Shown: piece after piece, positions 1 to 35,094 of the stretch
How the letters are laid out: each line of letters starts with the position of its first letter
Position numbering within the stretch: position 1 is the first letter of the stretch
Source of the DNA: a virus
Length of the DNA: 35,094 nt
Virus record (IMG/VR): IMGVR_UViG_3300044799_000394
Location: 1 to 35,094 of that record
Direction: 5' to 3' (one strand)
Notes under the pieces: model-generated
The model's database searches: none
Seen by the model: the letters and a program-made list of their open reading frames with translations, nothing else
Told to the model about the DNA's origin: nothing
Translations under genes and position numbers: made by a program

Positions 1-166
1 CGGCACAAAGGCTACCTCGGGAGAAGAGTGAACCTCCAAACGCTTAGCCCGCCCTCTCCAGACGGGGCGGCATGCAGCGCCGGCAAGGGCGCGGTCATGA
101 GTTGGGGAACCGGGCCGCGTCCTTGCCACCCGCAAAGAGCGTATCAAAACAGGCGGCAGAGGGGCA
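1..166. other. Left-edge intergenic stretch
   Basis: No convincing gene starts here. A frame beginning at base 2 ends at TGA 29-31 after eight codons and could be the tail end of an upstream gene, but this cannot be tested inside the window. A weak 6-bp hairpin (49-54 with 65-70, 10-nt loop) has no T-run after it. I see no promoter with acceptable -35/-10 spacing. In Mu-like phages the repressor and early operator region would lie at or left of this position. Confidence 0.3.
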
Positions 167-607
167 ATGTCTAAGTCGCAGCAAAAATTTCCAGGCAATG
201 CCGAGCAGTCGCGCCTCTTCGATCTGCTCGCCGCGAGCGACTTGAGCCAGCGCCTGGGCGAGGCCCTCACGGCCGACATCCGCTCCTGCCCCCTGTCCCG
301 CCCTCAGATCGCCGACCTCGTCTCTATAGATGTTGGCCGCCGGGTCACCAAGGCGAACATTGACGCCTGGACGGCCGCCAGCAAGCCCGAGCACCGCATC
401 CCGGCGGACGTGGTCGTCTCGATCTGCCGCATCACCGGCTCCCACAAGGCCATTGAGGTCCTGGCGGGGTCGGTGGGCGCCGTCCTGGTCAGCACGCCCG
501 AGGACAAGGCCGCCCTGGCCTACGGTCGCAACCAGACCGCCAAGCGCCAGTTGCTCCGCGAGGAGCGCGAGATCGAGGCCGCTCTCGACAAGTTGGGGAA
601 CAAGTAG
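167..607 (+). CDS. Putative early regulatory DNA-binding protein
   Basis: A 146-aa soluble protein. The core, about residues 40-95, has a phage-regulator look: an Arg-Pro-Gln-Ile-Ala helix start, then a segment reading roughly 'lid AWtAaSK eHRIPad', then a helix with Cys86. This resembles small HTH-type regulators that precede the transposase in Mu-like phages, where Ner sits in Mu. The C-terminal 40 residues are strongly charged and probably helical. It is the first gene of the early array, and the next small ORF starts in its stop codon (TAGTG). The DNA-binding role is inferred from position and pattern, with no catalytic motif to anchor it. Confidence 0.6.
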   Translation: MSKSQQKFPGNAEQSRLFDLLAASDLSQRLGEALTADIRSCPLSRPQIADLVSIDVGRRVTKANIDAWTAASKPEHRIPADVVVSICRITGSHKAIEVLAGSVGAVLVSTPEDKAALAYGRNQTAKRQLLREEREIEAALDKLGNK

Positions 608-687
608 TGACCGCCCGGCAAGGCAAAGAAGCCATGAGCCCTCAGGCGACGGCAAGCAAGCTCCCCGGGCGAGGAGGTAGGCCGTGA
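607..687 (+). CDS. Possible 26-aa ORF linking two early genes
   Basis: GTG 607 overlaps the stop of the upstream gene (TAGTG) and its TGA (685-687) overlaps the next GTG (684), the same stop/start coupling used throughout this phage. The peptide is basic and Gly/Pro-rich with no recognisable motif. It may only be a translational relay, or a chance ORF containing the strong Shine-Dalgarno of the next gene (GAGGAGG, about 671-677). Confidence 0.3.
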   Translation: MTARQGKEAMSPQATASKLPGRGGRP

Positions 688-848
688 ACAACATGGTCAC
701 CCTTGGAGTTATCCTGACCGCCGCTCTGTTCGGCCTGCTGGCCATCTACGCCATCACCGTCAGCCTCCTGCGCGCCTTTGACGTTCCGCTCGAGCGCGAC
801 AAGGACGGCCATCTGGTCATCGTCCTAAGGCGGAAAAATGCCCGCTAG
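684..848 (+). CDS. Small single-span membrane protein
   Basis: A 54-aa ORF starting at GTG 684 behind a strong GAGGAGG site. Residues about 5-28 form one clear hydrophobic helix (VTLGVILTAALFGLLAIYAI), followed by a charged tail. The most likely topology is N-terminal anchor with a short soluble tail. The family is unknown. It overlaps the next gene by 11 bp. Small membrane proteins in the early region of temperate phages often act in superinfection exclusion, but nothing in the sequence shows that here. Confidence 0.65.
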   Translation: MNNMVTLGVILTAALFGLLAIYAITVSLLRAFDVPLERDKDGHLVIVLRRKNAR

Positions 849-1290
849 CGCCGCCATCGAGCTTTTCGAGTGCCCGCACGCCCCGGAGGCCTGCCGGCCG
901 CTGCGGATCACGGCCGAGGGCTGCCTCAAGCGCCAGGCGGTGGCTCGCAAGGGCGGCCTGCTGCGGGAGACTCACCGCACGACCGTCCTGGACACGGCCG
1001 CCCGCCTCGAGTGTGACACCGGGCGCCAGGTCAAGCGAGGAGAGTGGCCGGCCCCGAAGCCGGACCATCTTATCGAGCCCGATGAAAAGGTTGTCTCTCC
1101 CGCGGGGGGGCAGGACACTCCCTTTCCCGCCGTGCCGGCCGAGGCGCCGGCGCCCGGGCCGGGAGGCCGTAGCGTCATGGAGACGATCCTGGAACTGGCA
1201 GCGCGGGAAGGCAGCACGGCCGAGGACATGGCCCGGATCCTGGCCGCGACGATGCGCGCCCACCATATAGAGGAGCTGCTGGGGGCATGA
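838..1290 (+). CDS. Hypothetical early protein with N-terminal cysteines
   Basis: 150 aa. Cysteines at residues 12, 19, 29 and about 59 (the first three spaced C-x6-C-x9-C) suggest a small metal-binding N-terminal part. Residues about 70-110 are Pro/Ala/Gly-rich and look like a linker. The last 40 residues form an amphipathic helical segment (METILELAAREGSTAEDMAR...). It overlaps the small membrane gene upstream and the transposase ATG (1287) downstream. I do not recognise the family; position suggests a regulator or accessory factor. Confidence 0.6.
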   Translation: MPASAAIELFECPHAPEACRPLRITAEGCLKRQAVARKGGLLRETHRTTVLDTAARLECDTGRQVKRGEWPAPKPDHLIEPDEKVVSPAGGQDTPFPAVPAEAPAPGPGGRSVMETILELAAREGSTAEDMARILAATMRAHHIEELLGA

Positions 1291-3305
1291 TCGAGTACCT
1301 GGCCATAAAGCGGGTCGCCGCCCTGGAGGGAATCACGGATCGGGCTGTCCAGCTCGGCCTTGATGCCGGCCGCTACAACAACATCCGGTGGCAGTCGAGC
1401 CGGGGCGGCAGAGACGGCAAGCGGGCCCTCATCCACCGCGACTGCCTCTCGGCCGATGCCAGGCGCCGCCTCATGGCCGAGGAGATGGAGCAGGCCGGCC
1501 CTCGCTCCCTGGAGCCCAACCTCCAGGCCTACCTCAAGGCGCCCGAGTGGGCCCGCAACGAGGCCGACGGCCGCTTCGAGCTGCTCAAGGTCGTCGGCGC
1601 CCACGCCGAGACCCTCCAGCAGCGCGACGAGCTGGCTCTCACCAAGGCCACCGAGATGTCCCTGTCCGCGTACAATGGCGGCCTCCTCGCCCCGAAGCTG
1701 CGTAGCGCGCTCGGCAAGGTCGGTTTGCGCTCCTTATATAGATGGAGGGCCCAGGCGGCCGAGGGCGGCCCCTCCGCGCTCCTGCCGGGCCACGGCGGCG
1801 GCCGTCAGCGCGCCCTCACCGACGAGCAGCGCAACGCCATCGGCGCCGTCCTGCTGGCCCGCGGGCGGGCCACGGCCAAGTTCATCCACGGCGTGCTCCG
1901 GGCCAGGTTCGGGCGGGAGGTGCCGAGCTACCGCACCGTCCTGCGCGCCCACGGTGAGTACCTGGTCGCCCACGGCCGCGAGCTTTCCCGGCGCCAGGAG
2001 CCCGAGCACTACGCCCGCCGCATGCAGCCCGCCCTCGGCCACCACGACCGCGACATCACCGAGCCCAATCAAATGTGGGAAATCGACTCGACCAGGGCCG
2101 ACCTGCTCTGCAAGGACGGCCGCCGCCGCATCGGCATCGCCGTCGTCGACGTCTACTCCCGCCGCCGCCTCATCAACATCTGCGAGCGCGACTCGGCCGC
2201 CGACGTGGCCGCCCTGCTGCGCCGGGCCTTCATCACCTTCGGAATTCCTCGGGCGCTCCGAATGGATAATGGGAAGAACTACTTCCAGTCCACGCTGATC
2301 CAGCAAGTCCTGGCCGAGGCCGAGGTGGAGGCCGTCAAGCTCCCGTCGCGGCGCCCCGACAAGAAGCCCTTCGTCGAGATCAACTTCGGCACCTGGCAGC
2401 GGGGTTGTCTCAAATGGTTGGACGGATACACCGCCGAGTCCGTGGCCAATCGCCCCGAAATCATTCGCCTGGCCCTGCCCCCCGAGGAGGTGCAGGACTG
2501 GACCGACCGCTGGATCGCCGTCTACGAGGAGCAGGTCCACACCCAGACCGGCCAGCGGCCCCGGGAGCGCTTCCAGAAGCCCGGTTGGGTGCCCCGCAAG
2601 TTCAAGGACGAGCGAGAGCTGGACATCCTGCTCTTCCCCGTGGGCGTGCGCACCGTCAAGAACGCCACGATCGCGTTCGACAACGGCACCTACTTCGCCG
2701 TCGAGCTGGGGGCCTGGGAGGGCCGCCAGGTGGAGCTGCGCCGGCCGCCCGAGGACGCCGGGACGCTGATCATCTGGAGCATGCCTGGCCAGGGCGAGAA
2801 GCGCGAGTACGTCTGCAAGGCCGTCGACCCCGAGCGCAAGGGCTGGACGGTGGCCCAAATCTGCGAGGCCCAGGCCTCCCTGAAGAAGGCCGACAAGTTG
2901 CGCCTCAAGGCCGAGATGCTGGAGAAGCAGCCGCTGCCGATGCGCGCCTACTTCGACGAGTGGCTCAGGTCCGAGGAGCAGGCCGCGCCGGCCGTCTTCC
3001 CGCAGCGGGCCGAGATCGTCCAGCTCCCCGCCGCCTACCGCCAGACGGTCGAGGCGATGGAGGCCGAGGCCACGCCTGCCGAGCCGCCCGCCCCGCCCGA
3101 CCTGGACCGCCGCCCCGACTTCAACACGGCGGCCGACAAGTACGAGTGGCTCTTCCGCCGCCGCTGCCTGGGCCTGCCGCTGGACGCCTCCTGGGGCGAC
3201 GGGGAGTTCATCGCCGAGTTCGAGCAGACGCCTCTCTTTGAGTCCCTCCAGGGCTACTACGCGGGCATCGAGCGCTTCCTCAAGAGGAGAATCGCCAATG
3301 AATAA
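1287..3305 (+). CDS. Mu-type DDE transposase (MuA-like)
   Basis: 672 aa, close to MuA (663 aa). It carries out donor cleavage and strand transfer at the phage ends during integration and replicative transposition. Residues about 1-70 resemble the N-terminal winged-helix enhancer-binding domain, and 80-240 the Ibeta/Igamma end-binding region. The RNase H-like core has D267 (in WEIDSTR), D327 (in RMDNGKNY) and E364 (in FVEINFGTWQRG), matching MuA D269/D336/E392 in order and spacing. A beta-barrel-like segment follows at about 450-530, then a charged C-terminal tail that should contact MuB and ClpX. It overlaps the MuB-like gene by 8 bp. Confidence 0.96.
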   Translation: MIEYLAIKRVAALEGITDRAVQLGLDAGRYNNIRWQSSRGGRDGKRALIHRDCLSADARRRLMAEEMEQAGPRSLEPNLQAYLKAPEWARNEADGRFELLKVVGAHAETLQQRDELALTKATEMSLSAYNGGLLAPKLRSALGKVGLRSLYRWRAQAAEGGPSALLPGHGGGRQRALTDEQRNAIGAVLLARGRATAKFIHGVLRARFGREVPSYRTVLRAHGEYLVAHGRELSRRQEPEHYARRMQPALGHHDRDITEPNQMWEIDSTRADLLCKDGRRRIGIAVVDVYSRRRLINICERDSAADVAALLRRAFITFGIPRALRMDNGKNYFQSTLIQQVLAEAEVEAVKLPSRRPDKKPFVEINFGTWQRGCLKWLDGYTAESVANRPEIIRLALPPEEVQDWTDRWIAVYEEQVHTQTGQRPRERFQKPGWVPRKFKDERELDILLFPVGVRTVKNATIAFDNGTYFAVELGAWEGRQVELRRPPEDAGTLIIWSMPGQGEKREYVCKAVDPERKGWTVAQICEAQASLKKADKLRLKAEMLEKQPLPMRAYFDEWLRSEEQAAPAVFPQRAEIVQLPAAYRQTVEAMEAEATPAEPPAPPDLDRRPDFNTAADKYEWLFRRRCLGLPLDASWGDGEFIAEFEQTPLFESLQGYYAGIERFLKRRIANE

Positions 3306-4029
3306 GAGCTTCTACGAGGGCAAGAACTACGCCCGCCTGGCCGCCGCCATCGGCGAAGGGCTGGGGCGTACCGCGGGCCTGCCGGCGCTCATCCTCGTCG
3401 ACGGCCGCGCCGGGCTGGGCAAGACCGAGGCCGCCCAGCACTACGCCGGCCACCACGACGACTGCGTTTACCTGCGCGCCCTGGAGAACCATACGCCGCG
3501 CTGGCTCCTCAAGGACCTGGCCCACGAGCTGAAGATTGACGACTCCGGGAGGGTCTCGACGATCTTCAAGGCCATCTTGACGGAGCTGCGCCGCCAGCCC
3601 CGCGCCATCATCATCGACGAGGCCGACCACCTCGCCCGCAAGCTCAACCTCCTGGAGACGATCCGCGACATCTACGACCTGGCCGCCGTGCCGGTCGTGC
3701 TGGTGGGCATGGACAAGGTCGGGGCGAAGCTGAGGCGTTTCCCGCAGTTCGCCAGCCGCATCGGCTGCGCCATCGAGTTCCAGCCGCTGAGCCCCGAGGA
3801 GATCGAGCGCCTGGCCTTCGACTGGTGCGGGATCGAGCTGGAGGCGGGAGCGGCCGAGGCCCTCTTCCGGCAGAGCGAGGCCGGCGACTTCCGCCTGGTC
3901 GTCCACCACTTGGCCATCGCCGAGCAGCGGGCCAAGCTGGGCGCGAAGCAAGGGGATCGCCTCCTCATGGGGCCCAAGGCCATCGAGATGATCGGCCGCC
4001 AGACGGCCAAGGAGCGTCGCGCCGCGTGA
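3298..4029 (+). CDS. MuB-like AAA+ ATPase, target DNA activator
   Basis: 243 aa. In Mu-like phages this ATPase coats target DNA and delivers it to the transposase. Walker A is at residues 36-43 (GRAGLGKT) and Walker B at about 103-108 (AIIIDE, D107 E108); a sensor-like VGMD follows. ATG 3298 was chosen because it sits behind an AGAGGAGA site and overlaps the transposase stop; an in-frame upstream start lies wholly inside the transposase. It is about 70 residues shorter than Mu B (312 aa), and the missing part is mostly the N-terminal HTH domain. The next gene, coupled at GTGA, is a helix-turn-helix-like protein that might supply that function. Confidence 0.93.
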   Translation: MNKSFYEGKNYARLAAAIGEGLGRTAGLPALILVDGRAGLGKTEAAQHYAGHHDDCVYLRALENHTPRWLLKDLAHELKIDDSGRVSTIFKAILTELRRQPRAIIIDEADHLARKLNLLETIRDIYDLAAVPVVLVGMDKVGAKLRRFPQFASRIGCAIEFQPLSPEEIERLAFDWCGIELEAGAAEALFRQSEAGDFRLVVHHLAIAEQRAKLGAKQGDRLLMGPKAIEMIGRQTAKERRAA

Positions 4030-4481
4030 GCCTGGCCGCCGACATACGGGTCTTCGCCGAGCAGCAGGGGCAGTTCTTCCTCTTCGAGCTGTACGCCCAC
4101 CTCGGGGCGCAGAGCGAGGGGGACAAGGACCGTGCCCGCTACGCCGCCAAGGACCTCGTCCGGGCCGGGACGCTCATTCGCCTGTCGCCGGGGCTTTTAG
4201 AGTGGGTCAAAGACGGCCGCAAGGGCCGCCCCAGGGTGAAGACGGTCGTGATCTGGCGCCTGATGCGCTATGCCCGGCGCTTCACCAAGGAGCAGATCGC
4301 CATCCGCTCCGGGGCCACCCCTGCCCACGTCAAACGCTGCACGGAGGCCTGGATGAGAGAAGAGGCCATCCAACGCCTGGGGTTTCAGGTCAAGGGGCAG
4401 ACCCGGGAGGCCATCTATCAGGTCGTCAGCGACCAGGTGGACGCCCCGCCGGTCAGCCGCAAGAAAGGAGCAACCGCATGA
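4026..4481 (+). CDS. Winged-helix/HTH-like early protein
   Basis: 151 aa starting at GTG 4026, overlapping the MuB stop. Residues about 10-55 read like a winged helix (a helical ELYAHLG segment, an acidic turn, then AAKDLVRAGTLIRL), followed by a basic wing-like loop. A second HTH-like stretch is at about 90-120 (FTKEQIAIRSGATPAHVKRCTEAW), typical of a recognition helix. DNA binding is an inference from these patterns; the partner and site are unknown. It lies between MuB and Gam, where Mu carries small early genes of poorly known role. Confidence 0.6.
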   Translation: MSLAADIRVFAEQQGQFFLFELYAHLGAQSEGDKDRARYAAKDLVRAGTLIRLSPGLLEWVKDGRKGRPRVKTVVIWRLMRYARRFTKEQIAIRSGATPAHVKRCTEAWMREEAIQRLGFQVKGQTREAIYQVVSDQVDAPPVSRKKGATA

Positions 4482-4984
4482 GCAGGCGGACCAGGATCGA
4501 GACCCCGGCCCTCCAGAGCCGTGATGACGTGGATGGGGCCATTCGGGAGATCGGCGGGATCGACATAGGGCTCGAGCGCATCGATGCCGTCGCCACCAAC
4601 GCCATCAACCGCATCAAGAGCAAGGCCGGAACGAAGGCCGCGCCCCTCCTCGCGCAGAAGAAGCTCCTGTTGAGGCAGCTCCAGCAGTGGGCCGAGGGCC
4701 ACCGGGAGGAGTTCGGCGACAAGAAGAGCCTGTCCCTTCTCTTCGGCGAGCTCGGCTGGCGGGCCAGCACGCGCCTGAAGAAGATTCTCAGCCCGGTCCA
4801 GATCGTCGAGCGCGTGAAGAGCCTGCTCCTGGACTGGTGCATCCGGGTCAAGTACGAGGTCGACATCGAGGCCGTCAAGGCCCTGCCCGAGGAGGTCATC
4901 GAGGCTGCCGGTTGCGAGCTGGAGAAAATCGACGCCTTTTGGGTCCAGCCCGACCGCCAGAAGATCGAGGAGGCCCGCAAGTGA
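4478..4984 (+). CDS. gam: Mu Gam-like host-nuclease inhibitor / DNA-end binding protein
   Basis: 168 aa, close to Mu Gam (174 aa). Gam dimers bind double-strand DNA ends, as Ku does, and protect them from host exonucleases. The family pattern is visible: an N-terminal segment ending in IREIGGIDIGLERID with long helices after it, QLQQWAEGHREEFG, a SLSLLFGELGWR block (usually 'kslel.fGtig.R'), then a C-terminal strand-helix with VDIEAVKALPEE and a final charged helix. ATG 4478 follows AAGGAG and overlaps the upstream stop. It is one of the surest early assignments after MuA and MuB. Confidence 0.92.
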   Translation: MSRRTRIETPALQSRDDVDGAIREIGGIDIGLERIDAVATNAINRIKSKAGTKAAPLLAQKKLLLRQLQQWAEGHREEFGDKKSLSLLFGELGWRASTRLKKILSPVQIVERVKSLLLDWCIRVKYEVDIEAVKALPEEVIEAAGCELEKIDAFWVQPDRQKIEEARK

Positions 4985-5286
4985 GCAAGCGTGACGACGC
5001 CAACCTGATGGACTCGCTGCGCTACAAGGACTTGGAACAGGAGGCCCTGAGGCTCGCCGAGTTGGTGGAGAAGTTGCGCAAGCGGCGCGGCATCTACCTC
5101 CCGGCCAGGAACCTATCTCGCGTGAGGCAGGCCTTTCAGCTCGCCCTGGCCGATGGCCTGGTCGTCCTGCCCCCCCCGGAGGGTCTCCCGAACGGCGTGC
5201 CCCTCTACGCCTTGCCCGCCGAGAAGCTGCGGGCCCTGGCTGATGATCTGGCCGCCGCCGGTCGCCCCGAGGAGGCCCCCAAGTGA
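4981..5286 (+). CDS. Hypothetical early protein, 101 aa
   Basis: GTG 4981 overlaps the gam stop as GTGA, behind GAGGAGG. The N-terminal half is a charged helix with leucine-type spacing (YKDLEQEALRLAELVEKLRKRR). The middle and C-terminal half look like a small winged or alpha/beta fold containing LADGLVVLPPPEGL and a final helix. I do not recognise the family. The gene ends in a EEAPK tail whose DNA is shared with the next junction (see findings). Confidence 0.6.
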   Translation: MSKRDDANLMDSLRYKDLEQEALRLAELVEKLRKRRGIYLPARNLSRVRQAFQLALADGLVVLPPPEGLPNGVPLYALPAEKLRALADDLAAAGRPEEAPK

Positions 5287-5570
5287 GCGCCGAGCCCAAT
5301 CAGGCCGCCGCTGCCAACGTGGCCACCGAGGTGCTCTACGCGGTGGTCACGGGCCTGAGGCTGTGGCGCTTCCCCGTGGAGACCACCATCGACATCAACC
5401 CCAACCGGGGCAGTATCCGCGTCACCTGCCGTGGCGGAAAGAGCTTTGCCGACCTGATTGCCGGGGAGATCATTTTCAACCCGCCGGTGAACCACCGCTA
5501 CGACAAGGACGGCCGCGCCATCTCCGAGTTCGAGGTCATGTTCGGCCAGATCGAGGAGGCCCCCAAGTGA
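5283..5570 (+). CDS. Hypothetical early protein, 95 aa
   Basis: GTG 5283 overlaps the preceding stop. The predicted layout is one N-terminal helix (ANVATEVLYAVVTGLRLW) followed by several short beta strands (TTIDINP, SIRVTC, FADLIAGEIIFNP), so probably a small alpha+beta domain. It has a single cysteine and no catalytic motif. Its final codons again read EEAPK and supply the Shine-Dalgarno for the next GTG. No function can be named. Confidence 0.6.
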   Translation: MSAEPNQAAAANVATEVLYAVVTGLRLWRFPVETTIDINPNRGSIRVTCRGGKSFADLIAGEIIFNPPVNHRYDKDGRAISEFEVMFGQIEEAPK

Positions 5571-5725
5571 GCATCGCGATTGAGATCATTGACGCCCCTG
5601 TCGAGGCTATGGCCGCCCTCCTGGACATCGAAAAGGAGGCCGCCAAGGAGATCAACGACTTTTACTCCCGCTTTTACGAGCGGATTCAACTTGGCGACTA
5701 CCCTGACTGGATGAAGTGCGAATGA
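5567..5725 (+). CDS. Small hypothetical early protein, 52 aa
   Basis: GTG 5567 overlaps the previous stop and follows GAGGAGG. The peptide is largely one acidic helix (AMAALLDIEKEAAKEINDFYSRFYERI) with a short aromatic C-terminus. Both ends share bases with neighbours, which supports real translation. The family is unknown. Confidence 0.55.
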   Translation: MSIAIEIIDAPVEAMAALLDIEKEAAKEINDFYSRFYERIQLGDYPDWMKCE

Positions 5726-5940
5726 CCCGCGGCGCCACCATCGGCCCCTCCCGCGACCGCTGCCCCGGCTGCGGCCGGGACAAGTCCGTGGAGGCCGTCC
5801 TGTGCGGCTTCTGCACCATCAAGCTGCCCTGGGAGACGCAGACCAAGCTCTGCGCCAAGGGCCCGGAGCGGTTGCAGCACGTCAGCCGCCTCAAGCGCGC
5901 CCTGGCCGCCGGCACGCCCCTGGAGGAGATTCGCTTATGA
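5722..5940 (+). CDS. Small zinc-ribbon-like protein
   Basis: 72 aa from ATG 5722 (ATGA overlap with the preceding stop); GTG 5716 is an in-frame alternative two codons earlier. Cysteine pairs CPGC and CGFC, about 18 residues apart, form a classic four-Cys zinc ribbon, followed by a basic helix (GPERLQHVSRLKRALAA). Such minimal ribbons usually bind nucleic acid or protein, but no partner can be named. Confidence 0.6.
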   Translation: MTRGATIGPSRDRCPGCGRDKSVEAVLCGFCTIKLPWETQTKLCAKGPERLQHVSRLKRALAAGTPLEEIRL

Positions 5941-6116
5941 GCAGGGCCTCTGAGGATCGCCGCGCCGAGCGCATCGTCAAGCGGGTAATCAACCAGGTGA
6001 GTCGGCTGGTTGAGCAGGGGCACGTCCGGCCGGGCCTTCTCTTCAATCGGATCGGAACAGCCATCAACGCCGCCACCGTGCGGCATGCCAGCGAAAAGGG
6101 AGGAGGTCAGGCCTGA
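5937..6116 (+). CDS. Small hypothetical helical protein, 59 aa
   Basis: ATG 5937 overlaps the upstream stop (ATGA), and its own TGA shares a base with the next ATG at 6116. The product is basic and nearly all helical (RRAERIVKRVINQVSRLVEQG), without cysteines or membrane segments. The family is unknown. Confidence 0.5.
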   Translation: MSRASEDRRAERIVKRVINQVSRLVEQGHVRPGLLFNRIGTAINAATVRHASEKGGGQA

Positions 6117-6346
6117 TGGCTCTGCGCACCTGGCCGCGGAAGATCATTTGCTGGAGCTGGAAGCACTACCCCCTGCAATGCCCCTGGCTCTACTACGACC
6201 AGGTTAAGCAGGAGCTTCACTGCTGCCACGGCAGTTGGACCAAGTTGGCCCTCAATCGCCACGGCTCGCCCATCCACAAGGAGGGCTGCCCGATCAGGGG
6301 CATGACCATCGAGGATGCCAGCTACAAGCCCCGGAGGCAGGCTTGA
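6116..6346 (+). CDS. Small Cys/Trp-rich protein, 76 aa
   Basis: ATG 6116 follows AGGAGG at about 6101-6106 and overlaps the previous stop (TGATG). The protein has five cysteines, including an adjacent CC pair, plus several His and Trp residues (KHYPLQCPW, ELHCCHGSW, IHKEGCPIRG), which suggests a compact metal-bound fold. There is no transmembrane segment. The family is unknown; it is one of a run of small Cys-bearing proteins in this region. Confidence 0.55.
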   Translation: MALRTWPRKIICWSWKHYPLQCPWLYYDQVKQELHCCHGSWTKLALNRHGSPIHKEGCPIRGMTIEDASYKPRRQA

Positions 6347-6732
6347 CCACGCGCCGCCGCATCATTCCCGAGCCGCCCCGGCCGGCCCTGACCGAGCTGG
6401 AGGCCTACCTCCTGGGCATCATCCAGGGGCGCCGGGGCAGCGGGAAGGCCATCGGCCAGGCCGAGCTCTCCGAGCACGCCAAGGCTCCCGAGCGCACCGT
6501 GCGAGACGCCCTCAAGGCCCTCATCGAGGTCCACGGCTACCCGGTCTGCACCGCCTACGCGGGCAAACGCTCGGGCTACTTCTGGCCCCTTGGCACCGCC
6601 GACATCGAGGAGGCCATCGACAAGTTGGAGCGCCACGGTGGCTCCATCATGACCCGCAAGTCGCACCTCTACCGGGCGCTACGCCGCATGCGCGAGGCCG
6701 CCTCGGAGCCAACCCTGGAGGTGCAGCCGTGA
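6343..6732 (+). CDS. Winged-helix DNA-binding protein
   Basis: 129 aa from TTG 6343, which overlaps the upstream stop as TTGA behind CGGAGG. Residues about 16-75 form a winged-helix pattern: helix 1 (LTELEAYLLGIIQGR), helix 2 (AIGQAELSEHA), recognition helix (PERTVRDALKALIEV), then a two-strand wing (YPVCTAYAGKRSGYFWP). The C-terminal half is helical and basic. Similar domains occur in phage replication initiators and MarR-like regulators, so DNA binding is likely but its target is not visible. Confidence 0.65.
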   Translation: MTTRRRIIPEPPRPALTELEAYLLGIIQGRRGSGKAIGQAELSEHAKAPERTVRDALKALIEVHGYPVCTAYAGKRSGYFWPLGTADIEEAIDKLERHGGSIMTRKSHLYRALRRMREAASEPTLEVQP

Positions 6733-6971
6733 GCATGGCTCTCGACAAGTGTGAAATCTGCGGCGCGCCCTGTCCGCCGGGCACAATCATGCGGGCGGAG
6801 GAGCTGGCGCTGGAGATCAAATGCTGCAAATCCCCCGTCTGCCAGCGCATCGCGGGCCTGGAGATACAGGTCAAGGCCCTCACGGCGATCCAGGGCTTCC
6901 TGGTGAGGGCGTGCGAGGGCCTAGCCGGGGCGGTGGGCTACTCGCTCGATGGCCCTGAGGTGCCCCGATGA
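6729..6971 (+). CDS. Small four-Cys zinc-binding-type protein A
   Basis: 80 aa from GTG 6729 (GTGA overlap); ATG 6735 is an alternative. The pattern KCEICGAPC ... EIKCCKSPVC followed by a helix (RIAGLEIQVKALTAI) is typical of a small zinc-stabilised module with a C-terminal helix. The layout is shared with the next gene, suggesting tandem paralogues. The role is unknown. Confidence 0.55.
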   Translation: MSMALDKCEICGAPCPPGTIMRAEELALEIKCCKSPVCQRIAGLEIQVKALTAIQGFLVRACEGLAGAVGYSLDGPEVPR

Positions 6972-7165
6972 CCAAGTGCGACTTCTGCCCGCGACCGGCC
7001 ACGAGCCGGGAGCAGATGGGCGACCGGCGCATCGAGTATTGCGACGAGAAGGGCTGCCGGGCGAGCGCAACCGCCTGGCGCCTGGAGCAGCTCCGGGCCG
7101 CCGCGAGCCGCCTCCCGCTCCACAAGACAACCCCTGACTCACCAGTCAGCGAGGCCACGGAGTAG
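6968..7165 (+). CDS. Small four-Cys zinc-binding-type protein B
   Basis: 65 aa from ATG 6968 (overlapping the previous stop). It begins KCDFC, then after about 19 residues has EYCDEKGC, then a helix with RLEQLRAAASRL. The order CxxC - spacer - CxxxxC - helix repeats the plan of the upstream gene. No known function. The next gene starts four bases after the stop. Confidence 0.55.
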   Translation: MTKCDFCPRPATSREQMGDRRIEYCDEKGCRASATAWRLEQLRAAASRLPLHKTTPDSPVSEATE

Positions 7166-7168
7166 CCC

Positions 7169-7663
7169 ATGCCCACCGCAAGGCGCAAATATGTCTATCG
7201 AGGGTCAAGGGATTCATCGGACGCCCGGCGCCGTGAGCTGGCCGCCATCCACATCGCCCTGGTCGAGATGAAGCGAGAGGGCAAGATCACCGAGGACCTC
7301 TACCGCGACCTGCTAAGGGGCCGCTTCAAGGTGGACTCCTCGGCCGCCCTCAACCGCCCCGGCCGCCTGGCCCTCTTGGCCGACCTCCGCGCGCTTCGCG
7401 GGCAGAAGGCGAGGCCGCAGAGCCTCTACCAGCAGCGCCGGGGTCACTGGCAGGCCCAGGGCCTGCGCGCCGGCATGGCCACGGCCGAGCAGCTCGCCCG
7501 CATCGAGGAGCTGTCCGAGCGGGCCTTCACGGCGGCCGACAAGGGCCACGCCCTGCGCAAGTTCATCTTCCGCATGGCGGGCGTCTCTGACCTCCGCTGG
7601 CTCCCCTACGACAAGGCCAGCAAGGTGATCGAGGCCCTGAAGCGCATGGCGGCGAGGAGATAA
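7169..7663 (+). CDS. gemA: GemA/gp16-like regulatory protein (DUF1018 type)
   Basis: 164 aa. The Mu gp16/GemA family signature is clear: an N-terminal helix with AIHIALVEMKREGKITEDLYRDLL, a central basic loop with SS/SAALNRPG, then MATAEQLARIEEL, HALRKFIFRMAGVSDLRWLPYDKA and a last helix KVIEALKRM. In Mu, GemA is reported to affect host gene expression and DNA supercoiling; its biochemical action is poorly known. The gene closes the set of Mu-type early genes and its stop overlaps the next ATG by one base. Confidence 0.88.
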   Translation: MPTARRKYVYRGSRDSSDARRRELAAIHIALVEMKREGKITEDLYRDLLRGRFKVDSSAALNRPGRLALLADLRALRGQKARPQSLYQQRRGHWQAQGLRAGMATAEQLARIEELSERAFTAADKGHALRKFIFRMAGVSDLRWLPYDKASKVIEALKRMAARR

Positions 7664-8088
7664 TGGCCAAGGGTGGCGGCAAGCCGGCGGCCTTCCTGGA
7701 GGACTTCGAGGCGGCCTGGAAGCTCTACCCGCGCCACTACGCCCGGCTGGAGGCCCTGGAGAAGTACGGGTCGCGCCGGCGCGAGGGCGTCCCGGCCGAG
7801 GAGCTGCTGCGGGCCGTCGTGAACTACGCCGACCACGTGCGCCGCAATGGCATCGTCCAGGCCTTCGTCATGCACGGAGGCACCTTCTTCGGCAAGAAGC
7901 GGCGCTGGGAGGACTACCTCAACCCGGCGCCCATCGAAGAGCCGCCCGATCAGGCCAAGGCGAAGCGGTGCCACTTCAAGCTCGGCGGCTGCCGCGAGAC
8001 CTGGGCCGCGCTCAAGCACGACCCGACCTGCAGATGGTGCTACCGGTACCTGAAGAAGCTGGTGCCGCCGGAGGAAAAGGCGGTCTAG
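7663..8088 (+). CDS. Replication-protein-like domain with C-terminal zinc-finger-like tail
   Basis: 141 aa. Residues about 11-90 match a domain common at the C-terminus of phage and plasmid replication proteins, with the hallmark 'F-x3-W-x-x-YP' (FEAAWKLYPRHYARLEALEKY), a helix around AVVNYADHVR and an end motif GGTFFGKKRRWEDYLN. It is unusual in following with a four-Cys segment (RCHF...GGCRE ... TCRWCYRY) and a basic tail. A role in DNA transactions is inferred; no initiator or helicase domain is present. Confidence 0.6.
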   Translation: MAKGGGKPAAFLEDFEAAWKLYPRHYARLEALEKYGSRRREGVPAEELLRAVVNYADHVRRNGIVQAFVMHGGTFFGKKRRWEDYLNPAPIEEPPDQAKAKRCHFKLGGCRETWAALKHDPTCRWCYRYLKKLVPPEEKAV

Positions 8089-8115
8089 TGGGGACAAGGG
8101 AGGGGGACATCGGCA

Positions 8116-8313
8116 TTGAAGCCAGGCAACCCGGCCATTTTTCAGTCATGGCCCATTCCACTCAGATGCGTGGAGTGCGGAAAGCATTTTATCGATATTG
8201 ACGGGACCGACGGGTCAAACGGACACTACAGCAAGCGCTGCCCGCGGTGCAAAAAGATGAACAAATGCGATGTTAAAGTTCTTGACTCCCATATAGAGCT
8301 TCGCTACAGGTAG
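8116..8313 (+). CDS. com: Com-like zinc-ribbon translational regulator
   Basis: 65 aa from TTG 8116 behind a GGGAGGGGG stretch (about 8099-8107). The core LRCVECGKHF ... KRCPRCKKMNK matches the Mu Com family, where two Cys pairs bind zinc and Com binds mom mRNA to activate its translation. Base composition is distinctly more AT-rich than in neighbours (for example aaagcattttatcgatattg), suggesting separate acquisition. No mom-like gene lies next to it in this window, so either the target is outside the window or the protein has another RNA target. The Com assignment rests on the CxxC/CPRC pattern and small size. Confidence 0.65.
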   Translation: MKPGNPAIFQSWPIPLRCVECGKHFIDIDGTDGSNGHYSKRCPRCKKMNKCDVKVLDSHIELRYR

Positions 8314-8357
8314 AGACGTCAGCGCACCTTTGCGTGCCCTGCCGCAGCGCCCCTAAG

Positions 8358-8397
8358 CGGGCCAGACGGTTTATCCGTTTGGCCCGTTTTCTTTTTT
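8358..8397 (+). terminator. Strong intrinsic terminator ending the early array
   Basis: A 12-bp stem (8358-8369 with 8375-8386; one G-U pair, otherwise perfect), a 5-nt loop TTTAT, and a tract TTTTCTTTTTT (8387-8397). It lies 45 bp after the Com-like stop and before the lysis region, so it should separate early transcription from the downstream operon. Confidence 0.92.
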
Positions 8398-8427
8398 GGA
8401 GCCCCAGCCGGTGCTACCCCGCCGGCC

Positions 8428-8466
8428 GCGAGGGCGGGAACCCCTGGCCGAGTATCCCGCCCTCGC
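8428..8466. promoter_or_regulatory. Perfect 12-bp inverted repeat upstream of the lysis/late operon
   Basis: 8428-8439 (gcgagggcggga) is the exact reverse complement of 8455-8466, separated by 15 nt. There is no T-tract, so it is not an ordinary terminator. It ends about 21 nt before ATG 8488. It may be an operator for a middle/late activator (the Mor/C role in Mu) or a 5' UTR hairpin. I cannot identify -10/-35 boxes with confidence. Confidence 0.55.
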
Positions 8467-8487
8467 CCCACCCCTCAGGAGGAGTGG

Positions 8488-8670
8488 ATGAGCGAACGCA
8501 GAGCCAAGGCCCTCAGGCGAGCGATCTACGGCGATGCCGTGCGCCTGCCGCGCACCTACGGCGGGGAGTTGCACCGGGTCCCGGCCGGCGCCGAGAACGT
8601 CGTCAACCGCCTCACGCTCCACTGCACGGGGCCTCGGGCCGACTACCAGCGGGCCAAGAAGGCATTTTGA
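8488..8670 (+). CDS. Small basic phage protein, 60 aa
   Basis: ATG 8488 has a strong AGGAGGAG site (8478-8485). The protein begins SERRAKALRRAIYGD and ends ADYQRAKKAF, with a short middle containing RTYG. The RxLRRxIYGD opening and the YxxAK ending look like those of small uncharacterised phage proteins, but no function is known to me. It is the first gene after the terminator and inverted repeat, so it marks the start of the next transcription unit. Confidence 0.65.
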   Translation: MSERRAKALRRAIYGDAVRLPRTYGGELHRVPAGAENVVNRLTLHCTGPRADYQRAKKAF

Positions 8671-8804
8671 CCAGCAACCACCCAACTTCGCCGGCTCCCG
8701 AGGAGGCCTGGGCGGCTGGTTTACTTCCTTTCCCAGTCGTCAAGCGAACTCCGCGGCGGGACCCCGGGCTAGCCGCCGCAGCCGGCAACAAGAGGCAACC
8801 ATGA
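8667..8804 (+). CDS. Possible 45-aa ORF between two lysis-region genes
   Basis: TTG 8667 overlaps the preceding stop (TTGA) and its TGA overlaps ATG 8801 of the selenoprotein (ATGA), fitting the phage's overlap habit. The peptide (SNHPTSPAPEEAWAAGLLPF...) is Pro/Ala-rich with no motif, and GC at codon position 3 is weaker than in neighbours. It fills an otherwise unexplained 130-bp gap and may serve mainly to couple translation. Confidence 0.4.
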   Translation: MTSNHPTSPAPEEAWAAGLLPFPVVKRTPRRDPGLAAAAGNKRQP

Positions 8805-9058
8805 AGCTCCTGATCTTCACCCGCCCCGGCTGAGCAGGCTGCGAAGCCGCGCCGGATACGGTGCGGGCGGCATGGGAGGCGGGCCTCAGCGTCCGCAAGA
8901 TCGACATCAGCCAGGCCGAGGGCCGGACGATTGCGGCGCAGCTGCGGATCTTCAGGGTCCCGGCCGCCGTGCTCGTCGACGACGCCGGGCACCCGATGCG
9001 CTCCTGGGGCGGCCTGCCGACCATCGAGGATCTACGTGAAGCCGCCGGCGGCGCATGA
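8801..9058 (+). CDS. Probable selenocysteine-containing thioredoxin-fold protein (UGA 8831-8833 read as Sec)
   Basis: 85 residues if TGA 8831-8833 (codon 11) is read through. The protein opens KLLIFTRPG-U-AG-C, the strand-then-active-site layout of thioredoxin/glutaredoxin proteins with Sec11 in place of the first Cys of CxxC (Cys14 is the second). It continues with helix 1, strand VRKIDIS, helix AAQLRIF, the cis-proline motif RVPA (Pro54), strand AAVLVDD, and a last helix TIEDLREAA. ATG 8801 has AAGAGG five bases upstream and overlaps the preceding stop. GC-rich third positions continue in the same frame on both sides of the TGA, and a SECIS-like hairpin follows. Without readthrough only a 10-residue peptide results. 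Likely a dithiol/selenothiol reductase; its substrate is unknown. Confidence 0.82.
8847..8866 (+). promoter_or_regulatory. Candidate bacterial SECIS element
   Basis: Within the coding sequence, 8847-8854 (ccgcgccg) pairs with 8859-8866 (cggtgcgg) in an 8-bp stem with one G-U pair, capped by loop GATA (8855-8858). The loop begins 21 nt after the UGA and its first base is G. This fits published bacterial SECIS rules as I recall them: apical loop roughly 16-37 nt after the UGA, short loop, and a G among its first two bases. SelB would bind it to deliver Sec-tRNA. Confidence 0.75.
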
Positions 9059-9227
9059 CGACTGCCTCGGCTGCCGCTTCCGGGGCGCGAACGTGGGCGA
9101 AAGGATGCTCTGCACGCTCTGGGGCGGAGCGAAACGCCCCGAGACGGCTTGCCCTGACCCGGCCCACCGCGACGCGATGAGCCGGGCCCGAGAGCTGACG
9201 GAGGGAAAAATTGGCAACCCTGTCTGA
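9036..9227 (+). CDS. Small Cys-rich protein after the selenoprotein
   Basis: 63 aa from GTG 9036, which has GAGGA five bases upstream and lies inside the last codons of the selenoprotein (23-bp overlap). Four cysteines in CLGC ... LCTLW ... ACPDPAH suggest a metal site or redox-active thiols. It has no membrane segment. The next gene (TTG 9211) starts inside its end. The tight overlap with the selenoprotein hints at joint function, for example as its redox substrate, but that is only a hypothesis. Confidence 0.55.
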   Translation: MKPPAAHDDCLGCRFRGANVGERMLCTLWGGAKRPETACPDPAHRDAMSRARELTEGKIGNPV

Positions 9228-9555
9228 CAAGCAGTGCCAGTTCGCCGGGATGGTCGGGCGGCTGCTCGTCTACGCCGCGAGCCTGGCCATCCGGGCCAAG
9301 GTCACGACCTGGTTCCGCTCCCTGGCGGAGCAGCAGGCCCTCCTCGCCCGCAAGGCCACCCGGACCCTCAAGAGCAAGCACATCGACGGCCTGGCCGTGG
9401 ACCTGGCCATCATCGACCGCGACGGCAAGTACCTGGCCGACAGCCCGCTCTACCAGCAGCTCGGCGAGTACTGGGAGTCCATCGGCGGGACGTGGGGCGG
9501 GCGCTGGGCCAGCCTTCACGACCGCGATCATTTCGAGTTCAAGGAGGCCGCATAA
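9211..9555 (+). CDS. Endolysin: M15-family peptidoglycan endopeptidase
   Basis: 114 aa from TTG 9211, with GGAGGG upstream. It shows the zinc peptidase pattern of phage M15 (D-Ala-D-Ala carboxypeptidase / L-Ala-D-Glu endopeptidase-like) endolysins: SKHIDGLAVDL supplies H57 and D64, and DRDHFEF supplies H107. RSLAEQQALLARK near the N-terminus is the usual 'R..aeQ..l...G.t' helix. There is no signal peptide, so it needs the nearby holin to reach the wall. The reaction is cleavage of peptide cross-links in peptidoglycan during lysis. Confidence 0.88.
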   Translation: MATLSDKQCQFAGMVGRLLVYAASLAIRAKVTTWFRSLAEQQALLARKATRTLKSKHIDGLAVDLAIIDRDGKYLADSPLYQQLGEYWESIGGTWGGRWASLHDRDHFEFKEAA

Positions 9556-9558
9556 GCC

Positions 9559-9849
9559 ATGCCTGACGAGCCCGTTTCCACCGAACTTCAGCCTGTTCTC
9601 GCTGCGATCGAGCCGGCCACCGCGCCCGAGCCGGACAAGGTGAGCCCCTGGGTCGACAACCTGCGCGCCGTCGTGCGCCCTGGGGCCGCCCTGGTGGGCA
9701 TCCTGGCCCTCAACGCCCTGCCGATCATCGGCCTGGCCGTCGGCAAGCTCGACTTCGCTGGCGCGCTCGCGGCCGCGGCCGGCGTCAACGGCCCGATCGT
9801 CGGCTACTACTTCGGCGCCCGCACCGCCTCGAAGGGAGGCGCCTCATGA
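9559..9849 (+). CDS. Holin-like membrane protein
   Basis: 96 aa. After a hydrophilic Pro/Glu-rich N-terminus (residues 1-32), residues about 40-60 (PGAALVGILALNALPIIGLA) and 65-90 (GALAAAAGVNGPIVGYYFG) form two membrane spans, ending in a short ARTASKGG tail. The 'G.yfG.R.a.k' ending after the last span is common in phage holin-type proteins. It follows the endolysin and precedes a lipoprotein gene, a typical lysis cassette. It would form lesions in the inner membrane to free the endolysin. Confidence 0.72.
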   Translation: MPDEPVSTELQPVLAAIEPATAPEPDKVSPWVDNLRAVVRPGAALVGILALNALPIIGLAVGKLDFAGALAAAAGVNGPIVGYYFGARTASKGGAS

Positions 9850-10205
9850 GATCTCGAACGCTTACCCTGCTCTTCGTCCTCGTCCTGAGCCTCAACCTCG
9901 GCTGCGCCACGCTGGGCGGTGCGCCCGGCCAGCCCGCGGCCACCACCGCTGACCAGATCAGCGCCCAGGATGCCCTGCGCACCGCCGACCGAGAGATCAA
10001 GCTGGCGGCCGTCGACGTCAAGTCGGCCTGCGACAGCGGCCTGCTCCTGCCGGCCAAGTGCGAGCTGGCGAAGGCGGCCATCGTGAGCGCGGCTCGGGCC
10101 TTTAACGAGTTGCTCCAGAACCAGGCGGCCGGGGTCCCGGTGACGACAGCCGCCTGTCTGGCGGTGATCAGCGCCATGAAAGACCGGATCGCGGAGGTGA
10201 AGTGA
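9846..10205 (+). CDS. Phage lipoprotein, possible outer spanin-like component
   Basis: 119 aa. The N-terminus is a lipoprotein signal: basic start (MRSRT), hydrophobic LTLLFVLVLSL, then lipobox LNLGC with Cys20 as the lipidation site. The mature part is mostly helical, with two further cysteines (about 59 and 69) and a third near 103. It overlaps the holin-like gene by ATGA. In lysis cassettes a lipoprotein here can be the outer-membrane spanin, but it is longer than usual o-spanins and lacks their Pro-rich body, so that role is tentative. Confidence 0.72.
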   Translation: MRSRTLTLLFVLVLSLNLGCATLGGAPGQPAATTADQISAQDALRTADREIKLAAVDVKSACDSGLLLPAKCELAKAAIVSAARAFNELLQNQAAGVPVTTAACLAVISAMKDRIAEVK

Positions 10206-10372
10206 TGGGCGAGGTGCAACTGGCCATGCTGGCCCTGACGCTCCTGGACAGGCTGATCGACACCTCGGTCACCCTGGCCCGCAAGGACCCGACCTGGCAG
10301 CCCAAGCCGCTGCCGACCAACTTTGACGACCTCGTCAAGGCCGGGCAGGACCTCAAGGCGGCCGGGAGCTAA
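10205..10372 (+). CDS. Small hypothetical protein, 55 aa
   Basis: ATG 10205 shares a base with the preceding stop (TGATG). The N-terminal half is an amphipathic to hydrophobic helix (VQLAMLALTLLDRLIDTSVTLA), possibly membrane-associated, followed by a polar tail with TWQPKPLP. It lies in the lysis cassette. No family recognised. Confidence 0.5.
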   Translation: MGEVQLAMLALTLLDRLIDTSVTLARKDPTWQPKPLPTNFDDLVKAGQDLKAAGS

Positions 10373-10375
10373 AAG

Positions 10376-10822
10376 GTGCCCGGGCCCCTGGAGGAGACGG
10401 TGAACGTCGCCGCCGAGATTGCCAAGCTGCGCGGTGAGCTGAACACGGCTCGTGAGGCCTTCGCCTGCCGGGTGGATGTGGCGGTGGCAAAAATCGACGG
10501 GCGATTAGGGGAGGGGCAGCAGGTCATGCTGCGCCTCAGTGCCAACATGACGCGCCTTGAGACCATGCTCGGAGAATCAATACTCCAGTCCCAGGAGGCG
10601 GTTTCCGCGGCCACGGCTGCCATCGGCCAGTGCCGGGAGGACGAGCAACAGCGGTGCCAGGACTGCAAGACGGAGCTGGTCGCCGAGGTGGGGGCGGTCA
10701 AGGGCCAACAGACGCGCATCAAATACCACCAAGCCTTCGTGGCCGGCGCCGGGGCGACCGTCGTCGCCATCATCGAGGTCTTCCTGCGGTTGCCGGACTT
10801 TGTCCATTGGGTGAGGGGCTGA
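10376..10822 (+). CDS. Coiled-coil protein with C-terminal membrane anchor
   Basis: 148 aa from GTG 10376; GTG 10400 (in frame, GGAGG five bases upstream) is an equally good start giving 140 aa. Most of the protein is long charged helix (EIAKLRGELNTAREAF ... ANMTRLETMLGESILQS) with a Cys cluster CREDEQQRCQDC, then a single hydrophobic helix near the end (AFVAGAGATVVAIIEVFL) and a short tail. The tail-anchored coiled-coil layout and location fit a lysis accessory protein, but no family is recognised. Confidence 0.6.
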   Translation: MPGPLEETVNVAAEIAKLRGELNTAREAFACRVDVAVAKIDGRLGEGQQVMLRLSANMTRLETMLGESILQSQEAVSAATAAIGQCREDEQQRCQDCKTELVAEVGAVKGQQTRIKYHQAFVAGAGATVVAIIEVFLRLPDFVHWVRG

Positions 10823-10823
10823 G

Positions 10824-11039
10824 ATGCGCCGGGGCAGGATCAGCGAGCTGCGCGAGGAGCTGGCCGCAGCCGAGGCGATGATCAGCGCCCTCTCCGAGAC
10901 CATCGGGGGCGCAACGTCGGTGCTCCTCGGCTTCGACCGCCTCGACAGCGGGATGATCCGCGCCGCGGCCGAGCAGATGGCGGCGGCGGTGGACAGGCGC
11001 CGGGCCCTCCTGGCCGAGATCAAGCGGATCGAGGGCTGA
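10824..11039 (+). CDS. Small helical protein, 71 aa
   Basis: ATG 10824 directly follows the upstream stop. The product is almost entirely helical and charged (ISELREELAAAEAMISALSE ... RRRALLAEIKRIEG), consistent with a small coiled-coil protein. It sits between the lysis genes and the terminase. In Mu-like phages this interval holds small proteins of unknown role, and nothing more can be said. Confidence 0.5.
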   Translation: MRRGRISELREELAAAEAMISALSETIGGATSVLLGFDRLDSGMIRAAAEQMAAAVDRRRALLAEIKRIEG

Positions 11040-11042
11040 GGC

Positions 11043-11531
11043 GTGGCCGGGGCCAAGGAGCGCGCTTACTTCGACCAGGCCGAGCGCCTCTACCGCGAAG
11101 GCAAGACGCTGGAGCAGGTCAGCCAGGCCCTCCTGGGGCAGGTCAGCGAGCGCACCTTGTCAGACTGGTCGGCCAAGGGAGAGTGGCCCCGCAGGCGTGC
11201 CGAGTTCGTGGCGTCGAAGCAAGACCCGCTGACCCTTCTGCGGCGTCTCCAGGCCAAGCTGCTGGCCTTCCTGGAGGCCCAGGAGGCAGCCGACCCGACC
11301 ACGCTGGACATCGGTCGCCTGACGGCCGTGGCTGACAGCCTGGCCAAGTTCGACGCTCAGATCAAGCGCATCGAGAGCCAGAAGTACGACCGCCGGGCCG
11401 TGGGCCTCGAGGGCCTGAGGGGACTCGTTGACTGGCTCAAGGCAGCCAGCCCCATCAAGGACGACCAGGTTGCCCTGGCCGAGCAGGAGCGGCTGCTGAG
11501 CGGCTACCTGCAGTACCTGGAGCGCAACTAA
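11043..11531 (+). CDS. gp27-like small terminase subunit
   Basis: 162 aa from GTG 11043. The first 60 residues hold the HTH typical of small terminase subunits of Mu-like phages: AYFDQAERLYREGKTLEQVS, then a recognition helix with SERTLSDWSAKGEWPRRR. The rest is a long helical oligomerisation region. It recognises phage DNA and hands it to the large subunit, directly downstream, for headful packaging. The next GTG follows its stop without a gap. Confidence 0.82.
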   Translation: MAGAKERAYFDQAERLYREGKTLEQVSQALLGQVSERTLSDWSAKGEWPRRRAEFVASKQDPLTLLRRLQAKLLAFLEAQEAADPTTLDIGRLTAVADSLAKFDAQIKRIESQKYDRRAVGLEGLRGLVDWLKAASPIKDDQVALAEQERLLSGYLQYLERN

Positions 11532-13079
11532 GTGGCAGGCATAAACCTCCAGAAAAAGCTCGGCAGCAAGGAGTTCCAGCGCAAGGCTGACGAGATACTG
11601 AACGCCCTGCGGACCGAGGTGCGCCCGTTCGAGGACGCCTCGGAGACCGCCCGCAAGGCCCGCGTCGAGCGCTCCCTGGCCGACAAGTTCTACTTCTTCA
11701 ACACGTACCTGCCGCACTATTTCTCGCTTCCCGAGGCCAAGTTCCACCACGAGCTGATCGAGGAGCTGGACGTCCGCAACCTGGACGACGACGCGTCCCT
11801 GGTGCCCTTCGCCTGCGCCGCTCCCCGAGGCTTTGCCAAGTCGACGGTCACCAGCTTCGGCTACGTCATCCACCAGCTCTGCCACGGCCGGCGGCATTTC
11901 ATCATCATCGGCTCCGACACGGAAGACCTGGCCTCGGATATCACCTGTTACATCTACCTCGAGCTGCTCTTCAACGAGCGCATCCGGGCCGACTTCGGAG
12001 AGCAGGTGCTGCCCGGCTGGGCCGTCAACGACTTCGTGACCTTGAAGGACGTGCGCCTCCTCGCCCGTGGCCGGGGCCAACGCATGCGCGGTTTGAAACA
12101 CAAGCAATGGAGGCCCGATCTCGTCATTCTCGACGACATGGAGAACGACGAAAATGTCAAGAATCCCAAGCAGGTCAAGAAGTTGCTCTCCTGGATCAAG
12201 GCCGCTGTCTACTCGGCCATCCAGCCTACCGGCAACCTGTTTCTGATTGGCACCCTCCTCGCCCCTAAGAGCGCCTTGGCGATCATCGTCCACCAGAAGG
12301 AGGAGCCCTTCGACCACTGGCGGGTCAAGCGCTACCAGGGCCTGCAGGCCGACGGCACCAGCCTCTGGCCGTCCAGCTGGCCGGTGGCCCGCCTCCTCAA
12401 GCACAAGGAGATGATCGGGGCCAAGGCCTTCGCGCAGGAAATCCAGAACGCGCCCTTCGACGACGAGGGCATGTTCCAGGAGGCGTGGGTCCGCTACGTC
12501 GAGAACGAGGACGAGCTCAAGGGCAACGCGCTGCGAGTCCTGACCGGGGCCGACCCCTCGGCCACCAGCGGAGCCTCGTCCGACTACAAGGCCGTCATCA
12601 CCGGCGGTTACGACGTCGAGACGGGCACGCTTTATTGCCTCTCAGCCTACATCCGGCACGAGTCGCCGAAGGAATTTGTCTCGCGCATCTACGACGTCCA
12701 CAAGGCCCACCATCCGCTCCTCATCGGCGTCGAAGAGAACATGCTCAAAGAGTGGCTGTGGGAGCCCGTGGCCCTCGAGGCCAAAAAAAGAGGTTACTGG
12801 CCGCCGTTCAAGGCCGTCCACCACCTGCAGAACAAGGAAGGCCGGCTGATGAAGGTCTCGGCCATGATGGAGCACGGCAAGATCGTCTTCATCCGCAACC
12901 AGACCGACCAGGGCACGCTCGTCGAGCAGCTGCTTGCCTTCCCCAACGGCACCGTCAACGACGACGGCCCGGACGCCCTGGAGATCGTCGTCAGCCTCAT
13001 CGAGCAGGTCGCCGGCGCCGCGCCCGAGTACCGCACCGTCGAAAAGCGCCGCTTCGCCGGCCAAGTGGGGGCCTACTGA
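11532..13079 (+). CDS. gp28-like large terminase (packaging ATPase/nuclease)
   Basis: 515 aa from GTG 11532. The ATPase domain has a Walker A-type APRGFAKST (residues 97-105), a FIIIGSDTEDLA segment, and Walker B DLVILDD (D201/D202) followed by ME. The nuclease domain begins after about residue 330 with LTGADPSA (D341), then GVEEN, and near the C-terminus DDGPDALE, giving the acidic metal-binding set of an RNase H-like nuclease. It cuts host-flanked phage DNA and pumps it into the prohead. The portal ATG overlaps its stop (TGATG). Confidence 0.93.
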   Translation: MAGINLQKKLGSKEFQRKADEILNALRTEVRPFEDASETARKARVERSLADKFYFFNTYLPHYFSLPEAKFHHELIEELDVRNLDDDASLVPFACAAPRGFAKSTVTSFGYVIHQLCHGRRHFIIIGSDTEDLASDITCYIYLELLFNERIRADFGEQVLPGWAVNDFVTLKDVRLLARGRGQRMRGLKHKQWRPDLVILDDMENDENVKNPKQVKKLLSWIKAAVYSAIQPTGNLFLIGTLLAPKSALAIIVHQKEEPFDHWRVKRYQGLQADGTSLWPSSWPVARLLKHKEMIGAKAFAQEIQNAPFDDEGMFQEAWVRYVENEDELKGNALRVLTGADPSATSGASSDYKAVITGGYDVETGTLYCLSAYIRHESPKEFVSRIYDVHKAHHPLLIGVEENMLKEWLWEPVALEAKKRGYWPPFKAVHHLQNKEGRLMKVSAMMEHGKIVFIRNQTDQGTLVEQLLAFPNGTVNDDGPDALEIVVSLIEQVAGAAPEYRTVEKRRFAGQVGAY

Positions 13080-15499
13080 TGGGCATGATCCGCGATATTT
13101 TCCGCCGCCTGCGGCCCCAGCCCGCGGCCTCCGACCTCAAGGGCCAGGTCGCCCAGCATACCCGCCAGGACCGCTACGCGCAGTATCCGAGCAACGGCCT
13201 CACGCCCGAGGGCCTGGCCCGTCTTCTGCGGGGCGCCGACCTTGGCTACACGCTCGCCCAGTACGAGCTTTTCGAGGAGATGGAAGAGAAGGACGCCCTC
13301 CTCGCCAGCCTCCTGCAGACGCGCAAACAGGCCGTCCTGGCCCTCGACTACGAGGTGGTGCCCTACGACCCGAAGCGCCTCCGCGACCGCAAAGTGGCCC
13401 AGTTCTGCGCCGACGTGATCTATGGCATCGAGAACTTCGAGGACGCCCTCCTGGACCTGCTCGACGCCGTGGGGAAGGGCATCTCCCTGGCCGAGCTCAT
13501 CTGGGAGATCACGCCGACCGAGGGCCGCGTAACCAGTATCGAGTGGGTCCACCCCAAGAAGCTCACCTTCGCCGACGCCGAGATACCGCGCCTGCTGACC
13601 GAGGAGAGCCCGGTCACCGGCATCGAGCTGCCTCCCTGGAAGTTCCTTTTCCACCGCTACAAGGCGAGGAGCGGCTTCGACACGAGGGCCGGCCTGCTGC
13701 GCACCTGCGCCTGGTGGTGGTTATTCAAAAACCTCTCGGTGAAGGACTGGCTCATCTTTCAGGAGCGCTTCGGCATGCCGCTGCGCCTGGGCACCTACGA
13801 GGCAGGGGCCAGCCCGAAGGATATCGATGCCCTGCTGGCGGCCGTCCAGGCCCTGGGCGCCGACGGGGCGGGCGTCAAATCCAAGAACACCGAGATCGAA
13901 ATCAAGGAGGCCGCGGGCAAGACCGGCTCCGTGGCCGTTTACAGCGGCATGGTCGGCCTGTGCGACAAATACCTCACTCTGACCGTCCTGGGGCAGGAGC
14001 TGACCAGCTCGGCGGGCTCCGGGGGCTCGGGCTCTTATGCCCTTGGCAAGGTCCACGACAACGTCCGCCAGGACCTCAAGCGCTCCGACTGCGAGGCCCT
14101 CTCGCGCACGCTGCGGGCCGGGCTCCTGGAGGCCCTGGTCCGCTATAATTTCGGTCCGGACACGCCTGTCCCCTGGTTCAAATTTCATTATGAGCCCGAG
14201 GAGGACAAGCAGGCCAAGGCCACGTATTTCAAGACGGTCATCTGCGACATCGGCCTGTCGGTCTCCCAGGACCACCTCTACGAAGAGCTCGGCATCCCCA
14301 AGCCCGAGGGCGGTCAGGCCATCGTGGCGCCACCCACGGCCGGGGCCGCCCCGGTGGGCCTGCGCCTCTCCCAGGCCGACGCCCAGCAGCAGGCCCAGCT
14401 CGACCGCGAGGACCAGTCCCTCGACGGCCTGGTGCGCGCCTGCCTGGACGACGCCCAGAGCATGGTCGAGCGCCTGGGCAATCAGCTCGACCGCCAGCTC
14501 CAAGGCCGCTCGAGCAGCGAGCTCGCCGACGCCATCCTCTCGGTCGTCCCGGCCCTGCCCGGCACCGATCTGGAAGACCTGCTCGCCCGCGCCTGGTTCG
14601 GCGGCAACCTCTTCGGCCGGGCCTCGGTCATGGACGAGGCGTTGGAGACCGAGGCTGTATCGAGACAGCTTGGTGCGCTGAAGCTTTCCGAGCAGTGGGA
14701 ACGGATGGGAATCAAAGGGCGCCCGGCGTGGAAACGAGTGGCGGGGATGCGGCCAGCCACACTGGCCCTCTCCGGAATTTCCCTTGAGCCGCTGCCCTTC
14801 GACGAGGCCATCGACTGGTTCGCCGACAAGGTCGTGCTCTCGGCCGACCAGTACGCCAGGCTGACCGAGCAGGCCCGCGCCTGGGCCTTCAGCGTCTCCG
14901 GCCTCACCCGCATCGACCTCGTGGCCGACGTCTACAACTCGCTCCAGGACGCCCTCCAGCAGGGCACCGACATGGGCGAGTGGCGGCGCGACATCACCTC
15001 CCGCCTCCAGGAGCGCGGATGGGCGGGCCCCAACCCGTGGCGGCTGGAGACCATCTTCCTCAACAACGTCCTGGAGAGCTACAACGCCGGCCGCTGGGCG
15101 CAGCAGAACGACCCCTACGTCCTCGAGCGGCGCCCCTTGCTCGTTTACAAGACCAAGGACGACGGCCGGGTCCGCCCCGAGCACCACCTCTGGCACAACA
15201 CCGTCCTGCCGACCGGCCACCCGTGGTGGAACACGCACTACCCGCCGAACGGTCATCGGTGCAGGTGCAAGGCGCTTTCCGTGTCTCCGGGCGAGATCAA
15301 GGAGTTCGGCCTCACCCTGGCCACCGAGCCGCCAATCGGCGAGCCCGATCCGGGCTGGGCCTTCAACCCCGGCAAGGAGGCAGGCCGCCCGCAGGCCTTC
15401 ATCTCCCGCGTCAGGCAGGCGAAGCAGAACTACCCGCCCCAGCTCCAGCGCCAGCTCGACCTGCTGGCCAAGGGCCCCGGGGCGAAGGGAGGCAAGTAG
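13079..15499 (+). CDS. Portal protein fused to MuF head-morphogenesis domain (gp29-F fusion)
   Basis: 806 aa from ATG 13079. In Mu the portal (gp29, 512 aa) and F (gp30, 427 aa) are separate; here one ORF holds both. Residues about 1-520 match the DUF935 portal family (EEKDALLASLLQTRKQAV, VGKGISLAELIWEI, WVHPKKLTF, KDWLIFQERFGMPLRLGTY). Residues about 575-760 match the MuF domain (ADQYARLTEQARAWAFSVSG, RLETIFLNNVLESYNAGRW, WHNTVLPTGHPWWNTHYPPN, then GHRCRCKA). The portal is the DNA entry dodecamer; MuF proteins are minor head proteins. No stop or internal start breaks the join. Confidence 0.92.
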   Translation: MGMIRDIFRRLRPQPAASDLKGQVAQHTRQDRYAQYPSNGLTPEGLARLLRGADLGYTLAQYELFEEMEEKDALLASLLQTRKQAVLALDYEVVPYDPKRLRDRKVAQFCADVIYGIENFEDALLDLLDAVGKGISLAELIWEITPTEGRVTSIEWVHPKKLTFADAEIPRLLTEESPVTGIELPPWKFLFHRYKARSGFDTRAGLLRTCAWWWLFKNLSVKDWLIFQERFGMPLRLGTYEAGASPKDIDALLAAVQALGADGAGVKSKNTEIEIKEAAGKTGSVAVYSGMVGLCDKYLTLTVLGQELTSSAGSGGSGSYALGKVHDNVRQDLKRSDCEALSRTLRAGLLEALVRYNFGPDTPVPWFKFHYEPEEDKQAKATYFKTVICDIGLSVSQDHLYEELGIPKPEGGQAIVAPPTAGAAPVGLRLSQADAQQQAQLDREDQSLDGLVRACLDDAQSMVERLGNQLDRQLQGRSSSELADAILSVVPALPGTDLEDLLARAWFGGNLFGRASVMDEALETEAVSRQLGALKLSEQWERMGIKGRPAWKRVAGMRPATLALSGISLEPLPFDEAIDWFADKVVLSADQYARLTEQARAWAFSVSGLTRIDLVADVYNSLQDALQQGTDMGEWRRDITSRLQERGWAGPNPWRLETIFLNNVLESYNAGRWAQQNDPYVLERRPLLVYKTKDDGRVRPEHHLWHNTVLPTGHPWWNTHYPPNGHRCRCKALSVSPGEIKEFGLTLATEPPIGEPDPGWAFNPGKEAGRPQAFISRVRQAKQNYPPQLQRQLDLLAKGPGAKGGK

Positions 15500-16948
15500 A
15501 TGGGCATCAAGCTCAACCAGGCCGGCTACGAACGCGCCGCAAGTCTCATCCATGCGGGCAAGGTCGACAAGACGGCCGCCTGGAGCTTCTCGGCCGAGGA
15601 CGGCAATGCCCTGATCTCCGAGGGCAAGGGCGACATGGCCTTCTTCGCGGTCTGGCATCTCGGCCAACACGAGGGCGAGGACCCCAAGACGAAGGGCTGC
15701 TGGGCCTACCCGTTCGGTAAGGGCGGTCAGGTCTACCGCAGCGCGCTCACGGCCATCCGCCAGCGGGCCGGCCAGCAGAAGGACCAGGCCATCTTAGACG
15801 CGGCGGGCAAGCTCATCGAGGAGATCGACGGCCAGGGCCTGACCGCCCTCTCGAGCGTGGTCTTCCTGGAGCAGGACCTCACCGGGCTGCCAGACCGCAT
15901 CCTCCTCGCCCCGCGCCCCGTACTGCGCTTCAGGACGGCCGATGGAGAGCGAGAGGTGCCGGTGGACGACGAGGCGGTCAACGCGGTGCTCGGCGACTTC
16001 GAAGCGGGCGGCATCGACATGGTCATCGACTACGAGCACCAGACGCTCAATTCGCAGAAGAACGGGCAGCCCGCCCCGGCCGCGGCCTGGATCAACAAGC
16101 TCGTGGCCGACACGCACGGCATCTGGGGCGTGGTGAAGCGCTGGCTCAAACCGGCCTCCGACTACCTGAAGGAGGGCGCCTACCGCTACACCTCGCCCGT
16201 CATCCACCTCGACGGAGAAGGCCGGCTGCGGCGCATATCCTCCGTGGCCATTACCAACCTGCCAGCCACGCTCGGTTGCCAGCCGCTCGTGCTGCGCTAC
16301 GACGCTATCAACCCCAAGGAGAAGGAGAAGGAGAACATGGAAATCCTCGAAAAGTTGGCCCTCACGCTCGGCCTCAAGGCGAACGCCACCGAGGACGAGG
16401 TCCTGGCTGCCCAGCAGGCGGCCCTGAAGAGGGAGCCCCAGAAGGTCGAGGTCGTCCCGCCCGGCCTGCTCAAGGTGCTGGGCCTGAAGGACGGCGCCAC
16501 CGCCGCCGAGGCCGAGGCCGCCGCCAAGCGCCTCACCGACACGGGCGTGGATGCAGTCAGCCGCACCGAGTTCGAGCAGGTGGCGACGACCCTCAAGGAT
16601 GAGCGCTTCACCAACAAGTGGCTCCAGCTCACCCAGGCCGGCCTGGTGACGCCGGCGCAGCGCGACGAGTTCAAGGCGGCCTGGGACGCCGGAGAGGAGC
16701 ACTTCGACCGGCTGGTGGGCGTCGTGAAGCGGATGCCGAAGATCAACCTCGCGCAGCGGCTCTCGGACCACCTGGTGTCCACCGACTCCGGGAAGAAGCT
16801 CCAGACGGCCATGCTCAAGGAGATGGCCGACTCTCCGGGGATCGACTCCATCGAGGCCATGCGCCGGGCGGCCCTCAAGAACCCCGAGCTGGCCGCTGGG
16901 TACGTCGGCGAGAGCCAGGCGCACGCCGTTCGGGCGGGACAGGCATAG
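15500..16948 (+). CDS. I-type prohead protease with N-terminal extra module
   Basis: 482 aa. Residues about 1-105 are a separate module (AWSFSAEDGNALISEGKGD ... YPFGKGGQVYRSALTAIRQRAGQQ) resembling small domains attached to phage head proteins. Residues about 110-270 match the Mu I protease: VFLEQDLTGLPDRILLAPRP, VIDYEHQTLNSQKNGQPAPA, GIWGVVKRWLKPA, YRYTSPVIHLDGEGRLRRIS, VAITNLPA. The remainder is a scaffold-like helical, acidic region. It would process the prohead after assembly. The gene starts immediately after the portal-MuF stop. Confidence 0.88.
   Translation: MGIKLNQAGYERAASLIHAGKVDKTAAWSFSAEDGNALISEGKGDMAFFAVWHLGQHEGEDPKTKGCWAYPFGKGGQVYRSALTAIRQRAGQQKDQAILDAAGKLIEEIDGQGLTALSSVVFLEQDLTGLPDRILLAPRPVLRFRTADGEREVPVDDEAVNAVLGDFEAGGIDMVIDYEHQTLNSQKNGQPAPAAAWINKLVADTHGIWGVVKRWLKPASDYLKEGAYRYTSPVIHLDGEGRLRRISSVAITNLPATLGCQPLVLRYDAINPKEKEKENMEILEKLALTLGLKANATEDEVLAAQQAALKREPQKVEVVPPGLLKVLGLKDGATAAEAEAAAKRLTDTGVDAVSRTEFEQVATTLKDERFTNKWLQLTQAGLVTPAQRDEFKAAWDAGEEHFDRLVGVVKRMPKINLAQRLSDHLVSTDSGKKLQTAMLKEMADSPGIDSIEAMRRAALKNPELAAGYVGESQAHAVRAGQA
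16337..16948 (+). CDS. Nested in-frame scaffold protein (Mu Z-type)
   Basis: ATG 16337 lies in frame inside the protease gene and is preceded by a repeated AAGGAGAAGGAGAAGGAGAA stretch (16316-16335), a very strong ribosome site. It would give a 203-aa protein equal to the protease C-terminus, highly charged and helical, beginning EILEKLALTLGLKANATEDE. In Mu, scaffold Z is the C-terminal part of I expressed from an internal start, and this arrangement matches. Confidence 0.78.
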   Translation: MEILEKLALTLGLKANATEDEVLAAQQAALKREPQKVEVVPPGLLKVLGLKDGATAAEAEAAAKRLTDTGVDAVSRTEFEQVATTLKDERFTNKWLQLTQAGLVTPAQRDEFKAAWDAGEEHFDRLVGVVKRMPKINLAQRLSDHLVSTDSGKKLQTAMLKEMADSPGIDSIEAMRRAALKNPELAAGYVGESQAHAVRAGQA

Positions 16949-16962
16949 GGAGGTGAACTGAG

Positions 16963-17739
16963 ATGGCAATCGAGCAGGAACTTTTCACTATCGGCTGGTA
17001 CGTGGCGGCCGAGGACCTCTCCGCCTACCAGTTCCACGGGGTCGTCAAGGACGCCACCTCTGGGCAGATGCGCCTTCCGGACTCCGCCTTTGAGGAGATC
17101 TTCGGCGTTCTGCAGAACTTCCCCTCCCTGGGTCAGGCCGCCGCGGTCATGGTCGAGGGCGTCACCAAGTGGGCCGCCAATGGGGCGCTCGCCATCGGGA
17201 CGCACGTCGGCGCCGAGTACGTGGGCGCGGCCGACGCCGGCAAGGCCCGGAACGTCGTTGCCGACCTCCACCTGTCCAGGGGCGTGGTGATCGAATCTGC
17301 CGGGGCGGAAGACGATCTCGCCAGCGTGCTGCTCCACAAGCACCCCGGGACCAAGCTCTTCGTCAGCGTGCCCATTGGGGCCGCGACGGCCAACACCCAC
17401 ACCTACGTCGGGGCCTACGCCAACAAGACCGGTCACGGCATGCGCCTGGTCGGGGCCTCGGTGGCCTCCCGCACCAAGCCCTCCGACGCCGACGGCACGC
17501 TCGTCCTGGCCCTCACCAAGGGCCCGAACGACGAGAACCTTCTGGGGGCGGCCTCCTACGACTTGGAGGGCCTGACCGCAAAGGCGGCCTCCGCGCTCGC
17601 CCTGACCGCCACGGCGGGCGACCTCGTCATTGCTGACGGCGAGATGATCTACGTGGACATCACCAGCGACTCGGCGGCCATCGACACCAACATCTCCGGC
17701 GGGCAGCTCACCCTCGAGCTGGCTCCCGTCTATGCATAG
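16963..17739 (+). CDS. Head decoration / capsid cement-like protein
   Basis: 258 aa. ATG 16963 has a strong GGAGGTGA site. After a short N-terminal strand region, the sequence is rich in Gly/Ala/Thr beta segments (WAANGALAIGTHVGAEYVGAAD, VSVPIGAATANTHTYVG, MRLVGASVASR), as in small beta-barrel cement proteins. Position between the scaffold/protease and the major capsid gene is typical. It probably binds the expanded capsid to stabilise it. The family is assigned from position and composition. Confidence 0.65.
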   Translation: MAIEQELFTIGWYVAAEDLSAYQFHGVVKDATSGQMRLPDSAFEEIFGVLQNFPSLGQAAAVMVEGVTKWAANGALAIGTHVGAEYVGAADAGKARNVVADLHLSRGVVIESAGAEDDLASVLLHKHPGTKLFVSVPIGAATANTHTYVGAYANKTGHGMRLVGASVASRTKPSDADGTLVLALTKGPNDENLLGAASYDLEGLTAKAASALALTATAGDLVIADGEMIYVDITSDSAAIDTNISGGQLTLELAPVYA

Positions 17740-17756
17740 GGAAGGAGGGAAGCCAG

Positions 17757-18710
17757 ATGTCTCAAGATGCCAAGCCTTATGTTGACCCGGTTCTGAGCAA
17801 TATGTCTCAGCTCTACCGGCCGCAGGGCTACATCGCCGAGCTGCTGTTCCCGGTGGTAAACGTGGCCCGCCCCGACGCCAAGTTCGCCAAGTTCCCCAAG
17901 GGCGCGTGGTTCCGCGACGAGGCCAAGGCCCGCCCTTGGGGCGGCAAGGCGGCCCGCGGTTCCTATCCCACCACCTGGGGCACGCTCGACTGCAAGGACT
18001 GGGCGTTCGGCAAGGAGGTGCCCGACAAGCTCCGCAAGTATGCGGACGTGCCGTTGAACCCTGACCTGAACGCCGTGCGGTACACCACCACCAAGGTCCT
18101 CATCCGCAAGGAGGTCATCACCGCCATCTTGTGCCGCACCGCGGCCAACTGGGCCAACGCCGAGGATGCCGAGGGCGGCTGGGCGGCCGGCGTCGGCAAC
18201 ACCTTCATCGCTGACGTGGAGCGGGGCATCCGGTACGTCGAGCAGACGACTGGCTTCCGTCCCAACAAGCTGATGATCGACGGCGGGACCATGAGCAGCC
18301 TGAAGCAGGAGACCACCCTGCTCTCTCGCATCCAGTACACCGGCAGCGCGGATATGCCGGCCCAGGTCACCACGAGGATGCTCGCGGGGCTGTTCGGGCT
18401 GGATGAGGTGCTGATCGGCGGGGGCATCGTCTCGACCGCCGAGGAGACCAAGGCCGGCACCGAGTTCACGGCCGTCAACATCTGGGAGACCAACGCGACC
18501 AAGGGCATGGGGCTCCTCGTCTACGCTCCCCAGGCGCCCTCGAACGAGGAGCCGACCGCCGGCGCCCACTTCGAGGCCACGCCACGCGAGGTCAGGCGCT
18601 ATCGCGAGGAGGCGGAGCAGCGGGACGTGATCGAGTGTGCCGAGGAATGGGACACCGTCATCGCCGGCAACGACCTAGCCTTCATGTTCTGGGACACGCT
18701 AGTCAACTAG
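17757..18710 (+). CDS. Major capsid protein
   Basis: 317 aa, about the size of Mu T (296 aa). ATG 17757 has GGAAGGAGGG upstream. The opening (DPVLSNMSQLYRPQGYIAELLFPVVNV) and the segment TTTKVLIRKEVITAILCRTAANWAN are typical of HK97-fold capsid proteins of this class. The later part has NKLMIDGGTMSSLKQ and a C-terminal YREEAEQRDVIEC segment. Hundreds of copies would form the shell. It is preceded by protease, scaffold and cement genes, as expected. Confidence 0.85.
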   Translation: MSQDAKPYVDPVLSNMSQLYRPQGYIAELLFPVVNVARPDAKFAKFPKGAWFRDEAKARPWGGKAARGSYPTTWGTLDCKDWAFGKEVPDKLRKYADVPLNPDLNAVRYTTTKVLIRKEVITAILCRTAANWANAEDAEGGWAAGVGNTFIADVERGIRYVEQTTGFRPNKLMIDGGTMSSLKQETTLLSRIQYTGSADMPAQVTTRMLAGLFGLDEVLIGGGIVSTAEETKAGTEFTAVNIWETNATKGMGLLVYAPQAPSNEEPTAGAHFEATPREVRRYREEAEQRDVIECAEEWDTVIAGNDLAFMFWDTLVN

Positions 18711-18722
18711 GGAGGACATCTG

Positions 18723-19091
18723 ATGCGACTCCGCTATATGGGGCCGCGTGACCAGGTCCTGGTGGGTGATGGCGCCGGTGGCGTCGTCACCCACCGCCGG
18801 GACGCGGTGGAACCCTATACCGACGAGGTGGGTCGGGAGATCCTGGCCAATATGAACCGGCAGAAGTTCGAGGAGGTCGTCGAGCCCGAGCTGGCCGCCG
18901 GCAACGCCACCGACGAGCAGCCCGTCCCCGTCGAGCCCGCCCAGGAGGCCCAGGGAGGCTCCACGGCCGCCTCTGAGGGCGAGGCCAAGGCCAAGGCCGC
19001 ACCCGAGGGAGAAGGCGGCACAGCGCCCGGCAGCGGGCCGGACGGCGGCAAGAAGGGCGGCAAGGCCAAAGCCAAGGGACAGGGGAAGTAA
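18723..19091 (+). CDS. Small head-region protein with low-complexity tail
   Basis: 122 aa behind GGAGG (18711-18715). The N-terminal 60 residues look like a small folded region (MRLRYMGPRDQVLVG ... HRRDAVEPYTDEVGREIL). The C-terminal half is disordered and rich in Ala, Gly, Glu and Lys, ending in KKGGKAKAKGQGK. Proteins with this organisation often sit between capsid and connector genes in phages, but no function is known. Confidence 0.6.
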   Translation: MRLRYMGPRDQVLVGDGAGGVVTHRRDAVEPYTDEVGREILANMNRQKFEEVVEPELAAGNATDEQPVPVEPAQEAQGGSTAASEGEAKAKAAPEGEGGTAPGSGPDGGKKGGKAKAKGQGK

Positions 19092-19772
19092 GTGGCCTAC
19101 TGCACCCGAGACGACCTTCTCGGCCAGATCGACGAGGCCGGGCTCGTCCAGCTCACCGAGGACGGCGACAGCGGCCTCGAGGTGACGGACGGCGGCGGGC
19201 TCGATGCCGACTACAGCGCGGGCTGGTGCCGGGTCGGCGGGACGAAGTTCGAGCTCGTGGCGGGCTCCGTGGCCTGTGCCGATGACGCCCTCAACTTCGT
19301 TTACGTCGATGCGGACGGCGCCGTTCAGGTGGGCATCGCGCTCCCGGACGGCGCCTCCTACGCCCTCGCCCTGGTGCAGACGGCGGGCGGGGCCATCGTG
19401 CTCATCAACGACCTGCGCCAGGCCTCCGATTCCGACGCCCTCCTGGCCGCCATCGCCGACGCCGACTCGGAGATAGATGGCTACCTCGGCCGCCGCCTGA
19501 GCGTGCCGATGACGACCGTCCCGCCCACCGTCCGCCGCTGGTCGGTGGTCATCACGCTCTACAACCTGCACCTGCGCCGGGGCGGGAACATGGTCCCGGA
19601 GCATCCGCGCCGCCTGGCCTACCGGGACGCCGTCGCCAGCCTCAAGGAGTTCGCCGCCGGCCGCCTCTCGCTCGGCCAGGACGACCCGGAGAGCACGCCC
19701 TCGGAGGCCAACGCCCCGCAGTTCACCTCGGCCCCGCAGGTGATGAGCCGCGACAAGCTGGGTGGCTTCTGA
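19092..19772 (+). CDS. gp36-like head-tail connector (DUF1320 type) with an inserted beta domain
   Basis: 226 aa from GTG 19092. The two ends match the gp36/DUF1320 family: YCTRDDLLGQIDEAGLVQLTED at the start, then DADSEIDGYLGRRLSVPMTTVPPTVRRWSVVITLYNLHLRRG and ASLKEFAAGRLSL at the end. Between residues about 27 and 112 is an extra Gly-rich beta region (AGWCRVGGTKFELVAGS, NFVYVDADGAVQV, ALALVQTAGGAIVLINDLR) that ordinary members of about 140 residues lack. It probably links head and tail. Its last codons fall in the duplicated 137-bp unit. Confidence 0.82.
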   Translation: MAYCTRDDLLGQIDEAGLVQLTEDGDSGLEVTDGGGLDADYSAGWCRVGGTKFELVAGSVACADDALNFVYVDADGAVQVGIALPDGASYALALVQTAGGAIVLINDLRQASDSDALLAAIADADSEIDGYLGRRLSVPMTTVPPTVRRWSVVITLYNLHLRRGGNMVPEHPRRLAYRDAVASLKEFAAGRLSLGQDDPESTPSEANAPQFTSAPQVMSRDKLGGF

Positions 19773-20029
19773 TGGGCGGCGTCTCCATCGTCGAGGACAT
19801 CAGGGACCTGGGCGTCGAGCCCATGCTGGCCCGCATCGAGGCCAAGACGAACGACTTCCAGCCGCTGCTGAAGGTCTTCGGCGAGCGCATGGAGCTGGGT
19901 GGCTTCTGATGGGCAGCGTCTCCATCGTCGAGGACATCAGGGACCTGGGCGTCGAGCCCATGCTGGCCCGCATCGAGGCCAGGACGAACGACCTCCAGCC
20001 GCTGCTGAAGGTCTTCGGCGAGCGCATGG
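19756..20029 (+). repeat. Two tandem copies of a 137-bp unit
   Basis: Copy 1 is 19756-19892 and copy 2 is 19893-20029. They differ at only about three positions (for example gggcggcgtc/gggcagcgtc, ccaagacg/ccaggacg and gacttcc/gacctcc). Each copy begins at the shared agctg, which recurs at 20030, as expected for a slippage or unequal-exchange duplication. The unit contains the end of the gp36-like gene and the start of the G-like gene; 137 is not a multiple of three. Confidence 0.95.
19772..19909 (+). pseudogene. Truncated 45-aa duplicate of the G-like gene start
   Basis: ATG 19772 opens a reading frame almost identical to the first 42 residues of the next gene (GGVSIVEDIRDLGVEPML...) and then ends at TGA 19907-19909, with a GGF tail copied from the end of the gp36-like gene. 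It is a by-product of the 137-bp duplication. Ribosomes reading it would stop on the ATG of the intact copy (TGATG), so it may now relay translation from gp36 to the G-like gene, but the peptide itself is not expected to work. Confidence 0.85.
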
Positions 20030-20454
20030 AGCTGTCCATCGAGGAGACCTTCGCCCAGGGCGGCCGGCCGGTGAAGTGGATCGCCTCGCAGCGCGTCAGG
20101 CGGGCGGGCGACCTCGAGCCCACCAAGCGGCGCATCGGAGGCCCGCTGCGCACCCTGGTCCTCTCGGGCCTGCTGTCGAACACGATCAGCTACAAGACGA
20201 CCCGCAGCGAGTTGCGCATCGGCAGCGACCTCCCCTACGCCGCCATCCAGCAGCTCGGCGGCCGCATCGGGCCCCGGGTGATCCTGCCCAGGGGCAAGAA
20301 GGCGCTCTCCTGGCCGGGCGGACGGCACCCGGTGAAGAAGGTCAACTGGCCCGGCGCCACCATCCCGGCCCGGCCTTACCTCGTCGTCCAGCCCGAGGAC
20401 CTGGCCTTCTTCCGCGCCGAGATCGACGCCTACCTCACGAGGATCGCCGGATGA
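19909..20454 (+). CDS. Virion morphogenesis protein (Mu G-like, tail completion type)
   Basis: 181 aa from ATG 19909, the intact copy after the duplication. The family signature is clear: ELSIEETFAQGGRPVKWIAS, LVLSGLLSNTISYKTTRSELRIGSDLPYAAIQQLGG, then the 'RPyL' motif (ARPYLVV) and a final helix. Mu G and P2 S-type proteins help complete the head or tail connection. It overlaps the gp37-like gene by ATGA. The N-terminal 42 residues also exist in the truncated copy upstream. Confidence 0.82.
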   Translation: MGSVSIVEDIRDLGVEPMLARIEARTNDLQPLLKVFGERMELSIEETFAQGGRPVKWIASQRVRRAGDLEPTKRRIGGPLRTLVLSGLLSNTISYKTTRSELRIGSDLPYAAIQQLGGRIGPRVILPRGKKALSWPGGRHPVKKVNWPGATIPARPYLVVQPEDLAFFRAEIDAYLTRIAG

Positions 20455-20918
20455 ACTACACGATCACCCAGATCGAGGACGGCATCCTCGCCATGCTCCG
20501 GGCCTCGGCGATGAAGGCTTACTGCCACGTCTTCGAGAGCTGGGGGGGCGACGTCGAGGAGCTGATCGCCAGCGGCAAACTCGTTGCGCCGGCCTGCTAC
20601 GTGGGCTTCGGCGGCGCCACGCTGGCCGAGGGGACGGGCAAGACCCAGGAGGCGGCCGGGCTCTTCAGCATCATGCTCTTCGCCCGCAACCTGAGGAGCG
20701 AGGCCGCGGCCAGGCGTGGGGGGCCCAAACCCAACGAGATCGGCGCCTACCAGATGATCGAGGAGGCCCGCGCCGCGCTGCACCTGAGCAACCTCGGCCT
20801 GCAGATCGACGGTGGTAGTGCCGTGAACATCCGCCGCCTCGACGTGGGCACCCAGTTCGCCGCCTATGCCCTCGACATCGCGGTCGAGTGGATGATGGAA
20901 AGCCAGGAGGAAGGGTAA
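20451..20918 (+). CDS. gp37-like protein (DUF1834 type)
   Basis: 155 aa. The sequence starts YTITQIEDGILAMLR, then has a middle segment YVGFGGATLAEG and ends with a strand region NIRRLDVGTQFAAYALDIAVEW, as in the Mu gp37/DUF1834 family of neck or tail terminator-like proteins. The position between the G-like gene and the tube gene is right for a tail terminator or connector. ATG 20451 overlaps the upstream stop. Confidence 0.75.
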   Translation: MNYTITQIEDGILAMLRASAMKAYCHVFESWGGDVEELIASGKLVAPACYVGFGGATLAEGTGKTQEAAGLFSIMLFARNLRSEAAARRGGPKPNEIGAYQMIEEARAALHLSNLGLQIDGGSAVNIRRLDVGTQFAAYALDIAVEWMMESQEEG

Positions 20919-22271
20919 ATGCGAAGCTCCAAAGCGACACACAACCTGCTCTGCGTGAGCGCCTACAAGCAGGAGGCGGCCATCAACAGCGAGGTCGACC
21001 TGCACGACGCCACCAAGTCGGTCAGCTTCCTGGTGCAGCTCGCCGACATCCTCGACGCCCCGCCGCGCATCGAGACCAACGCGGGGGAGGCCACCGGCAC
21101 CGACGAGCCGACCGGCGCCTACTTCCGGGGCGGCCCGGCCCAGGGCCCGATGAACCTCACCAAGGCCCAGGCGCAGCACATCGCCGTCCTCCTCGGCTTC
21201 GGGCTCGGTGCCGTCAGCTCGGCCGCGGTGGCGGGCTCGGTGGCCGCCTACAAGCACACCTGCACGCCCATCAGGGATGGCCTCGACGAGCGGCGCCCTG
21301 TCCCGACCTTCACGGCCGGGCAGCAGATCGGCGGCGTCATCGAGAAGCTGCGCTACGCCTCCTGCGCGCTCGACTCCGTCATCCTCGATTTCACGAAAGA
21401 CCAGTGGGTCAAGGCCACCGGCCAGATCAAGGCCACGGGCAAGATGTCGAGCAACCTGGGCGAGGACACCATCACCGCCCTGGACAACGTGACCACCTTG
21501 ACCCTCACGGCTCGCGTCAACGGCGCCACCGCCGGCGAGCGGCTCGACTCCGTGCAGCGCATCATCGCCGAGTACCCGGCCGACTCGGGCATCTGGGTCG
21601 ATGTCGCCTTCTCGGCCGTCACGGCAGGTTCGGCCGGCCCGCCACTCGTCCCGAGCGACATCACCATCACCGCCCTGGGCGGCGCCGGGGCCTCGACCAG
21701 CTACAAGGCCCTCTACGCCGACCGGGAGTCGGGCACCGGATGGGAGACCTTCGCGGCCAAGCGCGTCGAGACCCCGCTGCTGGTCAACAGCATGGCCGTC
21801 GTCGTGGGCGGCACCTGGAACAACACGACCAAGACGCTCTCCGGCGGCCACAGCCACCTGGGCGACATCTCGCAGGTCACCTACACCCTCAACAACGCCC
21901 TGACCCCGGAGTTCCGGCCGAGCGGCGGCGCCGAGGATGCCAACTACGCCAACTTCTTCTCCTCCGGCGGGCGCACTCAGAAGCTCAGCTTCAAGCGCGA
22001 CCTCTGGGACGCCATCAACCGCCTGCGCCTGCGGGCCGGCGACTACTTCTCGGTCCACATCGTCTGCACCGGCGATGTCATTCCCGGTGAGACGACCGAG
22101 CGCTACCGCCTGGAGATGTTCTTCCCGCGCTGCATGTTCCTCACGGCGCAGCCCGGCGTCGACGGCAACAAGCTGAGCGAGCAGCTCGACATCCAGGTCC
22201 TGGAGGACGAGACCCTCGGCTCCGTCCTGGCCTTCGTGACGAACGGGGTGGCCGCATATGCCGCAGTCTAA
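20919..22271 (+). CDS. Major tail tube-like protein
   Basis: 450 aa from ATG 20919, behind an AGGAGGAAGG site. The early part contains ALDSVILDFTKDQWVKATGQIKATGKM and the later part SHLGDISQVTYTLNNALTPEF, followed by KLSFKRDL, features of tube proteins of non-contractile tails. It is larger than usual, so it may carry an extra domain (about residues 190-280, Ala/Ser/Gly-rich beta type). It follows the connector genes and precedes the chaperone/tape-measure pair. No sheath gene is present, supporting a long flexible tail. Confidence 0.68.
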   Translation: MRSSKATHNLLCVSAYKQEAAINSEVDLHDATKSVSFLVQLADILDAPPRIETNAGEATGTDEPTGAYFRGGPAQGPMNLTKAQAQHIAVLLGFGLGAVSSAAVAGSVAAYKHTCTPIRDGLDERRPVPTFTAGQQIGGVIEKLRYASCALDSVILDFTKDQWVKATGQIKATGKMSSNLGEDTITALDNVTTLTLTARVNGATAGERLDSVQRIIAEYPADSGIWVDVAFSAVTAGSAGPPLVPSDITITALGGAGASTSYKALYADRESGTGWETFAAKRVETPLLVNSMAVVVGGTWNNTTKTLSGGHSHLGDISQVTYTLNNALTPEFRPSGGAEDANYANFFSSGGRTQKLSFKRDLWDAINRLRLRAGDYFSVHIVCTGDVIPGETTERYRLEMFFPRCMFLTAQPGVDGNKLSEQLDIQVLEDETLGSVLAFVTNGVAAYAAV

Positions 22272-22722
22272 GCGCTTCGAGTACGAGATCGACGGGGCCA
22301 AGTTCATCCAGGAGCCCCTGGTTATCGGCCAGCTCATCCAGATCGCCGAGACCCTGGCGGCGGTCGAGAACCTGCCCCTGAAGTCGAAGGACCCCGTCGA
22401 GTGGGCCAAGGCCCTGGGCGGCAAGGTCCCCGAGGTGATGGCCGCCGTCCTCTGCCCCGAGGGCGTGCCGCTGGAGGACCGCGACCTGGCCGCGATGGCC
22501 AAGCTCTTCCGCTGGAAGGCAGACGCCCCGACGGCGCTGCGGGTGGTGCGGGATTTTTTCGCCTGCAGCCCGGCCGAGGAGTGCCGGCCGCTCATCGAGG
22601 ACCTGGTGGAGCTGATCGGGAGCCTCCTGGGCAAGGCCTCCGGCGCTTCGTTGCCTTCCTCGCCGGGGGAGACCCCGTCCGGGGCCGGGCCATTGAGTGG
22701 GGCTTCACCCCGGAAGAAGTAG
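22258..22722 (+). CDS. Tail assembly chaperone, G-type ORF
   Basis: 154 aa from ATG 22258, overlapping the tube gene by 14 bp. The protein is mainly helical (EPLVIGQLIQIAETLAAVENL, ALRVVRDFFACSPAEECRPLIEDLVELIGSLLG) with a Ser/Pro/Gly-rich tail. Position between the tube and tape measure genes and the presence of a slippery T TTT TTC inside it are typical of lambda G-type chaperones, which are made with a rarer -1 frameshifted GT form. Confidence 0.78.
   Translation: MPQSKRFEYEIDGAKFIQEPLVIGQLIQIAETLAAVENLPLKSKDPVEWAKALGGKVPEVMAAVLCPEGVPLEDRDLAAMAKLFRWKADAPTALRVVRDFFACSPAEECRPLIEDLVELIGSLLGKASGASLPSSPGETPSGAGPLSGASPRKK
22554..22560 (+). promoter_or_regulatory. Likely -1 ribosomal frameshift slippery site T TTT TTC
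   Basis: The heptamer is in the correct phase: gaT-TTT-TTC, with the last two codons encoding Phe100 and Phe101 of the chaperone ORF. Sliding back one base would continue in an ORF open to 22943. It is the classic X XXY YYZ pattern, at the expected gene. Codon use suggests that the -1 frame becomes strongly coding only from about 22640, so the intervening part would be a linker read in two frames. Confidence 0.6.
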
Positions 22723-22943
22723 AGCCCTACGCCCGGTGGCTGGCCGAGGAGAGGCGCGACGACCTGCGCTTCAAGCTCGAGCAGATGGAGTTCCTGGCGG
22801 CCCTCCTGGGCAACAACTGGAAGGCCCCCAAGATCGAGGGCGGCGAGGCGGGCGGCTGCTCCGAGGCGAAGCGGGCGGCCTGCCTGGCGGAAGTCGGCCC
22901 CGAGCACATCGACTGGTCCTGTCGTAACTGCCCTCAGAGGTAG
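22560..22943 (+). CDS. Tail assembly chaperone, T-type extension in -1 frame
   Basis: Open in the -1 frame relative to the chaperone ORF; 127 residues after the slip, giving a 228-aa fusion. The well-coding part begins near RRFVAFLAGGDP and continues AIEWGFTPEEVEPYARWLAEERRDDLRFKLEQMEFLAALLGN, with a Cys-rich tail (GGCSEAKRAACLAEV ... DWSCRNC). No good independent start is evident: GTG 22581 has its GAGGA directly adjacent with no spacer. It should recruit tape measure and tube proteins during tail assembly. The alternative is a separate gene with a nonstandard start. Confidence 0.65.
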   Translation, partial: RLQPGRGVPAAHRGPGGADREPPGQGLRRFVAFLAGGDPVRGRAIEWGFTPEEVEPYARWLAEERRDDLRFKLEQMEFLAALLGNNWKAPKIEGGEAGGCSEAKRAACLAEVGPEHIDWSCRNCPQR

Positions 22944-22946
22944 AGC

Positions 22947-25637
22947 GTGGCCGCAAGCGGACAGAGCATCATCGAGCTGATCATCCGCCTCAAAGATGAG
23001 GCCAGCCAGGGCGTCGCCGGCCTGCGCGGGCAGCTCGACTCCTGGCACAACACGCTCACCCACGGCCAGGGCATCCTCTCCAGCTACACCGGCCAACTGG
23101 CGGCCATGTTCGGCGTCTACCTGGGCGCCCAGGGGCTCGCCGGCCTCGCCCGTGGCTTCACCGACACCGCCTCCTCGATGGAGTCCTACGGGGTCCGCCT
23201 GCGGGTGCTGATGGGCTCGCAGGAGCAGGCCAACGCCGCGCTGCAGCTCATGCAGGACATCGCCGCGAAGTCCCCGGCCACCATCGGGCAGGTCGTCGAG
23301 TCGGGCACCACCCTCCAGGCGATGGGGGCGAGCCTCTACACCTGGCTGCCTGTCCTGAACGACCTCTCGGCCGTGATGGGCATGACCATGCCCGAGGCGG
23401 CCAGCGCCCTGGGCCGGGCCTACGCCGGCGGCATCGGGGCGGCCGACATCTTCCGCGAGCGCGGCATCAACGCCCTCATCGGCTCCTTCGCCAAGATGAA
23501 GTATGGCATCGACGACCTCACTAAGGTCTCGCTGCCGGAGTTCCGGCGCATCATGCTCGAGGCGATGTCGGCCGCGGGCGGCGGCATTGCCGGGGCCGGC
23601 GAGGAGATGGCGAAGACCGGGTCGGGCCTGTGGTCGATGCTCTCCGACGCCTACGAGCGCTGGAAGCTCAAGATCGCCGACACCGGGGCCTACGACAACC
23701 TCAAGGGCAAACTCGACGCCCTCCTCAAGCAGATCGACAAGTGGGCGGAAAACGGCAAGCTCGACGAGTGGGCGCAGACGGCCGGGGAGTGGATCGAGTA
23801 CCTGGCGGGCTGGGTCGAGAGGCTTTCCACCTTCCTCTACAACCACTCAGACTCCATCGAGCGCGTTGTTCTCGGCTACGTCGGCCTGACCCGCGTCCTG
23901 CCGGCGCTGATCGGCCTCGTCTCCAGCCTGGCGGCGGCCCAGGAGCGGCTCAACGTCGCCCAGGCCGAGGGCGCGACGACCGGGGCGGTGGGCGCGAAGA
24001 CGACGGGCAAGATGGCCCTGGCCGGCAAGAGCCTCCTCGCCGGCTACATCGGCTACGAGGCGGGCGGCGTGGCGGGCGACCTCACCTACGGCGCTGGCCC
24101 TGGAGCGACCTGGGGGCAGAGGCTCGGCGGCCTGGCCGGTTTCGGGATCGGCGCCTACTTCGGCGGGCCCTGGGGAGCCTTGGCGGGCTCGGCCGCGGGC
24201 AGCTACATCGGCGGCGGGATCGGCTCGCTGAGTGACCGCGTCGCCACGCCCTCCGAGGCAATGCCCAAGGCCGACAACTCGGCCGCCCTGGCCGCCGCGC
24301 AGGCCGCGGATGCCCAGAAGACCTTCGACGAGGAGCGGAAGGCCCTCCACCAGCAGCTCGAGGCGGCGCTGACCAAGATCACGGTGACCGAGGTCCAACG
24401 GCGGATCGACGCCGAGATCGAGAAGCTCGTCGAGATCAAGAAGAAGTACGGCGAAAAGTCCGAGGAGTACAAGCTCCAGGAGCAGGTCCTCACCGCCACC
24501 CTGCAGCAGGAGCTCGACAAGCGCGGAAAGGCCGAGATCGAGGCCATGCAGAAGGTCCTCAAGGCCCGGATGGACTACGAGGAGAAGAAGCAGAAGGCCG
24601 TCGCCGAGGTGGCCGGCGTGACGGGCAACTCCGAGGCCGGCGCCGAGGCCAAGCTCCAGGCCCTCAAGGACAAGGCCCGCGAGCGGCTCCAGGCCGGCGT
24701 GCCCGTCGCCGACGTGACCAAGGCCCTCGCCTCCGAGCTGGAGGCCTACTACAAGGACCTCACCGACCAGCAGCAGAAGGCCATCGACAAGACGAAGGAC
24801 CTGGTCCAGGCGCAGCAGGACGCCCGCTCGAAGATCTCCGACATGGGCGACCAGTTCGCCGACCTGAACACGCAGAGGGACGCCCTCATCGCCCAGGAGC
24901 ACCACGAGGGCGGCTACATCAACGACCAGGGGCAGGGCTTCGACTACAACGCCTACTACAAGAAGCTCGACGAGATCGACCGGAAGCGGGCCAAGCTCGA
25001 CGCCGACATGCAGGCGCAGCAGGAAAACCTCGACAAGTTGGAGCGCGAGGCGACGACCACCCCGGCCGAGATAGAGACCAAGTACCAGCAGGCCCTCGCA
25101 TCGGTGACCGGCTACCTGGCCCAGGTGAAGCAGGACCTCGCCACCGGCAACCTGGAGGTCGTGGGGCAGATGCTCACCGACTGGGGCGGCGCCTACGGCC
25201 AGATACTCTCCGACCTGAATGGCCTCGGCCTGATGGAGGCAAGGCCCAGGGCGACGCTGCTCGACCAGGCCACCCAGCCCGTTGCCGACCTCATCTCAAA
25301 GCTCCAGGGGCTGGTCAGCCGCGACTGGGTCGTGCGCGTCAGGGCAGCCGTCGAGGCCCCGCTCTCCGAATATCAGTTCAGCCTGGAGACACACCACACG
25401 GGCACGCTCTACAGCTCGGGCGGCCTCAAGGTCCTGGAGCCCGGCGAGGTCGTCATCCCCAGCCGGGGCGGCCTGGCCGGCGACTTCCGGGCGGCCGTCG
25501 ACGCCCTGGGCAGCGCCGTCAGCAGTCGCGCCGGCGGCGGCGGCCCCGTCAACATCATCATCAACCAGAAGATCGACCGCGCCTTCATCCGCAACGTCCT
25601 CGTACCCGAATTGAATCGCGCCCTGGAAAGGGCTTAG
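22947..25637 (+). CDS. Tail tape measure protein
   Basis: 896 aa from GTG 22947 with AGAGG upstream. The N-terminal 300 residues show the tape measure signature (IIRLKDEASQGVAGLRGQ, GLARGFTDTASSMESYGVRL, ATIGQVVESGTTLQAMG, GMTMPEAASALGRAYAGG). Hydrophobic Gly-rich segments at about 360-430 could cross a membrane during DNA entry. A long coiled-coil rich in Glu, Lys and Gln follows (about 440-710), then a C-terminal domain ending in GGLKVLEPGEVVIPSRGG. Its length sets tail length. Confidence 0.92.
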   Translation: MAASGQSIIELIIRLKDEASQGVAGLRGQLDSWHNTLTHGQGILSSYTGQLAAMFGVYLGAQGLAGLARGFTDTASSMESYGVRLRVLMGSQEQANAALQLMQDIAAKSPATIGQVVESGTTLQAMGASLYTWLPVLNDLSAVMGMTMPEAASALGRAYAGGIGAADIFRERGINALIGSFAKMKYGIDDLTKVSLPEFRRIMLEAMSAAGGGIAGAGEEMAKTGSGLWSMLSDAYERWKLKIADTGAYDNLKGKLDALLKQIDKWAENGKLDEWAQTAGEWIEYLAGWVERLSTFLYNHSDSIERVVLGYVGLTRVLPALIGLVSSLAAAQERLNVAQAEGATTGAVGAKTTGKMALAGKSLLAGYIGYEAGGVAGDLTYGAGPGATWGQRLGGLAGFGIGAYFGGPWGALAGSAAGSYIGGGIGSLSDRVATPSEAMPKADNSAALAAAQAADAQKTFDEERKALHQQLEAALTKITVTEVQRRIDAEIEKLVEIKKKYGEKSEEYKLQEQVLTATLQQELDKRGKAEIEAMQKVLKARMDYEEKKQKAVAEVAGVTGNSEAGAEAKLQALKDKARERLQAGVPVADVTKALASELEAYYKDLTDQQQKAIDKTKDLVQAQQDARSKISDMGDQFADLNTQRDALIAQEHHEGGYINDQGQGFDYNAYYKKLDEIDRKRAKLDADMQAQQENLDKLEREATTTPAEIETKYQQALASVTGYLAQVKQDLATGNLEVVGQMLTDWGGAYGQILSDLNGLGLMEARPRATLLDQATQPVADLISKLQGLVSRDWVVRVRAAVEAPLSEYQFSLETHHTGTLYSSGGLKVLEPGEVVIPSRGGLAGDFRAAVDALGSAVSSRAGGGGPVNIIINQKIDRAFIRNVLVPELNRALERA

Positions 25638-25649
25638 GAGGAGAGCAGC

Positions 25650-26081
25650 ATGGCAGACGTCATCTATAACCGCGCGGCGAGGGAAATCGCCAAGAACACC
25701 ATCGACCTGGACGCGGCGAGCGCCTTTAAGGTGGCCCTCATCACGAGCGGCTACACCCCGGACAAGGATCACAACAGCTTCGCCACGCACATCCAGCCCC
25801 AGGAGGCATCGGGCTCTGGCTACACCGCCGGTGGGGCCACCCTCGCCAACACCGTGGTCACCGAGGACGACACCAACGACTTCGCCTACTGGGACGGTGA
25901 CGACGTCGTCTGGCCCGCCAGTACCATCACGGCCCGCTACGCGGTCGTTTACCACGCATCGAGCGGCGTGCCCGTGGTGTGCAAGGACTTCGGGGCCAAC
26001 AAGAGCAGCTCGGGCGATAACTTCACCGTTCAGTGGGCCACCCCGGCCAACGGCGCCATCCTGAAGCTCAGCCAGCCGTAA
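25650..26081 (+). CDS. Small tail structural protein
   Basis: 143 aa from ATG 25650, with AGGAGGAGAG upstream. The pattern ADVIYNRAAREIAKNTIDLD ... FKVALITSGYTPDKDHNSF ... SGSGYTAGGATLANTVVTEDDTND ... ARYAVVYH is shared by small virion proteins I associate with many phages of high-GC bacteria, located just after the tape measure. It appears all-beta in its latter part. Role in the tail tip is likely but its exact place is unknown. Confidence 0.7.
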   Translation: MADVIYNRAAREIAKNTIDLDAASAFKVALITSGYTPDKDHNSFATHIQPQEASGSGYTAGGATLANTVVTEDDTNDFAYWDGDDVVWPASTITARYAVVYHASSGVPVVCKDFGANKSSSGDNFTVQWATPANGAILKLSQP

Positions 26082-26091
26082 GAGGTCGGGC

Positions 26092-28611
26092 ATGCCAGGC
26101 CATTACGGAGAGGGGACCTGCAGCGCCCCGCGCTGGAGCGATACCCAGCAGGCGGTGGACTACGTCACGGCCGGCCAGGTGCTGGCGAGCTCGCATTGCC
26201 TGGAGTGGGTCTTCACCGTGGGCGCCAATGGCATCGCAGGCGACCACACCAGCGGTGGCGGTAACTCCACGGCGGGGCAGGTGCGCCTCGGGTTGCATGC
26301 CGGCACGGACGTCACCACCATCGGCGACTGCTTCGGCCCCTGGGACGCCAACCATTACACCGTCGTCGTGAAGCATTGGAACGGCTCCTCCTGGGACACC
26401 TGGACCGAGAATACCCAGTACCGCGTCGACCAGGCTGACAACGCCGCCTGCCTGAAGGTCTCGCCCAAGTATGGCTATGGCCTCCTCGCCGGCGACACCA
26501 TCACCGTGCGTTTCTGGGGCAAGATCACCAAGGTCGCCACCAAGCGCAAGGTCTACCACAAGCCGGGGCAAATCTGCCTCCTCGTCGAGTCCCGCGAGAC
26601 CGCCACCGTTGACGGCACCGCTACCGGGGCGCCGCTCAACGCCTGCACCGACGGCGGCCACAACGACTACGAGTTCCTCAACGCTTACATCGCCGACCGG
26701 CCGGGGCTCACCGTCAAGAACCAGGCGAACGTGGCGGCGTTTTTGGTGGTCCCCCCACTGGTGGTCGCCTGGGAGAGCACGCAGAGCGAGGCGGTCGAGG
26801 TCGAAATCTCGGCCCTCGATCTCATGGGAAACGGGATGGCCGACCCGCCCTACACGGGCACCATCACCCTGGCCTCCGCCGTGAACTGGATATGGGACGG
26901 CGACCAGACGCCGGCCACCAGCCATCAGGTGACCTTCGCCAGCGGCGACGAGGGCAAGATCACCCTCACCGGCGTGCGCTTCCTGGCCCGTCCCGCCGGC
27001 CACTATGTCTGGCTGGATGTGACTTCTCCGAGCGCGTGGAGCATTTCGAGCGCCGTCTCGCTCGATGACTCGCCTCCCTACTGCATCCTGGTCGGCGACC
27101 CGCACGCCCACACCAACGTCGACCACCGGGGCAACTTCATCGACCCCGAGGCCGTCTACTGCTATGGCCTCTTCACCGCCTGCCTCGACTGGATGGTGGG
27201 AGTAGACCACGGCTGGTGCTGGTACAACGACTGCCGCTGGACCGCGCGCGAGCTGTACCAGCGGCAGGTGGTCCGAGCGCTCAAGTACACGACCAGCAAA
27301 AAGACCGCTCTCCGGGGAGGGGAGTGGACGCGCGGCCAGGCCAGTTCGGGCTGCGACGTGCCCGCCACCGAAGGCCAGAGCCATCACAACTTCTTCGACC
27401 GGCCGCCGCAGGTGGGGCTTTTTCACAGCGGCTTCTCCTGCCGGGCCCTGCGGACCGAAGATGCCCTGGTGGCCAAGCTGGATGCCTCCGGCCTGGACTA
27501 CGTTCTCTATCCCCACCCGATGCACGGGAAGAAGAATTGGGCCGCCGAAGACCCGCCGCACCCCAACGAGCCCGTCGCCGAGATAATTTCGTACAAGGCT
27601 GCGATGCAGCACGACATGGACGACAAGACGCAGGGCGAATTTCTGCCCTATCCCTGGCCGCGCTGCTTCGAGCTGCCCGGCAAGAACCTGGCCGGCGTCA
27701 CCTACTCCACCACTCAGGCATATGGGTTTGCCTTTTCCTTCCGCTACCTCTGGGGCTTCCAGGACGCGATGAAGCGCCTGTTCGGGGTCTACGGGGGCAC
27801 CGACAGCCATATCGAGCGATCAGGCTGCCCGAACTGGGAGGGGACGGGAATCTACTTCGGCACCTCCGCCTTCTATCAGCGCGGTGGGCTGACGCACGTC
27901 CTGACGGACGGCCAAGGTGGCGGTCCTATTTTCGACGGCTTCAAGGCCAAGCGGACCTACGCCTCGTCGGGCGTGAGGTTCCATCTGGAGTTCTCGCTCA
28001 CCATCAACGGCCAGACGGTCCCGATGGGGCAGGCGGTCTCGCTCGCGGCCGGGACCTATCCCTACACGGTCAACGTCCGCCTGGGCGCCTGCACCAACCT
28101 GCGGAAGGTCGACGTCTACCGCTCCGACCCCACCCAATATGCCGGCGAGATGGGCGACGGCTGGGTGCTGGTGAAGCGTTGGAGCAAGCGCGTCGTGGGC
28201 GACCCGCTCTACGGCGGGGCAAGAAGCCTGGAGGCCCCGGCCACGGGCAGCATCACCCTCAACGCGACCGACAACCACTTCTCCCTCTATCTCTTCGGGC
28301 AGCAGGACGAGGGCACCGACACGGACCTGGGAACCTCCCCGTATTCCTGGTCGTACACCGCGCCTTACTACAAGGTCTCCCCCAGCGTGGCGCGGCCCTT
28401 GGGCGGCCTGGAGCTGGACGAGGTCCCCCTGCCGGAAGCGGGCCAGCTCAGCGACCTGCATTCGGACGCCAAGGCGTTTTTCCACGACGGCACCGACCTC
28501 TACGTGGCCGGATTCAACCCCACCACGCTCGGGGCCGGGCACCTCTTCCGCCTGAGCTACGGCGGGAATGGCGTCTGGGCGAGCCCGATCACCGTGCAGC
28601 TGGCGGCCTAG
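26092..28611 (+). CDS. Tail protein with PHP/DUF3604-type metallohydrolase domain
   Basis: 839 aa. Residues about 1-330 are beta-rich and resemble virion appendage domains. At about 333-650 lies a PHP-like core: GDPHAHT (H338, H340), then LDWMVGVDHG (D372, H373), SHHNFF (H431, H432), LYPHP (H475) and GGTDSH (D571, H573). The RTYASSGVRFHLEF segment followed by MGQAVSL matches the 'ATtG.R' strand that follows the DUF3604 catalytic core. This residue set would bind two or three metals for phosphoester or similar hydrolysis. The C-terminal 180 residues are beta-type. Encoded between the tape measure and distal tail genes, it is probably a virion enzyme; the substrate is unknown. Confidence 0.75.
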   Translation: MPGHYGEGTCSAPRWSDTQQAVDYVTAGQVLASSHCLEWVFTVGANGIAGDHTSGGGNSTAGQVRLGLHAGTDVTTIGDCFGPWDANHYTVVVKHWNGSSWDTWTENTQYRVDQADNAACLKVSPKYGYGLLAGDTITVRFWGKITKVATKRKVYHKPGQICLLVESRETATVDGTATGAPLNACTDGGHNDYEFLNAYIADRPGLTVKNQANVAAFLVVPPLVVAWESTQSEAVEVEISALDLMGNGMADPPYTGTITLASAVNWIWDGDQTPATSHQVTFASGDEGKITLTGVRFLARPAGHYVWLDVTSPSAWSISSAVSLDDSPPYCILVGDPHAHTNVDHRGNFIDPEAVYCYGLFTACLDWMVGVDHGWCWYNDCRWTARELYQRQVVRALKYTTSKKTALRGGEWTRGQASSGCDVPATEGQSHHNFFDRPPQVGLFHSGFSCRALRTEDALVAKLDASGLDYVLYPHPMHGKKNWAAEDPPHPNEPVAEIISYKAAMQHDMDDKTQGEFLPYPWPRCFELPGKNLAGVTYSTTQAYGFAFSFRYLWGFQDAMKRLFGVYGGTDSHIERSGCPNWEGTGIYFGTSAFYQRGGLTHVLTDGQGGGPIFDGFKAKRTYASSGVRFHLEFSLTINGQTVPMGQAVSLAAGTYPYTVNVRLGACTNLRKVDVYRSDPTQYAGEMGDGWVLVKRWSKRVVGDPLYGGARSLEAPATGSITLNATDNHFSLYLFGQQDEGTDTDLGTSPYSWSYTAPYYKVSPSVARPLGGLELDEVPLPEAGQLSDLHSDAKAFFHDGTDLYVAGFNPTTLGAGHLFRLSYGGNGVWASPITVQLAA

Positions 28612-31053
28612 GTGATCACCCATTTCATAGAGAACAACCTGCCCGACCGGCTCTGGTCTGACGACCTGACCGACCTGGCCGCCTACAAGTGGGTCCGGCA
28701 CGGCTCCACAAACGAGTACTACTGCCTCACCCTGGCCAACGCGCAGCCCATCCCGGCCGCCCCGTCCTTCATCAAGCTCGACAGCCTCTATGCCACCCAG
28801 GGCACGCCCGGCAGCCTCGCCGCGGGCCAGTGGGGCTGGGGCAACGTCGATAGCCTTGGCTTCAACACGCTCTACGCCCGCCTGGCCGATGACGCCAGCC
28901 CTCAGACCAAGGCCCTGGGATATGTGCTCGACAGCGGCCACCGGGTGCCGTCGACGGCCTACACCAACATCACCCTCCAGCCGCTCTATTACGATCTGCT
29001 CAGCGCGGCCTATAAGTGGACGCAGTCGACAGCTAACCCGAACGAGTACTTCTGTGAGGCGGCGGCGGGCGGCACTCCCCGGCTGAGGCGGCCGACCCTG
29101 GTCGAGACCGGCCGCGACACGACGGTCCTCATTCGGGGCACGGCGGGCAGCCTCCTCGAGGGCGAGTGGGGCTATGGCCGCACCGACGGCCAGACTTACG
29201 ACACCATTTATGCGCGCATCACCGGCAACGCAAGCCCGGCCGGGCTGTCCTACCTCGTCGGCAAGGACCCGGACTATTTTCCGACCACGGCCCAGTCTCT
29301 TTCGCTGCGGCTCATCAACGAGAACACGGTCTATGCCACTTATGCGGTCACCGCCTCTGGGGCCACCGGGGACACCTCCGACCGGCGCATCGGGGCCGGC
29401 GCGCAGCAGGGCTGGTGGGTCAACGTCAACAACTCGACCCGCCAGGTCTGCGTCTACTGCGACTCGCCCGCCACCTGCCGGCTCATCGTCGTGGGCTGGG
29501 GCGAGAAGGGCGGCTTCGTCGACGCCCCGACCAACTACTCGGTCGCTAACAACGCTGGGTGGGTGGAGCACACCGCCAGTTACCCGACGGTGCCCTCGGG
29601 CATTACTCCGTCCGGCTCTATCCACCGGATGCGGACCAAGAACTCGGGCGGCGGCGCGCGCGGCCCCAGCTCCAACTTCGCGCCCTTCTACGGCCCCGCC
29701 AATAGCTGGGTGGGTGCCCCCAGCCGCATCAACAGCGCCTACAACCCGCCGCGCTCGACGGTCTACGGCGGGTCAACGGGCTGGATTTACGCGCACTACG
29801 GCTATTTTGATGCGTCAGAGTGGGTTTTCGACGATGCGGCCGACCTAACCGAGCTGGCGGTCGACACCTCTGATCTGGGCAACTGGTACGGCGCCGATAC
29901 CGGGAAGGTCGGCTCCGCCACAGCCCTCATCTTCATTCAGAACACCGCGCTCAGCTGCACCAAGCTCGGCGCGGTGCGCTCGGCTGCCGCCAATGACAAC
30001 TTCAACACCTTCGCCGGCATCCTCTCCGGGACGAACTACGGCGGCGGCTACTACTCTGAGGTGGCCCTCGACGAACTAGGCCGCTTCCAGTACTACCGCG
30101 AGACCGCCGACATCAAGTTCTACCTCGTGGCCTGGACGCCGGCGACCGTCCAGGTGGGTACCACCACCCTGGCCCTGGAGTCTCCCGCCGTGACGGCCAC
30201 CGGGGCCGCTCTGGCCCAGCCGGGGACGGCCACGCTGGCCCTGGAGTCTCCAGCCGCAAGCTTCTCGGGCGCCGCGGTGGTCGTGGTCGGCACGACCGAC
30301 CTCAGCCTCATCTCGCCGGCGGTCACGGCCCTCGGCGCGGCCCTGGTCATGGTCGGCACGACCGGCCTCAACCTCGCCTCTCCGGCGGTCACGGCCCGCG
30401 GCGCGGCCAGGGCTTCGGTGGCCACGACCGAGGTCCAGCTCGTCTCGCCCGCCGTGACAGTTATTTCAACCCACGGGACCATCGTAGAGGTGCTCGCCGA
30501 TACTCTGGCCCTGGAGTCTCCAGCCGTGACGGCCACCGGGGCCGCTCTGGCGCAGCCCGTGACGGCCACTCTGACGCTCCTTTCGCCCTCCGTCGTCATC
30601 GGCGCCGGGCAGCAGATCCTCGTCCCGGTGGGGCCGTCGGTGTTGCAACTCGTCTCGCCCGCCGTCACCGTCCTGGCTGGGCAGCAAGCCGGCCGCCTCG
30701 TTTTCCAGCTCGGGACGCAGAGCATCCTAATCAGTTGTGGCCGCGTCTACCCCGTCAAGGAGCCCAAGGAGAGGTTGCAGGTCGTCTCGCGGACAGCGGG
30801 CGGGACCATCCGCGTCGTCGACAAGGGCGTCAAGGTGCGGACCATCGTCCTGACCTTCAAGGACCTGCGGGGCGGCGACTACGCGGCCCTCGACGACTGG
30901 TACGACAACGTCGCCGTCGGGGCCATGAACGTCTTCACCCTCATCACCGAGAACGGCGCCAGCCAATCGGTGCGCTGGACGGGCACTTTCGACCTGCCGA
31001 TGAGCGCCTACGACCGCTACGAAGGCGACATCACTCTGGAGCGGGTGGACTGA
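28612..31053 (+). CDS. Repeat-rich distal tail protein
   Basis: 813 aa from GTG 28612, which directly follows the upstream stop. The first part (residues about 20-225) contains two related ~100-aa units (KWVRHGSTNEYYC ... GTPGSLAAGQWGWGN and KWTQSTANPNEYFC ... GTAGSLLEGEWGYG). Residues about 515-695 hold eight ~20-aa repeats of the type 'tLaLeSPAVTatGAAl'. The last 110 residues (LGTQSILISCGRVYPVKE ... YDNVAVGAMNVFTLITENG) look like a distal tail beta domain. No catalytic site is seen. It may link the tube to the tip or act in receptor contact. Confidence 0.68.
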   Translation: MITHFIENNLPDRLWSDDLTDLAAYKWVRHGSTNEYYCLTLANAQPIPAAPSFIKLDSLYATQGTPGSLAAGQWGWGNVDSLGFNTLYARLADDASPQTKALGYVLDSGHRVPSTAYTNITLQPLYYDLLSAAYKWTQSTANPNEYFCEAAAGGTPRLRRPTLVETGRDTTVLIRGTAGSLLEGEWGYGRTDGQTYDTIYARITGNASPAGLSYLVGKDPDYFPTTAQSLSLRLINENTVYATYAVTASGATGDTSDRRIGAGAQQGWWVNVNNSTRQVCVYCDSPATCRLIVVGWGEKGGFVDAPTNYSVANNAGWVEHTASYPTVPSGITPSGSIHRMRTKNSGGGARGPSSNFAPFYGPANSWVGAPSRINSAYNPPRSTVYGGSTGWIYAHYGYFDASEWVFDDAADLTELAVDTSDLGNWYGADTGKVGSATALIFIQNTALSCTKLGAVRSAAANDNFNTFAGILSGTNYGGGYYSEVALDELGRFQYYRETADIKFYLVAWTPATVQVGTTTLALESPAVTATGAALAQPGTATLALESPAASFSGAAVVVVGTTDLSLISPAVTALGAALVMVGTTGLNLASPAVTARGAARASVATTEVQLVSPAVTVISTHGTIVEVLADTLALESPAVTATGAALAQPVTATLTLLSPSVVIGAGQQILVPVGPSVLQLVSPAVTVLAGQQAGRLVFQLGTQSILISCGRVYPVKEPKERLQVVSRTAGGTIRVVDKGVKVRTIVLTFKDLRGGDYAALDDWYDNVAVGAMNVFTLITENGASQSVRWTGTFDLPMSAYDRYEGDITLERVD

Positions 31054-31655
31054 TGGAGCGGCTCATTCTCTGCGATGTGAACGAGGCATTGTGCAAATGC
31101 TGGAGCGAGTTATTCAGTCGCGGGTTTAAGGGTCATGTCCACATAGTAAATTCCGGCTTCGAGCAGGTCCTTCCCCTGGGATCGATCGATTGCATCGTCA
31201 GCCCTGGCAATTCATTCGGCTTGATGGACGGGGGCATCGACCAAAAAATAATCGAGTTCTTCGGCCCTGAGCTGCAAGCAAAGGTGCAGCGCGCCATTTT
31301 AGGGGACTATTTCGGACAGCAGCCTGTCGGTACTTCCCTTGTTGTCGAAACAGGCCATTCGCTCTGTCCTTATCTTGCCCACACTCCCACGATGCGCGTC
31401 CCGGCATCGATAGTGGGGACGGACAACATCTATAACGCCATGCGGGCCATGCTGATCGCCGTGTCCAGGGTGGCAGCCGTCAAGACCGTGCTCTGCCCCG
31501 GCCTCGGCACGCTGACGGGGAAGGTCTCTCCCGAGGAAGCGGCACGGCAGATGTACGTGGCCTACTGCAACACGAGTGCGGTCCCGTCGGCCTTGACCTG
31601 GGAATACGCGCTCTGCATCGCTCGCCCGCTCGAGAAGGAGCACCAATGCGCGTAG
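31053..31655 (+). CDS. Macro-domain protein (ADP-ribose binding, Poa1-like)
   Basis: 200 aa from ATG 31053 (TGATG overlap). The macro fold signature is clear: IDCIVSPGNSFGLMDGGID (residues 45-63; N53 and the DGG loop bind ADP-ribose in the family), then QPVGTSLVVETG, APTMRVP-type segment (HTPTMRVPASI), NIYNAMRAMLIAV, and CPGLGTLTGKVSPEEAARQM. Family members bind or hydrolyse ADP-ribose derivatives. Base composition is more AT-rich than in neighbours (cgaccaaaaaataatcgag), suggesting a later acquisition. It sits between tail genes, where a structural role is unlikely; counter-defence or NAD metabolism are possibilities. Confidence 0.85.
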   Translation: MERLILCDVNEALCKCWSELFSRGFKGHVHIVNSGFEQVLPLGSIDCIVSPGNSFGLMDGGIDQKIIEFFGPELQAKVQRAILGDYFGQQPVGTSLVVETGHSLCPYLAHTPTMRVPASIVGTDNIYNAMRAMLIAVSRVAAVKTVLCPGLGTLTGKVSPEEAARQMYVAYCNTSAVPSALTWEYALCIARPLEKEHQCA

Positions 31656-34600
31656 GGCTGCCCACCGATTTCCTCGCCCAATCGGGTGCCGTCGCCAACC
31701 GGCCGGTCAACCTGCTGGTGCTGAAGTTCGCCGGCTCCTCGGGCTGGGCCTATCTGTCTGACCGCGATTTGGGCACCGAGTACGGCCTGAGCCATGAGTA
31801 TGTCGGCCTGGTGCGCGACTGGGGCCAGCTCTCCGACCTGCCCGTGAACGTCTTGGACGCCGCGGGCGCGTCCGAGACCCGCGACATGACGATCGAGCTC
31901 TGGAACGGCGGCGCGGAGCCCTTCTCCGACCGCTTCCTCGAGCAGAACCCCGAGAACGTCGAGGCCGAGCTGTGGCAGTGGTTCGAGGGCACGCCGGAGA
32001 CCTCGGCCGTCCTCATCGACCGCTTCACCGTGGCCGACCGGATCGCCTACGATGAGGCCAACCGGAAGCTGGAGTTCGACCTGGTCAGCATCTCCGTCAC
32101 GGTCGATTGCCAGGTGGGCCAGGTCATCGAGGCCGAGGACTTCCCGGACGCGCCCGCCGCCTCCATCGGCCAGGCCATCCCGGTCGTCTTCGGCTTGGTG
32201 CCCGGCGTGCCCTGCCCCTGCATCGAGGCCCCGGCTGAGTGCAAGCTGGCCGCCTCCATCCTGAGCACCGAGCTGGTCGTGGCAGTCGACGACGCCTCGA
32301 AGTTCCCGGACTCGGGCGTCATCCAGATCGACGACGAGCGCATGCTCTACCGCTCCCGCACCGCCACGGCCTTCAACATCGCCGCCCGGGGCCACCAGGG
32401 CACGGTGAAGGCCGATCACCTGACCGGGCGCACCGTGGCCGAGGTGAGGAGCTACGTCTTCGCCGCCTCCAAGGGCCCGGTGCAGAAGATCGACGTCGCC
32501 AATGTCCGCGTCGATGGCCTCAAGCCGGACAACCCGCCCACCGTCTCTCTCGGCACGGACCCGGCCACGATCACCTTCGATGGGCCGCCCAAGGCGACCG
32601 CGCTCGCCGAGGGAACGTCGTGGGTCGAGCTGCAGATGGACGCCGTGGTGGATGGCGGCTCTGCCGTCAACCCGGAGCTGGCCTTCGACGACGAGAACGC
32701 CAACACGGCGGCCGAGCTGAGCCGCGACCATCCCCTCCTGTGTCTCAAGCAGACGACGGCCAACGCCGACCGGGGCGCCATCCGCAAGGCGGTGGTGATG
32801 GCCGAGCACTACGAGGACGGCCAGTTCTTCCAAGACCACGTGGCGGTGGAGGTCTCGGACGGCCTGGGGGGCTGGACGCCGCTCGGGCGGCTATCGAGGC
32901 CGCACCTGGAAGACCAGACGACGGTGACGGCCGAGGTGGACATCGACCACGCCCACTCCGACAACCTCCAGGCGGAGCATACCCACGCCCTGACGCCGCC
33001 CGAGAGCAGCCTGAACGACCCGGGGCATATCCACAACCTGTTGACGAGCGACGTGGAGTACTCCGCAACCGTCGACACCAACCAGCCCGTGGCCTTCAAG
33101 GAGTGCTACGCGGATAGGAACGGCACCCCGGTTTGGTCGAAGCCGGTTGCTAGCAGCTACGCCACTTGCACCTTCACCCTGCCTCCGAGCCCGCCCGCAG
33201 GCACTTGGCGCCTACAGGTCAAATATCAGAGCGCCTCCTTCTACGTCGGGTGGCCTGGCAAGACGGACCCTTGGGCCGTGTATAGTGTACCCACCCGGCC
33301 GCATCTCTCGAGCGGTTATTACGAGGACGCAGTCTCCGGCGCTGCCGACCGCCTGCCGGTCCTGCCCACCTGCGCTTCGATCCAGGCCGCCCTGACCGCC
33401 TCGATGGCGCTGCCCGGCCCCAAGTCAACGATCTACCTTTCCTGTGCGGAGACAGTTTGCATCGCGGGGGCCTGGGAGAACCACTATGGGGGCGTAATCC
33501 TTGAGGTGAAGCAGATATTTACTCCAGCCTCGGGCGGCGTCGAGGTGGCCACCACGCAGATCATCCTCCTGCCGAAGAGCGCCGGCAAGAACGCGACGGT
33601 CCAGCCACTCACCGGCCAGGTCGACCCGCTGGCCACCGACAACGTGCCCCTCCAGAACGTCCAGATCAGCGCCCCCACCAGGACGACCGTCGACGCCTTC
33701 GACCTTACCGCCCTGGTCGCCGGCGACTGGGGCTGGTTCACCGGCAGGGAGGTGCGCCTCAGCTACCTGGGCCCGCTCGACGGCCTGACCTGCTACGTCC
33801 GCCACGTCTGGGTTGAGGCGGAGTACGCGCCCCGGGAGGTCAAGCTGGCCTCGGTCGTCACGGCCGACGTCGAGGGCATCATCGACGACGCGGCGGGCAG
33901 CATCACCGGGACGCCCAGGCGCCTCATCACGCGCCCCGACGACGTGCGCCGGTGGCTGCTGGTGAGGCAGGCCGGCCTCGACGCCTCGCGGTGTGACTTC
34001 GGCCGCGCGGGCACCCGCTACAACGTTCGCCCGGCTGGTTTGGGCTACCACTTCGACTTTGCCCTGACCGAGCAGATCAGCCTCAAGGACCTGGAGCGCA
34101 AGCTCGCCCGCCAGTGCCGCTCGCGCTTCTACTGGGACGCCGGGGTGGCCAAGATCGCCGTCCGCGAGCGCGACAGCGAGGTGCGCCCGGCCAAGGCCAT
34201 CACCGCCGACATGATCCTGCTCGACTCCATGCGCGCCGAGCGCGGGCGCGTGGCCAACCTGGCCAACAAGATCAGCCTCTTCTACCGCAAGGACCTCGGC
34301 TCATCGGCGGCCGGGGCCAAGGCCTACCTGGCCTCGGTGCGGGGCCGGAACGGCGCCTCGATGGCCGCCCACGGGACCAAGGAGCGCCCGGACGACTTCC
34401 TCTTCGACGCCGTGCGCGACCGGGCGATGGCCGAGGACCTGCTCGATTTCTACCTGGAGCACGAGGGCCGGATTTCGACCTTCTACACCTTTGACTGCTT
34501 CCTGGACGCCTTCGACCTGGAGAAGGAGGACGGCGTTCGCATCACCCACCCGTTCGACACGCTGGCGGGCAATATCGCCGTCGTCTGGGCGGCGGGGCGC

Positions 34601-35094
34601 ATCCTGGGCTCGGGCGAGGGCAGGCAGGCCGACCTGGTGCGCGTCCAGGCCGAGCTGCTCCCCAGGAAGCGGCTGAGGCTCAACCTCTCCGACGAGACGC
34701 GGGCCAGAGACGCCCTCAGCCGACACTTTCTCCTCACGCCCCACCTGGCCGATCTCGCCCACACCCGGGACGCCCTGCGCTTCGACCTGGCGCTCTCGAA
34801 GGCCGAGGGCGTGGCGGCTCTTGACGACCTGACGCGCCTGGGTGATCGCTTCCGGCTTCATTCCGAGGCGATGGCGGCGGACGATGCGCTGCGGGCCGAC
34901 CTCTCTCTCGGCAAGGGCGAGGTTATCAGCGTCGAGGACGTCTGCGTGGCCTCGGTGGGCGACCAGGACCGGGCGGCCCTTACCGACGAGGCCGGCCCCT
35001 CCGACCACCTCACCGTCCTCTTGCAGTATGGGCGCACGCTCCAGGAGGCCGCCCACGCCACCGACTCACTCACCATTCAGATTCTCAGCGGCTA
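31646..35094 (+). CDS. Tail tip / central hub protein, cut by the window edge
   Basis: At least 1149 residues from ATG 31646 (behind GAAGGAG), open to the last base with no stop. The N-terminal 160 residues resemble tail hub proteins of siphovirus-like Mu phages (DMTIELWNGGAEPFSD, LIDRFTVADRIAYDEANRKLEFDL). A region ending near residue 270 has SGVIQIDDERMLYRSR and AARGHQGTVKADH, typical of phage hub proteins. Three HxH motifs lie at 435-437, 445-447 and 461-463. A long C-terminal part (LNLSDETRARDALSRH ...) is helical and repetitive. It probably forms the trimeric tail tip that contacts the host. Confidence 0.78.
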   Translation, partial: MRVGLPTDFLAQSGAVANRPVNLLVLKFAGSSGWAYLSDRDLGTEYGLSHEYVGLVRDWGQLSDLPVNVLDAAGASETRDMTIELWNGGAEPFSDRFLEQNPENVEAELWQWFEGTPETSAVLIDRFTVADRIAYDEANRKLEFDLVSISVTVDCQVGQVIEAEDFPDAPAASIGQAIPVVFGLVPGVPCPCIEAPAECKLAASILSTELVVAVDDASKFPDSGVIQIDDERMLYRSRTATAFNIAARGHQGTVKADHLTGRTVAEVRSYVFAASKGPVQKIDVANVRVDGLKPDNPPTVSLGTDPATITFDGPPKATALAEGTSWVELQMDAVVDGGSAVNPELAFDDENANTAAELSRDHPLLCLKQTTANADRGAIRKAVVMAEHYEDGQFFQDHVAVEVSDGLGGWTPLGRLSRPHLEDQTTVTAEVDIDHAHSDNLQAEHTHALTPPESSLNDPGHIHNLLTSDVEYSATVDTNQPVAFKECYADRNGTPVWSKPVASSYATCTFTLPPSPPAGTWRLQVKYQSASFYVGWPGKTDPWAVYSVPTRPHLSSGYYEDAVSGAADRLPVLPTCASIQAALTASMALPGPKSTIYLSCAETVCIAGAWENHYGGVILEVKQIFTPASGGVEVATTQIILLPKSAGKNATVQPLTGQVDPLATDNVPLQNVQISAPTRTTVDAFDLTALVAGDWGWFTGREVRLSYLGPLDGLTCYVRHVWVEAEYAPREVKLASVVTADVEGIIDDAAGSITGTPRRLITRPDDVRRWLLVRQAGLDASRCDFGRAGTRYNVRPAGLGYHFDFALTEQISLKDLERKLARQCRSRFYWDAGVAKIAVRERDSEVRPAKAITADMILLDSMRAERGRVANLANKISLFYRKDLGSSAAGAKAYLASVRGRNGASMAAHGTKERPDDFLFDAVRDRAMAEDLLDFYLEHEGRISTFYTFDCFLDAFDLEKEDGVRITHPFDTLAGNIAVVWAAGRILGSGEGRQADLVRVQAELLPRKRLRLNLSDETRARDALSRHFLLTPHLADLAHTRDALRFDLALSKAEGVAALDDLTRLGDRFRLHSEAMAADDALRADLSLGKGEVISVEDVCVASVGDQDRAALTDEAGPSDHLTVLLQYGRTLQEAAHATDSLTIQILSG

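Follow-up and report, generated by a model that had tools for sequence, protein, structure and literature searches.

Genomic context of P0001

The analysed window was the whole of a 35,094-base virus contig from an uncultured Mu-like phage. It encoded a Mu-type transposase, a terminase, a portal/MuF fusion and a head protease, together with a scaffold-like protein (weak match), a major head protein, Mu gp36 and tail_S family proteins. One open frame at 12485–15499 (+) covered both the portal and the MuF-like head morphogenesis matches; its true start is probably near 13067, because the annotated start overlaps the terminase ORF. The gene under study, P0001, and its neighbours were arranged as follows:

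22947–25637 (+), tape measure protein (PHROG E 3.1e-18; Pfam TMP_3 below cut-off)
25650–26081 (+), phrog_644 protein of 143 aa, the upstream neighbour of P0001 (PHROG E 4.7e-26)
26092–28611 (+), P0001, divergent PHP/CehA/DUF3604-type metallohydrolase gene, 839 aa
28612–31053 (+), P0002, probable tail protein rich in repeats, with its start immediately behind the P0001 stop (no family match)
31050–31655 (+), macro-domain protein, phrog_2613 (Pfam Macro E 8.3e-13; PHROG E 1.9e-53)
31646–35092 (+), tail-tip-like protein cut by the contig end (weak tail fiber/baseplate PHROG matches)

P0001 was a single intact ORF that started with ATG and was immediately preceded by an AGAGG-like ribosome-binding site. 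It was packed tightly in a same-strand operon, with a 10-bp gap upstream and a TAG stop that abutted the GTG start of the next gene. The GC content at the third codon position was 0.889, which was comparable to that of the adjacent genes. A signal-peptide-like N-terminus was absent. With the tape measure and phrog_644 genes on the 5′ side and the P0002, macro-domain and tail-tip-like genes on the 3′ side, P0001 was encoded within the tail morphogenesis operon, between the tape measure and tail-tip genes, where the initial annotation had placed it. In phages such as S-LBS1 and Guey18, relatives of the phrog_644 protein sit within tail gene modules or beside them.

The P0002 product contained repeated TTTLALESPAVTATGAA-like segments. 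The macro-domain gene was of the ADP-ribose-binding type, and its phrog_2613 relatives are annotated in Gifsy-1 and, in the Salmonella phages SEN4 and SEN5, in tail-fibre regions.

Domain layout and metal site

The initial annotation had read a PHP/DUF3604-type metallohydrolase domain from the ordered motifs of P0001. The observation was real: the positions given for H338, H340, D372, H373, H475, D571 and H573 were exact in the P0001 sequence, and the HH pair (431–432) and RTYASSGVR (621–629) lay where they had been described. The domain itself was borne out at residues ~328–681 by profile-profile matches and conserved metal-site residues. The features within the gene were:

26188–26862 (+), N-terminal region, residues 33–257, weakly like the cellular DUF3604 N-terminal region (hhalign)
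27073–28134 (+), PHP/CehA-like metallohydrolase domain, residues 328–681 (hhalign to the CehA/McbA profile)
27094–27114 (+), motif I, GDPHAHT, with D336, H338 and H340 (relatives aligned)
27205–27210 (+), motif II, DH, with D372 and H373 (relatives aligned)
27322–27324 (+), E411 in GGEWT, invariant metal-site Glu (38/38 relatives)
27382–27390 (+), HHN, with H431 in the ligand column (relatives aligned)
27514–27516 (+), H475 in YPHP (36/38 relatives)
27580–27582 (+), E497 in AEIIS, conserved Glu of the EI.S motif (36/37 relatives)
27598–27750 (+), insertion of ~50 aa, residues ~503–553, not in the relatives aligned
27802–27810 (+), DxH motif with D571 and H573 (36/38 relatives each)
27952–27978 (+), RTYASSGVR signature 3′ of the core, aligning with RRTYATTGxR of DUF3604/CehA
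28159–28608 (+), C-terminal ~150 aa without detectable homologue

Conservation was counted across 38 aligned relatives, with gaps excluded. D336 and H338 were each the same in 33 of 37 relatives and H340 in 28 of 37, with Q in the H340 column of the other nine (9/37). H373 was shared by 24 of 38, and N occupied that position in 12 of 38. The ligand column of H431 held H in 22/38 relatives and D in 14/38. All of the conserved catalytic-site residues were kept in P0001 (H338, H340, D372-H373, E411, H431, H475, D571, and H573), and the PHP ligand set HxH, DH, E, H, H, DxH was found in order. The canonical HxH and DH were thus retained by P0001, while many cellular DUF3604 proteins carry Q and N. 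The metal site first proposed needed two amendments: the residues cited were conserved in the relatives, but the invariant E411 had been omitted; and the HH pair was present, but it is H431 and not H432 that falls in the ligand column.

The loose ordered motif HxH..DH..HH..H..DxH arose in 2.4% of composition shuffles, so the order alone is weak evidence. Neither the RTYASSG-type motif nor the correctly spaced motif with E411 turned up in 20,000 shuffles.

Homology to DUF3604, CehA/McbA and PHP proteins

Simple family searches stayed below their thresholds. Pfam DUF3604 (PF12228) scored 11.7 bits over the whole protein and 13.9 bits for the domain, missing the gathering cut-off of 20.4. The NCBIfam search gave no match, NF038032 (cut-off 80 bits) not being reached, and the PHROG search and the PF02811 profile search gave none either. 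A pairwise match to the DUF3604 protein P0005 of Azospirillum (L002) was found at E 5e-6, after which a DUF3604 family alignment of 11 proteins was built. P0001 matched this family in profile-profile comparison with prob 98.1 and E 1.4e-13 over 501 columns, collinearly along residues 33–681. The hmmsearch with the same alignment gave P0001 E 6.8e-16, while 200 shuffles reached E 0.69 at best. A CehA/McbA metallohydrolase profile, drawn mostly from planctomycete genomes, matched across the domain with all catalytic motifs (hhalign prob 97.7, E 1.6e-12). Shuffle controls for the family profile comparisons reached prob 0.7 to 0.8, and at most 0.7 against CehA/McbA. The two halves of the domain also matched separately (residues 325–560, prob 80, E 1.4e-5; residues 540–690, prob 96–98), with a best prob of at most 5.5 in their shuffle controls. 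By these profile comparisons, P0001 was shown to be a divergent relative of the bacterial PHP/CehA-McbA/DUF3604 metal-dependent hydrolases, homologous across the whole catalytic domain.

The CehA profile in turn matched canonical PHP proteins (prob 98.9, E 1.7e-17), while direct hhalign of P0001 to the canonical PHP set gave nothing (prob 0.6). The chain from P0001 through CehA/DUF3604 to PHP was shown by the P0001–CehA/DUF3604 and CehA–PHP profile matches; PHP membership of P0001 by a direct curated cut-off was not shown. Judged from the sequence comparisons, the affinity of P0001 to CehA/McbA-type enzymes is no weaker than its affinity to DUF3604 proper. In the tree it formed the longest branch, outside the DUF3604 clade and with an unsure placement, and the length of this branch may indicate a changed function.

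AlphaFold2 models had a pLDDT of 29.1 for the full protein and 32.8 for the PHP domain, too low for any reading of the fold or of the clustering of the metal site, probably because too few homologues were in the input. The DUF3604 protein of viral contig L015 (see below) was left out of the alignments for structure prediction because MAFFT misplaced its middle region. When P0001, P0005, the L015 protein and alignments A1 and A9 were used as queries against the sequences of solved structures, there were either no matches or chance-level ones only.

Flanking regions of the domain

The N-terminal flank had been taken for a phage appendage domain. It had no match among PHROG or Pfam families. Taken alone, residues 1–230 gave a weak hhalign alignment to the N-terminal region of DUF3604 proteins that kept the register (prob 18, E 1.3e-3, while 40 shuffles did not exceed prob 1.1). 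The weak DUF3604 resemblance and the lack of a phage family match speak against an appendage domain, though not conclusively. The CehA/McbA profile did not match the N-terminal region, and the C-terminal ~150 aa had no match in family searches. The N-terminus of P0001 also matched the tape measure protein by BLAST (E 0.001 within the window), which was put down to composition.

Distribution among viruses

No match to P0001 was found by tblastn at E <= 0.01 in 50,697 phage records. In the same records, the P0001 domain gave chance-level matches only and P0005 gave none. Patterns derived from P0001 recovered no relatives in viral contigs, and in genome contigs they recovered only ordinary P0005-like cellular DUF3604 genes. 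The PHP profile found nothing in 43 viral contigs with related portals, which is a weak result because this set held no positive control.

Two further viral contigs, L014 and L015, encoded DUF3604 proteins. In L014 (10.9 kb), the DUF3604 and TctC-like transporter genes at 4497–7732 were flanked by tail genes of the other orientation, and this pair is either cargo or an assembly artefact. In L015, a DUF3604 protein with a signal-peptide-like start was encoded at 6417–8513, near the end of a 149-kb contig, and its gene adjoined a ParB-like gene (judged by eye). Neither of these two homologues looks like a tail structural gene, so members of the family can also be carried as cargo.

Proposed function and alternatives

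The surface layers that a phage can cross are decided by its tail-borne enzymes; of the known types, most belong to the glycosidases, lyases, esterases, peptidases, and GDPD-type phosphodiesterases. Because P0001 is a relative of metal-dependent hydrolases and its metal-binding residues are intact, this phage may be equipped with an enzyme for the cleavage of ester bonds at the host surface. The most likely reading, which we favour with reasonable confidence, is that P0001 is a tail-associated metal-dependent ester/phosphoester hydrolase acting at the host surface; in this reading, metal binding, location in the virion, activity and substrate are all inferred. The protein would bind two or three divalent metals in the barrel pocket through H338, H340, H373, E411, H431, H475, D571, and H573, and a metal-activated water would attack an ester-type linkage, be it a phosphoester, carboxylester, or carbamate. 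Either integrated in the tail tip or borne on it, the protein would strip off or cut a group that is ester-linked to the host surface while the phage adsorbs, like other tail-associated hydrolases. The virion location and the phosphorylated or lipid glycan substrate suggested by the initial annotation are plausible. The full proposal, that the virion bears a tail-tip PHP/CehA-type metallohydrolase with which it cuts an ester-linked group of the host surface on adsorption, is put forward tentatively, at slightly under even chances.

Four His residues have been reported as important for the activity of CehA (PMC8292978, review), and a PHP-family phosphodiesterase carries ~2 Zn (PMC5460133). The principle of a hydrolase on the tail is already known, since phosphodiesterase (GDPD) domains have been documented in phage tail modules (PMC10194240). 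No tail-associated precedent for the PHP/CehA class was found in the searches made, and within those searches a PHP/CehA-type enzyme in a tail module appears to be new.

Three other explanations were considered. P0001 could be a passenger (moron) gene for a metabolic or accessory hydrolase of cellular type, acquired by the phage, expressed in the infected cell or lysogen and absent from the virion. The cargo-like appearance of the L014 and L015 homologues is in keeping with this, as is the presence of macro-domain genes in the tail regions of other phages. However, P0001 is on the same strand as its neighbours, tightly spaced and translationally abutting inside the tail operon, and it has neither a transporter partner nor a signal-peptide-like start; we regard a passenger as unlikely, with about one chance in four. 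A structural role in the tail, with a PHP-like barrel that has lost catalysis and acts as a scaffold or receptor-binding domain, would fit the long, divergent branch and the ~50-aa insertion in the catalytic half, but the metal-site residues are all kept, including the canonical H340 and H373 that are replaced in many cellular DUF3604 proteins, and this explanation is considerably less probable still. Chance resemblance of the motifs, with no PHP kinship, could appeal to the simple HMM searches below cut-offs and to the frequency of the loose motif in shuffles, but it is very improbable given the shuffle-controlled significance of the profile-profile matches and the separate support for both domain halves.

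Comparison with known systems

The DUF3604 proteins (PF12228; P0005 of Azospirillum) share with P0001 the order of N-terminal region (only weakly similar in P0001), Ig-like segment, and PHP core, as well as the GGLT, RTYATTGxR, and MG motifs. Identity is about 20–25%, and the P0001 score is below the Pfam cut-off. P0001 keeps H340 and DH where most of the aligned DUF3604 members have Q or ND, and unlike them it has the extra insertion of ~50 aa, an unmatched C-terminus, and a location in a phage tail operon. The CehA/McbA enzymes (NF038032) resemble P0001 in the full catalytic motif set and the domain-wide profile match; they differ in that NF038032 does not list P0001 and that the N-terminal region does not match. 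Known CehA enzymes break down carbamates (PMC8292978). The PHP phosphoesterases (PF02811; e.g., Sb-PDE, PMC5460133) arrange their ligands in the same way (HxH, DH, E, H, H, DxH), but the direct profile comparison was negative and the link runs only through CehA. The GDPD of enterococcal phages is, like P0001, a hydrolase encoded in a tail module; however, it belongs to another enzyme family, and its proposed substrate is teichoic acid (PMC10194240).

The name DUF3604 occurred in a single paper among 5.39 million searched. If the favoured reading of P0001 as a tail-associated hydrolase is true, it would give a testable handle on this family, and a metallohydrolase of the PHP/CehA type would extend the range of tail-borne enzyme classes.
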